Below are positions 1 through 64,000 of a stretch of DNA of 64,000 nt, piece after piece. The position numbers were made by a program, and so were the translations under genes. Below the pieces are notes generated by a model, which was given only the letters and a program-made list of their open reading frames with translations, did no database searches and was not told where the DNA came from. Within the stretch, counting starts at the first letter, position 1. Every line of letters starts with the position of its first letter. Origin of the DNA: Nitratireductor indicus C115 (GTDB taxonomy: Bacteria; Pseudomonadota; Alphaproteobacteria; Rhizobiales; Rhizobiaceae); contig NZ_AMSI01000002.1 in the NCBI RefSeq assembly GCF_000300515.1, forward strand, positions 186,001 to 250,000, in the 5' to 3' direction.

Positions 1-4
1 TTCC

Positions 5-628
5 CTATTTCGGCCCAACATACCGCCGAATTTGCTCCCTCAGCACAGGGAGCAGATCAGCCTCGAACCAGGGATTCTTTTTCAGCCAGCCGGTATTGCG
101 CCAGGAAGGGTGCGGCAGAGGCAGGACACGTGGCCTCGCGTCCCGCTCGAAGAATCGCCGCCAGTCGTGCACCGTATCGGTCAGTCTCGCGTGCCGGTCC
201 GTACCCAGATGCCAGGCTTGCGCATATTGTCCGATCACCAGCACAAGCTCGATCTGCGGCATGTGCTCCAACAAGGTGTGGCGCCAGGCGGGTGCACATT
301 CGCGGCGCGGGGGAAGATCTCCACCCTTTGCATCGAGGCCTGGAAAACAGAATCCCATCGGTGCAATGGCGAAATGGTCAGGATCGTAGAAGACCTCCCG
401 GTCGACCTGCAGCCAATCGCGCAACCGGTCCCCCGAGCGATCGTCAAAGGGAATGCCGGACGCGTGCACGCGTGTTCCAGGTGCTTGCCCTGCAATCAAC
501 ACCCGCGCCCTGTGCGATCCCACCACCACGGGACGAGGCTCATGCGGCAAAGGCGCAGCGATGGGCTCTTCCACGCAAATGCGGCAAGCCCTGATTCGGT
601 GGAGCAGCTCCTCGAAGGTTTCGTTCAT
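5..628 (-). CDS. uracil-DNA glycosylase family protein
   Basis: A 207-residue protein of the uracil-DNA glycosylase superfamily, which removes uracil or related damaged bases from DNA to start base excision repair. The N-terminal water-activating motif appears as GQAPGTRVHASGIPF (about residues 47-61) and the C-terminal motif as PLPHPSWRNTGW (about 171-182), the usual pair for the compact single-domain form. An N-terminal CxxC (RACRIC) is present, but the full four-cysteine iron-sulfur set of family 4/5 enzymes is not obvious. The gene is complete, with its stop at the left edge of the window. It lies on the same strand as the GST and nuclease genes upstream of it. Family is fairly sure; exact substrate is unknown. 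Confidence 0.85.
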   Translation of the reverse strand: MNETFEELLHRIRACRICVEEPIAAPLPHEPRPVVVGSHRARVLIAGQAPGTRVHASGIPFDDRSGDRLRDWLQVDREVFYDPDHFAIAPMGFCFPGLDAKGGDLPPRRECAPAWRHTLLEHMPQIELVLVIGQYAQAWHLGTDRHARLTDTVHDWRRFFERDARPRVLPLPHPSWRNTGWLKKNPWFEADLLPVLREQIRRYVGPK

Positions 629-640
629 CGCCGTCTTCGA

Positions 641-1252
641 TCAAGCCTTAGCGCTCGGTCGCCCCGCAACCGTGTGATACCAGCGCGCCACATTATCGAG
701 TCCTTCCGGAAGGGTGAGCTTTGCGGGCTTCATGAAATCGATGCTGACGAGCCCGGTGATATCGGCAATCGTGTAATCCTCACCGGCGATGAATGGCTTG
801 TCGGCCAGATGTCCATCCAGGAATTTGAGAAATTCCATCACCTTGGGCCGGTTCGCCTCTCCCCATTCGGCAACCTGCGGCACCTCCCATTCTTTCATCG
901 CAGGGTGCAGATGCCGGAAAACCTGGGCAACAGGGAGGAAAAGATGAAACTCCATACGCCGTTGCCACATCTCAACGAGAGCGCTTCCGAGCGCACCTGT
1001 ACCCATGAGAGGGGGCTGTGGATGGAGCATCTCGAAATAACGGCAGATCGCCACGGTTTCCGTGAGAATCGTTCCGTCATTCAGCTCCAAAACCGGCAAC
1101 CGTTGCAGAGGATTGCGGCTCGTCATGGCATTGGAGCGATGCCCCATCTCGCCCATGTCGACCGGCTCGATCGGGACCTCGATCCCCTTCTCGGCTAGAA
1201 AGATGCGCACCCGGCGCGGATTGGGTGCACGCCCACCATCGAAAAGCTTCAT
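641..1252 (-). CDS. glutathione S-transferase family protein
   Basis: A 203-residue cytosolic GST-fold protein. The N-terminal thioredoxin-like domain (about 1-78) starts MKLFDGGRAPNPRRVRIFLA and carries the glutathione-binding LPVLELNDG and ETVAI stretches (the conserved cis-Pro and the Glu-Thr pair that contact glutathione). The all-helical C-terminal domain follows (about 85-203). The start codon overlaps the stop of the upstream thermonuclease gene by four bases (1249-1252), which implies translational coupling. Substrate unknown; GSTs of this type are often general detoxification enzymes. Confidence 0.85.
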   Translation of the reverse strand: MKLFDGGRAPNPRRVRIFLAEKGIEVPIEPVDMGEMGHRSNAMTSRNPLQRLPVLELNDGTILTETVAICRYFEMLHPQPPLMGTGALGSALVEMWQRRMEFHLFLPVAQVFRHLHPAMKEWEVPQVAEWGEANRPKVMEFLKFLDGHLADKPFIAGEDYTIADITGLVSIDFMKPAKLTLPEGLDNVARWYHTVAGRPSAKA

Positions 1253-1869
1253 GTCGTCTCCTCACTCCAGCTCTTGATCAGGCCTCGAAAAAACTCCCGC
1301 AGGCGCTGCAGCAGCCCCGCCTCCCTTGTTTCGTCGGCTGGCCCACCATGTCTTGCACGCCAGTCACGTGGCGCATCGAATGTGCCATCCCAGATTCCCT
1401 TGCGCGCCCGCCGAGCCATGGCTTCCTCGCGATCGTAATCGCCATAGGCAACAGCCCCGCCCGCCTCCACGAGCGCAGCGCCGATATCCTTGCCGTTCAC
1501 CGAGCAACGCGCCAGAAGACGTTCGTAGCGGTCACGTTCATATCCCTCGCACACCACCTTGCCCGATGACACCAGCCTCTGCAGCATAGAACGTGCCTCA
1601 CGGCCGCAGGAATAGGCCACGCCGTTCCTGCTGCATGTCTGCGAGTATTCCGGCGCATCAAGCCCCTTCAAACGGATGCGCTCGCCCGAAAGAGTAAGCG
1701 TGTCGCCATCATTGACCGTGACCGCGCCCGAAAGGCTGACTTCTGCCTGACGTTGAAACCTGTCCACCGCCAGCACAAGCACGCCGATCAGGATCACGGT
1801 GGTCAGCACATCCGAAAGACGCCACCATGGGCTGCGCTTGCGCGGATAACGGCGGCGGCGTTTCGTCAA
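1249..1869 (-). CDS. membrane-anchored thermonuclease (SNase-like) family protein
   Basis: A 206-residue staphylococcal-nuclease-fold protein. A basic N-terminus (MTKRRRRYPRKRS) is followed by one hydrophobic segment at about residues 20-38, so the nuclease domain probably faces the periplasm on a membrane anchor. The SNase core at about 48-150 shows VNDGDTLTL, RIRLKGLDAPE (candidate catalytic Arg and Glu) and YERLLARC (candidate second Arg). Two cysteine-containing stretches (SQTCSRNGVAYSCG) could form a disulfide in the periplasm. It overlaps the GST gene by four bases and is divergent from the histidine kinase gene. Confidence 0.85.
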   Translation of the reverse strand: MTKRRRRYPRKRSPWWRLSDVLTTVILIGVLVLAVDRFQRQAEVSLSGAVTVNDGDTLTLSGERIRLKGLDAPEYSQTCSRNGVAYSCGREARSMLQRLVSSGKVVCEGYERDRYERLLARCSVNGKDIGAALVEAGGAVAYGDYDREEAMARRARKGIWDGTFDAPRDWRARHGGPADETREAGLLQRLREFFRGLIKSWSEETT

Positions 1870-1934
1870 CAGAAGGGTCTCTTAATCATTCCGCGATAGC
1901 GTGGCGGCGAACAGCGTGAACGTGATTTGGGGCG

Positions 1935-3461
1935 ATGACGCCGGAACCTTCAAGAACGGCCGACAAATTTATTGTGGACCGCACCCGGCCGCATCGCAAC
2001 AGCAATGTGGACCGGACAGTGCGCCTCACACGCGACCGCCTGTCCGAAAAGGCGGGCACTCCCGATTTCAATCGCGACATGCTGCAGTTGCATGCGCGCT
2101 CCGTGCTGAAAAATGCGGTCGCTCTCCCACTTCTCGTCATCGTGCTTTGCCTCGCGGGATTTGCCATTGGCGCCGGTGCCGAAGCGCCCGGCTGGGCACT
2201 CGCAACAACACTTCTTTACGCGCCGCTCTACCTGATGGCGCGCCGGACGGACCGCCTCTCCCGCAATGAAATCGAGGCAGAACGCACCCGGCGCGGCTTC
2301 TTCCTGGCGCATTTTGTCAGCGGGCTCGGATGGGCCTATTTCGCCTTTCTGGGATGCACCGAATGCGGTGCGACCCAGTTGCCCGTGTTCCAGGCTGTGG
2401 TGCTTCTCGCCGTACTCGCCGGCACAGCCATGATCAGCGCTTCGCTTGGCGGCGCCCTCGTGGCCGCATTTGCGCTGCCGGTCTGCATCTTCGCATTCCG
2501 CGCCGCCAGCCAGCACGATCCCGCCCAGATCGCTATGGCGATCCTTGTGTCGATCTCGCTGCCCTTCTTCGCCTATGTGGCGCAACAGCGCGCCCGTTCG
2601 GCACTGACACTTCTGGCCTTCGAGCGCGAGAAGGACGGCCTTATCGGCGAACTCGAAACGGCCAAGGCCCTCTCTGACGAGGCGCGCCGGCGCGCCGAGG
2701 AAGCAAATCTTGCCAAATCCCGTTTCCTGGCCTCCATGAGCCATGAATTGCGCACCCCACTCAACGCCATTCTAGGATTTTCCGAGGTGATGGCCGGCGA
2801 GGTTCTCGGACCTCTCGCAAACCCGACCTACCGTGACTATGCCAAGGACATTCACGCCTCCGGCAAGCATCTTCTGGAACTGATCAACGAAATCCTCGAC
2901 CTGTCGCGCATCGAAGCCGGCAGATATCAGCTCAACGAAGAACCCTTGATGCTGGGCGATGTGATCGAGGAAAGCTGTCGTCTGATCGAACTCAAGACGC
3001 AAGCAAAGAACATCCGCCTCAGCCTGCAGGTGGAACCGACGCTTCTGCGGCTTTTCGCCGACGAACGTGCCATTCGCCAGATCGCCCTCAATCTGTTGTC
3101 AAATGCGGTAAAATTCACACCGAGTGGCGGTGAAATAAGCATTCGCGTCGGTTGGACCGCGGGCGGCGGGCAATATGTCGCCATCAAGGACAATGGTCCC
3201 GGGATAGCCGAGGATGAACTGCCTGTTGTTCTGGCCGCGTTTGGTCAGGGTGCCATCGCCATCAAAAGCGCCGAACAGGGCACGGGACTGGGTCTGCCCA
3301 TCGTCCAGGGCCTGACAGACCTCCATGGCGGCGTCTTCGAACTGAAATCGAAGCTGCGCGCCGGCACGGAGGCTATAGTCGCCTTCCCGCGCAGCCGCGT
3401 GATGGAAGAACTGCCGGCAATCCCGCAGGAGCGCAAAAGCGCTGCGGCAGGCAGAATCTGA
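1935..3461 (+). CDS. membrane sensor histidine kinase, PleC/DivJ-like
   Basis: A 508-residue sensor kinase. The N-terminal half (about 55-215) holds roughly five to six hydrophobic segments with no obvious PAS domain. A short coiled coil (about 220-262) leads to the HisKA box KSRFLASMSHELRTPLNAILGFSE, with the phospho-acceptor His in SHELRTP. The HATPase domain has the N box NLLSNAVKFTP, G1 DNGPGIAED and G2 GTGLGLPIVQGL. The sequence after the H box (LGPLANPTYRDYAKDIHASGKHLLELINEILDLSRIEAGR, shown here only as the recognised alphaproteobacterial signature) is typical of kinases acting on DivK/PleD-type regulators. That partnership is inferred; pleD and divK lie about 20 kb away. No partner regulator is adjacent. 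The start is the first ATG after the spacer; a shorter start is possible. Confidence 0.82.
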   Translation: MTPEPSRTADKFIVDRTRPHRNSNVDRTVRLTRDRLSEKAGTPDFNRDMLQLHARSVLKNAVALPLLVIVLCLAGFAIGAGAEAPGWALATTLLYAPLYLMARRTDRLSRNEIEAERTRRGFFLAHFVSGLGWAYFAFLGCTECGATQLPVFQAVVLLAVLAGTAMISASLGGALVAAFALPVCIFAFRAASQHDPAQIAMAILVSISLPFFAYVAQQRARSALTLLAFEREKDGLIGELETAKALSDEARRRAEEANLAKSRFLASMSHELRTPLNAILGFSEVMAGEVLGPLANPTYRDYAKDIHASGKHLLELINEILDLSRIEAGRYQLNEEPLMLGDVIEESCRLIELKTQAKNIRLSLQVEPTLLRLFADERAIRQIALNLLSNAVKFTPSGGEISIRVGWTAGGGQYVAIKDNGPGIAEDELPVVLAAFGQGAIAIKSAEQGTGLGLPIVQGLTDLHGGVFELKSKLRAGTEAIVAFPRSRVMEELPAIPQERKSAAAGRI

Positions 3462-3515
3462 CTTTCTGGAAAAGTTGCCGCACGCGTTTCAATGCAGCAA
3501 GCAAGAAGATGGAGA

Positions 3516-3541
3516 GCCGTGCGACCAAAAGGACGCACGGC
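3516..3541. terminator. hairpin between convergent kinase and cobT genes
   Basis: Inverted repeat with 8-bp arms gccgtgcg (3516-3523) and cgcacggc (3534-3541) around a 10-base loop in the 91-bp gap between two convergent genes. There is no T-run on either side, so intrinsic termination is only possible, not strong. Confidence 0.4.
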
Positions 3542-3552
3542 AGTAAGATATG

Positions 3553-4518
3553 CTAGCTCACGCGCCGGGCGATCTCAGCAGCGCCACCGGCAAGAATTGC
3601 CGCGGATTTCAGCACCCCGGCAGCCATCGCAGAAGCGCATCCCTCGCCTTCGGCGATTCCGAGATCGATGACCGATGCAAGCCCCAGGCGCGACGCGGCC
3701 TGCGCTTCCGCCGAGCTTCCGGCTCCCGCCAGCATACAATGCGTGATGGACCCCGCCGACATCTTGTGCAGAACGGCAGCAGCAGCGAGCGCTGCAAGGC
3801 CCTCAAGGACGACAGGAATCTGCTGCGCCCGAGCCGCCAGTATGGCCCCGGTAAGTGCAGCGATATCGCGACCGCCAAGCCGCCGCAGAACTTCGAGTGG
3901 ATCATCGAGATGGCCGTCATGGCTCTGCAGCGCCGCCTGCACGATCTTGGCAGCGTCCGAGCCGAGCGCTTCTGCCTTTTCACCATGCAGGGCGCACAGA
4001 ACCGCAAGGGCGGCAACCTTGCTCTGTTCACCGACCGCTCCGACACACAGAAGATCCCCGCGTTCAGCAGTCGCTTCCATGCCGAAGGCGATGGTAGCCG
4101 CGCAGGCGCGCTCATCGAGCGCATCCTCTACGGTGATATCGCCCGAAGGCAGGTCCAGCGCCAGGTCGAACACGTTGAGAGCAAGATCGTTCGCGACGCA
4201 AAGATGCGACACCGCCGCAGCTCCCGCGGCAACACTATCCACCCGCGCTCTCTGGGCGGCCAGCGGGTCGGCACCGGGTAAATAGAACCCATGCGTCGAG
4301 GCGTAAAGGGCGATACCCGCCTTGCCGACCATCGGCGGCACGCGCCCGCGTGTTGCAGCGAGCCACAGCGCCAGATCCTTCATGCGCCCAAGACCGTTTC
4401 CGCCGTAACCTGCACGCGCAAAGGCTTCGGCCATGCGAACGCTGTCAGTACGGTCGGGAGCTTTCAGTTCCCGTAACAGGTCGCGCACATCGTCAAAGGG
4501 CATTCCGGAAACGCTCAT
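3553..4518 (-). CDS. cobT: nicotinate-nucleotide-dimethylbenzimidazole phosphoribosyltransferase
   Basis: CobT/CobU family enzyme of cobalamin nucleotide-loop assembly: it transfers phosphoribose from nicotinate mononucleotide to 5,6-dimethylbenzimidazole to give alpha-ribazole phosphate. The chosen start (MSVSGMPFDDVRDLLREL) gives 321 residues. A longer in-frame extension to 4620 would add 34 Arg-rich residues unlike the family. Recognisable segments are GRVPPMVGKAGIALYASTHG, the NDLAL and DALDERAC stretches, and the C-terminal LGIAEGEGCASAMA, where the family keeps its catalytic Glu. The gene is divergent from the DUF1289 gene. No other cobalamin genes are in the window. Confidence 0.88.
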   Translation of the reverse strand: MSVSGMPFDDVRDLLRELKAPDRTDSVRMAEAFARAGYGGNGLGRMKDLALWLAATRGRVPPMVGKAGIALYASTHGFYLPGADPLAAQRARVDSVAAGAAAVSHLCVANDLALNVFDLALDLPSGDITVEDALDERACAATIAFGMEATAERGDLLCVGAVGEQSKVAALAVLCALHGEKAEALGSDAAKIVQAALQSHDGHLDDPLEVLRRLGGRDIAALTGAILAARAQQIPVVLEGLAALAAAAVLHKMSAGSITHCMLAGAGSSAEAQAASRLGLASVIDLGIAEGEGCASAMAAGVLKSAAILAGGAAEIARRVS

Positions 4519-4679
4519 GAAAGTCCATCCGATTGAAATCCTGCGACGGCATAACCGCCCCCGCCGCCTCATGCAATGGCCACCGTGACGCGCATGCCCG
4601 GCGCAACGCACTGTTTTCATGTGCAGCGATCAACGCCTCAGCCTTGCGCACGCCCTCCGAATGTCCCATGTGAAAGTGG

Positions 4680-4901
4680 ATGGCAGAAATCCGATCCCCT
4701 TGCATTCTGGTCTGTTCGCTCGATCCCGTGACGAGCTTCTGCGTCGGCTGCGGACGAACCGGCGCCGAGATTGCCGGATGGGTCGCCATGGCGCCTTCCG
4801 AACGGGATGCCGTCATGGAAAAGCTCCCCGCAAGGCTTCAACGGCTCGGCAATGCCGGGCATGGGGATCACCCGCGACGTCCAGCGACAAGGCGCGAGTG
4901 A
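4680..4901 (+). CDS. DUF1289 domain-containing small protein
   Basis: A 73-residue protein with the DUF1289 pattern: four cysteines in SPCILVCSLD and SFCVGCGRT (residues about 7-25), followed by EIAGWVAMAPSERDAVMEKLPARL. The two CxxxC/CxxC pairs suggest a bound metal or iron-sulfur site, but no function is established for the family that can be claimed here. The stop lies two bases before the ATG of the aspartic protease gene, so the two are probably one transcript. The C-terminal tail after RLGNAG is low-complexity. Confidence 0.8.
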   Translation: MAEIRSPCILVCSLDPVTSFCVGCGRTGAEIAGWVAMAPSERDAVMEKLPARLQRLGNAGHGDHPRRPATRRE

Positions 4902-4903
4902 TC

Positions 4904-5605
4904 ATGCGGCTTTTCTGGATATTGATGGCAATTCTCGGCGCGGGTCTCATCCTGCTCATCGCGAACAATGATGCCGGCTCCATTCTGGGGATCGAGAACA
5001 ATGTTTTTGCCGGAGCGCTTTATCTCTCCCTTTGGGGTGGCGTTCTGCTTCTCGGTGTCTTCGGCGGCGGCATCCGGCTTCGCGAAGCAGCCCGTTCGAT
5101 TGCCTTCTGGAGTTTTCTGCTTCTGGCGCTGGTTGCGGTCTATCAGTACCGTTACGAACTGCAGGACGTCGCCCACCGGGTATCAGCTGGCCTCGTCCCT
5201 GGAAGCCCCATCTCGCTTGGCAGCGAAAACGGCTCGGCACATGTCCTCCTCGAACGTGCTCCAGGCGGCCACTTCGAAGTCAGGGCGCAAATCGACGGAA
5301 AACCCGTGCGCATGCTGGTCGACACCGGCGCGAGCGGCATCGTTCTTACCTTCAGCGACACAGAAGCGATTGGCGTTAAAACGGACGGACTTGCCTTTCA
5401 CATTCCGGTTTCCACCGCCAACGGAAACGCGCTGGTTGCCCGCGCCCGCATAGACACGCTGGAGATTGGCGCCATCGTCCGGCGAGATTTGACCGTCTAT
5501 ATCGCCCAGCCCGGCCAGCTCGGACGCAGCCTTCTGGGCATGAGCTTCATCGACACGCTTTCCGGTTTCGACCTGCGCGGCGACCGCCTCATCCTGCGCG
5601 ACTGA
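4904..5605 (+). CDS. membrane-anchored retropepsin-like aspartic protease, TIGR02281 type
   Basis: A 233-residue protein starting MRLFWILMAILGAGLILLIA. Three hydrophobic segments (about 2-20, 33-50 and 58-78) precede a single-lobe aspartic protease domain of clan AA (about 105-233). The catalytic Asp lies in MLVDTGASGIVLTFSD, and GRSLLGMSFIDTL provides the second conserved turn. A homodimer is expected because only one Asp motif is present. The start was placed at 4904, two bases after the DUF1289 stop, because upstream in-frame sequence overlaps that gene and is not protein-like. Biological substrates of the bacterial family are poorly known. Confidence 0.82.
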   Translation: MRLFWILMAILGAGLILLIANNDAGSILGIENNVFAGALYLSLWGGVLLLGVFGGGIRLREAARSIAFWSFLLLALVAVYQYRYELQDVAHRVSAGLVPGSPISLGSENGSAHVLLERAPGGHFEVRAQIDGKPVRMLVDTGASGIVLTFSDTEAIGVKTDGLAFHIPVSTANGNALVARARIDTLEIGAIVRRDLTVYIAQPGQLGRSLLGMSFIDTLSGFDLRGDRLILRD

Positions 5606-5610
5606 AACGC

Positions 5611-5643
5611 AAAATGCCCCGATCCGGTGGATCGGGGCATTTG
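5611..5643. terminator. bidirectional intrinsic terminator
   Basis: A 14-bp perfect stem (aaatgccccgatcc / ggatcggggcattt) with a GGT loop sits between two convergent genes. It has a T/A-rich base on both sides, so it can serve the protease gene on + and the giant repeat protein on -. Confidence 0.85.
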
Positions 5644-5664
5644 CACATGCACATTCACGAGGCG

Positions 5665-8600
5665 TTATTTATAGACCGGTCCCGACAGCGTACTTGCGGG
5701 TGCCCCTGTCTCTGCCCTCGTCTCAATTTCCAGGCGATAGCGACCGCCGACGTTGCGCCATTCGTCGGCTATGAGCTTGCGCACGGCCTTCAGCCTGCGG
5801 GCCACGAGCTTGCTGCGGCTGTCGGCACCGTAATAGCTCAGCCGCAGAACCGATGGCTCCTGGTCGAGCACCGTGATGAGCCGGCTCACACGCTCCCGCC
5901 ATTCCGGCCTGAGCTCGATCATGCCGCGATCGAACGCCTCGTCCGTCAGGTCCAGCCGCACCACACGCCCGATCGAGGCGCCGAACGAGAACTCCGACGC
6001 CTTGCCCGCCGTCAGGCGAACAACCCGCGGGTTCTCCGTCGTTATGCGATACCCGGAAGGAAGAGACCGCGGATCGAGCTTCAGGATGTAGTTCGTGCCG
6101 ATCCGCTGGTCGGGAAGCTCAGCACAGGCCACATGGAAGCGCCCATGCTGGTCGGAGGTCACGAGCAGGCCCTTCACCGTCGCAACCCGCACGCCGGGAA
6201 GTCCCGGCTCGCCCGCATCCTGGTAGCCGTTGCGGTTCTTGTCGTCGAACACCTTGCCCAGGATGTCGCCGCAGTCGAACACCGCCTCGACAACCACCTC
6301 CACCACTGCTCTTGCAATGAACGAGATCACATTGCCCGTCAGATCCTCCACCCACGCCCGGTTCACATATTCGTCCGGCTTGGCCGCTGCCGTCACCGCC
6401 AGCGTAAGGCCGATCTCCACCGCCTGTTCGTTCTGCAGGGTCACATTCTCGAACACCAGACGCCGGCCCTCCACCTTCGGTGTCGCGGGATTGCCGTCAA
6501 GCGTTGCCGTCCCCGACACATAGGCAAACCCCACCGGCGTCTGGTCCACGATGTTCGTCACCATCGAGCCGGAAAGCCCCAGCGGCTTCACCCGGATCGT
6601 GTACGGCACCCGCCCGCCGCGCCGCACTTCCGACAAGGGCGTCATCTTGGTGATCGCGAAGCCGGGCAGGTTCACAATGGCCATCGCCTCGGGTGCCTGG
6701 GCCTTGCGGCCCTTCAGGCCCGTCCCTTCCGCTGTCGCCTTGTTGACGATCCCATCCTCCACATTCTGTGCATTGGCCACATCCGCATCGCTCAGCGTAT
6801 AGCTGGCCGTGAAGTCCTGGCTCTGGCCGGGATCGAGATTGGCGCTGGCCGGCGAGAAGGCCGACAATGCACCGGTGGCCGGTTTGCCGTTGAAGGTCGG
6901 GCCCGGATCCGCCGGTTTCACATCGCTCGCCGGCACATTGCCGTCATTCGTCACGGTGAAGGTATAGAGGATCGTGTCCCCGGCCTCCGCGAAGCGGCCG
7001 GGAGCCCCCTGGTAGGCCCCGCTCTTCTCAAGAGCCAGAGACAGCTTCTGCGGCAGAAGCGTCACCGTCGGGTTGTCGGACTGCCCTTCGCCTCCCACAG
7101 TCCCGCTGCTGTCAGGGTCGTTGGAGATGTCGCTCACCGGGTCCCCGTTCGGCGCGCTCCCCGTAACAAGGGCCGTCGCGTCGATACGCCCGTCCTCGAT
7201 GTCGGCCGCCGTCAGCGGGTGGCTCGCCGTGAACGTTCCCGTGTCTTCGGCACCGGGCAAAAGGCTGGAAATAGGCCCCCCTGAAACAGGAACGGCAGCC
7301 AATGGAGTGATATCGGCCGGCACCACGATATCCACGGAGCTTACATCCAGGCTCGCAATCGACAAGCCTGACAGCGTCACATTGCCCGTATTGATGATGC
7401 GGAATGCGTAGGTAACGGTCTCGCCCGGTTCCGGGAACCCATCGCCATCCAAGTCGACAAGCGTATCCACCAGTTCGAGCTTAACCGAAGGATTGGCCTC
7501 GAAGGTAATGACCGTCGTATCGCCGGGCGCCCCGTCCGGCGGACGCGAAACGGCCGTCACATCCTCGCCCTTGGGGTCCTTTGCTACAGCGCTCGCCGTG
7601 TTCTCGAACGAGCCGCTGTCCACATCGGCCTGCTGGATCGTGTAGCTACCGGTTGCGCTCGTATCGCTATCCCCCGGTGCAAGCGGGCCGGCGATCGGGC
7701 TCCCCGAAACCGTCGCCTTCGAATCCGTCACAACGATGTCCGTCAGGCTCACATTGCCCGTGTTCGTAACCGTGAACGCATAGGACAACGTCTCCCCCGC
7801 ATCCGCAAACCCATTTCCGTTCGCATCGTTCAGCGTTACATCCTTGACGAGGTCGAACTCACCCTTGCCCTCGACCGGGAAGTCCGTCGATTCACCGGGA
7901 TTGCCGCCCGGCGGACGCGAGGTCTGCGTGATGTCGTTACCCTTCGGATCCTTCGCAGTCGCAGTCGCTGTGTTCTCCACATTGCCGCTGTCGATATCAG
8001 CCTGCGTCACCGTATAGACGCCCGTTACCGATGTGGCATCCACTGCCCCCGGCGCAAGCGTCGGGATCGGGCTGCCGGAGACAGTGGCTTTCGAATCCGT
8101 CACCACCACATCCGTCAATGTCGTATTACCAGTGTTCTCCACCGTGAAGACGTAGTTGATCGTCTCATTCACGTCGACGCGGCCATTGCCATTGGCATCG
8201 TCATGCGTCGCTTCCTTGACGAAGTCGTAATCGGAGACCGTTTCAACTTCGGGAAATCCGGAAGGGTCGCCAGGATTGCCGCCCGGAGGAGCGGACTGCT
8301 TCGAGACATCGTTGCCATCTGGATCCTTGGCTGTGGCCGAGGCCACATTCTCGATCTTGCCGGCATCGATGTCGGCCTGCGTGATCGTGTAGACGCCCGT
8401 CACCGATGTGTTGTCCACCGTCCCCGGCGCAAGCGTCGGGATCGGGCTGCCGGAGACCGTCGCCCGGTCATCCGTCACTGTCACATCCGTCAGTGTGGTG
8501 TTGCCGGTGTTCGTAACGGTGAAGGTGTAGTTGATGATCTCGCCCGCATCCATCAACCCATTGCCGTTGGCATCATCATGCGCGGCATCCTTGACGAAAT

Positions 8601-11600
8601 CGTAGTCGGACACCTTCTGCACCCCACCAGGTGGCCTGGTCGGATCGCCTTCCGTGCCGTCCGGCGGACGCGATTGTCTGGAAACATCATCGCCATTCGG
8701 GTCCTTGGCCGTCGCCGAGGCGACATTGTCGAGATCGCCCGCATCGATATCGGCCTGGGTGACCGTGTAAGTGCCGGTCACGCTCGTGGTATCGACGGCT
8801 CCGGGCGCCAACGGTCCGGCGAGCGGGCTGCCCGAGACTGTCGCCCGCGAATCCGTGACCACCACATCGGTCAGGGACACATTGCCCGTGTTCGTGACCG
8901 TGAACGTATAGTTCATGACCTCGCCGGCATCGATCAGCCCGTTGCCATTAGCATCGTCATGCGCTGCTTCCTTGACGAAGTCATAGCTGGCATCCATCGG
9001 GGTCTCCAGGCTCGTCGAATCGCCTTCCGCGCCATCCCTCGGACGCGACTGCTTCGAGATGTCGTTGCCCTGCGGATCCTTCGCCGTCGCCGAGGCGACA
9101 TTGTCCACGCTGCCCGAGGCCAGGTCCGCCTCGGTGACCACATAGGTGCCCGTCACCGAGGTGTCGTCTACCGCGCCCGCGGCCAATGTCGGGATGGGGC
9201 TGCCCGATACGGTCGCCTTGGAATCCGTCACCGTCACATCGGTCAGCGTCACGTTGCCGGTATTCTCGACCGTGAACGTATAATTGATCACCTCCCCGGC
9301 ATCCGCCTGCCCATTGCCATTGGCATCATCAAGAACCCCTTCCTTGATGAAGTCATAGGAGGGATTGCGCACGAGCGTCACGACGGTGACGTCATCGGGT
9401 TCTCCATCGCCGTTCGCATCGACATCGGTCGAGTCGGATGGGTCGTCGGACAAATCCGTCACAGCCGTACCGTCTGAAGCCGTGCCTTGCGCGCTGGCCT
9501 GGTTCTCAAATCGCCCGGCATCGATATCCTCGGCAGCCAGAACATGTACGGCAGAGAAAGCACTCGAATTGCTGTCCCCCGGAGCAAGCGAAATCGCTCC
9601 GCCGGAAATCGGAACATTTGGATCGGTCAGGGTGATGTTGTCGATGTTGAGGCCGCCGGTATTGGCGACGGTGAAGGCGTAGTCGATGCTTTCGCCCACA
9701 TCTGGCTGTCCGTTACCGTTGGCGTCGTTCAGCGTTGCGGTTTTCTGAAGTTGGAGACTTGCGGCTATCGCCAGAACGGCGCAGCTCGATGGCGGCGGGT
9801 TCGCTGAACAATCCGGCGGTGTCGTACCCGTCTGATAGGCCCCGTTCGAAATCCTGGCTCCGGGAGGCAGTGGATCGACGACCGTGACAATCGTCGTCAG
9901 CACGAGGGTACCCGGCGTCGATCCGACCTGCGCTGGAACTGTCAAGTTCGACCAGGTGACGGTGCCACCGGGCGATCCCCCCGCATGGCTTCCGCCATTG
10001 TCGGAACTCTGATGGGTGGTGTTCGGATCGAGATTATCGGTTACACCGTAATTCGTAGCATCGGTACTTCCATTATTCGTCAAGGTAATCGTGTAGGTCA
10101 GCTGTTCGCCGGGCTCGGCAATTCCATTGCCATTGGCATCCGTTACCGTCTTGTTCGGCTCAGCCACCGCTGCCGGAGTAGGCTGAAAATCAAAACTGCT
10201 TGTGACGCTGTCGTTCGAGGTGTCATAGTCGACATTGGCAGGATTGCCGTCTCCATCGGGAACGGAGCGTCCCAAAGCCACGCTGAAATCGTGCGTTCCG
10301 CCCGCGGTCGGATAATCCACGGCCACCGGAATGTCGAAGCTTTTCGTGCCACCGGAAGCGCCGGGACTTGCCGCAGCGGCAAGCGGTGACGGATCGAGCG
10401 CGCAGGTGACGAGCTGTCCGCTCACCGCGCAATCGGCCGGCAATGTGCCGTCGACCGACCAACCCGCGGGAAGCGTGGCGACCAGGGTATAACCGTCACT
10501 TCCGGTTGCTCCAGGTCCGTAATTCGTCGCCGTCATGGTGAGAGTCTGCGGCTCGGCATAGCCCGTGAAAGTCGCCGGCGGCGTCATGGTCACGGCGATA
10601 TCCGGCCGGCCGGCAACCGTCAACGTACAGGTGTTGTCCTGACGTAGTGCCAATGTCTGGCCCTGCGCGCAGGACCCCAGTTCCACATAGGTGTTCGTGT
10701 CAATTCCGCTTGGGCGCTGCCCTGCAGTGGCACCGTAGTCAGCACCATTGTGGACATAGAGTTCATACATTTCCTGAAATTCGGCAGCATCGTTGGCGGA
10801 AACGCTCGCATAAGGCAATTTTCCGACGCCCTCGGTCATGGCCGTGCTGTTTCGGGTCAGATCCACGAGCCAGCCTGTGCCACCGATCGATTGGTCCCAA
10901 GCGAAATTGTCGAAGGTCAAATGGGCGGAATGGCGCGCCTGGGAGAAATTAGCGCATCGGGCCTTGATGCCGTCATACCCCACGCCGCCCAGCTGGATGG
11001 CATAGCCATAGGTGACGTCCTGTGAGCCGCAGAAGGGGCCGCGGGAGGTGTGCGTGCCATTGTTTTCAACATTGCCGGCGTCACGTCGAACCACCGGCAC
11101 TGACGAATCGAGTTGAATCCAGTCTCCGGCTGCAAGCATGACGGGACGACATGCGATGCCCACCTGGCTCGCCCAGCGGTCACCGCCCGCATTAGATATC
11201 CGATCCCGTCCATAAAAATAGAAGGCGATTTCGCCAGCCGGGCATGTCGCGGTTTGCGGGGTGCCTGAATTTGCATATGCGCGGCCACTGACAGCGGATG
11301 GTACGCCCAGCGTTACCGCCGTGCCATCTGTGGTAATAGACGCGCATGATAGATCGACTCTACCGGTCATGCCAATCGCGGTCGTGGTTCCGCTGACGAT
11401 GTCCGAATGGGTAACGCCGACGAGGAACTGGCCGGCGGGGCATGCTGTGGAACCCGTTCCGTTTTTATCGATGCCGATCAAACCGCTGATGGCTTCACCT
11501 TGAATTCCAATTCCCTGCTGTGCGAACGCTGGCCCCGTCTCAATCATTGCCGCAGCAATGCCGCATACCATCAGCACCAACATTGAGGTCACGTACCGCC

Positions 11601-11718
11601 GGAAAGGACCCACTTCCCTGAGAGAAGTTGAAACAGACTCCAGATCACGCGTACCTGCCAACAATTTGCAACGATGAGTTTCTGAATTCGATGGTAATAT
11701 CTGAGGCAGGTAGAGCAT
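5665..11718 (-). CDS. giant secreted DUF11/DUF7507 repeat protein with SdrD-B-like and OmpA-like C-terminus
   Basis: A 2017-residue protein, probably a surface stalk or adhesin. The start is preceded by GAGGA five bases before ATG. Residues 1-45 are an unusual extension before a hydrophobic segment (about 46-65) ending GPAFAQQ, a likely signal-peptide cleavage site. A unique head region runs to about 370. About ten tandem immunoglobulin-like DUF11/DUF7507 modules follow, most with the signature DANGNGxxDAGExxxYTFTVTNTGNxxLTDV. Near the C-terminus are an SdrD-B-like domain (FDCGDILGKVFDDKNRNGYQ) and about 130 residues resembling a degenerate OmpA-like region (DLTDEAFDRGMIELRPEW, then LRLSYYGADSRSKLVARRL). 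There is no LPXTG, so cell-envelope retention through the C-terminus is inferred. A paralogue in pieces lies upstream. Confidence 0.8.
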   Translation of the reverse strand: MLYLPQILPSNSETHRCKLLAGTRDLESVSTSLREVGPFRRYVTSMLVLMVCGIAAAMIETGPAFAQQGIGIQGEAISGLIGIDKNGTGSTACPAGQFLVGVTHSDIVSGTTTAIGMTGRVDLSCASITTDGTAVTLGVPSAVSGRAYANSGTPQTATCPAGEIAFYFYGRDRISNAGGDRWASQVGIACRPVMLAAGDWIQLDSSVPVVRRDAGNVENNGTHTSRGPFCGSQDVTYGYAIQLGGVGYDGIKARCANFSQARHSAHLTFDNFAWDQSIGGTGWLVDLTRNSTAMTEGVGKLPYASVSANDAAEFQEMYELYVHNGADYGATAGQRPSGIDTNTYVELGSCAQGQTLALRQDNTCTLTVAGRPDIAVTMTPPATFTGYAEPQTLTMTATNYGPGATGSDGYTLVATLPAGWSVDGTLPADCAVSGQLVTCALDPSPLAAAASPGASGGTKSFDIPVAVDYPTAGGTHDFSVALGRSVPDGDGNPANVDYDTSNDSVTSSFDFQPTPAAVAEPNKTVTDANGNGIAEPGEQLTYTITLTNNGSTDATNYGVTDNLDPNTTHQSSDNGGSHAGGSPGGTVTWSNLTVPAQVGSTPGTLVLTTIVTVVDPLPPGARISNGAYQTGTTPPDCSANPPPSSCAVLAIAASLQLQKTATLNDANGNGQPDVGESIDYAFTVANTGGLNIDNITLTDPNVPISGGAISLAPGDSNSSAFSAVHVLAAEDIDAGRFENQASAQGTASDGTAVTDLSDDPSDSTDVDANGDGEPDDVTVVTLVRNPSYDFIKEGVLDDANGNGQADAGEVINYTFTVENTGNVTLTDVTVTDSKATVSGSPIPTLAAGAVDDTSVTGTYVVTEADLASGSVDNVASATAKDPQGNDISKQSRPRDGAEGDSTSLETPMDASYDFVKEAAHDDANGNGLIDAGEVMNYTFTVTNTGNVSLTDVVVTDSRATVSGSPLAGPLAPGAVDTTSVTGTYTVTQADIDAGDLDNVASATAKDPNGDDVSRQSRPPDGTEGDPTRPPGGVQKVSDYDFVKDAAHDDANGNGLMDAGEIINYTFTVTNTGNTTLTDVTVTDDRATVSGSPIPTLAPGTVDNTSVTGVYTITQADIDAGKIENVASATAKDPDGNDVSKQSAPPGGNPGDPSGFPEVETVSDYDFVKEATHDDANGNGRVDVNETINYVFTVENTGNTTLTDVVVTDSKATVSGSPIPTLAPGAVDATSVTGVYTVTQADIDSGNVENTATATAKDPKGNDITQTSRPPGGNPGESTDFPVEGKGEFDLVKDVTLNDANGNGFADAGETLSYAFTVTNTGNVSLTDIVVTDSKATVSGSPIAGPLAPGDSDTSATGSYTIQQADVDSGSFENTASAVAKDPKGEDVTAVSRPPDGAPGDTTVITFEANPSVKLELVDTLVDLDGDGFPEPGETVTYAFRIINTGNVTLSGLSIASLDVSSVDIVVPADITPLAAVPVSGGPISSLLPGAEDTGTFTASHPLTAADIEDGRIDATALVTGSAPNGDPVSDISNDPDSSGTVGGEGQSDNPTVTLLPQKLSLALEKSGAYQGAPGRFAEAGDTILYTFTVTNDGNVPASDVKPADPGPTFNGKPATGALSAFSPASANLDPGQSQDFTASYTLSDADVANAQNVEDGIVNKATAEGTGLKGRKAQAPEAMAIVNLPGFAITKMTPLSEVRRGGRVPYTIRVKPLGLSGSMVTNIVDQTPVGFAYVSGTATLDGNPATPKVEGRRLVFENVTLQNEQAVEIGLTLAVTAAAKPDEYVNRAWVEDLTGNVISFIARAVVEVVVEAVFDCGDILGKVFDDKNRNGYQDAGEPGLPGVRVATVKGLLVTSDQHGRFHVACAELPDQRIGTNYILKLDPRSLPSGYRITTENPRVVRLTAGKASEFSFGASIGRVVRLDLTDEAFDRGMIELRPEWRERVSRLITVLDQEPSVLRLSYYGADSRSKLVARRLKAVRKLIADEWRNVGGRYRLEIETRAETGAPASTLSGPVYK

Positions 11719-11979
11719 AATATCCTCGTTCGAGTAATCGATTCTAATTGCCCCCGCAGAAGCGACGACACATCAGCAAACACTGGGATAGATAAAGCCC
11801 TCTCCGCCAGTTTCCGGGAGGTATTGTTACTGTTGGGAGTGACACGAAAGGCCAGCTCCCAAACTCTGGAAGAAACGCACCCACAGGCTGGTTTCTATCT
11901 GCTTCTTGTTTGAACACTGGTTTCGACCCTCGCCTCGATATCGAGGCGATAGCAACCGCCGGCACTGGCCCGTTCCTAG
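11719..11979. other. spacer with promoter region of the giant gene and a paralogue tail
   Basis: This 261-bp gap holds the upstream region of the giant gene (its GAGGA ribosome-binding site is next to 11718) and, at its right end, a fragment coding for the C-terminal tail of another family member (annotated separately at 11895-11977). No confident -35/-10 pair was seen. Confidence 0.5.
11895..11977 (-). pseudogene. C-terminal tail remnant of a third giant-repeat paralogue
   Basis: Read on the minus strand, this encodes ERASAGGCYRLDIEARVETS followed by VQTRSR and a stop. It aligns with the final residues of the two long family members (SIGGRYRLDIETRSETGSPA and NVGGRYRLEIETRAETGAPA). The fragment starts two bases from the left end of the IS3 element, so the rest of the gene was lost or displaced by the insertion. 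The match covers about 26 residues with the invariant YRLDIE core, and the strand and position are right for a C-terminus. Confidence 0.72.
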
Positions 11980-12031
11980 TGCTCTGATCCCGAACTTTGG
12001 AGCTCTGAAGGCTGGAGTTTCCCGGCTTTCT

Positions 12032-12887
12032 TCACGGTGACGGGGTGGCTTCGCCACCGGGATTTTGTAATGCGATCGGGACGTTGTATCCGATCGCCGA
12101 GTGAGGCCGAACCTCGTTGTAGTATCTACGCCAATCCTCCAACTTTTCGCGGGCATCCGCAAGACTCAGGAACCAGTGTGCGTTCAAACACTCGGCCCGC
12201 AGCTTGCTGTTGAAGACTTCGATGAAGCCGTTGTCCGTAGGCTTGCCCGGCCGTGAGAAGTCGAGGTGACGTCGTTCGCATAGGCCCACAGATCGAGGTC
12301 CCGGGAGATGAACTCGCTGCCATTATCGACCTTGATCGTCTTGGGATAGCCGATACGGCCACATACTCGCTCGAGCGTCTGGACGACATTCTCGCCGCGA
12401 TAGGAGAAGCGCGGATCGACCGCTGGGCAATAGCGGGAATGCGTGTCGACAATGGTCAGGACACGGAGCTTCTTGCTGGTCGCGAGCTGGTCATGGACAA
12501 AATCCATGGCCCACACATCGTTCGGTCCGATGACCTCCTGGCGATCCTCCCTGAGCTTGGCCTTGACCCGTCGCTTGGGGTACTTGTTCCTGAGCTGTAG
12601 TCCCAACTCACTGTAAATCCTACGGGTCTTCTTCATGTTGATCGTCCATCCCTCACGACGCAACAGCACGTGGACACGCCGGTAGCCGTAGCGAACCTGC
12701 GTCTCGCAAATCTCCTTGATCCTTCGTTCGAGCGAGGCCTGACCGGTGCGACAGGACTTGTAGTGGTAGGTGGAAGGTATCGAACTTCAATGCCTTGCAG
12801 GCCCGTCTGATCGATATCCCCCAGTCCACCAGCATCCCGTCGACCAGCTTGCGCTTCCGGGCAGGCCTCAGAGCTTTCGGCGAATGA
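12032..12887 (-). pseudogene. IS3 transposase OrfB, two frameshifts
   Basis: DDE integrase-type transposase. Pieces of one protein are spread over frames: a start region reading SPKALRPARKRKLVDG and MLVDWGISIRRACKALKFDT; a catalytic core with VWAMDFVHDQ (first Asp) and IKVDNGSEFISRDL (second Asp); and a C-terminal piece with PTDNGFIEVFNSKLRAECL (Glu) and WRRYYNEVRPHSAIGYN. One apparent extra base near 12778 breaks the frame after KFDT, where STYHYKSC is expected. One missing base near 12270 breaks it after LWAYANDV. Programmed frameshifting in IS3 occurs between orfA and orfB, so these internal shifts are inactivating mutations or sequence errors. Confidence 0.82.
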
Positions 12888-13155
12888 CGTCCTGCAGCAT
12901 CTCGCGATCAACCGTCAGGTCAGCGACGGTCTTCTTCAGCCGACGCATCTCATCTGGCAACAGTCCAGCATACTTCCTCTTCCAGTTGAAATAGGTCGCC
13001 TGGCTGATCCCGGCCTTGCGGCAGATCTCTGCCACGGACACGCCGTCATCGCCCTGCTTCAGAATGAACGCCTTCTGCGCGTCCGAAAACTTCGATGCCT
13101 TATCGCTCTCCGTTCCATTCCAGCCAGAGAAACCTAAGCGGAAAAATCTAACCAA
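12868..13155 (-). CDS. IS3 transposase OrfA (helix-turn-helix subunit)
   Basis: A 95-residue OrfA; the recognisable part begins about residue 14 at GTESDKASKFSDAQKAF. The HTH is GVSVAEICRKAGISQATYFNWKRKYAGL, followed by a short basic coiled-coil and the family ending REMLQDVIRRKL. Compared with IS407-group relatives, the stretch between EMRRLK and KTVADL looks about ten residues short, as if one RLK-to-RLK leucine-zipper segment was deleted. That is a judgement from memory of the family. The first dozen residues of the long ORF are probably not native. Confidence 0.75.
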   Translation of the reverse strand: MVRFFRLGFSGWNGTESDKASKFSDAQKAFILKQGDDGVSVAEICRKAGISQATYFNWKRKYAGLLPDEMRRLKKTVADLTVDREMLQDVIRRKL

Positions 13156-13176
13156 AAGCGATCCAGTTTGCGCGGA

Positions 13177-13314
13177 TCAGAGCACACGAGAAAGACAGCG
13201 GATCGAAACCAAGGTTGAGAAAGCTTTTCTCTGAACCTGCGCTTCAGCCGTTCCGCCTGACGCAAGGATCATCAGCGCGACCGGAAATGGTATCATCATG
13301 CGGGGCTGTCTCAT
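13177..13314 (-). pseudogene. signal-peptide stub of a disrupted secreted protein (third paralogue N-terminus)
   Basis: A 45-codon frame on the minus strand begins MRQPRMMIPFPVALMILA and continues SGGTAEAQVQRKAF. This is a basic N-terminus, a hydrophobic core and an A-E-A cleavage site. Its stop (13177-13179) lies inside the IS terminal repeat. A GAGGAG stretch lies upstream but at a spacing that better fits another ATG seven bases earlier, in a different frame. Together with the C-terminal tail on the other side of the IS, it is best read as the start of a third giant-repeat gene cut by the IS. The link between stub and tail is inferred from strand and position; the 20 mature residues do not visibly match the paralogues. 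Confidence 0.55.
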
Positions 13315-13567
13315 TTTCCATCAGGCGCTCCTCACTGCATTGATTGCATTTCGAGTGTCTACCCCAATAGGCATGTTGTGAATCCCATCGCATATCAGGC
13401 GGTGGTTAAGACCCTTATCGGGCAGAGTGCTGGTACTGAATGTGGAAGAACAGATGTCCCGCGCAGGCGAAACAGTACAATGGCAGTCCCACACCGTCAG
13501 TTATCGGCATGTATTATTACCGTTAGCAGCCGGCACAAACCTGCCGGCTGCTTTTCTCCGGACGCGA
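13185..13567. other. 383-bp spacer right of the IS
   Basis: Holds most of the signal-peptide stub and, from 13315 to 13567, sequence with no convincing gene. The only structure seen there is a hairpin near 13528-13555. It is the expected position for the promoter of the disrupted third gene, but no clear promoter motif was found. Confidence 0.5.
13528..13555 (+). terminator. GC-rich hairpin with short T-run
   Basis: Arms gcagccggca and tgccggctgc flank a six-base loop and are followed by tttt on the plus strand. The gene that needs a terminator here (ending at 13568) is on the minus strand, where no U-run follows, so the functional direction is uncertain. Confidence 0.45.
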
Positions 13568-16500
13568 TCACTTGTAGCCCGGCGTCTTGCCTGCTCTCGC
13601 TGGGCTTCCGGTCTCGGACCTGGTCTCGATGTCGAGCCTGTAGCGGCCACCAATGCTCAGCCACTCTTCCGAGATCGCCTTGCTTACGGTCCTCAGCCTG
13701 CGCGCGGCGAGCCGGCTGCGGCCATCGGCGCCGTAATAGCTCAGCCGCAGGACCGATGGCTCCTGGTCGAGCACCGCGATGAGCTGGTTCAGGCCGGAAA
13801 GCCATTCCGGCCGAAGTTCAACCATGCCGCGTTCGAACGCGTCGTCCGTCAGGTCCAGCCGCACCACACGCCCGATCGAGGCGCCGAACGAGAACTCCGA
13901 CACCTTGCCCGCCGTCAGGCGAACAACCCGCGGGTTCTCCGTCGTGATGCGATACCCCGAAGGCAGCGACCGTGGATCGAGCTTGAGGATGTAGTTCGTG
14001 CCGATCCGCTGGTCGGGAAGCTCAGCACAGGCCACATGGAAGCGCCCATGCTGGTCCGAGGTCACCAGCAGGCCTTTCACAGCCGCCACCCGCACGCCTG
14101 CCAGGCCAGGCTCGCCCGCATCCTGATAGCCATTGCGGTTCCTGTCGTCGAACACCTTGCCAAGAATGTCGCCACAGTCGAACACCGCCTCGATCACGAC
14201 CTCGACCATAGCGGTGGCAACAGACGAGAGCACGGTTCCCGCATCGTTCTCCAGCCAGGCCCGGTTGATATATTCGCCAGGCTTGGCACTGGCCGTTACC
14301 GTCAGAACGAGCCCGATCTCGACAGCCTCCTCGGGCTGAAGCGACACGTTCTCGAACGCAAGCCGCCGACCGTCGATCCTTGCCGTCACCGGCGCTCCGC
14401 GCAGCGTCGCGCTGCCGGGAACAAAGCTGAAGCCCTGTGGAATCTGGTCGAGCACCGTGACCTTCGTCTCTTCCGGAATACCCAGCGAGCGGACCCGGAT
14501 CACATAGGGTACCCGCCCGCCACGCCGCACCTCCGACAGCGGCGTCATCTTGGAGATGACGAAGCCCGGCAGGTTCAGCACCGCCGACGCCTCGGACGAG
14601 CCCGCCGCGCCCTTCGGTCCCTGACCTTGCGCGCGCGCCGTGTTCTTCACCGCATCCTCGATATTCCTGGCATTGGCGATGTCCGCATCGCTCAAGACAT
14701 AGGTCGCAGTGAAGGTCTGGCGCTCCCCAGGGGCAAGGCTCGCCTCAGCCGGCATATAGGCCGAGAGACGGCCCGTCGCCGCTTTCCCGCCGAAGTTCGG
14801 CCCGTCATCCTCGGGCACCACGCCGCTCAGCGAGACATTGCCTTCGTTCACGATCTCGAAGGTATAGAGGATCGTGTCCCCCGCCTCCAGAACCTCGTTG
14901 GGGGACCACTGGAACGCCCCGGACTTCTCGATCCCCAGAAGCGCCTTCTGCTCGAGTGGCGTCCGCGTCGGGTCATCAGGCTTTCCGTCGCCGTCACTGT
15001 CCTCATTGCTCGTATCGCTCGGATCGTCCGACAGGACGGAGACTTCCTCGCCGCCGGACCCTTTGCCCACCGCCCTCGCCGTCCCGGCGATCCCCCCCGC
15101 ATCGATGTCGGCCTGGGTCAGGACATAGCTTGCCGTGAACGTACCTGTATCCTCGCCCCCCGGCGCAAGCGAAGCGAGCGGGCCGCCCGAGACCGTGACC
15201 GTGCGCGCGCCTGAGGCGCCGCCATCCTCCAGCACCGAGAGCGAGGCGATCGAAACATCGCTCAGCGTGGCATTGCCCACATTCCTGACGATGAAACGGT
15301 AGCTGACGCTCTCGCCGGCATCCGCAATGCCATTGCCGTTGCCGTCCACGAGAACCGCCGTCAGTTCCAGAACGATATCCGCCTTGCGTTCGAATTCGAC
15401 AATGGTCGGCCCCGTGCCCTCGGGAGGCCGCGAGGGCCATTCCAGATCCTCGCCGCCGGGCCCCTTTGCCTTCAGGAGCGCCGTGTTCTCGACCTTGCCC
15501 GCATCCACATCCGCCTGCGTGATGCTGTAGACCGCGGTGAAAGTGGTGCTGTCGCTGTTGCCCGGTTCGAGGCTGGCAAGCGGCCCGCCCGAAACCGTGA
15601 CCTTGGCATCGCTGACCGTGAGGTCCGTCAGCGTCACATTGCCCGTGTTCCGTGCCGTAAAGCTGTAGCTGATCGTTTCTCCGGCATCGGCCAGGCCATT
15701 GCCGTTCGCGTCGTTCAGCATGGCGCTCTTGATGAACTCCGCCTCCGGCTTGCGTTCGATGGTCACCGACACATCGCCGGAGGAGGCGCTGAGCGACGTT
15801 CCATCCGGCCCGCTCCCCGACACGCTCGCCTCGTTCAGCACCACGCCGGCATCGATATCCGCCTGGGTCAAGGGATAGGAGGCGCTGAAGGTCGAACTGT
15901 CGCTGGCGCCCGGCGCGAGCGTGGCAAGCGGCCCGCCCGAAACCGAAACGAGCGGATCGCTGACCGTGAGGTTCGACAAGGTCACATTGCCCGTGTTCGT
16001 CACCACGCATTCTCAACGGTGAACGCGTAGTCGATATGATCGCCTATATCGGCAACGCCATTGCCATTCGTATCCCTGTAGGTGGCAGTCTTGGTCAGCG
16101 AGACTTTCTCGCTGGCCGGAAGCATGATCGTGGTCTCGCCTTCGTCGTGAATGTCGTTGCCCGCAGGCGAGCGCGCAAGCGCTGTTGCCGTGTTCTCGAG
16201 TCGGCCCGCATCGATATCCGCCTGGGTCAGCGGATAGGAGGCGCTGAAGGTCGAACTGTCGCTATCGTTTGGCGCAAGCGTGGCAAGCGGCCCGCCCGAA
16301 ACCGGCGCAAACGGGTCGCTGACCGTGATGTTCGACAGCGTCACATTGCCCGTGTTCGTCACCACGAACGAATAAGAGATCGTCTCGCCCGCATCCGCAA
16401 CGCCATTGCCATTCGCGTCGACAAGGTCCCCCGACTTCTGGAGGCTGATCTTCTCAATGCCGTTGCCGGTCACCATCGTCGTCGCATCATCGCTGACATC

Positions 16501-18333
16501 GACGCCGGTCGGCCCCTTCCCGTTCACCTGCGCGGTGTTCTCCACCTTGCCCGCATTCACATCCTCCTGGGTCAGCGGATAGGTCGCCGTCAGGCTGCTG
16601 GTGTCGGTAGCGCCGGGGGCAAGGCTGGCGATCTGCCCCGTGACGACCGTGGCGGTCGGATCCGTCAGCACGATATTGCTGATCGCCACGTTACCCATAT
16701 TGGTCAGCGTGAAGGTATATTCGATGGTCTCCCCAGGATCGAACGCATCGTTGCCGTTCGCGTCGATGTGGACGCCATTCTTCTCGAGATGAAGCCGATG
16801 CACCGCTTCAATCGTCAGCGTGTCATTCGCGCCGTCCGAAACGATTACCCCCCCAGGACTCGTCCCCGACACCGAAGCGGTGTTCTGAACCTCTCCCGCA
16901 TCGATATCGGCCTGCGTCAACACACGGCTGCCCGAGATTGTCGTCGCATCGCTGGCATCCGGCGCAAGGCTCGCTATCGGATTGCCCACAAGGGTGGCGC
17001 CGGGATCCGTCACCGTGATGTTCGACAGCGCCACATTGCCCGTGTTCGTGATGGTAAACGTATAGTTTATCGTGTCCCCGGCATCCGTGATGCCATTGCT
17101 GTTCGTATCCGCCACAACACCACGCTTCGACAGCGAAATCTTGGGATCGCGCGGAATGGTAACAACGGTCGGTGCATCCTGGGCACCTGCACTTGCACGG
17201 GAATAGGCGCTCACCTCTCCAACGGTGGGCGAGGTTCCCACGCCGACAGCCTGATTGCTGATGCCGCCTGCATCCACATCGGCTTGGGTCAGATTATATG
17301 TGGCCGTGAATGTCGCCGTTTCGTCCGGCACCAACGTGCCCTGGGGTGAAGCACCGCTATTGGAAACGAATGTCGGCCCCGATGTGAGCGAGAGGGCTGT
17401 CCCATCCGAACGCTCAAGAAAATCTTCGCTGATCGAGACGTCGGTCAGCGTTTCTGTGCCGCTATTCTGCACCGTCATGGTGAAGGTGGCGGTGTCTCCG
17501 GCTTTATTCCCGCCCAGGGAAGCCGTTTTGACCACCTGAATCAAAGACACGCCCAGCGCAAAATTCGACAGACAAGCAGAACCGGATTCCCACCAGGCTT
17601 TTACCGTAAGATCATGAGCCGACGCTGTCGCCGTAAATGTAAAAACCTTGTGGTTCCAACTGTCACTTGTAATGCGTATATTCTCTTCCGGTCGACTGTC
17701 AATATTCATAGTCAATCCAGCACACGCTCTAGAAAAATAGGAGCCTGCCCCACCTCTCGAAATCGAGTAGAAAGGGATATTATAGGTTCTTCCGGGTGTG
17801 AGACCTGTAATCGTCGTCTTGATAGCTTCATAATCTGTGGGAGAGGCTCCATACATGCTTGTAAATGTGGGATCGCCTGTTGGAAGGGGAGGTAACGGAC
17901 CATCCACAAATGGGTAGGAACCCCATCCCCACCTTTCCAGGGTAGAGCAATCCGGGGTATTCTTCACGATTTGCCAGCCTGGCGGAGTAACATTTGGGCC
18001 GAACGTACACGGTGAGGTTGGCGCTACATATTGCGCTCGAACCTCTTGTGTCTGCCCAAACAAAATCATCAAGAAGACAAGAAAAGAAGCCAGCGCCACG
18101 GCGAAGACGCGCGCAACTTCCGAAGTCGCCACGCGCTCGAAGGACATGAATTTTTGCCTGGAAGGTTTGCCCCTCCGCGACTGACCAGAGACTCGGGGGG
18201 GAAACGCAAATTGCGCCCAACAAGCAGCTCTGCAGGCCGTTAAATATGCGGACGAAGTGCCTTTCCAGGTCTCGAGCGAACAGAAGCTCGCGCAATAGGT
18301 GTCAGCCTTAAAAAAGGATGCAAAAAATCTCAT
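13568..18333 (-). pseudogene. second giant DUF11/DUF7507 repeat protein, frameshifted at a module boundary
   Basis: Two abutting frames together make a relative of the 2017-residue protein. The upstream part (18333-16000, 777 residues) starts after a TGAGGATCCA ribosome-binding site, has a 62-residue extension before a hydrophobic signal ending FGQTQEVRAQ, a head domain (about 100-260) unlike that of the intact paralogue, and modules with DxNxNG loops. It ends ...DYAFTVENAW and stop. The downstream part (16006-13568, 812 residues) continues VVTNTGNVTLSNLTVSDPL and ends with the same SdrD-B-like/OmpA-like C-terminus as the paralogue. The frames differ by one base and overlap by seven. The break falls exactly where modules read VENTGN or VTNTGN, which suggests out-of-phase recombination between repeats, or an assembly error. 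If the break is real, the first product would be secreted but lack the C-terminal domain. An alternative start at 18147 would give a more ordinary signal peptide but lacks a good ribosome-binding site. Confidence 0.78.
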
Positions 18334-18565
18334 TGGATCCTCATAACAAAATAAAATAAAAAATACTCTTTATATTAATATTAAATTACACTATAGTAAA
18401 ATAATGATAATCTTAGAATGTATTTTAATTATTTAAAAATAAGAAAAATTTCACCCTCAAAAATTCTAAAGGATGAGCTCGTTCGAACCCTGACCAAAAA
18501 TGCATCGTCTGAAGTGGATGCTGGACCAAGCCTAGGCATTATTGGGGTTATTCTCGAATTAGCAT

Positions 18566-18611
18566 CGCGTCAGGAATGATCTCACCTGATAGCGAGATCA
18601 TTCCTGACGCG
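18566..18611. repeat. perfect 18-bp inverted repeat
   Basis: Arms cgcgtcaggaatgatctc (18566-18583) and gagatcattcctgacgcg (18594-18611) pair perfectly around a 10-base loop. No T-run follows on either strand. It could be a palindromic intergenic repeat or a protein-binding site. It lies immediately downstream, on the minus strand, of a degenerate coding fragment. Confidence 0.75.
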
Positions 18612-18612
18612 C

Positions 18613-18800
18613 TCTTGGTCGCCAACAGTCCTGGCAGGGTGATCGCCGACCGCGCCGCAGGGCAGACCGCCAGCAGCCCCTTTCAAGCCCGTGCCGCCAG
18701 CGGCCATGGTGTCGGATAGACCGTGTTCAACATTCCGGGCATTTCCGATCTCCTGCACGCTCAGGCCGCAATCCGCCACGGACCGGTCAAACTGACGATG
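18613..18800 (-). pseudogene. fourth, degenerate fragment of the giant-repeat family
   Basis: On the minus strand the fragment reads LSVQEIGNARNVEHGLSDTM and then AAGGTGLKGAAGG. This matches the penultimate module of both long paralogues (LSDADIANARNIEDAVKNTA...GQGPKGAAGSS and LSDADVANAQNVEDGIVNKA...GTGLKG). Upstream stops and lack of other modules show it is a remnant. It shows that the island once carried at least one more copy or a longer array. Confidence 0.7.
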
Positions 18801-18887
18801 GCACCTCTACCCGGGCCACCTCTTGAGCAAGTGAAGGTAGAGAGGCAACCCAGGCAGCCCTTTTCGTACCCTCAAGGTATTTTCCAC

Positions 18888-21374
18888 TCAAATCCTGATG
18901 CTCCGCAGCCGCAGCGCATTCCCGATCACCGACACTGAAGACAGACTCATGGCCGCAGCCGCGATCATCGGCGACAGGAGAACACCGAAAACCGGATAGA
19001 GAATACCCGCCGCTATGGGAACGCCGAGCGAGTTGTAGACGAAGGCCAGAAACAGGTTCTGCTTGATGTTGGAAAGCGTGGCGTGCGCCAGTCTGCGCGC
19101 CCGCACAATCCCGCCGAGATCGCCTTTCACGAGCGTAATGCCGGCGCTTTGCATGGCCACATCAGCCCCCGTCCCCATCGCTATTCCGACATCGGCGGCA
19201 GCAAGTGCAGGCGCGTCATTCACACCATCGCCGGCCATGGCAACCTTGGCGCCCTTCGCGCGCAACTCCTCCACGAGCGCCTTCTTGTCTTCAGGCAGAA
19301 CATCAGCTCTCACCGCATCGATACCAAGCTTGCGGGCAACGGCCTCAGCGGTGCGGCGGTTATCGCCCGTTGCCATGATGATCTTCAAGCCGTTCTCGTG
19401 CAGGGCGCGGATGGCCGAGGCGGCATTTTCCTTGACCGGATCCGCGACTGCCATAATGCCCGACAAAACACCGTCGAACACCACGAACATAGCCGTCTTG
19501 CCCTCACTCTGGAGAGCTTCGGCCTCGCTTGCGAAACCGGAAGTATCAATACCGGCATCCTTCATCATGGCCGCATTGCCAAGTTTCACCCTTGTGCCCG
19601 AAACCGTGCCCGAGACCCCCTTGCCCGTCACCGCGTCAAAATCCGAGACATCGGCGAGCGTCAGTCCCTCGGCCTCCGCCCCCTCGACAATCGCTTCTGC
19701 AAGGGGGTGCTCCGAGCCGCGTTCAAGGCTTGCCGCAAGCGTCAGCAGCCGTTCGCGCGTCACCTCCTCGCCGACAACCACATCGGAAAGGCGCGGACGG
19801 CCTTCCGTAAGCGTGCCGGTCTTGTCCACGATCAGCGTGTCGACACCGGCAAAGCGCTCCAGCGCCTCGGCATCGCGGATAAGCACACCCGCCTGCGCAC
19901 CGCGGCCGGTCGCCGTCATGATCGACATGGGCGTGGCAAGGCCGAGCGCACACGGACAGGCAATGATCAGCACGGAAACTGCCGAAACGATTGCATAGAC
20001 CATGCTCGGTTGTGGGCCGAAGATGGACCAGACCACGAACGCTATGATCGCAACCAGCACCACCGCGGGCACGAACCAGCCCGACACGCGATCAGCCATG
20101 CCCTGGATCGGCGCTCGGGAGCGCTGCGCGCTCGCCACCATCTCCACGATCCGCGAAAGCATGGTCTCGCTTCCCACGCGCTCCGCCAGCATCACGAGCG
20201 TCCCGTTGCGATTGAGCGTGCCGCCGGTCACCGGATCGCCATTCCCCTTTTCGACCGGAACCGGTTCGCCGGTAATCATCGATTCATCGACGGATGAGCG
20301 CCCTTCCTCGACCGTCCCGTCGACGGGAACGGATTCGCCCGGACGAATCCGCAACCGGTCTCCGACCCGCACTTCGTCCAGCGAAACGTCCTTCTCCGAG
20401 CCATCGGAGGCAATACGCCGGGCCGTTTTCGGCGATAGATCAAGCAGCGCCCGAATGGCTGAACCCGTACGTTCGCGCGCCTTGAGCTCGAGAACCTGCC
20501 CCAGGAAAACGAGCGCGACGATCACCGCAGCCGCTTCGAAATAAACGGGCACCGTACCCGCATGGGTATGGAAGGAGGCAGGAAAAGCCGCTGGGAAAAG
20601 CGTCGCTGCGACGGAATAGAGATATGCCGCCCCGACACCGATGGCGATCAGCGTCCACATATTGGGGCTGCGGTTGACGATGGATTGCCAGCCGCGTTTG
20701 AAAAAAGGCCAGGCCGCCCACAACACCACCGGACTTGCCAAAAGGAACTCGATCCAGACGGCCAGTTTCTCGCCAATCCAGTCACGCACAGGCAGTCCCA
20801 CCATGGGCGACATCGCGATGATGAAGACCGGCACGGCAAGCAGGGTGCTGACCCAGAACCGGCGTGTGAAATCGACAAGCTCGGGATTTGGCCCTTCCTC
20901 TCCCGTGGGAACCCCCATAGGCTCGAGCGCCATGCCGCATTTCGGACAATCGCCAGGCTCGTCCCGAACGATTTCCGGATGCATCGGACACGTATATTTG
21001 GTGCCCTTCGGCACCGGTGCAGGCTTCGGCCTGTCATCCAGATAGGCTTGCGGGTTGGAAGAGAACTTGTCGGCGCAACCCGAAGAGCAGAAATAAAATC
21101 GCTCGCCCTCATGCTTGTGCATGTGGCGCGCCGTCGCGCGCTCCACCATCATTCCGCAGACCGGATCCTTCGCCGTCAGGTAATTTTCTGGATGGGCCAG
21201 AAACTTGTCGCGGCATGAGGCGCTGCAAAAATGATATCGCCTGCCTTCATGATCCACTGTCGGTTTGTCGGCGTTCGGATCGACAGTCATGCCGCAAACC
21301 GGATCTCGCACGATTTTCTCTCCCTGAGCCTGTCCATGAGAGGAATCATGATGGTGCTGATTATGGTTTTCCAT
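18888..21374 (-). CDS. copA: copper-translocating P1B-type ATPase with two YHS domains
   Basis: An 828-residue heavy-metal P-type ATPase that exports Cu(I) from the cytoplasm. A His-rich start ([14 protein letters not shown]) is followed by two YHS metal-binding domains ([10 protein letters not shown] at about 22 and [10 protein letters not shown] at about 70) and a heavy-metal-binding zinc-ribbon-like segment [22 protein letters not shown] (about 127-149). The membrane core has the transport motif [11 protein letters not shown]. The soluble domain has [11 protein letters not shown] (phosphorylated Asp), an SEHPLA nucleotide-binding motif and [10 protein letters not shown]. No classical GMxCxxC HMA domain was seen; the YHS pair takes that place. 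The promoter carries a MerR-family operator. No adjacent regulator or chaperone gene is present. Confidence 0.93.
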
Positions 21375-21428
21375 GTCTTTCGGTCCTCGCAGGCCGTTCC
21401 GGAACTCAAATCTATCGGCGACGCCAAC

Positions 21429-21459
21429 GATATAGGCCTTCCAGTAGCTGGAAGGTCAA
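21429..21459 (-). promoter_or_regulatory. CueR/HmrR-type copper-responsive promoter of copA
   Basis: On the minus strand, TTGACC (-35, 21454-21459) and TATATC (-10, 21429-21434) are separated by exactly 19 bp. This over-long spacer is the hallmark of MerR-family promoters. The spacer contains a perfect palindrome ccttccag-N3-ctggaagg (21437-21455), closely matching CueR/HmrR operators. It lies 55-85 bp before the copA start. The MerR-type regulator itself is not in the window. Confidence 0.82.
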
Positions 21460-21535
21460 GGCGCGTTCTCCCCAGAATGTCTGCAGCTTTCATGGCCGGG
21501 AGGCATCGCAATCCGGTTTCAAGGAGGGAACAGGC

Positions 21536-21563
21536 TTGACTTTCCGGGGGTTCCCTTTATGTG
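21536..21563 (+). promoter_or_regulatory. sigma-70-like promoter of rpmG
   Basis: TTGACT at 21536-21541 and TATGTG at 21558-21563 with a 16-bp spacer, about 80 bp upstream of the rpmG start. The -35 is near consensus and the -10 is weaker. Identification is by motif only. Confidence 0.5.
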
Positions 21564-21641
21564 TCCGCCAGACTTTTCGCGCAGGCTTAAGGATTCCTTC
21601 GCTCGCGCAGCCACCAAAATCATCAGGAACGGACGACAGAC

Positions 21642-21809
21642 ATGGCCAAGGCCACGACCATCAAGATCAAGCTCCAGTCGACGGCCGATACCGGTTTCTT
21701 CTACGTCGCGAAGAAGAACAGCCGTACGATGACCGAAAAGATGACCAAGCGCAAATACGACCCGGTTGCGAAGAAGCACGTCGAGTTTCGGGAAACCAAG
21801 ATCAAGTAG
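21642..21809 (+). CDS. rpmG: 50S ribosomal protein L33
   Basis: A 55-residue basic protein, [20 protein letters not shown] to VEFRETKIK, matching alphaproteobacterial L33 over its whole length. This is the Cys-free (zinc-independent) form. It is a single gene with its own promoter and a strong terminator just downstream. Confidence 0.95.
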
Positions 21810-21832
21810 GATCTTTCCCCCCGCGCTTACCG

Positions 21833-21860
21833 AAACGCCGCCTCAGAGCGGCGTTTTTTG
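21833..21860 (+). terminator. intrinsic terminator of rpmG
   Basis: Stem aacgccgc/gcggcgtt with loop ctcaga, followed by a run of six T. It begins about 25 bases after the rpmG stop. Confidence 0.9.
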
Positions 21861-22267
21861 TTGCCTGCAGCATGGATGGGAATTGAGGGATCGGAAATTT
21901 GGGGGTCGGTCGGCAATCTGGCAGCGGTACGAGGAGGCCACTATTCACCAGCGCCGACCGACCGACCCCACGGACCCAGGAGATGCGGCGGACCTGAGCA
22001 TCATGGGGTATCTCGAATTTCAGACGAGGTGAAAGCGGGTTTGCCAAGAAACCCGCACATGCCCTACCCCGTCCCCACAGTGAGACTCGCGCAAGCGCTG
22101 ACGAAAATCAACACTTACTTAACCATTTGGACGACCCGCCTAGTATTAAGGTAAATATGGAACAGGCTTGCTTGCACTCAAGCCAGCTTCTTGTGATGGC
22201 CTCATCACATTTCATTGAACTGTTCTGCTTCGACGAAGCAATGAGCCGGCTGTTGGCGGCTACACCA
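21861..22267. other. 407-bp intergenic region without a recognised gene
   Basis: Lies between rpmG and the 3' end of pleD. Two structures are visible: a long-range inverted repeat (gggtcggtcgg near 21902-21914 against ccgaccgacccc near 21958-21969) and a small hairpin gcgggttt/aaacccgc near 22034-22055. No convincing ORF, tRNA or other RNA was seen. Confidence 0.45.
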
Positions 22268-23641
22268 TCAAGCGGCCTGGGCAACCACTCGGTTGCGGCC
22301 ACCCATCTTGGCTTCGTAAAGTGCAAGATCGGCACGCTTCATCAGATCGCCGGCGCTTTCCTGTCCCGCTTTGAGCTCGGCAACACCGACGCTGGCCGTG
22401 ACAGGGATCGCATCGATGCCGCCATTGACCACAAACGGCTCTGCCGCAATATGGGCCCGCACGCGCTCGGCGACATGTTCAGCCACTGCAAGGTCGGTAT
22501 CCGGCATGACAATCACGAATTCCTCGCCACCATAACGGCAGATAAGATCGTTTCCGCGAATGTTGCGGCGAAGCCGGTCGGCGAATTCGCGCAGCACATC
22601 GTCTCCGCCGTCGTGACCCCAGCAATCATTGATCTGCTTGAAGGCATCAATATCCATCATCATGATCGACAAGGGCTTGCCCCGCGTCGCCGCCCGATCA
22701 AACAGGGTTTGCAGATGGCTTTCGAGGAAGCGCCGATTGTGCAGCCCTGTCAGAGGGTCCGTAACCGCGAGTTCGATGCTTTCGGTCACACTGGCGCGCA
22801 GCAGGTCATTATAGCGTTTGCGGCGCAATTGGGTGCGCAGGCGCACGATAAGCTCCTGCGGATCGACCTCGCGCACCACATAATCGTTCACCGCCATTTC
22901 GAGCGCGCGTGAAACCCGCTCCTCGTCGTCCGCGTCGGCAATCAGGACGATCGGAACGAGGCGCGTGCGGTCGAGCGCACGCAGTTGCGAGCATAGCCGC
23001 AATGGATCGTAATTCGAAAACGCCGTCGACACGATGATGCATTCGTAACCGCCCTCCGCTGCACGGAAGAAGCCGGCCTGCGGGTCATCCTCGACTTCGA
23101 TTTCAAAGCTGCCCGCCAGCATGTTGCGGATGCGAGCCGAAGACTGGCTGTCTTCATCGATAAGCAGAATGCGCTGCATTTCCAGCCGCTCGCTCGCGCG
23201 ACGACCGAGAAAATGTTCAAAACCGGAGTTGTCCGAGGCTGCTGTCCGCAGCCGCAATTCATCGCTGAGCGTTTTCAGGCGCACCAGGCTGCGCACGCGG
23301 CTAATAAGCTGCAGTTCGTTCACAGGCTTGCTCAGGAAATCGTCCGCGCCGGCCTCAAGTCCCATAATACGGTCGGACGTCTTGTCGAGCGCGGTGACAA
23401 GAACCACGGGAATGTGTTGCGTCTTCGGATCGGCCTTGAGCCGGCGGCACACCTCGAAACCATCAAGGTCGGGCATCATCACGTCGAGAACGACCACATC
23501 GATATTGCCCCGGGCGCAGATCGCCAGGGCTTCCTCGCCGCCCATGGCCGTGGCCACTTCGAAATATTCCGCCAGAAGCCGTGCTTCGAGAAGTTTGACG
23601 TTCGACGGTACGTCGTCAACGACGAGAATGCGCGCAGTCAT
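22268..23641 (-). CDS. pleD: response regulator diguanylate cyclase PleD
   Basis: A 457-residue REC-REC-GGDEF protein that makes cyclic di-GMP when phosphorylated. The first receiver (1-120) has the acidic pair DD at 9-10 and phospho-acceptor Asp53 in VVLDVMMPD. The second receiver (about 155-275) has lost a clear phospho-Asp, as in other PleD proteins, and serves as a dimerisation adaptor. The catalytic GGEEF motif is intact, and an RxxD inhibitory site (RGND) lies five residues before it, so product inhibition is expected. It is downstream of divK on the same strand with 39 bp between them, the standard alphaproteobacterial arrangement controlling polar development and the motile-sessile switch. 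Confidence 0.95.
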   Translation of the reverse strand: MTARILVVDDVPSNVKLLEARLLAEYFEVATAMGGEEALAICARGNIDVVVLDVMMPDLDGFEVCRRLKADPKTQHIPVVLVTALDKTSDRIMGLEAGADDFLSKPVNELQLISRVRSLVRLKTLSDELRLRTAASDNSGFEHFLGRRASERLEMQRILLIDEDSQSSARIRNMLAGSFEIEVEDDPQAGFFRAAEGGYECIIVSTAFSNYDPLRLCSQLRALDRTRLVPIVLIADADDEERVSRALEMAVNDYVVREVDPQELIVRLRTQLRRKRYNDLLRASVTESIELAVTDPLTGLHNRRFLESHLQTLFDRAATRGKPLSIMMMDIDAFKQINDCWGHDGGDDVLREFADRLRRNIRGNDLICRYGGEEFVIVMPDTDLAVAEHVAERVRAHIAAEPFVVNGGIDAIPVTASVGVAELKAGQESAGDLMKRADLALYEAKMGGRNRVVAQAA

Positions 23642-23680
23642 GGCCTTGCCCCTTCTGGCCGTCGAGACGCCGTCCGCTCA

Positions 23681-24052
23681 TCAGGCGTCTCCGAGATAGG
23701 ATTTGATCGTCTCGATGAAATTCGGCACCGAGATGGGCTTCGAGATATAGGCTTCGCATCCCCCTTGCCGGATGCGTTCCTCGTCGCCCTTCATTGCAAA
23801 GGCCGTCACGGCGATGACTGGAATCGTGTGAAGATCGTCATCCTGTTTCAGCCATTTCGTCACCTCGAGGCCCGAGACCTCCGGCAACTGGATATCCATC
23901 AGAATCAGGTCGGGTCGATGTTCGCGGGCAAGATCGAGCGCGTGAAGCCCGTCACGGGTGCGAACGGTTTCATAGCCGCTGGCTTCGATGAGATCGCGGA
24001 AGAGCTTCATATTGAGCTCATTGTCCTCGACAATCATGACCTTCTTCGACAT
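23681..24052 (-). CDS. divK: single-domain response regulator DivK
   Basis: A 123-residue stand-alone receiver protein, [18 protein letters not shown], with phospho-acceptor Asp53 in [13 protein letters not shown], conserved Thr in VTAFAM and Lys in ISKPI. In alphaproteobacteria DivK is phosphorylated by DivJ and dephosphorylated by PleC, and it controls the CckA-CtrA pathway. It is followed by pleD. Divergent from the DUF3572 gene. Confidence 0.95.
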
Positions 24053-24272
24053 TAAACCCGTCCCACTGTCCCTCGCGACCGAACAAAATCACCGCTGATC
24101 TGTCCAGGCACACCCCGAAAGCACAGATTCTGACGCGATACTCGCGCAATCTGATTTATGAATCGGTAATTATCGTCTTTGAATTGAAGGGTTCAAGCGC
24201 AGTTTCTGTTGAGGATGCAGCCTCTCCCCCGTTTGAAGCCCTCTCCCACACCATTCGCCCCGGAGAATAGCC

Positions 24273-24557
24273 ATGCAAAAAGCCGAAGCCGAACAGATCG
24301 CCATCAACGCACTGGCCTTCATTGCGGGCGAACCGGAGCTTTTGCCACGCTTTCTGAGCCTGACCGGCATCGAAGCATCGCAAATCCGCCAGGCTGCCGC
24401 CGAACCGGGTTTCCTGGCAGGCGTTCTCGGCTTCATCCTGGCTCATGAGCCGACACTGTTGCGCTTTTCGCAAGCAAGCGGCATATCGCCTGCAACCATT
24501 GCAGCGGCACCCTTGGCTCTTCCGGGCGGTACCGCTGCCTATGACATACAGCCGTGA
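24273..24557 (+). CDS. DUF3572 family protein
   Basis: A 94-residue, mostly helical, acidic protein starting MQKAEAEQIAINALAFIAGE, with the two family blocks RFLSLTGIEASQIRQ and GFLAGVLGFILAHEPTLLRF. The function of DUF3572 is not established. Its conserved place beside divK-pleD in Rhizobiales is recalled from general knowledge. It precedes the HAD-like gene by 30 bp on the same strand. Confidence 0.8.
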   Translation: MQKAEAEQIAINALAFIAGEPELLPRFLSLTGIEASQIRQAAAEPGFLAGVLGFILAHEPTLLRFSQASGISPATIAAAPLALPGGTAAYDIQP

Positions 24558-24587
24558 ATTCCCGGCAGTAGAACCGATGAGGCATCG

Positions 24588-25241
24588 ATGAGCGACGATC
24601 CGGAAACCGCAAGGCAGATTGCAGAACTCGCAGCAAGCGATCTTCCGCTTCTGGTTCTGGATGTGGACGACGTCATTCTGGAATTCATCCGGCCGTTTCC
24701 GCGTTACCTGCAGTCGCGCGGCTACGAATTACGGTTCGATTCCTTCGCGCTCAACGGCAATGTGTTCGACCGGGCAACAGGTGAGCGTGCGCCAAAGGAA
24801 GTCGTGCACCAACTCGTGGACGACTTCTTTGTCGTCCAGGACGAATGGCAGGAACCGGCCGAAGATGCGGCTGAAACCATTGCGAATATCGCCAGGGCCG
24901 CCGAGGTCGTGCTTCTTACGGCCATGCCTCACCGCCATTGGGCGACACGGCGCAAACTGCTTGATCGTTTCGAACTCGATTATCCGCTTCTGACGACCGA
25001 GCGGGCCAAAGGTCCCGCGATCAAGGCCTTGCGCGGCAACCACCCGCGCCCCGTCGCCTTCATCGATGACATGCCCTACAATCTCGTTTCGGCGAGAGAG
25101 ACCGTGCACGATGCCCATCTCTTCCACCTGATGGCGGACACCTCGATGCGCGCGCTCATGCCGCCCTTGCCCGATGGCATCACAATGCTCGACCAGTGGC
25201 GCGACGCAGAGCCCGAAATCAGTCGAGCGTTAGGTCTTTGA
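24588..25241 (+). CDS. HAD-superfamily-like protein
   Basis: A 217-residue protein with a HAD-type first motif in LLVLDVDDVILEFI (about 23-36), a threonine in VVLLTAMPHRH (motif II, about 103-113) and an acidic pair in VAFIDDMPYN (motif IV, about 155-164). This supports a Rossmannoid hydrolase or phosphatase fold. The motif I context (DVDDV) keeps both Asp residues. Substrate unknown. It is probably co-transcribed with DUF3572. Confidence 0.65.
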   Translation: MSDDPETARQIAELAASDLPLLVLDVDDVILEFIRPFPRYLQSRGYELRFDSFALNGNVFDRATGERAPKEVVHQLVDDFFVVQDEWQEPAEDAAETIANIARAAEVVLLTAMPHRHWATRRKLLDRFELDYPLLTTERAKGPAIKALRGNHPRPVAFIDDMPYNLVSARETVHDAHLFHLMADTSMRALMPPLPDGITMLDQWRDAEPEISRALGL

Positions 25242-25249
25242 AGAGCAAA

Positions 25250-26254
25250 TCAGGCCGCATCCAGCGAGGATGCCAAATCCACTTCGGCAAAGGCGGCGAG
25301 AAGCACTTCCGGCCCTGCATCCTTTCGCGTTGCATCGCTGGATAGAATTTGGCGATAACGCCGCGCTCCGGCAAAACCGTGGAAAAGACCGACCATATGC
25401 CGCGTGACATGCGAAAGCCTTCCGCCTTCGGCTATGTGGCGGCCCGCATAATCAGCCATGGTCCCGATCAGCCCGTCATAATCGATGGAGCGAGGCTCGC
25501 CCCCTTCCATAAGTGCATCGACGTCCCCAAGCAGAGCGGGCGTCTGGTACGCTGCTCGTCCCAGCATGACGCCATCCACCTGCTCCATATGATCGCGCGC
25601 CTCTGAAATCGTGCTGATGCCGCCATTGATACCGATAAAGCGATCAGGATTTTTCTGCTTGAGACGATAAACCCGGTCATAGTCGAGTGGCGGAATATCG
25701 CGATTTTCCTTCGGGCTCAGCCCCTGCAGCCATGCCTTTCGCGCATGAACCCACAAGGCGTCGGCCCCCGCCTTCCAGACGGCCTCGGCGAGCCCGTCGA
25801 GCGCCTCCTCCGGATCTTGGTCGTCCACGCCGATGCGGCATTTGACCGTCACCGGCAGATCAACACCTGTCTTCATGGCGGCAACCAGCGCGCCGACATG
25901 TTCCGGCATCTTCATAAGGCACGCCCCGAACGTGCCCGACTGAACGCGGTCGGAAGGGCAGCCCACATTCAGGTTGATTTCGTCATAACCATAATCGGCG
26001 CCGATAGCGGCTGCCTGTGCAAGCTTTGCCGGATCGGAGCCACCAAGCTGCAACACAACGGGATGTTCGCATTCATCGAACCCCAGAAGCCGTTGCCGGT
26101 CGCCATGGATTGCGGCATCGGCAACGATCATTTCCGTGTAAAGAACCGCCCGCTTCGACAATTGCCGATGGAAAAAACGGCAATGGCGATCCGTCCAGTC
26201 GATCATGGGAGCGACTGCGAAGGTCTTGCCTTTCGTATCTGGGCGCTTACGCAT
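25250..26254 (-). CDS. dusA: tRNA-dihydrouridine(20/20a) synthase
   Basis: A 334-residue FMN-dependent TIM-barrel enzyme reducing uridine to dihydrouridine in the tRNA D-loop. Signatures are FAVAPMIDWTDRHCRFF at the start, LQLGGSDP, EINLNVGCPSDRVQSG with the catalytic Cys in FGACLM, and INGGI and GVMLGRAAYQTP at the phosphate-binding end. GVMLGRAAY with Pro at the C-side favours the DusA subgroup over DusB/C. It is convergent with the HAD-like gene with eight bases between stops. Confidence 0.93.
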   Translation of the reverse strand: MRKRPDTKGKTFAVAPMIDWTDRHCRFFHRQLSKRAVLYTEMIVADAAIHGDRQRLLGFDECEHPVVLQLGGSDPAKLAQAAAIGADYGYDEINLNVGCPSDRVQSGTFGACLMKMPEHVGALVAAMKTGVDLPVTVKCRIGVDDQDPEEALDGLAEAVWKAGADALWVHARKAWLQGLSPKENRDIPPLDYDRVYRLKQKNPDRFIGINGGISTISEARDHMEQVDGVMLGRAAYQTPALLGDVDALMEGGEPRSIDYDGLIGTMADYAGRHIAEGGRLSHVTRHMVGLFHGFAGARRYRQILSSDATRKDAGPEVLLAAFAEVDLASSLDAA

Positions 26255-26344
26255 TCATGAATGCCGATGTTCCGATAGGCTGCAAAGGCCGGGTTTTGCC
26301 ATCACCGGCAGGCGCTTGCAACATGCTTGCCGGCCAACCTTGCC

Positions 26345-27583
26345 TCAGCCCGCCGCCGTAAGCCGCTCAAGAGCGGCCTTCATCGCCGCCGGCCCGGCCG
26401 CGATTTCCTCTTCGGTCGGGGAGAACCCGGCCGCAAGCATGCGGCGCGCAAGCATATGCTCACCCGGCCTGTTGACCGTCTCTACGGCCACGAGGCGTGC
26501 GCCGGAAAACAGGAATACCGCAAACGCGCCGCCGGCCTCGTCGCCTGTCACAACCTCACGATCGACATCGAAGGCAAGCCCGGCCATCTGCAGCTTGCGA
26601 TCCCCCTGATCCGACCAGAACCACGCCACGGCGTCGAATTCCGCGTGGTGTCCCGTCATGGCCTTGGCGGCGATGCGCGCCTGGTCCGTGGCGTTTTGAA
26701 CGGATTCCAGCCGGAGACGGCGACCGGACGCCTTGTGAGGGAACGAAACGCAATCACCGATGGCATAGATATCGGCCGCGCTTGTCCGACACGATGCATC
26801 GACGTGAATCCCGTTGTCACAGGTGAGCCCCGCTGCCTCGGCAAGCGCAGTGTCAGGCAAGGCACCGATGCCGACAAGCACGGCATCGCTTGCAATTTGT
26901 TCGCCCGTTTCCGTGACCACGGCGTTCACTCGACCGCCTGTTCCCACGATTTCTCCAATGCCGGTTCCCGTGAGCACCCTTATGCCGAGCCCTTCATGAT
27001 AGGAGCGCATGAAACCCGCCACACGCGGCGAAACCGCACGCCCGAGCAAACGATCCGCAGCCTCCACGACTGTTACCGTCTTGCCCGCCAGCGCCATTGT
27101 GGCCGCCACTTCGAGGCCGATGAAACCACCTCCGATCACCGTTACCGCCTGCGCTTCGGCGGTTCCCTCCCTCAGCCGGCGGGCATCGGCACAGTCGCGC
27201 AGGCTGAACACGCCCTGCAAGTCGCTTCCAGGCACGTTCAGAACGCGCGGACGCGCACCGGTCGCAATCAACAATCTTGTCCAGGAAAGTTCGGCTCCAC
27301 CGTCCAGCATGATCTTGCGATTCTGAACATCGACACCGCTGGCACTGATACCAAGGCGCAGTTCAATGTCCTGGTTTGCGTAAAATGCTTCCGCCTTCAA
27401 TATTTGCGGCTCGGCATCGGGCGCCTTGAGAAAGGCCTTCGACAATGGCGGTTTGTGATAGGGCAATTCAGGATCGGCCGAAATCAGTGTCAGCCTCCCC
27501 GTAAAACCCTCCTCACGAAGGCTCGCAGCCGCCTGAACACCGCCGTGACCGGCACCAATGATGATGATGTGTTCTTCCGCCAT
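26345..27583 (-). CDS. FAD-dependent ferredoxin/putidaredoxin-type reductase
   Basis: A 412-residue pyridine-nucleotide-disulfide oxidoreductase-fold protein. It has an FAD-binding GAGHGGVQAA near the N-terminus, an NAD-binding VIGGGFIGLEVAATMAL (about 145-161), the second FAD motif DIYAIGDCVSFP (about 270-281) and a C-terminal reductase domain (about 315-400). There is no redox-active CxxxxC, so it fits ferredoxin reductases (rhodocoxin or putidaredoxin reductase type) that pass electrons from NADH to a [2Fe-2S] ferredoxin. The start MAEEHIIIIG was chosen because GGCGGAG lies at a good distance; an upstream TTG at 27601 is weaker. No ferredoxin or P450 is adjacent. Confidence 0.85.
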   Translation of the reverse strand: MAEEHIIIIGAGHGGVQAAASLREEGFTGRLTLISADPELPYHKPPLSKAFLKAPDAEPQILKAEAFYANQDIELRLGISASGVDVQNRKIMLDGGAELSWTRLLIATGARPRVLNVPGSDLQGVFSLRDCADARRLREGTAEAQAVTVIGGGFIGLEVAATMALAGKTVTVVEAADRLLGRAVSPRVAGFMRSYHEGLGIRVLTGTGIGEIVGTGGRVNAVVTETGEQIASDAVLVGIGALPDTALAEAAGLTCDNGIHVDASCRTSAADIYAIGDCVSFPHKASGRRLRLESVQNATDQARIAAKAMTGHHAEFDAVAWFWSDQGDRKLQMAGLAFDVDREVVTGDEAGGAFAVFLFSGARLVAVETVNRPGEHMLARRMLAAGFSPTEEEIAAGPAAMKAALERLTAAG

Positions 27584-27601
27584 GTCGCTCCGCCTGTGCA
27601 A

Positions 27602-27969
27602 TCCGCAACGGAGATAGACGCAGCCCGCCTGCCCTACAAGCCCTGGTTGGTCCGAACGGCATCAGCTTTCCCGAATGCAATTATGCAAGGATTATAAAAA
27701 AGCCCTCCGGTGGGGCTAAACCGGAGGGCAATATGTGCGAAACCGCTAGAGCGCCATCCACCCATGGCACTAGATGCGATGTGCGCTGGCCCGCACAAAA
27801 ACCGTTTCAGCCATCTGACCGGTTCCTTACCGGCTGGAATGAAACAAGATAAGTACGACTTTCGTCAAATCCCAGGAATTCTTCAACCGAATTCTTCAAC
27901 CGAATTCTTTGATCATCATTGTTCCCATGGCCGCGAACGGCCATGGGGCGGTTTCAGAGAGACACCGGC
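27602..27969. other. 368-bp gap with terminator, hairpin and short tandem repeat
   Basis: Besides the terminator at 27695-27729, it holds a 10-bp perfect stem with loop cgaa (cccatggccg/cggccatggg, 27924-27947) right after the transporter stop, and 2.5 copies of a 13-base unit aattcttcaaccg (27877-27909). A 45-codon minus-strand ORF starting inside the hairpin was judged not convincing. Confidence 0.5.
27695..27729 (-). terminator. intrinsic terminator on the minus strand
   Basis: Stem gccctccgg/ccggagggc (27702-27710 and 27721-27729), followed on the minus strand by TTTTTT. It is oriented to end transcription coming from the OFA transporter gene, 240 bp downstream of its stop, and protects the reductase gene from read-through. 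Confidence 0.85.
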
Positions 27970-29622
27970 TCAGAACAGAGCAGCCGTCTTCTGCATCGTG
28001 ATCCAGATACCCCACAGGATAGGAATCCCGACGACGGCCCACGCTGCAAGCGCCTTCCCGTCGAAGCCGCCTTTGCCGATGCCGAAGGAGCCGGTGGGAA
28101 CGGAAGCATCGGTCGCACTTTTGGCCTGCAGCTTGGCGACTTCCTCATCCGACATATACCATTTCTCGGGCAGCGGCTTGACGAGCATGTTGCAGATCAA
28201 CCCGAGCAGAAGCATGCCTGCCAGAATATACATGGTGAAGTCGTAGACCTGTTCGCGCGGAATACCGGCGTTGAGCTGGGCCTCGCGGATATAGTTCACC
28301 ACCACAGGACCGATAATCCCTGCCGTCGCCCAGGCCGTCAGCAGCCGGCCATGAATAGCGCCCACGAACTGGGTTCCGAAAATATCCGCAAGATAGGCTG
28401 GGATGGTGGCAAATCCGCCGCCATACATGGACAAAATGATGCAGAACATCAGCACGAACAGAAGCTGGCTGCCCATATGCGCTGCCGACGGCGCCAATGC
28501 ATAGAGCACGATGCCGATCAGGAAGAACGCGTAATAGGTGTTCTTGCGGCCGATCTTGTCTGAAAGCGAGGCCCAGAAGAACCGGCCGCCGATATTGAAA
28601 AGCGACAACAGTCCGGCAAAACCTGCCGCAATGGCCGCGATTGCCGTTTTCTGCGAGGCGTCCAGTTGTCCGAAACTCAGTTCCGGCATGCCGATAAGGC
28701 GGCCGCCGAAAATCTCCTGAAGCATCGGCGAGGCCATGCCGATGACGCCGATGCCGGCCGAGACATTGAGGGTAAGCACCGCCCAGATCAACCAGAACTG
28801 CTTGGTCTTGTGTGCGTCGCGCAGATGAACGTGGCGCGCCGTGATCATCGACTTCGTGTTCTGGGCCGGTGGTGCCCAGCCATCCGGGCGCCAGCCTGCC
28901 GGCGGAATGCGATAGCCGAAAGCGCCGCCCATCATGAAGACGAAATATATGACCGCCATGACGAGGAAAGTCTGCCACACACCGACCGAATCGGCGGTCT
29001 TGAAGCTGTTCATCAGCATGTCCGCCAGCGGAGCGCCGATCATCGCACCGCCGCCAAAGCCCATGATGGCCATGCCCGTCGCCATGCCGCGTCGGTCGGG
29101 AAACCATTTGATGAGCGTCGATACGGGCGAGATATAGCCAAGACCGAGCCCGATGCCGCCAATCACGCCAGCGCCGAGCCACATCAGCCAGAGCTGATGG
29201 ATCATCACGCCGAGCGCTGCAATCGCGATGCCGCCGCACCAGCAGATCGCCGCCACAACCCCCGCCTTGCGCGGTCCCGCACGCTCCAGCCAGCCGCCCC
29301 AGATTGCGGCAGCCGAGCCGAGGAGCACGAAAAACAGCGTGTAAATCCAGCCGAGATCGGAAACGCGCCAGTCGCAACTCGTCGTGAACAGGGCCGAAAC
29401 GAGCGTCATATCCTGGCAGACCACCCGCTCGCTGACACCGACCGCCTGCGACAATGGCAGCCAGAAAACGCTGAACCCATAGGCCATGCCGATGCACAGA
29501 TGGATGGCAAGGGCCGCCGGCGGAACGAGCCAGCGATTGAACCCGGGACGTGCAATAATGCGCTCCCGGTCGAGAATTCCTCCGGCCGGTACGCCGGATA
29601 AAGCTTCACTTGCTGCGGACAT
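27970..29622 (-). CDS. OFA-family MFS transporter (oxalate/formate antiporter type)
   Basis: A 550-residue major facilitator with twelve predicted membrane spans. The OFA family is recognised by IHLCIGMAYGFSVFWLPLSQ in span 1, GGWLERAGPRKAG between spans 2 and 3, GGIGLGLGYISPVSTLIKWFPDRRGMATG in spans 4-5, and NIGGRFFWASLSDKIGRKNTY in the second half. A Cys-containing extracytoplasmic loop (TTSCDW) after span 1 is typical of the longer OFA members. The substrate is probably a small carboxylate (oxalate, formate, lactate or similar); no oxalate-degrading gene is nearby. Expression is probably under the sigma-54 promoter and tandem palindromes upstream and the adjacent kinase/regulator pair. 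Confidence 0.88.
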   Translation of the reverse strand: MSAASEALSGVPAGGILDRERIIARPGFNRWLVPPAALAIHLCIGMAYGFSVFWLPLSQAVGVSERVVCQDMTLVSALFTTSCDWRVSDLGWIYTLFFVLLGSAAAIWGGWLERAGPRKAGVVAAICWCGGIAIAALGVMIHQLWLMWLGAGVIGGIGLGLGYISPVSTLIKWFPDRRGMATGMAIMGFGGGAMIGAPLADMLMNSFKTADSVGVWQTFLVMAVIYFVFMMGGAFGYRIPPAGWRPDGWAPPAQNTKSMITARHVHLRDAHKTKQFWLIWAVLTLNVSAGIGVIGMASPMLQEIFGGRLIGMPELSFGQLDASQKTAIAAIAAGFAGLLSLFNIGGRFFWASLSDKIGRKNTYYAFFLIGIVLYALAPSAAHMGSQLLFVLMFCIILSMYGGGFATIPAYLADIFGTQFVGAIHGRLLTAWATAGIIGPVVVNYIREAQLNAGIPREQVYDFTMYILAGMLLLGLICNMLVKPLPEKWYMSDEEVAKLQAKSATDASVPTGSFGIGKGGFDGKALAAWAVVGIPILWGIWITMQKTAALF

Positions 29623-29788
29623 GAATTTCCTCCTCCTTCCGCCACACCCCCGTGGCGGCCGTCCAGCTGGTTAAGTGATCAGGGGCAGCGGGCTTTCAGC
29701 GGCTTCCTCCAGCCGCGTCCGACGCCTTCAGGCGTGCCGTCAACCCGCAAGAATGATGGTCCTCCTCTTGCATTGCGCATTGTTCCAA

Positions 29789-29803
29789 GCAATGCGCATG
29801 CCA
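29789..29803 (-). promoter_or_regulatory. sigma-54 (-24/-12) promoter of the OFA transporter
   Basis: On the minus strand the sequence is TGGCATGCGCATTGC, which matches TGGCAY-N5-TTGC with the essential GG and GC ten bases apart. It lies about 165 bp upstream of the transporter start. A 9-bp inverted repeat tgcgcattg/caatgcgca overlaps the -12 side. Nearby are two activator-type palindromes and an NtrC-family activator gene. Confidence 0.8.
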
Positions 29804-29855
29804 AGATCGCGGACCAACGATTTCAATTGCTTATCGGATGAGAGCAAGCGGCTAT

Positions 29856-29868
29856 GGACATTTTGTCC
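29856..29868 (-). promoter_or_regulatory. upstream activator site 1, GGACA-N3-TGTCC
   Basis: Perfect 5-bp-arm palindrome ggaca-ttt-tgtcc centred at 29862, about 60 bp upstream of the -24 element. The spacing is right for an NtrC-type enhancer. Confidence 0.72.
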
Positions 29869-29877
29869 GAAGGCAGA

Positions 29878-29890
29878 GGACAAAATGTCC
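29878..29890 (-). promoter_or_regulatory. upstream activator site 2, GGACA-N3-TGTCC
   Basis: Perfect palindrome ggaca-aaa-tgtcc centred at 29884, 22 bp (two helical turns) from site 1. It lies just after the stop of the kinase gene. The paired same-face arrangement is typical of NtrC/DctD-class activators. Confidence 0.72.
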
Positions 29891-29903
29891 CCGCGAACCT
29901 GTC

Positions 29904-31911
29904 TCAGCTTGCTTCCGGCAACCAGACGGAAAACACCGTGCCCTTTCCTGGTTCGCTGACGGCGGAAATCTTGCCGCCTTGCCGGCTGATCAGTGTCTGG
30001 CTGATGGAGAGGCCGAGGCCTGTTCCTTCCCGCCGCTTCGTGGTGAAGAAGGGATCGAACACCTTGGCAAGAAGGTCTGGGCTCATCCCCACGCCGGTAT
30101 CGGCCACTTCGAGCAGAAGCCCTGCCCGCTCATCCCGGTCGCTGTCGCTCGTCTTGAGCGTGAGCGTTCCCCCGTCGGGCATGGCATGAACCGCATTGAC
30201 GATGAGGTTCACCAGCACCTGCTGCAGTTCCGTCCGGTTCATGAGCACCAGCCGCTCCGCCCGGTCGTCGCGCTCGACGGCAATGCCCGTCTTGTTGAGA
30301 AGATGCTGCACCAGCGGAAGCGTGTCCGAAATGACCTGCGCGGGTGCGTGCCGTTCGACGAACCCCGCATATTCCTCAGGCTTGGCAAATTGCAGAAGCT
30401 TGGTGACGATCTGGCTGATGCGGTGGATCTGCTCGTCCAGTAATCGGAACTCGGTCTTCGCATCATCGGCGCGTTCGCCCATTACCTGCCGGACAACTTC
30501 CAGATTGCCTTGCATGACGGCTATGGGATTGTTGATTTCATGCGCCACGCCGGCGGTAATTTCACCAATTGCCGCCAGTTTTTCCGACATGATCAATTGC
30601 TTGGTCGTCGCTTCGAGTTGCCGATTGGCAAGCTTCAGCTCCCGCGTCCGCTCTTCGACGCGCGTGTTGAGATCTTCGTTCCAGGCACGCAATTGGCGGT
30701 CGCGCTCCTGCAGGAGCTCCAGGAGATGGTCGAGATGTTGCGCGACACGGCCGATCTCGTCATCCACTCCCAGAATTCCCGTCCGCGCGCCAAGGTCCCC
30801 CCCTTCCACCTGGGAGATCGTGCCTGCCATGCGTTCGAGCGGCTGAAAGATGGAGCGTGCCCAGCGCAGGAAAATCGGAACACTGAGCGCGGTTATGGCG
30901 AGGAAAGCTGCCGCGATGGTCAAAAGCGTCGTGTATTTGGCCTGCGTGAACGGAGCTTCAAGGAAACCCACGTAAAGCATCCCCACCCGCTGCCCCGTAC
31001 TGTCGCTGATCGGCTCATAGGCTGAGATGTACCAGTCGTTGACGACAAAGGCACTGTCGAGCCAGACGCGACCTTCACCCAGTACAGCAGACCGCACCGC
31101 CGCCGAAACCCGTGTTCCAAGCGCACGCCGTCCTTCGAAGAGGCGCACATTGGTGCTGATGCGCACATCCTCCAGAAAAAGGGTTGCCGTCCCCTGGCTG
31201 CCTTCGGGCAGACTCGCCTCCCGGTAGACCAGATCGTTGATCGTATCGATGAACACGAGGTTCCGGTTCAGGAGAATACCCCCAACCAGTGCCGCCGAAC
31301 GCCCATCCGCAAGCTGAACGGGGCTTGCCGAATGCACCACCATGCCACGCGTTTCCGTGTTCCTGTCGGTTGGAACCGCATTCGTGGTGGGCACAAGCTC
31401 GAGCTCGGCACGGCCTGCGATATCGGGAGAGATCGCTTCAAGATCCGTACCCGAAAAGATGTCGACCCCGGTGGACGCCTCGCCCTCCAGGGCGTGAACG
31501 ACGATGGGCCAATCCTGCCTCGGATTGCCCGCAGGTGCCGGAGCGGCAGCCTGCAGGGTCCCCTCCGCCGTCACCAGATAGAGAAAATCGAGTTCCAGCC
31601 GCGCCCTGTTTTCCTCCAGAACGGCAGACAGGACCTGCGGCTGGCCAACCACGTCCCTGAAACGCGCCGACTGGCCGAGCGCCACCAGTTGTTCGCCCGT
31701 GTTCTCCAGAATCCTGGCAAAATACTGATGCGCAATCGTGAGGTCGCCATTGACCTTCGAAGTCAGTGCGGCATCGAACTTGGCGTTCCAGCGATAGACC
31801 GCCATCCCCAGAAGCAACGGCAGAATGACAAGCGTGGGCAACAGCGCGATTGCCAGAAGGCGGAACCGGACAGAACGGCCCTGTCCCCGGCCCGATGCAT
31901 GAACAGGCCCA

Positions 31912-31919
<8 letters not shown>
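29904..31919 (-). CDS. periplasmic-sensing histidine kinase, DctB/NtrB-like
   Basis: A 671-residue sensor kinase starting MSDGPVHASGRGQG. Two membrane spans (about 20-42 and 315-335) enclose a large periplasmic region with Cache-like features, then HAMP (about 340-390) and a coiled coil. The H box is EITAGVAHEINNPIAVMQGN (His in AHEINNP), the class that pairs with sigma-54 activators. The ATP domain has NLIVNAVHAMPDGG, DTGVGMSPD, FDPFFTTKRREGTGLGL. The start codon overlaps the regulator stop (ATGTCTGA, 31912-31919), so the two are translationally coupled. It probably senses the substrate of the downstream OFA transporter. Confidence 0.88.
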
Positions 31920-33306
<1,387 letters not shown>

Positions 33307-33409
33307 TTCTTCCCGCATCCTCCCATGCCTTGCCGCATGATTAGCCAAGGATGCGGCGAAAGCAATTCCGCATGGGGAAAGCAATTTTTCAGGCCGAATA
33401 GGAAGACGC

Positions 33410-34492
33410 TCAATCGTCCTTGCCGGCCTGAAAGGATTTGCGCCATTGGTCAAGAAACGCCTTGCGCTTGGCTTGATCGAGACCGACGAGCAGGGCCGGA
33501 GACAAGGCTATGGGCCTGAAGGCGGCTGCACCCGTGACGCCACCCGAAACGGCATCGGCCCGCGCCAGCATTTCCGGTCCGTTGCGCGAGGAATAGAGCT
33601 TGGAATCGCCTGAAAGTATGCGTTGGCCGGTATCCGACAGCGCAAGTGCAATCAGCGCATTGGCAGCCCGGACATTATGCGCATCGCGCGACACATAGGC
33701 CGCCCGCGACAGTGCCAGCGTGTAGTCCGAGGGAAAAATGATGCCGATCCGGGGATCGGCTGCCTGCCGCGCAAGCGCATAGGAGCCAAGGACATTGTAG
33801 CCCAGCACCAGGCGCCCCGAGGCCACGCCGTCGATAACGTCCGAGCTGCAGCAGAATAGCTGGGCCCGATTTTGCCCCAGGCTCTCCAGAAGACGCCCCC
33901 AGGTCGAGGCCTGTGCTGCATCTTCGAAGGCGAAGATGTAACCGACGCCCGAATCCTCGATGTCATAGGTGCCGATCCGCCCCCTGAAACGCTCGGTCTG
34001 GCGCAGGAGATCGACAAGTTCGAAACGATTGCGCGGCACATCGGCCGGGTTCAACCCCTGGCGGTCATAAACGATCACGGCCGGTTCGAAGGTGAGCCCG
34101 ACCAGCTCATTGCGCCAGGAAGCCCAATCCGGAAGGTCTGCAGGCAAGGAAAAACGGAACGGCTGCGAGCAACCGTCATTCACAAGTCTGACCTGCTCGG
34201 GGATTGCAGACGAGATCACGGTGTCGGCGAAGAAGGTCCCTTTCGTGCATGCTTCAGCGGCGGCCGCATAAAGGTCAAGGCTCGTCATCTGGCGATAGAC
34301 GACTTCCGTCGACGGATTGGCCGTTTGGAAAGCCTTGATCAGCCCCTCGATGAAATCGATATCCGTAACGCTGCCGATCACAAGCGTCTCGGCCTTGCTT
34401 CCACGAGCCGGAAAAACCGTGTCTTCAGCGAAGCTTGGGGCCGCAAGCGACAGTGAAAGGAAGACTCCAGCAAGGAAGATCAAGCGATTCAT
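33410..34492 (-). CDS. periplasmic ABC-type substrate-binding protein, sensory partner of TctE-like kinase
   Basis: A 360-residue extracellular solute-binding protein (iron/AfuA- or PgtC-like fold group) with a clear signal peptide MNRLIFLAGVFLSLSLAAPSFAED. The mature part begins with VIGSVTDIDFIEGLIKAFQT and contains two adjacent cysteines (LFCCSSD). No ABC permease or ATPase is nearby. The gene follows the kinase with a four-base ATGA overlap, so it probably acts as a periplasmic sensor component presenting ligand to the kinase, as PgtC does in phosphoglycerate sensing. That role is inferred from context. Confidence 0.78.
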   Translation of the reverse strand: MNRLIFLAGVFLSLSLAAPSFAEDTVFPARGSKAETLVIGSVTDIDFIEGLIKAFQTANPSTEVVYRQMTSLDLYAAAAEACTKGTFFADTVISSAIPEQVRLVNDGCSQPFRFSLPADLPDWASWRNELVGLTFEPAVIVYDRQGLNPADVPRNRFELVDLLRQTERFRGRIGTYDIEDSGVGYIFAFEDAAQASTWGRLLESLGQNRAQLFCCSSDVIDGVASGRLVLGYNVLGSYALARQAADPRIGIIFPSDYTLALSRAAYVSRDAHNVRAANALIALALSDTGQRILSGDSKLYSSRNGPEMLARADAVSGGVTGAAAFRPIALSPALLVGLDQAKRKAFLDQWRKSFQAGKDD

Positions 34493-35904
34493 TCTTCTTC
34501 GCTTTCTGGTTTCAGTGCCGGCAGATCAAGTCCAATGGCAAAATGACCGTCGGCGCGCTCGATGCGGATGCGACCCTGGTGAAACTCCGCAACCTCCCGC
34601 ACGATCGCCAACCCCAGTCCGGCGCTTTCTGGCTTGTTTGGATTGATGGCAAAGCGCTGGCCGATGTCAGACGCATCGGCGATGGGAAGCCCGCTGCCGC
34701 GGTCGTTCACCCAGACGCAGGCACGGCCCTGCGGTTCGCTGCGCACCGTCAATCCCACTGGCGCCTTGCCATGCGCGACAGCATTGTTGAGAAGGTTCTT
34801 GATCGCTTCACGAAGGCTGAAGGCATCGCCGGCAACCGCAACGGGTTCCTCGGCCAGATCGAGCTTGACCCGCATGCGCCCAGTGCCAGCGATCTGCCCG
34901 AACTCCCGCTCCGCATCGATGGCTACGCGGCGCAGATCGAGCCGCTCCAGCGGCGCCGTATCGGCCCGATGCGTCACGAGGGCATGGCTCAACAACTGAT
35001 CGGTAAGGCGATTCAACCCGATGGCACGGCTGCGGATTCGCCGGTGCAATGCCTTGAGCCGCTCAGGATCGTCCTCCTCCAGCGCAAGTTCGCTATGCGC
35101 ACGCAGCGCTGTGATCGAAGTGCGAATCTGGTGCGCGGAGTCTGCGACATAGTCCTGCATTGCCCGCACCCTCCGGTCGAGCCGGCCCATGAAGCGGTTT
35201 ATGGCTGCGACCAGGGCAGAGACTTCATCCGGCGCGCGCATGGAAAACGGAGACAAATCAAGGGGATCGCGCTCAAGGATCGCGTTCTGGATACGCTCCA
35301 GAGGGCGCATTGCGTAGCGCATGGCAATGAGGGCGAGCACCAGAATGGCTAGCCCCGCCCCAGCTATGACGGTCACCGCCTGTGTGGCGACGCTGCGCGC
35401 CAGCTGATCCCGGCTGCCCATCGTGTGAGCCACCACCACGTAGATGTCGCCGGTCACCGCCCGTTCCGACAGATGACGCGGCATGACGAGCGCCCGCACC
35501 ATTTCGCCCCCGAACGCGGTTTCATAGGCAAGGCCGGACGCCGGGATGGAACGTCCCTCGGCAGGCAGGGGAAAGTTGTCATAGCCCGTCAGTGTCTCCC
35601 CGCCCGGGCGCGCGACGCGGTAGAAGACACGCTCATTTTCCGCGAGCGAAAGCAGTTCGAAGGCCGAGACGGGGATATCGACGCGGATCTCGCCTTCCAC
35701 CACGAAAATGCGTTCCGCGATCTGAAGCGCCGCCCCTTGCAGAAGCCGGTCGAAGGCTTCGTTGGCAGCGCGCCGGCCATAACCATAAGCCGCGAAGATC
35801 GTTGCAGCCACCGCCAGCGTCAGTACGAGCGTGAGTGCAATCGCCAGACGGTAGGTGACCGAAAGGCCACGATTGGGAAGCACGCCTTCGGTCCGGACCT
35901 GCAT
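34489..35904 (-). CDS. TctE-like sensor histidine kinase
   Basis: A 471-residue kinase. Two membrane spans (about 17-38 and 165-185) enclose a 2CSK_N-type periplasmic domain of about 125 residues. HAMP and the H box YVADSAHQIRTSITALRAH follow. His is present, but the Pro of the usual HQLRTP is replaced by Ser. ATP-binding motifs are NLLNNAVAHG, NDRGSGLP and ESAGLGLAIVREV. The gene overlaps the regulator stop by one base and the binding-protein start by four bases. By analogy with TctDE and BctDE it should control the divergent tctCBA operon. Confidence 0.87.
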   Translation of the reverse strand: MQVRTEGVLPNRGLSVTYRLAIALTLVLTLAVAATIFAAYGYGRRAANEAFDRLLQGAALQIAERIFVVEGEIRVDIPVSAFELLSLAENERVFYRVARPGGETLTGYDNFPLPAEGRSIPASGLAYETAFGGEMVRALVMPRHLSERAVTGDIYVVVAHTMGSRDQLARSVATQAVTVIAGAGLAILVLALIAMRYAMRPLERIQNAILERDPLDLSPFSMRAPDEVSALVAAINRFMGRLDRRVRAMQDYVADSAHQIRTSITALRAHSELALEEDDPERLKALHRRIRSRAIGLNRLTDQLLSHALVTHRADTAPLERLDLRRVAIDAEREFGQIAGTGRMRVKLDLAEEPVAVAGDAFSLREAIKNLLNNAVAHGKAPVGLTVRSEPQGRACVWVNDRGSGLPIADASDIGQRFAINPNKPESAGLGLAIVREVAEFHQGRIRIERADGHFAIGLDLPALKPESEEE

Positions 35905-36581
35905 CAGACATCGGCTCCCGCGACGACCGCCTGATAGCCAAGCCCCCTCAGCGTTCGGATTTCAAGGCCGGAACCCTCGATCTTGCGGCGCAGGCGTCCG
36001 ACATAGAGTTCCACCGCATTGGGGTTCTTTTCGCCATCATGGCCGAAAAGCCGCACAAGCAGGTCTTCCTTGTCCAGGACGCGACCGCGGTTGGTCAGGA
36101 ATATCTCAAGAAGCGTCTGTTCGCGGCGCGTCAACTCGCAGACGACGCCATCGATCGTAACGCTGCGCGCCGCCATGTCGAAGACCAGCCGCCCAGCCGA
36201 AAGCGTACGATCCGCCTCGCCGCTGCGGCGGCGCACGATAGCCCTGATGCGCGCTTCCAATTCACCCAGGTCGAAGGGTTTGACCATATAATCGTCGGCA
36301 CCAAGATCGAGCGCGTCGATCTTGTCATTGACGGCAAGCCGCGCCGTCAGAACGAGAACGGGAACGCGGTTGCCGTCTCCCCGCAGGCGCCGCAGAAACG
36401 CGATGCCCGACCCATCCGGCAGGTTGATGTCGAGAATGATCAGATCATGCCGGCTCATGCTTGCAAAGTGCCAGGCGTCCTCCAGCGTTTCGGCCCGATC
36501 GCTCACATGCCCAGCCTTTTCCAGCCGCCTTTCGATGGCTTCGGCAACGTCCCGCGTATCCTCGACGATCAAAAAATGCAT
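35904..36581 (-). CDS. OmpR-family response regulator, TctD-like
   Basis: A 225-residue regulator starting MHFLIVEDTRDVAEAIERRL. The receiver carries phospho-acceptor Asp51 in LIILDINLPDGSG, followed by a winged-helix DNA-binding domain (about 125-220: ELTRREQTLLEIFLTNRG, VELYVGRLRRKIEGSGLEIRTLRGLGYQ). The longer upstream frame to 36899 crosses the tctC promoter region and is not protein-like, so 36581 was chosen. It is divergent from tctC and should activate it in response to an exogenous organic acid. Confidence 0.88.
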   Translation of the reverse strand: MHFLIVEDTRDVAEAIERRLEKAGHVSDRAETLEDAWHFASMSRHDLIILDINLPDGSGIAFLRRLRGDGNRVPVLVLTARLAVNDKIDALDLGADDYMVKPFDLGELEARIRAIVRRRSGEADRTLSAGRLVFDMAARSVTIDGVVCELTRREQTLLEIFLTNRGRVLDKEDLLVRLFGHDGEKNPNAVELYVGRLRRKIEGSGLEIRTLRGLGYQAVVAGADV

Positions 36582-36774
36582 GCGGCCCGCATTCTGACAG
36601 CTTGTTGACAGGCTTAACCTATAGGCTTCGCATTGCCAGGAGAACAAGTCCATGGCTGCCGCAGCGCTTGCGCGCCTCGTGGGAGAGGCGCCACGAAAGG
36701 AAATGCGGTAGAATGAACATCGGAGGAGGATCCTGTTCTCTTTGCGGCAGGGTCGCTCGAGTGGAGGAAATCTC
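36582..36774. promoter_or_regulatory. divergent tctD / tctC promoter region
   Basis: A 193-bp gap. A TTGACA hexamer occurs at 36605-36610, and a direct repeat AGGCTT lies at 36610-36615 and 36623-36628, a possible site for an OmpR-type regulator. No clean -35/-10 pair was identified. The tctC ribosome-binding site GTGGAGGAAA precedes 36775. Confidence 0.4.
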
Positions 36775-37749
36775 ATGAAAAAGCTGATCGGCCTTGCGGC
36801 CGCGTTCACCCTTGCATCCAGCCTGTCCGCCTTTGCCTTCGATCCGGGCAAGACCGAGTGCATCGCGCCGGCCGCTCCCGGCGGCGGTTGGGATTTCACC
36901 TGCCGTCAGGTCGGCAAGGCCCTTCAGGACCTGAAAATCGTCCCCGGCTCCATGCAGGTGTCGAATGTCGCGGGCGGCGGCGGTGGCGTCGCCTACGCCG
37001 AAGTGGTCAGCAAACGCAACGATGACAACAGCCTCATCGTCGCGGCCTCCTCGGCCACCGCGACCCGCCTCGCTCAAGGCGCCTTCCCGGGCAACACCAT
37101 GGACCAGGTGCGCTGGATCGGTTCCGTTGGAGCCGACTACGGCATCATTGCAGTCGCCAAGAATTCCTCCATCAACACGCTTCCTGAACTGATGGACATG
37201 ATCAAGAAGGACCCGACCTCCGTATCGGTGGCGGGCGGCTCTGCGGTCGGCGGCTGGGATCACCTCAAGGTTCTGATCGCCGCGAACAAGGCTGGCGTGG
37301 AAGATGTCCGTCAGGTCAAATATGTCGCCTTCGACGGTGGCGGCGAAGCGGTAACGCAGCTTCTTGCAGGGTCCGTCCAGGCATTCACGGGCGACGCCTC
37401 CGAAGCGAAGGGCTTCGTGGATTCCGGCGACATCAAGGTGATTGCCGTTCTGGCACCTGAGCGCCTGGAAGGCGACTTTTCTTCCTTCCCGACCGCTAAG
37501 GAACAGGGCATCGACGTGATCGGCGCGAACTGGCGCGGTTTCTACGCCCCCGGCGGCATGTCCGACGAAGCCTACAAATACTGGGTCGATGCCGTCGGCA
37601 AGGTCTACGCGTCCGACGAGTGGAAGGGCATCATGGCCGCAAACGGTCTCGCCCCGCTCGATCTTCAGGGCGACCAGTTCCAGGCTTTCGTGAAGGAATC
37701 CATCGCTTCCATCACCGAGCTTTCAAAGCAGATCGGCATCGTGAAGTAA
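36775..37749 (+). CDS. tctC: tripartite tricarboxylate transporter substrate-binding protein
   Basis: A 324-residue periplasmic binding protein of the TTT family, with signal peptide MKKLIGLAAAFTLASSLSAFAF. Family signs are ECIAPAAPGGGWDFTCR (ligand-binding loop with the aspartate of TctC proteins), VANVAGGGG-like VSNVAGGGGGVAY, and RGFYAPGGMSDE near the C-terminus. It delivers a carboxylate to TctAB. The start at 36775 has a strong GGAGG. It is first gene of tctCBA. Confidence 0.9.
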   Translation: MKKLIGLAAAFTLASSLSAFAFDPGKTECIAPAAPGGGWDFTCRQVGKALQDLKIVPGSMQVSNVAGGGGGVAYAEVVSKRNDDNSLIVAASSATATRLAQGAFPGNTMDQVRWIGSVGADYGIIAVAKNSSINTLPELMDMIKKDPTSVSVAGGSAVGGWDHLKVLIAANKAGVEDVRQVKYVAFDGGGEAVTQLLAGSVQAFTGDASEAKGFVDSGDIKVIAVLAPERLEGDFSSFPTAKEQGIDVIGANWRGFYAPGGMSDEAYKYWVDAVGKVYASDEWKGIMAANGLAPLDLQGDQFQAFVKESIASITELSKQIGIVK

Positions 37750-37765
37750 CGCGAGCGGATTTTAA

Positions 37766-37796
37766 TCGGGCCTGCGGGGACATCCCACAGGCCCGA
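37766..37796 (+). terminator. intercistronic hairpin between tctC and tctB
   Basis: Nine-base arms tcgggcctg and caggcccga just after the tctC stop, with no T-run. It is likely a 3' stabiliser or partial terminator, allowing more binding protein than membrane subunits. Confidence 0.6.
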
Positions 37797-37936
37797 ATTG
37801 CATCAAGCGAAAACACCACGGCGCCACACGTCCTTGGGACGCGGAATGGCCGCCGATAGCTATCTGATCCGCACACCGCGCCCGACGAAAACCGCGATTG
37901 GTTTTCGGGCCTGTGCGCTAGAAAACGGGGTCCCAG

Positions 37937-38368
37937 ATGAGCGACCGCATCTTTGGCGTTTTCGGTCTCCTGCTTGCCGGCTTCTATCTTTGGCAGGCAA
38001 GCGTGATCGAACTCAGCTTCATTTCAGATCCGTTCGGGCCGCGCGCCTTTCCCTACATAATCGGCGTTGTGCTGGCGATTGCGAGCGCAGTGGTTCTTTG
38101 GAAACCTGACACCGAACCGGAATGGCCCGCCTTCTCGCGTCTTTTCGAGATCGGCATCGCCGCCGCGGTCATGATCGCCTACGCGATGTTCCTGAAGGAT
38201 TACGGTTTCGTCGCCTGCACGACGGTTGCCGCCGCATATCTATCCTGGCGCCTTGGCGCACGGCCCGTTTCCGCAGCCATTGCGGGCGTTGCGATTGCGG
38301 TCGGCATCTATGTGATTTTCCATCTTGTCCTCGGGTTGTCGCTGGCGCGCGGCCCCTGGGGTTTCTGA
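37937..38368 (+). CDS. tctB: tripartite tricarboxylate transporter small membrane subunit
   Basis: A 143-residue membrane protein with four hydrophobic spans (about 4-22, 36-54, 70-90, 105-135). It contains the family motif SDPFGPRAFPYIIGVVLAI after span 1. Works with TctA as the permease. The stop is 13 bp before tctA, and GGAGGCGCG lies in the gap. The 187-bp distance from tctC holds the hairpin above. Confidence 0.88.
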   Translation: MSDRIFGVFGLLLAGFYLWQASVIELSFISDPFGPRAFPYIIGVVLAIASAVVLWKPDTEPEWPAFSRLFEIGIAAAVMIAYAMFLKDYGFVACTTVAAAYLSWRLGARPVSAAIAGVAIAVGIYVIFHLVLGLSLARGPWGF

Positions 38369-38381
38369 GCGGAGGCGCGTT

Positions 38382-39917
38382 ATGGACACTCTGGCTTCCC
38401 TGGCCGACGGCTTTGCCGTCGCGCTCACCTTCCAGAACCTGATGCTGGCGCTTGTCGGCTGCTTTCTCGGAACCATCATCGGAGCGCTTCCGGGCTTAGG
38501 CCCGTCCAACGGCGTCGCGATCTTGATTCCGCTCGCCTTCACGCTCGGCCTGCCGGCAACGCCGGCGCTGATCCTGCTGACGAGCGTTTACTACGGCGCC
38601 ATGTATGGCGGACGCATATCCTCGATCCTGCTCAACATTCCGGGCGACGAACCGGCTCTGATGACGACGCTCGACGGCTATCCCATGGCGCGTGCCGGTC
38701 AGGCCGGCGAAGCGCTGGCGATCTCCGGGCTTGCCTCCTTCGTCGGCGCCTTCTTCGCCACCTGGGGCCTCGTGTTTCTGGCACCGCAGCTGGTCAAGGT
38801 CGCTCTTTTGTTCGGTCCGGCCGAGTATTTCGCGCTCTTCGTGCTGGCCTTTGCAACACTTGGCGGCATAGCGAGCAGAAACCAGGCGAAGGCAGCCTTC
38901 GCCGCCGCTCTGGGCCTTGGCATCTCCACCATCGGCGTCGACGGGCAGACGGGCGTGCCGCGTTTTTCCTTCGGCGAAGTCCATCTCTATGACGGCATCG
39001 ACTTCCTGGTTGCGATCGTCGGCCTGTTCGCCCTGTCGGAAGTGTTCATCTTTCTGGAGCACCGGGCCGGCGGGAACGGCAGCGATCGGTCGATGAAGGT
39101 CGGTCGGGTCGTTCCTCCCTGGAAGATGGTGCGTGCGACGCTTCCTGCCATGGGGCGTTCGACCATCCTGGGCTTCATCGCAGGTGTGTTGCCGGGAGCC
39201 GGCGCTTCACTCGGCTCCTTCATCTCTTATACATTCGAAAAGCGCCTTTCAGACCGCAACGGAACCTTTGGCAAGGGCGACCCGCGCGGCGTTGCCGCCC
39301 CCGAAGCCGGCAACAACGCCGCCGCCGGCGGCGCGCTGGTGCCCATGCTGGCGCTCGGCGTGCCGGGTTCGGGCACCACAGCCGTGCTTCTGGCCATGCT
39401 TCTGGCGCTCAACATCACGCCTGGCCCCCTGCTCTTCCAGCAGAACCCGGATGTCGTTTGGGGCCTGATTGCTGCGTTGTTCATCGGCAATCTCATGCTT
39501 CTGGCCATGAACCTGCCACTTGTATCGCTGTTCGTACGCGTGCTTCTGGTGCCCACCCGCTACCTCATGCCGGCCGTGGCAATGATCTCCTTCGTCGGCA
39601 TTTACGGTATTTCCGGCTCTACCTTCGACCTGGTGGTGATGGTCGCGTTCGGCGTCATCGGCTGGGTTTTGCGCAAGCTGGACGTGCCGCTGGTGCCGAT
39701 CATTCTGGGCGTCCTGCTCGGCGATCAAATGGAAAAGAACCTGCGCCGCGCCATGACCATTCACAATGGCGACTGGACGATGCTGTTCGATTCCTGGCTC
39801 GCCATCGCGCTCTGGTCCTTTGCCATCATCGGCTTCGTGCTGCCGCTCATCGTCGGCCGTTACCTTCGGCCGAAGCTCGCGGACGAGCCGATTGCCGAGG
39901 GTGCCGATCCCGACTGA
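38382..39917 (+). CDS. tctA: tripartite tricarboxylate transporter large permease subunit
   Basis: A 511-residue permease with about 11-12 spans. TctA signatures are GTIIGALPGLGPSNGVAILIPL in the first third and its repeat GFIAGVLPGAGASLGSFISYTFEKR with GNNAAAGGALVPMLALGVPGSGTTAVLL in the second. The ATG at 38382 lies eight bases after GGAG; the longer in-frame ORF overlaps tctB. It completes the proton- or sodium-coupled TTT transporter. Confidence 0.92.
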   Translation: MDTLASLADGFAVALTFQNLMLALVGCFLGTIIGALPGLGPSNGVAILIPLAFTLGLPATPALILLTSVYYGAMYGGRISSILLNIPGDEPALMTTLDGYPMARAGQAGEALAISGLASFVGAFFATWGLVFLAPQLVKVALLFGPAEYFALFVLAFATLGGIASRNQAKAAFAAALGLGISTIGVDGQTGVPRFSFGEVHLYDGIDFLVAIVGLFALSEVFIFLEHRAGGNGSDRSMKVGRVVPPWKMVRATLPAMGRSTILGFIAGVLPGAGASLGSFISYTFEKRLSDRNGTFGKGDPRGVAAPEAGNNAAAGGALVPMLALGVPGSGTTAVLLAMLLALNITPGPLLFQQNPDVVWGLIAALFIGNLMLLAMNLPLVSLFVRVLLVPTRYLMPAVAMISFVGIYGISGSTFDLVVMVAFGVIGWVLRKLDVPLVPIILGVLLGDQMEKNLRRAMTIHNGDWTMLFDSWLAIALWSFAIIGFVLPLIVGRYLRPKLADEPIAEGADPD

Positions 39918-39924
39918 CATCGAC

Positions 39925-39956
39925 ATGCGGCGCAGCCCCTCGAGGCAGCGCCGCAT
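39925..39956 (+). terminator. hairpin after tctA
   Basis: Nine-base arms atgcggcgc (39925-39933) and gcgccgcat (39948-39956), a few bases after the tctA stop. There is no T-run, so read-through into the hydrolase gene is possible. Confidence 0.5.
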
Positions 39957-40078
39957 ACCACCTGAACAAGGCTGGAAAATTGCCCCTGTGGCCCCCGCCC
40001 GTCGCCGACCTGCGCAACGGGCTTGCCGGAAGCGCGCAATTCGGCCATGTCTCCTGAACGCATATCCGGGAGAACCAC

Positions 40079-40774
40079 ATGACCGACTTTGCCTTTGCGC
40101 CACCTGCCCCACCCTCCGTCGCCATCCTCGACAGCGAAGAACGCTTTCCCGTTCGCCGCATTTTCTGCGTCGGTCGCAATTATGCGGCGCACGCTCGCGA
40201 GATGGGACAGGACCCGGATCGCGAACCGCCATTCTTCTTCTCCAAACCCGCAGATGCTGTCGTCGATAGCGGCTCGACCATCCCCTATCCCTCTTTGACC
40301 GAAGACCTGCATCACGAGATCGAGCTCGTCGTGGCCATCGGCAAGGGCGGCAGCGACATCCCCGTCGAGAACGCGCTGGACCATGTTTTCGGATATGCGG
40401 TCGGCATCGATCTGACTCGCCGCGACCTGCAGGGCGCCGCCAAGAAGAAGGGCCAGCCCTGGGATTGGGGCAAGGCATTCGACCGCTCCGCTCCCTGCGC
40501 GCCGATCATGCCGGTCGCCAGAAGCGGCCATCCGCAGAAAGGGCGTGTCTGGCTCGCGGTCAACGACGAAACCCGTCAGGAAGGCGACCTGGATGAACTG
40601 ATCTGGCCCGTCGCCGACGTGATTGCCATCTGCAGCCGCGCGGTGGAGCTCAAGCCGGGCGATCTTATCTACACGGGAACGCCAGCCGGCGTCGGGGCCG
40701 TCCTGCGCGGCGACCGCATGACGGGCGGTGTCGAGGGTGTAGGCGAAATCTCGATCGACATCGCAGAGGGCTGA
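40079..40774 (+). CDS. fumarylacetoacetate hydrolase family protein (fumarylpyruvate hydrolase-like)
   Basis: A 231-residue FAH-fold hydrolase. It has FCVGRNYAAHAREMG, FFFSKPADAV, the metal-binding EDLHHEIELVVAIGKGG and GYAVGIDLTRRDLQ. The short one-domain form fits fumarylpyruvate hydrolase (gentisate pathway, NagK type), cleaving fumarylpyruvate to fumarate and pyruvate; acylpyruvase activity is an alternative. It is followed after five bases by a zeta-class GST-like isomerase, the natural preceding enzyme in that pathway. Gentisate dioxygenase is not in the window. Confidence 0.82.
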   Translation: MTDFAFAPPAPPSVAILDSEERFPVRRIFCVGRNYAAHAREMGQDPDREPPFFFSKPADAVVDSGSTIPYPSLTEDLHHEIELVVAIGKGGSDIPVENALDHVFGYAVGIDLTRRDLQGAAKKKGQPWDWGKAFDRSAPCAPIMPVARSGHPQKGRVWLAVNDETRQEGDLDELIWPVADVIAICSRAVELKPGDLIYTGTPAGVGAVLRGDRMTGGVEGVGEISIDIAEG

Positions 40775-40779
40775 ATCCG

Positions 40780-41430
40780 ATGAGCGAGATTGTCCTGCAC
40801 AATTACTTCCGCTCCTCGACCTCCTATCGCGTGCGCATCGCGCTCGCCATGAAAGGCCTCCCCTATCGCTACGTGGCGCACCATTTGCGCCACGGCGAAC
40901 AAAACTCGCCGGCCTATCTTGCCGTCAATCCCCAGGGGCTCGTTCCGGCTCTGGTCTGGAGCGACGGCACCATGATCGCCCAATCCATGGCGATCATGGA
41001 GTTTCTGGAAGAGATGGTGCCGGAGCCGCGATTGCTGCCGGCCGACCCGCATGGCCGCGCACGCGTGCGTATGCTTTCACAGATGATCGCCTGCGAGATT
41101 CATCCGGTCAACAATCTGCGCGTGCTCGGGGCCTTGCGCCAGCGCTACCATGCCGACGACGCGGAAGTCGCCTCATGGTTCCGCCATTGGGTGGCGGCCA
41201 CGTTCGGGCCGCTCGAAGCGCTGTTGTCGCAGAGCCCCGATACCGGGACCTTCTGTCATGGAGAAACACCGGGCATGGCAGACATCTGCCTCGTTGCCCA
41301 GGTCGCCAACAATCGACGGTTCGACGTCGACATGACGCCCTATCCAGCGATAACGCGCATCAACGAGGCCTGCATGAAGCTTCAGCCTTTCATCGATGCT
41401 GCGCCGGCAAACCAGCCCGACGCCGAATAG
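40780..41430 (+). CDS. maleylpyruvate/maleylacetoacetate isomerase (zeta-class GST)
   Basis: A 216-residue zeta-class GST with the glutathione motif YFRSSTSYRVRIALAMKGL (Ser-Ser of the SSCSxRVRIAL signature, Cys replaced by Thr), NPQGLVPALVWSDG and QSMAIMEFLEE. It isomerises a cis-dienoic ring-cleavage product to the fumaryl form for the preceding hydrolase. MaiA and NagL cannot be told apart from the sequence. Operon with the hydrolase. Confidence 0.85.
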   Translation: MSEIVLHNYFRSSTSYRVRIALAMKGLPYRYVAHHLRHGEQNSPAYLAVNPQGLVPALVWSDGTMIAQSMAIMEFLEEMVPEPRLLPADPHGRARVRMLSQMIACEIHPVNNLRVLGALRQRYHADDAEVASWFRHWVAATFGPLEALLSQSPDTGTFCHGETPGMADICLVAQVANNRRFDVDMTPYPAITRINEACMKLQPFIDAAPANQPDAE

Positions 41431-41436
41431 AAACCT

Positions 41437-41882
41437 TCAGGCCTTGGCCTCGTCAAGGATGAGGAGGATAACCGTTTCGGCCACAAGGGCCGGCGTCTCC
41501 TCGCCCTCGATCTCCACTTCGCTGTGATGGCGCACCAGAAGGCGGCCGGGAGCCTTTTCCTCGATATCCTTCAGCTTCGCGCGCAGCCGGACACGGCTGC
41601 CCGGCGCAGGCGGTCGAGTCCATAATTGATGATCGTGCCAAGCCGCTCCGGCCAGGCGCCGCAATCATAGGAAAGGCTCGAAAGCAGCGATAAGGTCAGG
41701 AAACCATGCGCCACGGTGCTGCCAAACGGGCCTTCATCGCGCGCCCGCGCCCTGTCGACATGAATCCATTGATGATCATTGGTGCAATCGGCGAAACTGT
41801 CGATCATCTTCTGATCAACGCTCACCCAGTCGGAAACGGTCGGCGCATCACCGAGCGTGTCCGCGAGAACATGTGCATTCAT
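41437..41882 (-). pseudogene. MaoC-like (R)-specific enoyl hydratase, frameshifted
   Basis: The N-terminal frame MNAHVLADTLGDAPTVSDWV to IINYGLDRLR has the MaoC hot-dog catalytic segment FADCTNDHQWIHVD and GSTVAHGFLTLSLL. It then shifts to another frame that continues PGSRVRLRAKLKDIEEKAPG to the end ILLILDEAKA. Family members usually read FLAPV or similar between these pieces, so about five residues plus one base are missing near 41600. The first frame would add about ten foreign residues and stop. Start 41882 has GGAAAGG at good spacing. It may be a real pseudogene or a sequence error. Confidence 0.75.
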
Positions 41883-42166
41883 TGGGTTGCCTTTCCGAAA
41901 CCACGGCACGGCACCGGGTTTCCGGCCCGGCACATATGCAATTTCAAGAGAAATCGGGTTGTGCCCTTCGGGCTTGTTCTTGGCTCCCCAATGCGCGGAG
42001 TATTGTGCATCGCAACAAGAATGGCAAGATTCCTTCCGCAACGCAGCGCAAAGACCCGTTCTTCCCGGGTCCGTCGCGGAAAAACCACCAATACCCTGTT
42101 CGGCGCCACAATCCTGCGGCATAGCAAGGCTGCGATAGACCACACATCAATGTTCTCATAAAAAGT

Positions 42167-42181
42167 TGATCATAAAAATCA
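42167..42181. promoter_or_regulatory. IRO-box (RirA site) upstream of rirA
   Basis: TGA-N9-TCA (tga tcataaaaa tca) exactly fits the RirA iron-responsive operator consensus. It lies 77 bp upstream of the rirA start, suggesting autoregulation. Confidence 0.65.
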
Positions 42182-42199
42182 TGTATTTTTTCGTTACTC

Positions 42200-42216
42200 T
42201 CTGGAATTATTCTAAA
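42200..42216. promoter_or_regulatory. ICE/Irr-box-like sequence upstream of rirA
   Basis: TCTGGAA-TTA-TTCTAAA: the right half matches the Irr control element TTCTAAA perfectly; the left half matches TTTAGAA in five of seven bases. It would link rirA to the haem-sensing Irr regulator. Confidence 0.45.
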
Positions 42217-42257
42217 CGATGGTCCATATTGCAGGAACGCTATGCAAGAGGACCGTT

Positions 42258-42719
42258 ATGCGCCTGACGAGACAGACCAATTATGCCATCCGGATCCTGA
42301 TGTACTGTGCGGCCAATCAGGGCCGTTTAAGCCGCATCTCCGATATCGCCGAAGCCTACACGCTTTCCGATCTCTTCCTGTTCAAGATTCTGCAGCCCCT
42401 CGTCGAACACGGTTTCGTTGAGACCGTTCGTGGACGTCATGGCGGTGTCCGGCTTGCCAAGGAAGCCTCCGCCATCACGCTTTTCGACGTCGTGCGGGTG
42501 ACCGAAGACAATTTCGCCATGGCTGAATGTTTCGAGGGAGACGGCTCGGACTGTCCGCTCGTCGACAGCTGCGGCCTGAACGAGGCGCTTCGCAAGGCTC
42601 TCAACGCCTTCTTCGAGGTTCTCGGCAGCTACACAATCCAGGATCTGGTCGATTCCAAACCTGACATGCGCCATCTGTTGCGCATCGACGAACTGCCTGT
42701 CCGCGCCGCTGCCGGCTAG
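42258..42719 (+). CDS. rirA: Rrf2-family iron-responsive regulator RirA
   Basis: A 153-residue Rrf2-type regulator, MRLTRQTNYAIRILMYCAAN, with a winged HTH (about 26-60) and dimer helix. The iron-sulfur ligands are Cys91, Cys99 and Cys105 in AECFEGDGSDCPLVDSCGLN, the spacing expected for RirA. When iron is sufficient, the cluster-bound form represses iron-uptake genes at TGA-N9-TCA boxes; such boxes lie in its own promoter and in the haem-uptake promoter here. Start 42258 was chosen from AGAGGA spacing and family N-terminus. Confidence 0.93.
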   Translation: MRLTRQTNYAIRILMYCAANQGRLSRISDIAEAYTLSDLFLFKILQPLVEHGFVETVRGRHGGVRLAKEASAITLFDVVRVTEDNFAMAECFEGDGSDCPLVDSCGLNEALRKALNAFFEVLGSYTIQDLVDSKPDMRHLLRIDELPVRAAAG

Positions 42720-42730
42720 AGCATTTTGCA

Positions 42731-42840
42731 GTCAGGTGGAATCACCTGACGTGTGCAGAAAAACAAAGAGATAGATTCACCGTTTCACGGAAACCCTGAA
42801 CCGATCTAGGGAATTATTCGGTCAGGTGGGAGCACCTGAC
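42731..42840. repeat. two copies of an intergenic palindrome gtcaggtg-N4-cacctgac
   Basis: Copies at 42731-42750 (centre gaat) and 42821-42840 (centre ggag), 90 bp apart, in the 252-bp gap between the convergent rirA and hmuV genes. They are embedded in sequence beginning gagcattttgcag, which resembles dispersed intergenic mosaic elements of Rhizobiales. Confidence 0.7.
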
Positions 42841-42971
42841 CTTCACGCATGCTTGCGGAAGAACTGAGATGACGCATCTCTGAACGCCGCTGAACGGCCC
42901 AGGCGAGCGCTATCCAGCCAGAAGGCCTTTCCCGCAAGTCCTGTCCCGCATTTCAGTCTGCGTCATATCGC

Positions 42972-43766
42972 TCAGAGTTCCGCCATCTGCGGCAGGACGA
43001 ACGGAGCACCGGCAGGTGGCGGGGTACTCATCCTGATCCGGCATTCAAAAACGTCTGAAATCAGATCGTCGGTAAGCACGTCTTCAACGCTGCCACAGGC
43101 AGCGAGCCGGCCGCGATGCATCATCGCAACCTGGTCGGCATAGCGCGCCGTGAGATTGAGATCGTGCAATATAGCGATCACCCCGCCGCCGGCCGCCACG
43201 AAATCCCGGGCAATTTCCATGATCGTCAGCTGATGCTTAATGTCCAGGCTTGAAACTGGCTCATCCAATAGCAGAAAGCGCGCAACGCCATCGAGAACCG
43301 GACGCCAGACCTGGCACAGAACCCGCGCAAGCTGGACACGCTGCTGTTCGCCGCCTGAAAGCTCCTGGTAGAAGCGCCCTGCGAAACCATCGAGATCAAC
43401 GCGCGCAAGCGCCTGCTCGGGCAAACGGGCAAGCTCTCGTTCGCCCGCTCCCGACCGCCCGCTCATCAAGCCCAGCTTCACGATCTCACGCACCGTGTAG
43501 GGAAAGGAAAGCGAGGTTGCCTGCGGCAGCACCGCCCTGTGAACGGCAGCCTGCCATGGCTTCATTTCGGCAAGCGCCATCCCGTTCAGCCGAATCTCCC
43601 CCGAATGGGCCAGATCGCCCGACACGGCCTTCAGAAATGTGGTTTTGCCCGAGCCGTTGGGACCGACGATCGCCGTCAGGGTCCCAGGGTGCGCGGTGAG
43701 GCTCACATCCGACAAAATGGCTTTGCGCCCTATGGAAACACCGAGGTTGCGAACATCTATCGACAT
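42972..43766 (-). CDS. hmuV: haem ABC transporter ATP-binding protein
   Basis: A 264-residue ABC ATPase: Walker A IVGPNGSGKTTFL, Q loop LPQATSLSFPYTVRE, signature ELSGGEQQRVQLARVL, Walker B RFLLLDEPVSSLD, H loop ILHDLNL. The insert VWRPVLDGVARF before Walker B is typical of HmuV. It energises haem import through HmuU. Its start overlaps the hmuU stop by one base; the longer frame to 43907 overlaps hmuU. Confidence 0.93.
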   Translation of the reverse strand: MSIDVRNLGVSIGRKAILSDVSLTAHPGTLTAIVGPNGSGKTTFLKAVSGDLAHSGEIRLNGMALAEMKPWQAAVHRAVLPQATSLSFPYTVREIVKLGLMSGRSGAGERELARLPEQALARVDLDGFAGRFYQELSGGEQQRVQLARVLCQVWRPVLDGVARFLLLDEPVSSLDIKHQLTIMEIARDFVAAGGGVIAILHDLNLTARYADQVAMMHRGRLAACGSVEDVLTDDLISDVFECRIRMSTPPPAGAPFVLPQMAEL

Positions 43767-44869
43767 CACATATCCAGAAAACCGCGCTGCCGAAGCAGAA
43801 TCCAGAGGAAGAATGGAGCACCGATTGCCGCAGTGACGATACCTATGGGAAGCTCCGCAGGTGCGACGACCAGACGGCTGATCACATCCGCCAGCAGCAG
43901 GAGACATGCGCCGAGAAGTGCCGCCGCCGGCAGGAGATATCGGTGCTCGGGGCCGATGGTCAGCCGCAGGAGATGTGGCACAACAATCCCCACGAAGCCG
44001 ATGCTGCCCGCAACCGCGACAGACGCTCCGGTTGCAGCGGCCACGGCAACGATGGCCGCATTCTTCACATGCTGCACCCGTATGCCCAGATGGTTTGCCG
44101 TTGCTTCCCCCAGCACCATCGCATCAAGGCCGCGCGCGAGAAACGGCGCGGCACAAAGCGCAGCAACGATAACGGGCCCCGCCGAGAAGACCTTGCTCCA
44201 GGTCGCCCCCGCCAGAGAACCCAAGCCCCAGAAAGTGAGATCGCGAAGCTGCTGGTCATCGGCGATATAAATCAGCACTCCCGAAAAGGCCCCGGCCATC
44301 GCCCCCAGGGCGATACCGGCCAAAAGCATGGTCGCAATTGAGGTTCTGCCTGCGCGTGTGGCGACCCTGTAAAGAAGAAGCGTTGTAACGAGCCCTCCGA
44401 AGAAGGCTGCAAGCGGCAGTGAAAAACTGCCAAGCACGCCAACGAAGGGTCCAAGCGCCGACGTCCCGCCAAGAACGATCACCACAATCGCGGCGAGCCC
44501 TGCTCCCGATGCCACGCCCACAATGCCCGGATCGGCGAGAGGATTGCGAAAGAGCCCCTGCATGACCGCGCCGGACACCGCCAGCGAAGCACCGATCAGG
44601 CTTCCGAGCACGACTCGCGGCAGGCGGATGTCGAACAAAATGATCCGATCCCGCGCCGAAACGGCCTCATCGGAGCCGAAACTGATCAGCGCGCGAAGCA
44701 CGTCGCGCAGGGTCATGTCCGAAGCCCCCGCACCAAGGCTCGTCAGGCAAACCAGAACATAGAGAAGAAATAGCGCTCCGATGGCAAAACGCGCCCGCGA
44801 CGAGCGGTCTCCCTCGGCGGGTGTCCATCGCTCGGCGCGTGCCTGGCTCGCCTGTCCTTGTAAGGCCAT
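43766..44869 (-). CDS. hmuU: haem ABC transporter permease
   Basis: A 367-residue FecCD-family permease with about nine to ten membrane spans. It has the conserved LPRVVLGSLIGASLAVSGAVMQGLFRNPLADPGIVG block and the ATPase-coupling GSIGFVGIVVPHLLRL. Abuts hmuT directly (stop and start adjacent) and overlaps hmuV by one base. Confidence 0.93.
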   Translation of the reverse strand: MALQGQASQARAERWTPAEGDRSSRARFAIGALFLLYVLVCLTSLGAGASDMTLRDVLRALISFGSDEAVSARDRIILFDIRLPRVVLGSLIGASLAVSGAVMQGLFRNPLADPGIVGVASGAGLAAIVVIVLGGTSALGPFVGVLGSFSLPLAAFFGGLVTTLLLYRVATRAGRTSIATMLLAGIALGAMAGAFSGVLIYIADDQQLRDLTFWGLGSLAGATWSKVFSAGPVIVAALCAAPFLARGLDAMVLGEATANHLGIRVQHVKNAAIVAVAAATGASVAVAGSIGFVGIVVPHLLRLTIGPEHRYLLPAAALLGACLLLLADVISRLVVAPAELPIGIVTAAIGAPFFLWILLRQRGFLDM

Positions 44870-45778
44870 TCAGTCCGTCGCAGCTTTCACGTCATGCAGC
44901 CGGGCAGACAGGTCGCGAATGGCAGAAGCCGTGCGCGGCCCGAAACCCAGCAGATAAGAACCGTCCATGGTGATCAAGGCGCGGTTCCGGCCCGCAGGCG
45001 TGCCGGATATCGCGGGATGAGCGAACACCTGGTCTTCACCTCTTTCAGGTCCCTCGCCGCGCTTCATCATCAAGATCACATCGGGGGCGGCCTCGGCAAT
45101 GGCCTCATCGGTCATCTGCTTGTAGCCGGAATAGCCCTCGACCGCGTTGATCGCGCCGGCCATCTGGATGATGCCGTCGGCAGCGGTGTGCCCGCCCGCA
45201 GCCAAAACCCGGCCACCCTGCATGCTCAGGATAAAAAGAACCCGCTTTTCCCCTGTTTGCTCCCTGGCGGCCTTCTCTGCGGCACGGAGATCGGAATCGA
45301 CCTTAGCGGCAAGCGTCTGGGCCTTCTCCTCGACACCCAACGCTGTGCCGATGACACGGATTTTGCGCAGGATTCCCTCACGGCTGTAGCCCTCGGGGAC
45401 AACGACCATGTCCACATCGGCCTTTTCGAGAACGCTCATCGTCGTTTCGGGACCGCTGCCTTCGGCTGCGATGATCGCCGTCGGATTGACCGACAAAACC
45501 CCTTCCGGAGACAATGCGCGCATATAGCCCACATCCTGAATTTCCCTCACGGACTCCGGATAGGTGCTCGTCGTATCGCGCGCCACCAGACGCCCTTCCT
45601 CACCAAGACCGTAGACGATCTCGGTGAGCGCGCCGCCCACGGACACGATCCGGGAGGAATCCCGGAAGGTCTCGACCTCGTCAGCCGAAGCCGGGGCCAA
45701 AAGCGCAGACGAAAGAAGACAAGCCGCCGCAATCGCGTTCAATCGCATTGCCCGCGCCGGTTTCCTGAAGACCTGCAT
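44870..45778 (-). CDS. hmuT: periplasmic haem-binding protein
   Basis: A 302-residue class III binding protein. A signal peptide ends LLAPASADE, followed by RIVSVGGALTEIVYGLGEEGRLVARDTTSTYP, the typical haem-PBP start with a Tyr or similar ligand region, and VGYMRALSPEGVLSVNPTAIIA. It delivers haem to HmuUV. Twelve bases separate it from hmuS. Confidence 0.92.
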   Translation of the reverse strand: MQVFRKPARAMRLNAIAAACLLSSALLAPASADEVETFRDSSRIVSVGGALTEIVYGLGEEGRLVARDTTSTYPESVREIQDVGYMRALSPEGVLSVNPTAIIAAEGSGPETTMSVLEKADVDMVVVPEGYSREGILRKIRVIGTALGVEEKAQTLAAKVDSDLRAAEKAAREQTGEKRVLFILSMQGGRVLAAGGHTAADGIIQMAGAINAVEGYSGYKQMTDEAIAEAAPDVILMMKRGEGPERGEDQVFAHPAISGTPAGRNRALITMDGSYLLGFGPRTASAIRDLSARLHDVKAATD

Positions 45779-45789
45779 CGATCGCGCTC

Positions 45790-46857
45790 CTATGCAACCT
45801 TGGAAGCGGGCAAACGCTGAAGACGTTCCACCATGATCCGCCAGTCGGGGCGCTCGTCCTGCCCCTCATGGCGCTGGCCGAAGAACTGGGTGATGAGCTG
45901 ACCGTCGGCCCCATAGGCTTCGATGGAGGTGACATGCCCCTCCGTCACCGGTTTGCGCACGGCCCAGAGCTCATGCACATGATCGGTGCGCAGATGGAGA
46001 TTGAACCCAGGGTCGAGCACATTGATCCAGGGCCCCATGGGCTTCACAGTGTGAATGGTGCCCGTGTGAATCTGGATGCAACCGCTGCTGCCCACGAAGC
46101 ACATGATCGGCACCTCGTCGCGCACCGCCTGATAGAGCATCGCGGTAAGCGCGTCATTGTCGAGCCGCCAGGCATAGTCCTCGCCGATCAGATGCACGGC
46201 CTGATGCCTGGTCAGTTTCAATTTGCGCAGGATATTGAACAGTTGATGAACGTCTGTCATGGCGCTCCAGCGTTCACGCAGAACGTCGGCTGCCGGCAGG
46301 TCATCGTCGACCACTTCTTCGCGGATCTTCTCGCCGCTGACGGTGATGGCCGAGGACTGATCGTCAAGCCGCAACTCGCCAACCAGCGCCTCATAGGCAG
46401 CAACATCCGATTTCGGACGCAGATGAATCTTGTGAACCGCGTCTCCGGCAGCGTCGAAGAACTGGAGGCTCCGGCGCACGCCCCCTTCATCGTCCGTTTT
46501 CTCGACCGCGAAACCATAAGCCCAACGGGAAGGGAAAATGCGCAGGTCGATATCGCCCCCCAGGATCAGCGCATGCTGAGGGCCGACCGTCGTTTTGGCG
46601 CTCTCATAAACACCGGTTTTTTCATGGACCACGCTTTCATTGCGTGTCAGCGCCATGACCTCACCCAGCATCTCAAGCGATGGAAGCACATCTGCCACCG
46701 TTGCGCTGATGCGCGTGACGCCCTGCCCGATATGGGCAGCCAGAAGCTCTGCTTCCGATATACCCAGGTGTATCGCGAGATCACGTTCCCGCATCTTCGG
46801 GTTCTCGCTACGGGCGCGCCGGATGCCTTCAGGCGCGCGGATGGCTTGAATATTCAT
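45790..46857 (-). CDS. hmuS: haemin-degrading/trafficking factor HmuS
   Basis: A 355-residue HemS/ChuS/HmuS family cytoplasmic protein with two repeated halves. The N-terminal half has MRERDLAIHLGISEAELLAAHIG. The C-terminal half has FVGSSGCIQIHTGTIHTVKPMGPWINVLDPGFNLHLRTDHVHELWAVRKP. It handles or degrades imported haem to release iron. The final His-rich stretch (FFGQRHEGQDERPDW) is characteristic. It is upstream of hmuTUV in the same operon. Confidence 0.92.
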   Translation of the reverse strand: MNIQAIRAPEGIRRARSENPKMRERDLAIHLGISEAELLAAHIGQGVTRISATVADVLPSLEMLGEVMALTRNESVVHEKTGVYESAKTTVGPQHALILGGDIDLRIFPSRWAYGFAVEKTDDEGGVRRSLQFFDAAGDAVHKIHLRPKSDVAAYEALVGELRLDDQSSAITVSGEKIREEVVDDDLPAADVLRERWSAMTDVHQLFNILRKLKLTRHQAVHLIGEDYAWRLDNDALTAMLYQAVRDEVPIMCFVGSSGCIQIHTGTIHTVKPMGPWINVLDPGFNLHLRTDHVHELWAVRKPVTEGHVTSIEAYGADGQLITQFFGQRHEGQDERPDWRIMVERLQRLPASKVA

Positions 46858-46882
46858 GAGATATTTCCGTCCGATTGTCAGG

Positions 46883-47083
46883 CTACTTGTTCAGGATCAG
46901 CTTGCCCTGGCGCGTGATCTTGAGACGGTAATAGGCACCATGGTGCTCGATCCCGATCTCCTTGCGCCCTTCAAACAGATCAACGCTCGAAACGGTGCGG
47001 TCGGGAACAAGCCCGTTACGTGCCGCATTCCATTGGCGCATATCAGTCTGCCCCGTCGGGTCGATGGACAAATAGGTCTTCAT
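46883..47083 (-). CDS. hemP: haemin uptake protein HemP/HmuP
   Basis: A 66-residue protein whose last 36 residues (VSSVDLFEGRKEIGIEHHGA and RLKITRQGKLILNK) match the HemP family. In Bradyrhizobium and Sinorhizobium, HmuP is needed to activate the haem receptor gene, with Irr. It is the first gene of hemP-hmuSTUV and is divergent from the receptor gene. Confidence 0.9.
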   Translation of the reverse strand: MKTYLSIDPTGQTDMRQWNAARNGLVPDRTVSSVDLFEGRKEIGIEHHGAYYRLKITRQGKLILNK

Positions 47084-47150
47084 GAAGAGCCCTCCTTTTC
47101 GCTTCGCTCACGACGTCCGGCTTGCCGGTGCATTTCGCAATTGAGTTTCT

Positions 47151-47165
47151 TGACTTTCCTTATCA
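47151..47165. promoter_or_regulatory. IRO-box (RirA site) between hemP and the haem receptor
   Basis: TGA-N9-TCA (tga ctttcctta tca) within the divergent 202-bp promoter. It overlaps a TTGACT -35-like hexamer (47150-47155) in the receptor direction, so RirA binding could block polymerase. AT-rich DNA follows (tatcatattttata). Confidence 0.7.
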
Positions 47166-47285
47166 TATTTTATAGCCACTGCAATACCGGAGTGGAATTC
47201 TCAAGAAAAAATTCTCGTGTCCGGAGGAAGCCGACAAGCCAGCGCCAGTCGGCCGGTTTCATTTGTAGCTATTGGGGAATTTTCA

Positions 47286-49364
47286 ATGTTGATGCATATG
47301 AAGCAGCGTAAAGCGCTTCTTGTTTACGGAACTGCGCTGGCAGTTCTCGCGCCGGCGACAATGGCGCCGGCCCTCGCCCAGGAAGAGAACGCCCAGGCCG
47401 AGCAAGTGCAGGAAAAGGCCTCCGGCGAAACACCCACGCTCCTCGATCGCATAACGATCGTCAGCCGCACCGGCGAAACCGCGCTTGAGACACTCGCATC
47501 GGTGAGCCAGATCAGCGGAGAGGAGCTGGAGCGCCGCATGGCCACCACCTCCAACGACATCTTTTTCGGTGTCCCTGGCATCAAGGTTTATTCGGACGGT
47601 CGCCCCTCCGTCAGCAACATCAATATTCGCGGCCTACAGGATGCCGGGCGTGTTGCCGTCATTGTCGACGGTGCCCGGCAGAATTTCCACAAGGCCGGCC
47701 ACGAAGTGTCGCGCATGTTCTGGCTCGACCCCGACCTCATCAAGCAGGTTGACGTGATCCGCGGACCGAGTGCCAACACCTACGGTTCGGGCGCCATCGG
47801 CGGCGTGGTCTATTTCGAGACCAAGAAGGCCGAAGACTTCCTGCGGGAAGACGAAAACTATGCGCTCTCGGTCACCGGGCGTTACGAATCCAACGGCTCC
47901 GGCTGGACGACCAGCGCGACCGGGGCCTATCGCTTCAATGAAATGGCCTCCATCATCGGCAATGTCGTGTGGCGCGACTATGGCGACTACAAGGATGGCG
48001 ACGGCACGCGCATCGACAATTCCGCCTTCGACGTCCTGAGCGGTCACCTGAAAGGCACGATCAAGCCAAGCGAAAACAGCGAACTGACGCTGGGCTGGAC
48101 CGGATCGCGCGACGAATGGTCTTCCACCGCCACCCGCGACTATCGCCTCGACAGCAACGCCTTGACCGGTGAGTTCAAGATTTCTGACGATGAGGAGAAA
48201 TGGCTGAACCTCAACGTCAAGGGCGCGGTCAATCTTCTCGATCTGGCTCAGTGGGATTCGGGCGCTGAATCCGGATACGATCTGCGCACCACCAGTTTCG
48301 ACATCTGGAACACCTCCTATTTCGATACCGGCCTTATCGCCCACGAACTGACCGTGGGCGGGGACTGGGTGTATGATGATTTCAAGTCGAAGTCGTCGAG
48401 CGGCGGTGCCGACAGCTATAATCCGACCGGCACGCGCAGCGTCTGGGGCGCCTATGTCCAGGACAAGATGACCTATGACTGGCTCGAGGTCGTGGCTGGG
48501 CTGCGTTACGATTCCTACAAGCTCAAGGCATCCGATGAGAGTTCCGGCGACCGTCTTTCGCCGCGCATCAGCGTCGGCGTTTCCCCCTTCAAGGAAGGTG
48601 CGCTTTCGGGCCTGCAGGTCTACGGTTCCTATTCGGAAGGCTATCGCGCGCCGAACACCTCCGAGGCCTATATTACTGGCGGTCATTCCTTCCCCGGATT
48701 CAGCTTCGCATTCCTGCCCAACCCCGATCTGAAACCTGAAACAGGCCGCACCTGGGAGGCCGGCGTCAACTATTCCGCCAACGGGCTTTTTGACAGCGAG
48801 GATTCGCTGCGCCTGAAAGCGGCTTATTTCTATAACGATATCAAGGATTACATTACGATCCCGACCTTCCCGGCCCTTCCGGGAAGCGAGTGCGCCGCAC
48901 TCGGGCACACCATGTGCGCGCAATACCAGAATGTCTATGCGGCAAAGATCAAGGGCTTCGAGTTGGAAGGCAGGTATGATGCGGGGCGGTATTTCGCGGG
49001 TCTCGGCATCAACCTGATCAACGGTCATCAGATCGACCGGGACGGTGTGCGTTCCGATCTCACGACCATCCCCTCGGCAAGCGTCACGCTTGACGGCGGC
49101 ATGCGCTTCCTCGACCGGCGTCTGACGGTCGGAGGCGAAGTGCAATTCAACAAGGCGCCCAAGGGCTCCCTCTATGCCGACGATTACACGCTGGTCAATC
49201 TGTATGCGAACTACCAGCCCAACGAGAACCTCAGGTTCGATTTGCGCGTCGACAACCTGTTCGACAAGAAATACGTGCTGCCCATCGTCGATACCTCCGA
49301 TGGGGTCTACGGGCAGCCCGGCTTGACCGTCAAACTCGCCGCAACCGTGCGTTTCGGAGGATAG
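47286..49364 (+). CDS. bhuA: TonB-dependent haem/haemoglobin receptor
   Basis: A 692-residue outer-membrane receptor. The signal peptide ends APALAQEE, followed by a TonB-box region (about 50-62, LLDRITIVSR), a plug domain with GVPGIKVYSDGRPSVSNINIRG and a 22-strand barrel ending in VKLAATVRFGG (terminal aromatic near the end). The haem-receptor motif region has GYRAPNTSEAY (FRAP-like) and FLPNPDLKPET (NPNL-like) with a nearby His (ITGGHSF). The ATG at 47286 follows GGGGAA; in-frame upstream sequence lacks signal character. BhuA/ShmR/HmuR are different names for such receptors; the symbol is by similarity. Confidence 0.88.
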   Translation: MLMHMKQRKALLVYGTALAVLAPATMAPALAQEENAQAEQVQEKASGETPTLLDRITIVSRTGETALETLASVSQISGEELERRMATTSNDIFFGVPGIKVYSDGRPSVSNINIRGLQDAGRVAVIVDGARQNFHKAGHEVSRMFWLDPDLIKQVDVIRGPSANTYGSGAIGGVVYFETKKAEDFLREDENYALSVTGRYESNGSGWTTSATGAYRFNEMASIIGNVVWRDYGDYKDGDGTRIDNSAFDVLSGHLKGTIKPSENSELTLGWTGSRDEWSSTATRDYRLDSNALTGEFKISDDEEKWLNLNVKGAVNLLDLAQWDSGAESGYDLRTTSFDIWNTSYFDTGLIAHELTVGGDWVYDDFKSKSSSGGADSYNPTGTRSVWGAYVQDKMTYDWLEVVAGLRYDSYKLKASDESSGDRLSPRISVGVSPFKEGALSGLQVYGSYSEGYRAPNTSEAYITGGHSFPGFSFAFLPNPDLKPETGRTWEAGVNYSANGLFDSEDSLRLKAAYFYNDIKDYITIPTFPALPGSECAALGHTMCAQYQNVYAAKIKGFELEGRYDAGRYFAGLGINLINGHQIDRDGVRSDLTTIPSASVTLDGGMRFLDRRLTVGGEVQFNKAPKGSLYADDYTLVNLYANYQPNENLRFDLRVDNLFDKKYVLPIVDTSDGVYGQPGLTVKLAATVRFGG

Positions 49365-49365
49365 A

Positions 49366-49824
49366 ATGCCATCTCGATTACCCTGCCCCCGCAGCAATAC
49401 CGTCGCCAGCCTTGCGCTGGCGGCGGCAACCTTCTGCGCGTCCGTTTCCAGCGCCAGCGCAGAAGATGCAAAGCCCGGGACAATCAACCTCGAGCTCAAC
49501 GCGCTGCAGGACAGCGACAAGGGCTGCCGCATCGCCTTCGTGGTGGAAAACGGACTGGGGCACGACATCGGCAAGGCAGCCTATGAGATCGCCCTGTTCG
49601 ACAAGGAAGGCATGGTGGAGCGGCTCATGGTGCTCGACTTCCAGGAACTGCCCGCCGCCAAGACCAAGGTACGCCGCTTTGACCTTGCCGATGCCAAATG
49701 CGGCGCAATCGGCCGCGTTCTGGTCAATGACGCATCCGCCTGCGATGGCGACGGGATCGAAGCAGGCGCCTGCATCGCCCGGCTCAACCCGACAACCCGC
49801 AGCAGCGTCGCCTTCGGCAAATAA
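49366..49824 (+). CDS. uncharacterised exported protein in the TonB operon
   Basis: A 152-residue protein with a signal peptide ending VSSASAEDA. The mature domain begins INLELNALQDSDKGCRIAFV and has paired cysteines (KGCR, AKCG, SACDGDGIEAGACIAR) that could form two disulfides. The start is one base after the receptor stop, so it is almost certainly co-translated. The domain resembles a small beta-sandwich by its alternating pattern, but I do not recognise a named family. A periplasmic helper for receptor/TonB function is only inferred from position. Confidence 0.7.
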   Translation: MPSRLPCPRSNTVASLALAAATFCASVSSASAEDAKPGTINLELNALQDSDKGCRIAFVVENGLGHDIGKAAYEIALFDKEGMVERLMVLDFQELPAAKTKVRRFDLADAKCGAIGRVLVNDASACDGDGIEAGACIARLNPTTRSSVAFGK

Positions 49825-49905
49825 GGCGCAAGGCACAACCCGTTTCCAATCACCCAAGGCTTCAAGCCGCTTGCGATCACCGCGTGTTTCCACAGGACTT
49901 CCATC

Positions 49906-50622
49906 ATGATTGACGAATTCGTCACCACCATCGGTTCTTTCCTCCGGCTCGGCGGCCCCGTGGTGGCGATCATCCTGCTGCTTTCCGTTTTCGCCCTCGC
50001 CCTGATCCTGCTCAAATTCGTGCAGTTCCAGCGTGAGCGCGTCGGCAGGCATGGTCGCTCGAACCGGGCGCTGCATGCCTGGTTCCACCACGACCAGAGC
50101 GAGGCGCGCGCGATGCTTTCCAACGCCCGCTCCCCCGTCGAGGAAGCTCTTGCGACCACGATGCGCCTAACCGCTTCCGGCAAGGCGGAGAAGAGCGCAG
50201 TCGAAGATGAGATAAGCCGCCTCGCCCTCGGCCGCCTGCATGATCTGCAGCGTGGTTTCCGCGCGCTTGACGCCATTGCCCAGGTTGCTCCGCTGCTCGG
50301 TCTGTTCGGCACGGTGCTCGGCATGATCGACGCCTTCCAGAAATTGCAGGCTGCCGGCAATGCGGTAGACCCCTCCATTCTGGCGGGCGGTATCTGGGTC
50401 GCCCTCCTGACGACGGCCTGCGGCCTCGCCGTTGCCATGCCGGTCTCTCTGGTGCTCACATGGTTCGAAACCCGCCTCGACAATGAACGCGTGGCGATCG
50501 AGACCATGACCAGCGCTGTCCTGTCCCATGCCTCGCTGGAAGGCGCAGAACAGCAGCCTTCGAATGTCCAGCGCGTCGCGCCGGTCGCCTTGCGTGCAGG
50601 TGCTGCAAGCCATGCGCATTGA
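49906..50622 (+). CDS. exbB: ExbB/TolQ/MotA-family proton channel protein
   Basis: A 238-residue inner-membrane protein with three spans (about 16-36, 120-145, 160-185). It has the conserved ALDAIAQVAPLLGLFGTVLGMIDAFQKL and the second channel helix GIWVALLTTACGLAVAMPVSL. It harvests proton-motive force for TonB. An internal frame of the following exbD overlaps its last 11 bases. Confidence 0.88.
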   Translation: MIDEFVTTIGSFLRLGGPVVAIILLLSVFALALILLKFVQFQRERVGRHGRSNRALHAWFHHDQSEARAMLSNARSPVEEALATTMRLTASGKAEKSAVEDEISRLALGRLHDLQRGFRALDAIAQVAPLLGLFGTVLGMIDAFQKLQAAGNAVDPSILAGGIWVALLTTACGLAVAMPVSLVLTWFETRLDNERVAIETMTSAVLSHASLEGAEQQPSNVQRVAPVALRAGAASHAH

Positions 50623-51001
50623 GGCACACGCCCCCTTCCGCAGGCGCCCATTGTCGCTCACGTCGCTGATCGACGTGATCTTTCTGCTGCTTCTGTTCTT
50701 CATGCTCTCCTCGACCTTCACGCGTTTTGCCAGGGTTGAGGTCTCGGGCGGGCCGGCATCGGCCAGCGTCAGCGGCAAGACGCCTGACATCCTCATTCGC
50801 CTGGACGGCGAGGATGGCTGGCGCATCAATGGCCAGACGCTGGATGAGGACGCCGCCGTCGCAGAATTGCTGCGTCTTGGCGATTCCGGTGCCGAAACGG
50901 CGGTTCTCCTCGTAAGAGGCGAACTGACATCCCAGGCTCTGGTCAGCGCCGTCGAACGCATTCGCAGAGACACGAGCCTTACCCTTTCGATCACGAGGTG
51001 A
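50612..51001 (+). CDS. exbD: ExbD/TolR-family protein (first)
   Basis: A 129-residue single-span protein. SLTSLIDVIFLLLLFFMLSSTF at about 15-36 carries the essential Asp in LIDVIF. A periplasmic domain with the fold of ExbD follows. The ATG at 50612 lies within the end of exbB; the longer frame to 50528 has no membrane-protein character before it. Confidence 0.85.
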   Translation: MRIEAHAPFRRRPLSLTSLIDVIFLLLLFFMLSSTFTRFARVEVSGGPASASVSGKTPDILIRLDGEDGWRINGQTLDEDAAVAELLRLGDSGAETAVLLVRGELTSQALVSAVERIRRDTSLTLSITR

Positions 51002-51004
51002 CCC

Positions 51005-51409
51005 ATGCTGCGTCTTGCCCGTCCCCGTCCCACCCGCCAGCGCGAAAGCACCATTGCACTGATCAACATCGTCTTCCTGATGCTGATCTTCTTCCTTGTG
51101 GCCGGAACGCTGACACCCCCGCTCGATAATGAGGTGGACCTGATCACCACGGCCGACGCGGAACGTTCCGAACCGCCGGGCTCGTTGTTCGTGACGGAAA
51201 CCGGCGAAATGCGCGCCAACGGTGAAAAGGTGGATGCAGCTGGCTTCGTGGCGGCAAAACGCAACGATGCCGCAGAGGCACAGGACCTTGAGATCACTGT
51301 CGCCGCAGACCGGAACCTGCCAGCTGCCCGCCTTGTCGATATCGTCGGCGCATTGAAGGCTGCCGGTGCGAGCAGGATCAGCATCGTGACGGAACGTGCA
51401 GCAGAATGA
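51005..51409 (+). CDS. ExbD/TolR-family protein (second)
   Basis: A 134-residue protein: a short cytoplasmic N-terminus and a span IALINIVFLMLIFFLVAGTL where the channel Asp position is Asn (LINIVF versus LIDVIF in the first ExbD). The periplasmic domain ends AGASRISIVTERAAE. Two unequal ExbD-like proteins in one operon suggest a hetero-oligomeric motor. If Asn truly replaces the proton-binding Asp, this subunit would be inactive in proton transfer. Confidence 0.85.
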   Translation: MLRLARPRPTRQRESTIALINIVFLMLIFFLVAGTLTPPLDNEVDLITTADAERSEPPGSLFVTETGEMRANGEKVDAAGFVAAKRNDAAEAQDLEITVAADRNLPAARLVDIVGALKAAGASRISIVTERAAE

Positions 51410-52314
51410 ACAGAAAGCCTTTCAAATGGGCGGCGGCACTCGTCGCCTCCCTGACGCTCCACGCCGGTGCGGGCGGCTATATCATGACCCGTCCCGACGA
51501 TGTTCAGATCGCCGGCGGCGGCGAAACAGAGATTTCCATTGCCGGCGACGCCTTCTCCGACATGATGGCCGCTGGAGAAATCGCCGATGAGATCGACCCC
51601 GTTGCCGAGGAAGCCCCGAACGAGGTGGTGCCCGAAACGGCAACAGAGGTGACACCGGAAGCGCCGGTCGAAGAAGCTATCGTGCCCGAGACCGTCGAAA
51701 CGGAGATGGAGACGGTCGAAACCGAGATCGCGCCGGTCACCGATGACGTCGTTGAACCGGTCGAAGAGGTGGAACAGGTCACCGCGATGGTCGAGGTACC
51801 GGTTCCCACGCGCCGTCCTGCCTATACGCCTCCGAAACGCGTTGAGCGGAAAGAGGTGGAGAAGCCGAAGCAGGTGGCACGCAAGGAACCGCCCAGGAAG
51901 CGCTCGGCCGGTTCGCAAGGCAATGATCGTCAGGACGCTCGCCGCGGCACAGCCAATGGCGGAGCCAAGGGTGCCGTCTCAAATGGCGGACGCCAATCGG
52001 CGCGAGCCTCACAGGCCGGCAATGCGCGTGTTTCGAACTATCCGGGCAAGGTTGTCGCCAAGCTGCGTCGTGCGCGCCGCTATCCAAGCGAAGCCAAGCG
52101 CGAGAGGCTGCGCGGCCAGGTGCGCGTCAGCTTCACCGTCACCAGCAATGGCGGAGTAAGCGGCCTGCGCGTCAGCCGCAGTTCTGGCTCGTCAATTCTG
52201 GATCGCGCTGCGCTCGAAACGGTTCGCCGCGCCGCTCCCTTCCCTCCAATTCCAGATGGCGCGGGCCGGGCCTCCTGGCCCTTTACCGTGCCCATCGATT
52301 TCTCAACGCGATAA
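51406..52314 (+). CDS. tonB: TonB energy transducer
   Basis: A 302-residue TonB. The N-terminal anchor (about 5-25, WAAALVASLTLHAGAGGYIM) carries the His of the SxxxH motif in SLTLHAG. A long Glu/Pro/Val-rich linker (about 55-140) and a Lys/Arg/Pro-rich stretch (about 140-170) span the periplasm. The C-terminal domain (about 205-302) has YPSEAKRERLRGQVRVSFTV and the WPFTVPIDF end. Overlaps the second ExbD by four bases (ATGA). Confidence 0.9.
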   Translation: MNRKPFKWAAALVASLTLHAGAGGYIMTRPDDVQIAGGGETEISIAGDAFSDMMAAGEIADEIDPVAEEAPNEVVPETATEVTPEAPVEEAIVPETVETEMETVETEIAPVTDDVVEPVEEVEQVTAMVEVPVPTRRPAYTPPKRVERKEVEKPKQVARKEPPRKRSAGSQGNDRQDARRGTANGGAKGAVSNGGRQSARASQAGNARVSNYPGKVVAKLRRARRYPSEAKRERLRGQVRVSFTVTSNGGVSGLRVSRSSGSSILDRAALETVRRAAPFPPIPDGAGRASWPFTVPIDFSTR

Positions 52315-52316
52315 AC

Positions 52317-52346
52317 AAAAGGGCAAGCCGCCAGGCTCGCCCTTCT
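52317..52346. terminator. terminator between convergent tonB and putA
   Basis: Imperfect stem aagggc-a-agcc / ggct-c-gccctt around loop gcca, with T-rich sequence following on plus and A-rich preceding. It can serve either direction. Confidence 0.75.
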
Positions 52347-52416
52347 TTCCTTCAATCCTGCCTCAAATCCGGTTCGCCCTCCGGGCGCGTTGTCGAACTC
52401 TCTGGCTTCGATCAGC

Positions 52417-55400
52417 TCAGACGGCGGCAAGCAGGCTTGCATTACCGCCAGCAGCGGTCGTATCCACGCAAATCGCCCTCTCATGCGCATAGGCTGCCGG
52501 ATAAAGCGCTTCCGTAACCAACGGAACGATAGCCCCTTTCCGGCCGGCAAGAGCTCCCCTCAATGCCTTCAACCAGCTCTCCACGCCGGAAGCGGCAACG
52601 AGATCGATATCGGGTACTGTGCTGAGCGCTTCGGGCGATACGGTTCCGTCAACAGCAGACAGGGGAAGCCCCTGGCCGGTGAGCGGCTTCAAAACGCGCG
52701 AGGCGGCAGGATGAACGGCAAGAACGGCATTGCCTGTTGCAAGTGCCTGGATCGCCTGGGCAAGCAGCGCATCCTCGCTGGCGCCAAGGCAAAGAACGCG
52801 GCCACGGGGCGTCAGCATGAGCGTGTTCGCCTCTCCCGTTGGCCCTGGCAGGTCAACCGGCCCCTGATCGAGTGCGGCAGCAGCAGCCATCGCGTCGGCA
52901 CCTTTGCCGCGCAGCAGTTTTCGCAGCACCGCAAACCGGTCGCCCGAAGCCGACCACGCCGGATCGAGAGCCGGCATGAGGCGTAGAAGCGCTGCACCCT
53001 CCACCGCATTGCCGCTTGTTTCCACAGATTCGGCAGGGGCCGCGAGGCGCCGGAAGCGGCGCAGATAGTGCGGGCCGCCCGCTTTCGGCCCGGTGCCCGA
53101 AAGCCCCTCGCCGCCGAAGGGCTGCGAACCAACCACGGCGCCGATCTGATTGCGGTTGACGTAGATATTGCCTGCGTGGACGCGGTCGATCACGTGCTGG
53201 GCGCGGGCATCGATACGGGTGTGCAGCCCGAAGGTAAGGCCATAACCCTTTGCATTCACGTCCGAAATGACCTTATCGATGGCATCGGCCTCGAAAGTGG
53301 CCACATGCAGGATCGGACCGAACACTTCCCGCTCCAGTTCACCGATGCCCGACACGCGGAAGGCCGCCGGCGCGACATGGCGCCCGCCGGCAGGAGCTTC
53401 AAGCGCCGCGATCAGCCGGCCCTGCCCCGACAGTTCCTCGCTATAGGTGGAAATGGATTGCAGCGCCTCATCGTCGATAACGGGGCCGACATCGGTGGAA
53501 ATCTGCCATGGATTGCCGAGCTTGAGAGCCTTCATCGCGCCTTCGAGCATTTCGACGATACGGCCTTCCACATCCTTCTGGACATACAGCATCCGCAGGG
53601 CCGAGCAGCGCTGGCCAGCGCTCTGGAAGGCGGAAGCGACAATGTCGCGCACCGCCTGTTCAGGCAGAGCCGTGGAATCGACGATCATTGCGTTGAGACC
53701 ACCCGTCTCCGCAATCAGCATGGCGTCGGGCCCAGCGTTGGCGGCGAGCTGGCGCTCGATAAGGCGGGCAACTTCCGTCGAACCGGTGAAGCACACGCCC
53801 GCGATGCGCGGATCCGCCGTCAGAGGTCCGCCGATCTTGGAACCACTCCCCGTCAGAAGCTGGATCACATCCTGCGGAATGCCGCCTTCATGCATCAACT
53901 CCACCGCACGGGCGGCAATGAGCGACGTGTTTTCGGCCGGCTTCGCAACGACGGCATTGCCCGTGGCGAGCCCGGCAGCGATCTGTCCCGTGAAAATGGC
54001 AAGCGGGAAATTCCAAGGCGAGATGCAGACTATGACACCGCGCGCATCGGTGCCTTTTTCGGCCTGCGGCGCTTCCTTGGCGTAATAGCGCAGGAAATCG
54101 ACTGCCTCGCGCACCTCGGCGATGCCGTCGAGCAGCGTCTTGCCCGCCTCGCGGGTGGCAAGGGCGAAGAACTCCGCCGCATGCGCCTCATAGAGGTCAG
54201 CAATGCGGCGCAGAATGGCACCCCGTTCCGCTGCAGGGGTCGCGGCCCATGCGGGTTGCGCCTTGAGGGCGAGCCCCACGGCTTCGTCCACCTGCTTGGC
54301 GGTCGCATCCGTCACGGTGCCGACGACCTCGGAAAGATCGGCAGGGTTGAAAACATCGTGGCTTTCTCCCTTGCCCTTGGCACGCGTCGCTGGCCCCGCC
54401 GTCCACTTATGTGGAGCGGCAAAGGGCGTGCGGGCCTTTTCCAGTTCAGCGAATGTTATGGGGTCCGTAATATCCCAGCCCTTGGAATTCACGCGACCCT
54501 CGCCGAAAATCTCGCTCGGCCGCTGGATCGCGGTGTTGAAGGCGGAGCGCTCTGCCTCTGCCGCCGCGAAGGGATCTGCCGCAATCGTTTCCGCGCTGAC
54601 ATCGGTGTCGACGATCTGATGCACGAAGGAGGAGTTGGCTCCGTTTTCGAGCAGACGGCGCACCAGATAGGCAAGCAGGTCCTGATGCGCACCGACCGGG
54701 GCATAGATACGGCAGCGCGTTCCTTCGCGCTTGCGCACCACCTCGTGCAAGGCCTCGCCCATGCCGTGCAGACGCTGGAACTCGAAGTCACCGCGATCCG
54801 GCGCCATGGCAAGGATGGCGGCTGCCGTGTGCGCATTATGCGTGGCAAATTGCGGGTAGATGCGGTCTGTCATGCCAAGCAGCTTGCGGGCATTGGCAAT
54901 ATAGCTCACATCCGTATTGACCTTGCGCGTGAAGACCGGGAAGCCGGAAAGCCCCATCACCTGCCCGCGCTTGATCTCGGTATCCCAGTAGGCACCTTTC
55001 ACAAGACGCACCATGATGCGCCGGTCAAGGCGGGTGGCCAGATCGTAGAGCCAGTCCAGAACGAAGGAAGCGCGCAGCCCATAGGCCTGCACCACCACGC
55101 CAAAACCATCCCAGCCCTCGAGTTGCGGATCGGCCAGAACCGCCTCGATCACGTCGAGCGAAAGATCAAGCCGGTCGGCTTCCTCCGCGTCGACATTCAA
55201 ACCCATGCGGGCATCGCGTGCGGCGATGGCAAGGCTCGTCAGCCGCTCGATCATAACCGGCAGCATCGTCTCCTTCTGGGCCTCCTCATAACGCGGGTGA
55301 AGCGCTGAGAGCTTGACCGAAATGCCTGGATTGGCCCGGATATCGTCGCGATTGGCGCCCCGCTTCAATGCAGCGATAGCGTCCGCATACGCCTTGTGAT

Positions 55401-56037
55401 AGCGCAATGCGTCGGCTTCCGTGCGGGCGGCCTCGCCCAGCATGTCGAAGGAATAGGAATATCCCTTCGACACCATGGACTGGCCGCGCTTCATGGCCTC
55501 GTCAATGGTGCGCCCGAGCACGAACTGCTCTCCCATCTCGCGCATGGCCTTCGACACCGCCTTGCGGATCACCGGTTCGCCGAGCCGCCGCACCAGCCCG
55601 CGCAAGGTCGCCTCCACGCCCTCACCCTCGTCATCGAGCACGCGACCGGTCAACATCAGCGCCCAGGTAGAGGCATTCACGAAGATCGAGGCGGATTCGC
55701 CCGAATGCGCGGACCAGTCATGCGGGGCGATCTTGTCACGGATCAGATCGTCCATGGTCTCCGCATCCGGCACGCGCAGAAGCGCTTCGGCAAGGCACAT
55801 CAGCGCTACGCCCTCGCGCGTCGACAGCCCGTATTCGGACAGAAACGCCTCCATCAAATGCGTGTCGGAGGATGAACGGACCGCATTCACCAGCCCCGCG
55901 GCATCGGTCGAGATCTTCCGCCGATCCTCGTCGGAAAGCCCCGCCTGAACGATGAGCCGCTTCAAAACGTCCCCTTCGTCAGCCAGGTAATGGGCACGAA
56001 TCTCGCTTCTCAGCGATGCAGTCGCATTCTTCGACAT
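52417..56037 (-). CDS. putA: bifunctional proline dehydrogenase / L-glutamate gamma-semialdehyde dehydrogenase PutA
   Basis: A 1206-residue enzyme oxidising proline to glutamate. The arm and PRODH barrel (about 60-470) have NPGISVKLSALHPRYEEAQ, RIMVRLVKGAYWDTEIKRGQ, and FATHNAHTAAAIL, FEFQRLHGMGE. The aldehyde dehydrogenase domain (about 530-980) has VCISPWNFPLAIFTGQIAAGL, VCFTGSTEVA, the catalytic Glu in LIAETGGLNAMIVDS and catalytic Cys in AFQSAGQRCSALRML. The C-terminal part is short. No N-terminal ribbon-helix-helix domain is present, so it is not self-regulating; putR is divergent. Start MSKNATASLRSEIRAHYLAD with GAGGAC upstream. Confidence 0.93.
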   Translation of the reverse strand: MSKNATASLRSEIRAHYLADEGDVLKRLIVQAGLSDEDRRKISTDAAGLVNAVRSSSDTHLMEAFLSEYGLSTREGVALMCLAEALLRVPDAETMDDLIRDKIAPHDWSAHSGESASIFVNASTWALMLTGRVLDDEGEGVEATLRGLVRRLGEPVIRKAVSKAMREMGEQFVLGRTIDEAMKRGQSMVSKGYSYSFDMLGEAARTEADALRYHKAYADAIAALKRGANRDDIRANPGISVKLSALHPRYEEAQKETMLPVMIERLTSLAIAARDARMGLNVDAEEADRLDLSLDVIEAVLADPQLEGWDGFGVVVQAYGLRASFVLDWLYDLATRLDRRIMVRLVKGAYWDTEIKRGQVMGLSGFPVFTRKVNTDVSYIANARKLLGMTDRIYPQFATHNAHTAAAILAMAPDRGDFEFQRLHGMGEALHEVVRKREGTRCRIYAPVGAHQDLLAYLVRRLLENGANSSFVHQIVDTDVSAETIAADPFAAAEAERSAFNTAIQRPSEIFGEGRVNSKGWDITDPITFAELEKARTPFAAPHKWTAGPATRAKGKGESHDVFNPADLSEVVGTVTDATAKQVDEAVGLALKAQPAWAATPAAERGAILRRIADLYEAHAAEFFALATREAGKTLLDGIAEVREAVDFLRYYAKEAPQAEKGTDARGVIVCISPWNFPLAIFTGQIAAGLATGNAVVAKPAENTSLIAARAVELMHEGGIPQDVIQLLTGSGSKIGGPLTADPRIAGVCFTGSTEVARLIERQLAANAGPDAMLIAETGGLNAMIVDSTALPEQAVRDIVASAFQSAGQRCSALRMLYVQKDVEGRIVEMLEGAMKALKLGNPWQISTDVGPVIDDEALQSISTYSEELSGQGRLIAALEAPAGGRHVAPAAFRVSGIGELEREVFGPILHVATFEADAIDKVISDVNAKGYGLTFGLHTRIDARAQHVIDRVHAGNIYVNRNQIGAVVGSQPFGGEGLSGTGPKAGGPHYLRRFRRLAAPAESVETSGNAVEGAALLRLMPALDPAWSASGDRFAVLRKLLRGKGADAMAAAAALDQGPVDLPGPTGEANTLMLTPRGRVLCLGASEDALLAQAIQALATGNAVLAVHPAASRVLKPLTGQGLPLSAVDGTVSPEALSTVPDIDLVAASGVESWLKALRGALAGRKGAIVPLVTEALYPAAYAHERAICVDTTAAGGNASLLAAV

Positions 56038-56194
56038 GATGTCCTCGACAAAAATGGCTTTGCGCACCGGCAAACAACCGGATTTGAAGCACCATAACAC
56101 AGCTATTATGGCTTTTTGGGCCATTTGCAGGTGCTTTGCAGACGCATGAAACCATGATAGCCATCGATAAATCCCAATCAGACTATAAAAGAGC
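56038..56194. promoter_or_regulatory. divergent putA/putR promoter region
   Basis: 157 bp between the two starts, relatively AT-rich on the putR side. It is the expected binding region for the Lrp-type PutR. No confident operator was defined by eye. Confidence 0.45.
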
Positions 56195-56647
56195 ATGTCG
56201 ACAGAACGAATAGACAGGATCGATCGCAATATCCTGAACGCCCTGACCCAGGATGGACGGCTTTCCATAGCCGAACTGGCTCGCCAGGTCGGCCTGTCCA
56301 AGACACCCGTGCAGGCGCGGCTGCGCCGGCTTGAGAAGGAAGGGTTCATTCGCGGTTATGCCGCCATCATCGACCGGGCGCGCATCGGCGAAGGGCATAT
56401 CGCCTTCGTGCAGGTGGAATTGTCCGACACACGATCCTCCGCGCTCGCGGCCTTCAACAAGGCCGTGCTCGGCGTTCCGGAGATCGAGCAATGCCACATG
56501 ACGGCGGCAGGCTTCGACTATCTTCTGAAAGTGCGCACGCGCGACATCGCCACTTACCGCAAGGTGCTTGGCGAGAAGATTTCCGCCCTGCCCCATGTCG
56601 CCCGCACTTCCACCTTCGTCAGCATGGAGACCGTGAAGGATCACTGA
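56195..56647 (+). CDS. putR: Lrp/AsnC-family proline-responsive activator PutR
   Basis: A 150-residue Lrp-type regulator: HTH RIDRNILNALTQDGRLSIAELARQVGLSKTPVQARLRRLEKEGFI (about 7-52) and a RAM effector-binding domain (about 70-145: VQVELSDTRSS, VPEIEQCHMTAAGFDYLLKVRTRD). The divergent position beside putA identifies it as PutR, which activates putA when proline is present. Confidence 0.88.
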   Translation: MSTERIDRIDRNILNALTQDGRLSIAELARQVGLSKTPVQARLRRLEKEGFIRGYAAIIDRARIGEGHIAFVQVELSDTRSSALAAFNKAVLGVPEIEQCHMTAAGFDYLLKVRTRDIATYRKVLGEKISALPHVARTSTFVSMETVKDH

Positions 56648-56766
56648 AGCGTCTCGCCGCCAGCTTGTATCCGCTCACCAAACAAGGTCGAGCACTCCGG
56701 TGGCAACAGTACCGCGCACACTCAGATACCCGAAAGAAGATATAACAAGCCTCTTCACGCGCGCCC

Positions 56767-58002
56767 TTAAGGTTCCCCGTCCAGCGTCTTCAGGAAGGCG
56801 ATCAACGCCTTACGCCCGCGCTCGGTGAAGACCACACCGCGGATCTCGCTCGTGCCGGAAACGGCGGCAGGCGCGTTGCTATAATGGTCGATCACAACCT
56901 CCAGCCTGTCGAACTGCCCCGCATGCATATAAGGTGGCCGGTTGGCGACACCGCGCAAGGACGGTGTCTTGTATGCGCGCTCGAACAGGGCTGCATCCTT
57001 CTGCATGAAGCGCAGGGCGGAACACGCATCGGGCGCCGCATCGCCATAGGGTCCAAGGCAGTTGAATGGATCGTCCTGCACCTCATCCAGAACAGCAGCC
57101 CTTCCGCGGTCTTCCGCGAGGCCAGGCACTGGTGGAACGCCGGTATTGTGGAAATGATCGTCGGTGAAGCGGGGACCGTTGTGGCACTCCAGACAATTCG
57201 CCTTGCCGATGAAGAGCCGCAAACCTTCCCGCTCGAGCGCAGAGAAAACAGCGTCCTCTTCCGGTTCGCGCCCTTCCATGACGGCTTTCGCGAACCGGTC
57301 AAACCGTGCTTCGCGCGGCGTCAGCGTTTCCTCGAAAGCTGCAAGCGCCTTGCCGATATTGGCAAAGACCCGGTTGACCGCATCGCGCTCCCGCAATGTC
57401 ATCCGCTCCCAGGCCGCCCGTTCGGCCGCGTCCCCTCTCGGGCTCGCATTCGAAGGCAGATGATCGAGCGCCGGCAGCGGGCCGAACAGCGCTTCATAGG
57501 CTTCGCCGTGGCGGGCTTTCACATAGCGGGCATAGGCCGTGCGATTTCCCGCATGCTCGCGTGCATCCTCGAGCGGCACCAGCGCCTGCGCCCAAAGGCT
57601 GTCACGCCGCCCATCCCAGAATTGCCAAGGGCTAAAGGCAACACCGGCAAGCGGCATGGTGCGCCGGTCGGTCTCGGCAACACCCACACCCCGCGGAAGG
57701 TCGTCCTGAAACTGACGTTCGGCCTTGTGGCAGGTGGCGCAGCTGACAGTGCCGGCCCCACTCAGGCCCTCGTCATTGAAAAGCACTGCGCCAAAGGCCG
57801 CCGCCGCCCGATTGCCCGAATACCGGTTGCCCTCATCCAGCGGTAGGTCGCTCAAGGCATCGAGGGAAAGCGACCCGATCGCCTTCTTTTCCGCTTCGCT
57901 GAAGTCCTCCGAACCGCAGGCACAAAGCACTGCGAGAAAAGCCACGGCGAGACTGGAGCGGATCGGCCGCCGGAACCGGAGCCCGCGAAGCAATGCCCTC
58001 AT
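56767..58002 (-). CDS. di-haem cytochrome c peroxidase/MauG-family lipoprotein
   Basis: A 411-residue exported protein with a lipobox-like AVLCACGSE after a hydrophobic signal (about 15-31). The two c-type haem motifs are CATCH (about 95-99) and CLECH (about 285-289). PLAGVAFSPWQFWDGRRDSLWAQALVPL and YMHAGQFDRLEVVIDHYSN are family blocks. It is likely a periplasmic di-haem peroxidase or oxidase of the MauG/BCCP group. The overlap of the longer frame with the upstream gene, and MRALLRGLRFRRPI as a signal start, favour 58002. Partner gene just upstream is the FixH/YtkA-like protein. Confidence 0.85.
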   Translation of the reverse strand: MRALLRGLRFRRPIRSSLAVAFLAVLCACGSEDFSEAEKKAIGSLSLDALSDLPLDEGNRYSGNRAAAAFGAVLFNDEGLSGAGTVSCATCHKAERQFQDDLPRGVGVAETDRRTMPLAGVAFSPWQFWDGRRDSLWAQALVPLEDAREHAGNRTAYARYVKARHGEAYEALFGPLPALDHLPSNASPRGDAAERAAWERMTLRERDAVNRVFANIGKALAAFEETLTPREARFDRFAKAVMEGREPEEDAVFSALEREGLRLFIGKANCLECHNGPRFTDDHFHNTGVPPVPGLAEDRGRAAVLDEVQDDPFNCLGPYGDAAPDACSALRFMQKDAALFERAYKTPSLRGVANRPPYMHAGQFDRLEVVIDHYSNAPAAVSGTSEIRGVVFTERGRKALIAFLKTLDGEP

Positions 58003-58015
58003 CGCGCCGCCTGCC

Positions 58016-58471
58016 CTACAGATCGAGATTGAAGGTTGCCTCGTCCGTTCCCTGCGCCGCATTGATACCGACCCGGATTTCCCAGTGGCCGCCCATGTTG
58101 AAACGCATGCCTTCCACCTGATAGCGCCCTTCGCCCAGGCCCTCAGTCACCTTCGGTTCTGTCGGCAGACCATGCCCATGAGCGGGCATGCCGCCGTCAA
58201 TACCGATTTCCGCATCGTTCACCGGTTCCCCCTCGGGCGTCGTCACGATCAGCACCCAGGAATGCGTTTCGTTGAGCGGAATGGGCAGCGTGTCGGTCTC
58301 GAACATCACCTGATAAAGCCCGTCGGAACTGACCGTGTTATAGGTCATGTCGACCGTGGCCGGCGGTGGCGCAAAGAGCCTGTAACCCGCATAGACCGCA
58401 AGCGCGGCAACCAAAAGCCCGATCACGGCAAGGACGAGGCCTTTGCCGCCGCTTCGTTTCTGCGTTGTCAT
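58016..58471 (-). CDS. FixH/YtkA-like membrane-anchored periplasmic protein
   Basis: A 151-residue protein with one N-terminal span (about 10-32, GLVLAVIGLLVAALAVYAGY) and an immunoglobulin-like domain: NETHSWVLIVTTPEGEPVNDAEIGIDGGMPAHGHGLPTEP, RFNMGGHWEIRVGI. The MPAHGHGLPT segment with two His and a Met is characteristic of YtkA/FixH-like proteins and could bind copper. GGAGGGACGGA precedes the ATG at 58471. It sits 13 bp from the di-haem protein gene, so the two probably act together in the periplasm; the job is unknown. Confidence 0.8.
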   Translation of the reverse strand: MTTQKRSGGKGLVLAVIGLLVAALAVYAGYRLFAPPPATVDMTYNTVSSDGLYQVMFETDTLPIPLNETHSWVLIVTTPEGEPVNDAEIGIDGGMPAHGHGLPTEPKVTEGLGEGRYQVEGMRFNMGGHWEIRVGINAAQGTDEATFNLDL

Positions 58472-58567
58472 TCCGTCCCTCCTTGTCGTGACTTCTTGTA
58501 GCGCAGGCGCATCAGCCCGGCCATAGGAATGCTGCGGCTGCACAATGAAGACGGCTCCCCAAAACGA

Positions 58568-58595
58568 AAAAAGCCGGCGCAGGGCCGGCTTTTTC
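58568..58595. terminator. bidirectional intrinsic terminator downstream of gabD
   Basis: Stem aaaaagccggc/gccggcttttt with loop gcagg. A run of T lies on both strands. It ends gabD on minus. Confidence 0.85.
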
Positions 58596-58614
58596 CAAAG
58601 ATCCGAAATTCCGG

Positions 58615-60072
58615 TTACAGGCCGAGCCCGCCGATGCAGACATATTTGGTGTCGAGATAATCCTCGATGCCCTGATGCCCGCCTTCCTTGCCGAGGCCCG
58701 ATTCCTTCAACCCGCCGAAAGGCGCTTCGACAGTCGTGATCACGCCTTCGTTCACACCTACGAGACCGTATTTCAGTCCTTCCATGACCCGGAAGGCACG
58801 GCCCAGATCGCCGGTGTAGAAATAACAGGCAAGGCCGAAAACCGTATCGTTGGCGAGCCGGATTGCATCCTCTTCCGTCTCGAACTTGAAGACCGGGGCC
58901 ACGGGCCCGAAAATCTCTTCCTGCATGAAGCGCATATCGGGGGTGGCGCCGGAAATGACGGTCGGCTGGAAGAACGTGCCGCCAAGAGCATGTGTCGCGC
59001 CACCAGCGGCAATCTTGCCGCCCTTGTCTTCGGCATCGGCGATCAGTTCCTTGACTTTCTCGACCGCCTTATCGTCGATCAGCGGCCCCTGCTGGGTTCC
59101 CTCGTCAAGGCCCGGTCCGACTTTCAGCTTGTCGGCCGCCGCCGCGAGCTTCTCGACGAACCTGTCATAGATGCCCGCCTGCACGAAGAAGCGGTTGGTG
59201 CACACGCAGGTCTGCCCGGAATTGCGATATTTTGCGGCCATGGCGCCCTCGACCGCGCGGTCGAGATCGGCATCGTCGAAAACGAGGAACGGCGCGTTGC
59301 CGCCAAGCTCCATCGACACCTTCTTCACCGTTCCCGCCGTCTTCTCGATCAGCGCCTTGCCGACTTCCGTCGAACCGGTAAAGGTGATCTTGCGAACCAG
59401 CGGATTGAGGCACAGTTCGTCGCCGATCTCCGAAGCCGCTCCCGTAACGATGTTCACCACGCCCTTCGGGAAGCCCACATCCTCGCAGAGCACGCCCCAG
59501 GCAAGCCCCGAATAGGGCGTCTGCGAAGCGGGCTTGGCGACAGCCGTACAGCCGGAGGCGAGCGCCGGACCGATCTTGCGGGCCAGCATGGACGACGGGA
59601 AGTTCCACGGCGTGACTGCGCCAATGACGCCGACCGGCTCCTTTGTCACGAGAATGCGCCGGTCCGCCCAGGGCGAAGGCACGATGTCGCCGTAGATCCG
59701 GCGCCCCTCCTCCGCATACCAGAGCACATAGGCTGCCGACATGCCGACCTCGCCCTTGGCTTCGGCGAAGGGCTTGCCCTGTTCCATGACGAGCAGTTCG
59801 GCCAGCGCGTCCTGATTGTCCATGATCGCGTCGTGCAGCTTGCGCAGCATCTTGGCGCGATGATCGGCAGAGGTTTTCTTCCAGGAGTGGAACGCTGCTT
59901 CCGCCGCCTCGATGGCGCGCCTGGTCTCGGACGCGCCGCAACGCGGCACGGTTCCGATCTTCAGTCCCGTTGCGGGATTGTTCACATCGACGGTCTTGCC
60001 TGAGTCAGCGCCGACCCATTCGCCATTGATGTAGTTTGCCTCGCGCAAGAAATGGCTTGTTTTCTGGAGCAT
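58615..60072 (-). CDS. gabD: NAD(P)-dependent succinate-semialdehyde dehydrogenase
   Basis: A 485-residue aldehyde dehydrogenase. AVTPWNFPSSMLARKIGPALASGCTAVAKPA and FTGSTEVGKAL bind the cofactor. The general base Glu is in VSMELGGNAPFLVFDDADLD, and the catalytic Cys in RNSGQTCVCTNRFFVQ (CxC pair typical of GabD, with a redox-sensitive second Cys). It oxidises succinate semialdehyde to succinate in 4-aminobutyrate catabolism. No gabT is adjacent. Confidence 0.92.
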   Translation of the reverse strand: MLQKTSHFLREANYINGEWVGADSGKTVDVNNPATGLKIGTVPRCGASETRRAIEAAEAAFHSWKKTSADHRAKMLRKLHDAIMDNQDALAELLVMEQGKPFAEAKGEVGMSAAYVLWYAEEGRRIYGDIVPSPWADRRILVTKEPVGVIGAVTPWNFPSSMLARKIGPALASGCTAVAKPASQTPYSGLAWGVLCEDVGFPKGVVNIVTGAASEIGDELCLNPLVRKITFTGSTEVGKALIEKTAGTVKKVSMELGGNAPFLVFDDADLDRAVEGAMAAKYRNSGQTCVCTNRFFVQAGIYDRFVEKLAAAADKLKVGPGLDEGTQQGPLIDDKAVEKVKELIADAEDKGGKIAAGGATHALGGTFFQPTVISGATPDMRFMQEEIFGPVAPVFKFETEEDAIRLANDTVFGLACYFYTGDLGRAFRVMEGLKYGLVGVNEGVITTVEAPFGGLKESGLGKEGGHQGIEDYLDTKYVCIGGLGL

Positions 60073-60205
60073 GTCCTTCTCCCTTCTGTTGGCGCGTCAA
60101 CCGCGCAATTGATTCAGCCGGATGCCTGCCCTCCGGGCATCCCGTTCCTCCGGTCGCCGCGCACCAATCCCGGTTTTGGGCAAAGGCGCTAGGGACTGTC
60201 TGGAC

Positions 60206-61150
60206 CTATTGATAGGCCCAGCCGACCACCGAAAGCCAGAACGCCGTGGTCAGGACCGCCGCGAGCGTCGCAATGGTCATCGAGTTGCTGGCCAGCCCCT
60301 GCCCTGTGCCGAAGCGCGAGGCGATGAGATATGGGTTGACGCCGGAAGGCAGCGAAGCCGCGGCCACGGCGATCTGCGCACTGGCAAAGGGCAGCCCGAT
60401 GAGCTTGGCCATTGCGAGGGCAACTGCCGGCATCAGAAAAAGTTTCAGCGCAGCAATGGTCATCGCCGGACGCACATCGCCTGAAATGCCGAACTTGCGC
60501 AGGCCAAGCCCCATGGCGAACAAGGCCACCGTTCCGGCCACATTCGCAAGCGCATCCACGAAGCGCGTCCCCAGCGCCGGCATTTCAAGACCGGAAGCGC
60601 GCCAGAGAAGTCCGGCAATGATGCCAATGATGAGCGGGTTCGACAGAAGACTGGTCAGGAACTCCCGCACCACGCCGAACAAACCGCCGCCGGAGTTGCG
60701 TCCCAGAAGAGCAAACAGCAGGATCGACAGACCCATCATGATCGGCAGATGGATGGAAATAATCAGCGACAGCGTCTCGAAGCCCTGCTGGCCGAAGATT
60801 CCAAGCATGAAGGGAATGCCGAGCAGGACAAGATTGGAGAAACTCGTCGAAAGACCGGCCACGACGCCGGCCCGCTCATCGCGCCCGAAAACGCGCGTGA
60901 TGGTGAATTGCCCGGCGATCCAGGCAACGCCGACAGCCGTAAAATAGGTGATCCACAGTGCCCAAGGCGCTCCGTGGGCGAAATCGGCGCTGGCCATGGT
61001 ACGAAAGAGAAGAAGCGGCACCGCGACCGACACGGCAAAGGCCGACAGTGCATCACCGACATCATCCTTGAGAAGCCCGCCCCATCCCGAAGCATAGCCA
61101 AAGGCAACAAGTCCGAAGACGAAGGCGACGGTTTCGACGAGAGGCGACAT
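60206..61150 (-). CDS. AEC-family transporter (auxin efflux carrier-like)
   Basis: A 314-residue membrane protein with ten predicted spans in two halves, starting MSPLVETVAFVFGLVAFGYA. RNxG-like and PLIIGIIAGLLWRASG segments, and the C-terminal ASLPSGVNPYLIASRFG block, fit AEC transporters (PF03547). Known bacterial members carry malate or malonate; the substrate here is unknown. Divergent from the phosphatase gene. Confidence 0.85.
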   Translation of the reverse strand: MSPLVETVAFVFGLVAFGYASGWGGLLKDDVGDALSAFAVSVAVPLLLFRTMASADFAHGAPWALWITYFTAVGVAWIAGQFTITRVFGRDERAGVVAGLSTSFSNLVLLGIPFMLGIFGQQGFETLSLIISIHLPIMMGLSILLFALLGRNSGGGLFGVVREFLTSLLSNPLIIGIIAGLLWRASGLEMPALGTRFVDALANVAGTVALFAMGLGLRKFGISGDVRPAMTIAALKLFLMPAVALAMAKLIGLPFASAQIAVAAASLPSGVNPYLIASRFGTGQGLASNSMTIATLAAVLTTAFWLSVVGWAYQ

Positions 61151-61306
61151 GGCTCTGACTTATAATCAATCGTCAGGCAAATGAAGCCCGTTACCGGTAT
61201 TTGCGCACAGACTTGCGGCACTGCGGCATACTGCGTGGCGCCAGGCACCTTTCATGAGAGGTCTCTATCCCTATATGGTAGGCGATACTTCTACAGGAAT
61301 TGCCTT

Positions 61307-61858
61307 ATGTTTCGCATTGTCCTCGCCATGGCGTTGTTTGCCTTTCCCCTTGCCGCGCAAGCGACAGAAGCCGGTTGGGCCCTTCTGCGCAATGGCGGTC
61401 AGGTTGTTCTGATGCGTCACGCAAACGCGCCCGGCAACGGCGATCCGGCCAATTTCGATATCGAGAAATGCGGCACGCAACGCAATCTATCCGACCGGGG
61501 GCGCCAGCAGGCAAGGCGCATCGGCGCACTTTTTCAGGCCCGCGCAGCCCCCATCGAACGTGTCCTGACGAGTCGCTATTGCCGCGCCCGCGACACGGCG
61601 GTTCTGGCCTTCGGGGCCGATGAGACGGAGATTTTCGCCGCGCTTGACATAGCGCCGGACGAAGCCGCACTTGCAGCGCAGAAAGCCGAAATTCTGGAGC
61701 GAATCGCAAACTTCACCGGATCGGGCAATCTCGTCATGGTCACGCATCTTGAGATCATCGACGCCCTGATCGGCGGACGAGCCCGCGAGGGAGAGGCCAT
61801 TATTTTGTCACGAGGAGGCGACAACCTCCACGCCGCAGCACGCATCACATTCAACTGA
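61307..61858 (+). CDS. secreted histidine phosphatase superfamily protein
   Basis: A 183-residue protein with a signal peptide MFRIVLAMALFAFPLAAQA. The branch-1 motif is VVLMRHANAPG (RHA in place of RHG), with Arg in LTSRYCRARDTA and the second His in VMVTHLEIIDAL. AGGAA precedes the ATG at 61307; the upstream frame is not protein-like. It resembles periplasmic branch-1 phosphatases; the substrate is unknown. Confidence 0.82.
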   Translation: MFRIVLAMALFAFPLAAQATEAGWALLRNGGQVVLMRHANAPGNGDPANFDIEKCGTQRNLSDRGRQQARRIGALFQARAAPIERVLTSRYCRARDTAVLAFGADETEIFAALDIAPDEAALAAQKAEILERIANFTGSGNLVMVTHLEIIDALIGGRAREGEAIILSRGGDNLHAAARITFN

Positions 61859-61966
61859 TCGCTGGTTAAGTGCGCAAGGAATACCCTTTTCCTGCCGGCA
61901 AAAACCGATTAGAGACCCCACGATCAATCTCATGAATAAGAATCTCCCCAGACCGAGGGCCACGCA

Positions 61967-62245
61967 GTGACGACATTCGACAAGGTTGCCGACATCATCG
62001 CCGAAACGAGCGAGATCGATCGCGACAAGATTACGCCGGAGAGCCACACGATCGACGACCTGGGCATCGACAGCCTGGACTTCCTCGACATCGTATTCGC
62101 CATCGACAAGGAATTCGGTATCAAAGTTCCGCTCGAGAAGTGGACCCAGGAAGTCAATGACGGCAAGGTTTCGACGGAAGAGTATTTCGTCATGAAGAAC
62201 CTGTGCGCCAAGATCGACGAGCTGGTCGCCGCCAAGGCCGCCTGA
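61967..62245 (+). CDS. acpXL: acyl carrier protein AcpXL for very-long-chain fatty acids of lipid A
   Basis: A 92-residue acidic carrier protein. The phosphopantetheine Ser is in [19 protein letters not shown]. It reads [20 protein letters not shown] with GTG as start codon and GAGGG upstream. AcpXL carries the 27-hydroxyoctacosanoyl chain in rhizobia and brucellae. The longer C-terminal helix ([17 protein letters not shown]) with a Cys separates it from housekeeping AcpP. It is the first gene of the lipid A VLCFA cluster. Confidence 0.93.
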
Positions 62246-62308
62246 TCACCGGTTTATTGCCCGTTTTTCGGCAAAGCAGTATCTAGAAGCATGTCTTGAG
62301 AGGATGGA

Positions 62309-63496
62309 ATGAGCCCGCGCGACGTTGTCATCACCGGCATGGGCATCGTCTCCTCGCTTGGCGAAGGGGTGGATGCGCACTGGAAGGCCCTGACGGCGGC
62401 AAAGCCCGCCCCTGTCGTGGATCCCGAGCGCTTTGCGCCCTACACGATCCATCCGCTGCCCGAGATCGACTGGAGCCAGCAGATTCCGCGGCGCGGTGAT
62501 CAGCGTCAGATGGAAACCTGGCAACGCTTGGGCACCTATGCGGCAGGTCTGGCGCTCGACGATGCCGGCTTGAAGGATGACGAGGCGCTGTGCTCCTCCA
62601 TGGACATGGTGGTCGCCGCCGGTGGCGGCGAGCGCGACGAGACCGTGGACGAAGCAATCCTCAACGCCTCCCTGTCGCGAAACGACCATGACGTTCTCCT
62701 CAACGAGAAGCTGACCACCGAACTGCGCCCGACACTCTTTCTGGCCCAGCTTTCGAACCTGCTCGCCGGCAACATCTCCATCGTCCACAAGGTGACCGGT
62801 TCGTCCCGCACCTTCATGGGCGAGGAAGGTGCGGGCGTTTCAGCGATAGAGACGGCAGCCGCGCGCATCCGGTCTGGTCAGTCCTCGCATCTTCTGGTTG
62901 GTGCCGCCTTCCAGACCGAGCATTCCGACATGCTCCTGGCCTATGAGCTCGCCGGCTTCCTGCATCGCGAGAATTGGAAGCCCGTCTGGCAGCGCGAAGG
63001 CGCGCAGGGCGGCGGCGTCATTACAGGCTCGGGTGCTGCCTTCCTGGTTCTGGAATCGCGTGAGCATGCCGAAAGACGCGGCCGCGAGGCCTATGCGGCG
63101 ATAGGCCCGGTGGTCTCCCGCCGCAGCCGTCGCAAGGCCGCGCCTCTTGCCGGCGACCTTTCGGCAATGCTTGAGGCGCTGTCTCTTCCCGAAGGACCCT
63201 TGATGTCGATTTCAGGTGCTTCGGGCGCCCATGAAGCGACCGTGGCTGAAGCCGAAGCGATGGCCGCCAAAGGTAATATCGTTCCGCGCGCTTTCTCTTC
63301 ACTCACGGGTCATCTGAAGGAAGCGCAATTTCCCTTCGCGGTGGCACTGGCTGCACTGGCCGTGCACCACGGCAAGGCGTTTCCGGCCTTCGACCCGGAA
63401 AAGGAAGCCGCCTTTGATGGCAAGCCGGAGGCGGTTCTGGCAACAGCGGTGGGCTATCATTGCTTTGAGGGAATGGGAGTGGTTACCAGGGCCTGA
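62309..63496 (+). CDS. beta-ketoacyl-ACP synthase-like protein, chain-length-factor-like (FabF2XL)
   Basis: A 395-residue thiolase-fold KS. It starts MSPRDVVITGMGIVSSLGEG. The catalytic nucleophile region reads KVTGSSRTFMGEEGAGVSAI, where Cys is expected in FabF, so Ser or none replaces it. The first catalytic His motif (NAHGTGT-like) appears as SISGASGAHEATVAEAEAM, without that His. The second His is kept in SLTGHLKEAQFPFAVAL. It therefore resembles a chain-length factor that partners the active KS that follows. In rhizobia the acpXL cluster carries two FabF-like genes; the fabZXL gene expected after acpXL is not seen here. AGGATGG precedes the ATG. Confidence 0.82.
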   Translation: MSPRDVVITGMGIVSSLGEGVDAHWKALTAAKPAPVVDPERFAPYTIHPLPEIDWSQQIPRRGDQRQMETWQRLGTYAAGLALDDAGLKDDEALCSSMDMVVAAGGGERDETVDEAILNASLSRNDHDVLLNEKLTTELRPTLFLAQLSNLLAGNISIVHKVTGSSRTFMGEEGAGVSAIETAAARIRSGQSSHLLVGAAFQTEHSDMLLAYELAGFLHRENWKPVWQREGAQGGGVITGSGAAFLVLESREHAERRGREAYAAIGPVVSRRSRRKAAPLAGDLSAMLEALSLPEGPLMSISGASGAHEATVAEAEAMAAKGNIVPRAFSSLTGHLKEAQFPFAVALAALAVHHGKAFPAFDPEKEAAFDGKPEAVLATAVGYHCFEGMGVVTRA

Positions 63497-63541
63497 CCCC
63501 GGTTTCCATCTCGGTTTCCCGGCAAGAAAGAGAGCGATCAG

Positions 63542-64000
63542 GTGAAAACGACCGATAGTTTTGGAAGGCCCGTGGTTGCCGTTACCGGCATGGGCGTGGT
63601 GACGTCGCTCGGCCAGGGCCGCGAAGACAACTGGAACGCACTCATCAGCGGCCGCTCTGGCATTCACCCCATCACGCGTTTCCCCGTCGATCATCTGGCG
63701 ACGACAATCGCCGGAACCGTGGATTTCCTGCCGGCCAGCAATCGCGGCGCAAGCGCCCTCACCTTCGAGCTCGCCCATCTGGCAGCGGCGGAAGCCGTCG
63801 GCCAGTCGGGCTTTCCCGACAGCGATTTTGCCGGACCGCTTTTCCTTGCAGCCCCGCCGGTCGAACTTGACTGGCATCACCGGCTTTCCCTCTATGCCGG
63901 CGCGCAGAAGCATCACGGCAACAAGGACCTGATCGAGGCGGCACGCACCGCCCACGCTCTCGAGTTCTTCGAAGAAAGCCAGTTCGCCACCATCGCCGAC
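63542..64000 (+). CDS. beta-ketoacyl-ACP synthase (FabF1XL-like), N-terminal part
   Basis: A partial gene running off the window, with GTG start 45 bp after the previous stop and AGAGAG upstream. It reads VKTTDSFGRPVVAVTGMGVV, then TSLGQGREDNWNALISGRSG and IHPITRFPVDHLATTIAGTV, a normal KS N-terminus. The catalytic Cys lies beyond the window, so activity cannot be judged. It is predicted to pair with the chain-length-factor-like protein to make the very long acyl chain on AcpXL. Confidence 0.82.
   Translation, partial: MKTTDSFGRPVVAVTGMGVVTSLGQGREDNWNALISGRSGIHPITRFPVDHLATTIAGTVDFLPASNRGASALTFELAHLAAAEAVGQSGFPDSDFAGPLFLAAPPVELDWHHRLSLYAGAQKHHGNKDLIEAARTAHALEFFEESQFATIAD

Follow-up and report, generated by a model that had tools for sequence, protein, structure and literature searches.

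Giant DUF7507-stalk proteins in a chromosomal slot of Nitratireductor and a putative outer-membrane barrel partner for their constant tail

To our knowledge, it is an open question how giant rod-like proteins of Gram-negative bacteria that possess neither a type I signal nor an autotransporter domain reach the outer membrane and stay there. The question is raised by a locus in Nitratireductor indicus C115, where, within the stretch of 64,000 nucleotides that we analysed (the window), four loci of a single protein family lie on the minus strand: one intact, one broken, one split by an insertion sequence (IS), and one surviving as a decayed fragment.

The intact gene, P1 (5665..11718), had been proposed in a sequence-only reading of this DNA and was confirmed as an ORF of 2017 codons, open throughout, with a class-B head, DUF11 and eight DUF7507 modules, SdrD_B, and an OmpA-like end. 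The head, including the N-terminal signal region, occupies 10162..11718 by head clustering (the signal peptide was assigned by eye), while the constant tail, SdrD_B and a degenerate OmpA-like domain according to profile and fold comparisons, occupies 5665..6366. The stretch 13568..18333, described as broken, indeed consists of two ORFs: P3 (16000..18333; 777 aa), with a class-A head and the first modules of the gene, and P2 (13568..16006; 812 aa), with the rest of the modules and the tail. Pfam matches to DUF7507 and DUF11 were found in P1, P2 and P3, and in both P1 and P3 a hydrophobic N-terminal stretch closing in AxA, recognized by eye, precedes the head. The common C-terminal block expected of the two long copies is evident in the similarity of P2 to P1, which share 60% identity over 828 aligned residues reaching the C-terminus.

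The broken gene had been called frameshifted; the frame is lost at a misjoined repeat-module junction near 16.0 kb within one gene (P3 plus P2). Self-comparison of the sequence located the misjoined boundary at 15841..16020, a tract 70-93% identical to a module 359 bp off (89% over 163 bp), and the end of this tract coincides with the point at which the frame is lost. Given that the frame loss falls at the edge of a duplicated module, a simple frameshift from a sequencing error is less likely.

To this we add the remnants, for which 49 family ORFs were compared by tblastn with the three gaps, the upstream extensions of the known ORFs being set aside; with reversed sequence the best E was 0.086, and a chance-like opposite-strand match inside the IS reached 0.018. 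The IS (11985..13190, minus strand, ends placed by eye) encodes OrfA (12868-13155, HTH_Tnp_1) and OrfB (12184-12786, rve/HTH_21), belongs to the IS3 family by its OrfA/OrfB pair with HTH and DDE integrase core (PF01527, PF13276, PF00665), and is present in the assembly as one full copy. The ends of a third gene were recovered around it as anticipated. Past the IS lie the final codons of its tail (11901..11975; tblastn 11975-11901, best E 5.0e-5), and at 13181..13305 lies a class-D head stub in which the frame changes after QVQR. Because the chance-like match in the IS reached 0.018, the tblastn match of the stub (13287-13181, E 0.006-0.017) is not significant by E-value alone. One frame of the stub gives ...AEAQVQR and the following frame gives SFLNLGFDP; the stub has D for the final E of the motif Q.QR.F.N.GFE, which occurs in 9 of 8060 ORFs, namely eight class-D family ORFs (two of which are repeat retrievals of the same genes) and one short ORF beside another class-D gene. 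The fragment that had been placed at 18613-18800 is likewise of the family (E 8.9e-6, 3.7e-5 and 1.2e-4), but its true span is 18551..18779 (tblastn 18779-18551), in two frames, and it comprises the last module and the sequence that follows.

On the left of the island, an aspartyl-protease-fold gene (4619..5605, plus strand) forms the border, flanked by a CobT-like phosphoribosyltransferase gene (3553..4620, minus strand); on its right, the borders are a heavy-metal P-type ATPase gene with YHS domains (18888..21374, minus strand) and a response regulator-GGDEF gene (22268..23641, minus strand), all assigned by Pfam and neighbourhood. All 10 other genus genomes examined possess the family slot, and the aspartyl-protease-fold and CobT-like genes adjoin the family in the same nine of them. 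The GGDEF gene is the slot border in 6 of the 10, several others ending at contig edges, and the ATPase forms the right border in the window and in G008 (L047). Nine of the 10 genomes have the left-hand genes (HK, CobT, AspProt, or some of these at a locus edge) beside the family, and the tenth has the GGDEF gene beside it; the island is therefore a chromosomal slot. These common flanks rule out a plasmid or mobile element as the explanation of the island; outside the genus slot, the pair of giant and barrel gene described below does occur on plasmids. A phage or viral origin was also rejected, as 15 pattern matches in viral contigs yielded zero confirmed tail relatives and phage records yielded none. 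Where the slots are readable, heads, gene order and module counts vary among the genus genomes.

The stalk is of a published isopeptide kind, CLIPPER/CLIPPER_2 (DUF11/DUF7507), and a fibrillar adhesin is in that sense an already known kind of protein. The DUF7507 profile matches exceed the curated cut-off, and P1 has the long repeated stalk of such adhesins, with 8-9 modules. The Lys-Asp-Asn triad was found at the spacing reported for DUF7507 (PMC12617251, available part) in 151 of the 154 scorable modules from the window and 29 fetched loci (28 from the genus, one from G015), modules with a gap at one of the three positions (50 of 204) being uncounted, and an isopeptide bond is predicted in these modules. 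In the window itself all 12 scorable modules carry it, four of the 16 not being scorable. Among the relatives (loci sampled as the best 80 of 564, and biased to close tails), the profile counts between 0 and 25 modules, with zero in L077, L107, L114, L121 and L122.

The tail is the constant part: in 85 of 86 long tail matches (those <190 residues being uncounted), no more than 10 residues separate the end of the match from the end of the ORF. For its first half the SdrD-B/OmpA-like label given earlier stands, since SdrD_B scores 33.5 bits in P2, above the cut-off of 29.7, although 22.3 in P1, below it; by sequence, the tail matches only SdrD among solved structures below E 0.4. The B repeats of staphylococcal SdrD belong to a sortase-anchored protein. 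Here, compared with those B domains (PDB 10ps, 8vdk, 4jdz), a single domain lies beside an OmpA-like end and is not part of a sortase-anchored repeat.

The OmpA half of the label is borne out in part. Asp and Arg are the peptidoglycan-pocket residues of the OmpA family, and in the tails the position aligned with the arginine is invariant while the aspartate position is not conserved (the correspondence being by alignment and by eye). The last 90 residues have the predicted order beta-alpha-beta-alpha-beta, as in OmpA, the fold comparison being dominated by the SdrD_B part, and a Croceibacterium relative carries a true PF00691 domain (E 5e-12). Together with the description of a Gram-negative CLIPPER adhesin that has an OmpA-like anchoring domain (PMC12617251, available part), these features would suit an ordinary OmpA-anchored fibrillar adhesin, the tail being a peptidoglycan anchor and the barrel discussed next a separate protein, merely co-transcribed. 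We consider this unlikely, given that PF00691 matched 0 of 75 tails at E 0.1, that hhalign related the tail only weakly to OmpA domains (E 0.0028, probability 11%), that the aspartate is not retained, and that the coupling, co-occurrence and fusion of tail and barrel would be left without explanation.

From gene order and profile matches, the constant tail appears to go with an outer-membrane beta-barrel of ~1250 residues that has a long N-terminal part and no clear Pfam family, a partner that the sequence-only reading had not noticed. Outside Nitratireductor, a barrel gene lies directly 3' of 52 of the 63 tail genes having 900 nt of sequence (an inverted duplicate pair of L073 enters this count twice), and 44 of these 52 start with a 4-nt overlap of the giant's stop. 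Of the 22 plasmid records that bear a tail, the 20 listed all have a barrel match ≤1.3 kb downstream on the same strand. Within Nitratireductor the barrel is directly downstream of 4 of 19 tail genes, and the other 15 have no adjoining barrel. Family and barrel nonetheless co-occur: among 61 genomes 17 have both, 2 the family only (G011, G035), 1 the barrel only (G026) and 41 neither (p 5e-12), the corresponding counts being 6/2/1/41 for the 50 genomes outside the genus (p 1e-5) and 10/7/1/271 in a class-wide sample of 289 (p 2e-13). Six of the seven tail-only genomes in the class sample are partial-profile matches, and the seventh, G172 (81% complete), has a full tail. Since the barrel is present in all 11 genus genomes, we infer that the pairing in Nitratireductor occurs in trans; the window's genome has an open barrel gene of 1290 aa on another contig, and in G005 the stand-alone barrel gene is fragmented.

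Fusions of tail and barrel were found in distant bacteria. One ORF of 2079 aa (L174) comprises modules, tail and barrel, another (L172) SdrD_B and most of the barrel, and four more (L168, L170, L171, L173) parts of both tail and barrel.

A structural model of the barrel, of moderate confidence (pLDDT 68, pTM 0.57), has 32 strands of at least 8 residues after residue 530, and all 50 listed structural neighbours (VIA-align) are membrane beta-barrels, with rmsd 3.8-14.5 Å. The terminal residue is Phe in 33 of 41 barrels. By sequence, no solved structure matched the barrel below E 0.02, and of the type V translocator families (TpsB, autotransporter) none was listed for the 41 barrels except YadA_anchor, in 4 (best E 3.7e-5). 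Of the 25 plasmid records that contain a barrel match, 7 name the barrel a TonB-dependent receptor, and four TonB-dependent transporters (PiuA, BtuB, Cir, BauA) are among the 50 neighbours, as might be expected of an uptake system in which the barrel was a TonB-dependent-type receptor and the giant a surface capture protein. Such a system is improbable, given that TonB plug and receptor families are not among the Pfam families listed for the 41 barrels at E 0.1, and that the partner, a rod of stalk domains, would be unlike known capture lipoproteins.

At the other end of the giants, P1 and P3 have heads from separate similarity clusters, as the description of the heads as unrelated implied, but the window holds three head classes and not two: A (P3), B (P1) and D (the stub). 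The P1 head is 50% and 48% identical to two class-B heads of G007. In a Pfam scan of ten heads, window heads A and B matched no family above cut-off, all four class-C heads carried DUF6923, Calx-beta (in the one class-D head scanned) and CBM_4_9 (in one other) appeared below cut-off, and CshA_NR2 was not listed at E 0.1. Two B-type heads, those of L031 and L056, end in SpaA_4.

In a tail tree of 26 rows, tails with different heads were united by genome: A and B in the window (support 99/96), B and C in N. aquimarinus (98/95), A and D in N. luteus (100/99), and A, C and D in Chelativorans (100/99). A single clade was rejected for the class-A tails (p-AU 2e-54) and for the two class-B tails (p-AU 2e-15), in tests for which the head classes had been set beforehand but a 46-row tree was already known. 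Omitted from the 26 rows were the tails whose head is not known (G008, G010 and one from G007), the A and D genes of G004, which are broken, the copies coupled in cis, and the tails of six B-type heads from other loci. Those six heads are 34-40% identical to the window B head, and in the 46-row tree their tails lie elsewhere; their inclusion would have made class B even less clade-like. Class A and D heads are common to N. luteus and Chelativorans at 33-55% identity, and the tails group by genome. Since different-headed tails group by genome in several lineages, heads and tails have been reassorted there; in others they are stable.

It could be argued that no exchange took place, heads and tails having diverged together and the grouping of tails reflecting convergence or short tails only. 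Head classes do cluster on the tail tree, with 7 changes where shuffling gives 13.7 on average and 0 of 200 shuffles gave as few. The C-A pairs of G001, G002 and G009 are stable orthologues: they have a common gene order and module numbers of 8/8/8 and 4/3/4, and their tails sort by class (the C-position ORF of G002 opens inside the stalk, its class being assigned by place and tail). Against this, beside the one-clade tests and the shared A and D heads, the two window tails are 88-98% identical in DNA over codons 1808-1927, versus 41-74% before and 59-80% after; at fourfold sites their codons agree in 38 of 44 cases within this tract and in 69 of 161 before it. In favour of joint divergence, the same tract is the best conserved stretch of the protein. 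We regard joint divergence as improbable. The array that had been proposed for this island, with exchange of heads and stalk lengths and decay of old copies, is thus supported by the tail tree and by module counts of 3 to 11 in class-A and 7 to 19 in class-C slot genes; the clustering of head class and the C-A orthologues argue against free exchange, and the orthologues of those three genomes agree in part with the stable orthology that had been named as evidence against the array.

Very improbable, finally, is that the island is degenerate and the giants obsolete, P1 being what is left of a family in decay and serving no function today: the window A and D genes, G008 and the A gene of G004 look decayed, as does the G005 barrel, but P1 has 2017 open codons and the triad in 7 of 8 scored modules, the other 10 genomes of the genus all retain family genes, mostly as long open frames, and the barrel gene of the window's own genome (G000) is open.

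We consider it reasonably probable that the slot encodes the passengers of a display system that resembles an autotransporter split in two. The passenger would consist of a signal region, an exchangeable head, an isopeptide-type DUF11/DUF7507 (CLIPPER) stalk and the constant tail, and the tail, SdrD_B plus the degenerate OmpA-like domain, would be the docking part for the large outer-membrane beta-barrel, which is encoded by the next gene in the majority of the Hyphomicrobiales sampled beyond Nitratireductor, is fused to the tail in some bacteria, and stands alone at another locus in the window's genome. The barrel would hold the tail at the outer membrane, display the rod and perhaps provide its route of export, and the head might then contact surfaces or cells, as in adhesion. 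A single barrel in trans could serve several passengers, so that head-stalk genes could be swapped, shortened or lost in the slot, and recombination would keep the tail usable while the slot genes change. It is quite possible, though we suggest it tentatively, that this is a new display subtype, in which an SdrD_B/OmpA-like tail hands isopeptide-locked rods to a dedicated barrel of ~1250 residues, with several passengers in trans in Nitratireductor and a recombining head repertoire drawn from one slot.

A candidate answer to the question of display would lie in the constant tail together with one defined barrel gene, the two being tied by gene coupling, co-occurrence and naturally occurring fusions. 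The pair occurs in environmental bacteria, several of them cultured strains, and offers a natural system for studying the swap of surface heads with the dock kept.

In a search mostly without subscription literature, the giant-barrel pair was not described in the available parts of PMC12617251, PMC10952558, PMC6304850 or PMC8286594; in those parts, 'outer membrane' occurs 0 times in the first, OmpA and operon 0 times in the last, and PMC6304850 concerns other DUF numbers. The CshA_NR2-type fibrillar adhesins of Proteobacteria (PMC10952558, available part) show head shuffling, DUF11 stalks and OmpA-like anchors, as here, but CshA_NR2 was not listed for our ten heads at E 0.1. The Gram-negative CLIPPER fibrillar adhesin with an OmpA-like anchor, for example Acinetobacter silvestris B9T28_05395 (PMC12617251, available part), shares with the giants a head, tandem isopeptide-type modules and an OmpA-like C-terminal end. 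In contrast to it, the window heads A and B match no Pfam family above cut-off, the tail adds SdrD_B, its OmpA-like domain is degenerate, and a barrel of the outer membrane, encoded in cis, in trans or as a fusion, would be its dedicated partner. In type V secretion, an N-terminal passenger is combined with a C-terminal or separate outer-membrane beta-barrel. Like autotransporters and two-partner secretion systems, the present system would pair a passenger with such a barrel, to judge by linkage, co-occurrence and fusion; it differs in the barrel, which is ~1250 aa long, has an extended N-terminal part and matches no type V Pfam family other than YadA_anchor, and in that the passenger would be recognized, if at all, by its C-terminus.

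The island comprises an intact giant gene, P1 (5665-11718, minus strand), whose 2017-residue ORF bears a class B head, and a second, broken giant, read in two minus-strand frames as P3 (16000-18333, class A head) and P2 (13568-16006). By hmmscan, DUF7507 and DUF11 were found in P1, P2 and P3 alike, SdrD_B fell below its cut-off in P1 and above it in P2, and P1 and P2 shared 60% identity over 828 aligned residues reaching the C-terminus. Between P1 and P2 lies an IS3-type element (OrfA PF01527, OrfB PF00665/PF13276), present as one full copy in the assembly, and on its two sides are the final codons of a tail (11975-11901, best E 5.0e-5) and the opening codons of a third gene (about 13305-13181); a decayed fragment at 18779-18551 runs in two frames (E 8.9e-6 to 1.2e-4). 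The best match of the reversed control for these remnants was 0.086. The head stub gave only E 0.006-0.017, no better than a chance-like IS match at 0.018. It translates as AEAQVQR and then, in the next frame, as SFLNLGFDP, and the motif Q.QR.F.N.GFE occurred in nine of 8060 ORFs, eight being class D family ORFs (two fetched twice) and the ninth a short ORF beside another class D gene; because of this reading and the rarity of the motif we accepted the stub as class D. Read together, P1, P2/P3 and the remnants therefore give an island carrying heads B, A and D, and all 17 DUF7507 matches in the 4.99 Mb, 73-contig genome, of which the window is contig C2 positions 186001-250000, fall within it. 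The sequence-only reading, which had proposed a surface-protein array with decaying old copies, is borne out on both points. Strong AT-skew excursions (down to -0.29, up to +0.29) lie outside the island, at 38001-40000 and 43001-45000.

Near the P3/P2 break the sequence shares 70-93% identity with the module lying 359 bp further along, and this similarity drops to 23% exactly where the reading frame is lost. Because similarity and frame end together, a misjoined module boundary is the preferred explanation of the break; an assembly error is a possible cause as well.

Family matches were found in 10 of 10 other genomes of the genus, against 8 of 50 other genomes, and in nine of those ten the slot, the chromosomal site of the giants, adjoins AspProt-CobT-HK; that of N. 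aquibiodomus (G005) was recognised by its GGDEF side and ends at a contig edge. Written from GGDEF to AspProt, with letters for head class and numbers for modules by our own profile, the slot holds C8-A4 in Nitratireductor sp. B36 (G001) and in G009, C8-A3 in G002 (where the C-position ORF opens within the stalk and its class is assigned from place and tail), A7-C7 in G006, A(broken)-C19 in G004, C8 and then the contig end in N. aquibiodomus, a broken gene adjoining the ATPase in G008, a tail only, at a contig edge, in G003 and sp. ZSWI3, and A(broken)-D(remnant)-B9 in the window (eight B modules by Pfam). Several of these genomes hold extra copies away from the slot. In N. aquimarinus TN35-13 (G007) an unheaded contig-edge ORF precedes B9, and a second contig end carries A11-C7-B, which may belong to the same array. 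There (loci L045 and L046) the A, C and B genes stand at the end of contig C10 and two more tail genes at the start of C3, which could be a single array of four or five genes that the assembly has divided. Window positions 18888-24052 contain a YHS-domain heavy-metal P-type ATPase next to a response regulator with GGDEF; a short ORF there (23681-24052) resembles the receiver portion of that regulator gene and has 97-98% identity in five other loci of the genus.

DUF11 and DUF7507 were renamed CLIPPER and CLIPPER_2 in an isopeptide-bond survey, which reports Lys72-Asp112-Asn152 for one DUF7507 example (PMC12617251). Modules were collected from the window plus 29 fetched loci, of which 28 belong to the genus and one to genome G015. 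Of these 204 modules, 154 had residues at all three of profile columns 2, 42 and 83, and 151 of the 154 carried Lys, Asp and Asn there, including 12 of 12 scorable modules among the window's 16. Since this triad matches the published pattern, the stalk is, judged by its residues, of an already known kind.

Tail trees of 46 and 26 rows, built on tails plus about 90 preceding residues, joined the A- and B-headed tails of the window (support 97 and 99/96, respectively); the 26-row tree also joined B and C tails in N. aquimarinus (98/95), A and D tails in N. luteus (100/99) and A, C and D tails in Chelativorans (100/99). Seven head-class changes were needed on the tail tree, three being the minimum, and the test rejected single clades of class A tails (p-AU 2.4e-54) and of class B tails (p-AU 2.3e-15); head classes had been fixed beforehand, but the 46-row tree had already been seen, and G6_A and G7_A are long branches. 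Class A and D heads are common to Nitratireductor, N. luteus and Chelativorans at 33-55% identity. Two results nonetheless weaken the case for free exchange: head classes cluster on the tail tree, shuffled labels needing 13.7 changes on average and as few as seven in none of 200 shuffles, and the tails of G001, G002, G005 and G009 group by head class. By these trees, heads and tails travel separately in some cases, not always. Over P1 codons 1808-1927 DNA identity to the P2 counterparts is 88-98%, against 41-74% before and 59-80% after, with the same codon at 38 of 44 fourfold sites against 69 of 161 before, a pattern resembling local gene conversion across SdrD_B, though in a stretch also strongly conserved as protein.

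Of 564 relatives, a scan of genome contigs retained the best 80, in 75 loci, a sample biased towards close tails. It included 82 tail genes that are followed by 900 nt of sequence; a gene for a predicted outer-membrane barrel came directly after 52 of 63 outside Nitratireductor and 4 of 19 within, its ATG overlapping the giant's stop by 4 nt in 44/52 and 4/4, respectively, an inverted duplicate (L073) being counted twice; Chelativorans supplied eight of the loci lacking a barrel at this position. Of the plasmid records, 22 had a tail, and in 20 of 20 listed a same-strand barrel match lay no more than 1.3 kb downstream. In L073 (Pseudorhizobium tarimense, NODE_18) tail end and barrel form facing inverted copies (about 1889-6342 and 7155-11608), through either genuine inverted duplication or misassembly. 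L104 (JAHREI010000001.1), which bears the title Bacillus subtilis SK6B4, carries a giant-barrel pair of Hyphomicrobiales whose barrel start closely resembles the Pseudochrobactrum copy L105; the record is probably mislabelled or a mixed assembly.

No Pfam or NCBIfam family was found for two barrels scanned at E 0.01; at E 0.1, 41 barrels gave weak matches to the outer-membrane barrel families OMP_b-brl (7), DUF481 (10), DUF7840 (19) and YadA_anchor (4). A C-terminal Phe ended 33 of the 41, and by a rough script alternating stretches were more numerous than in shuffled sequence in all 41. The barrel model (pLDDT 68, pTM 0.57) has 32 strands of at least 8 residues after residue 530, and all 50 structural neighbours listed are membrane beta-barrels, mostly at high rmsd.

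Family and barrel occurred together in 17 of 61 genomes, the family only in two (G011, G035), the barrel only in one (G026) and neither in 41; outside the genus the counts were 6, 2, 1 and 41 (Fisher p 1.2e-5), and in a class-wide draw of 289 genomes, C115 included, 10, 7, 1 and 271 (p 2e-13), p-values that are indicative as genomes are not independent. When only tail matches spanning most of the profile were counted, that draw gave 7 with both, 1 tail only, 4 barrel only and 277 neither. In L174 (genome G060) one 2079-residue ORF joins modules, tail and barrel, both profiles matching nearly end to end; a 4548-residue ORF in L172 has SdrD_B and barrel positions 368-1252, and single ORFs with SdrD_B and barrel parts also occur in L170, L171, L173 and an Acinetobacter plasmid (L168), while the Vibrio campbellii locus L169 has giant and barrel as overlapping neighbours. 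The L168 plasmid (A. haemolyticus p4, CP085288.1) carries a row of DUF11 genes or fragments and an OmpA family gene, and its ORF with SdrD_B and barrel parts is a DUF11 protein.

In C115 itself the barrel gene is open (1290 residues; contig C16, L155 4769-8641), and the surrounding 14 kb that were fetched gave no match to tail or modules; surrounding ORF sizes look similar in other genomes of the genus. Each of the ten others has at least one barrel match, and nine have an open copy of 1306-1370 residues; in G005 its counterpart is fragmented and another copy lies at a contig edge. No tail or module match was found around the corresponding copies in the nine of these ten genomes whose surroundings were fetched.

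Because tail and barrel genes are coupled and fused, we take the two parts to function together. We infer tail-barrel binding, surface exposure, an export step and a ligand for the head, and a putative adhesin role is likely. Given the coupling and fusion, and the order of parts in the fusions, we take the island as the candidate passenger half of a split display system, in which the partner barrel would be encoded in trans and heads would be exchanged over a constant tail. The likeness is to the classical autotransporter, whose passenger-tail-barrel order is that of the giant-barrel fusions.
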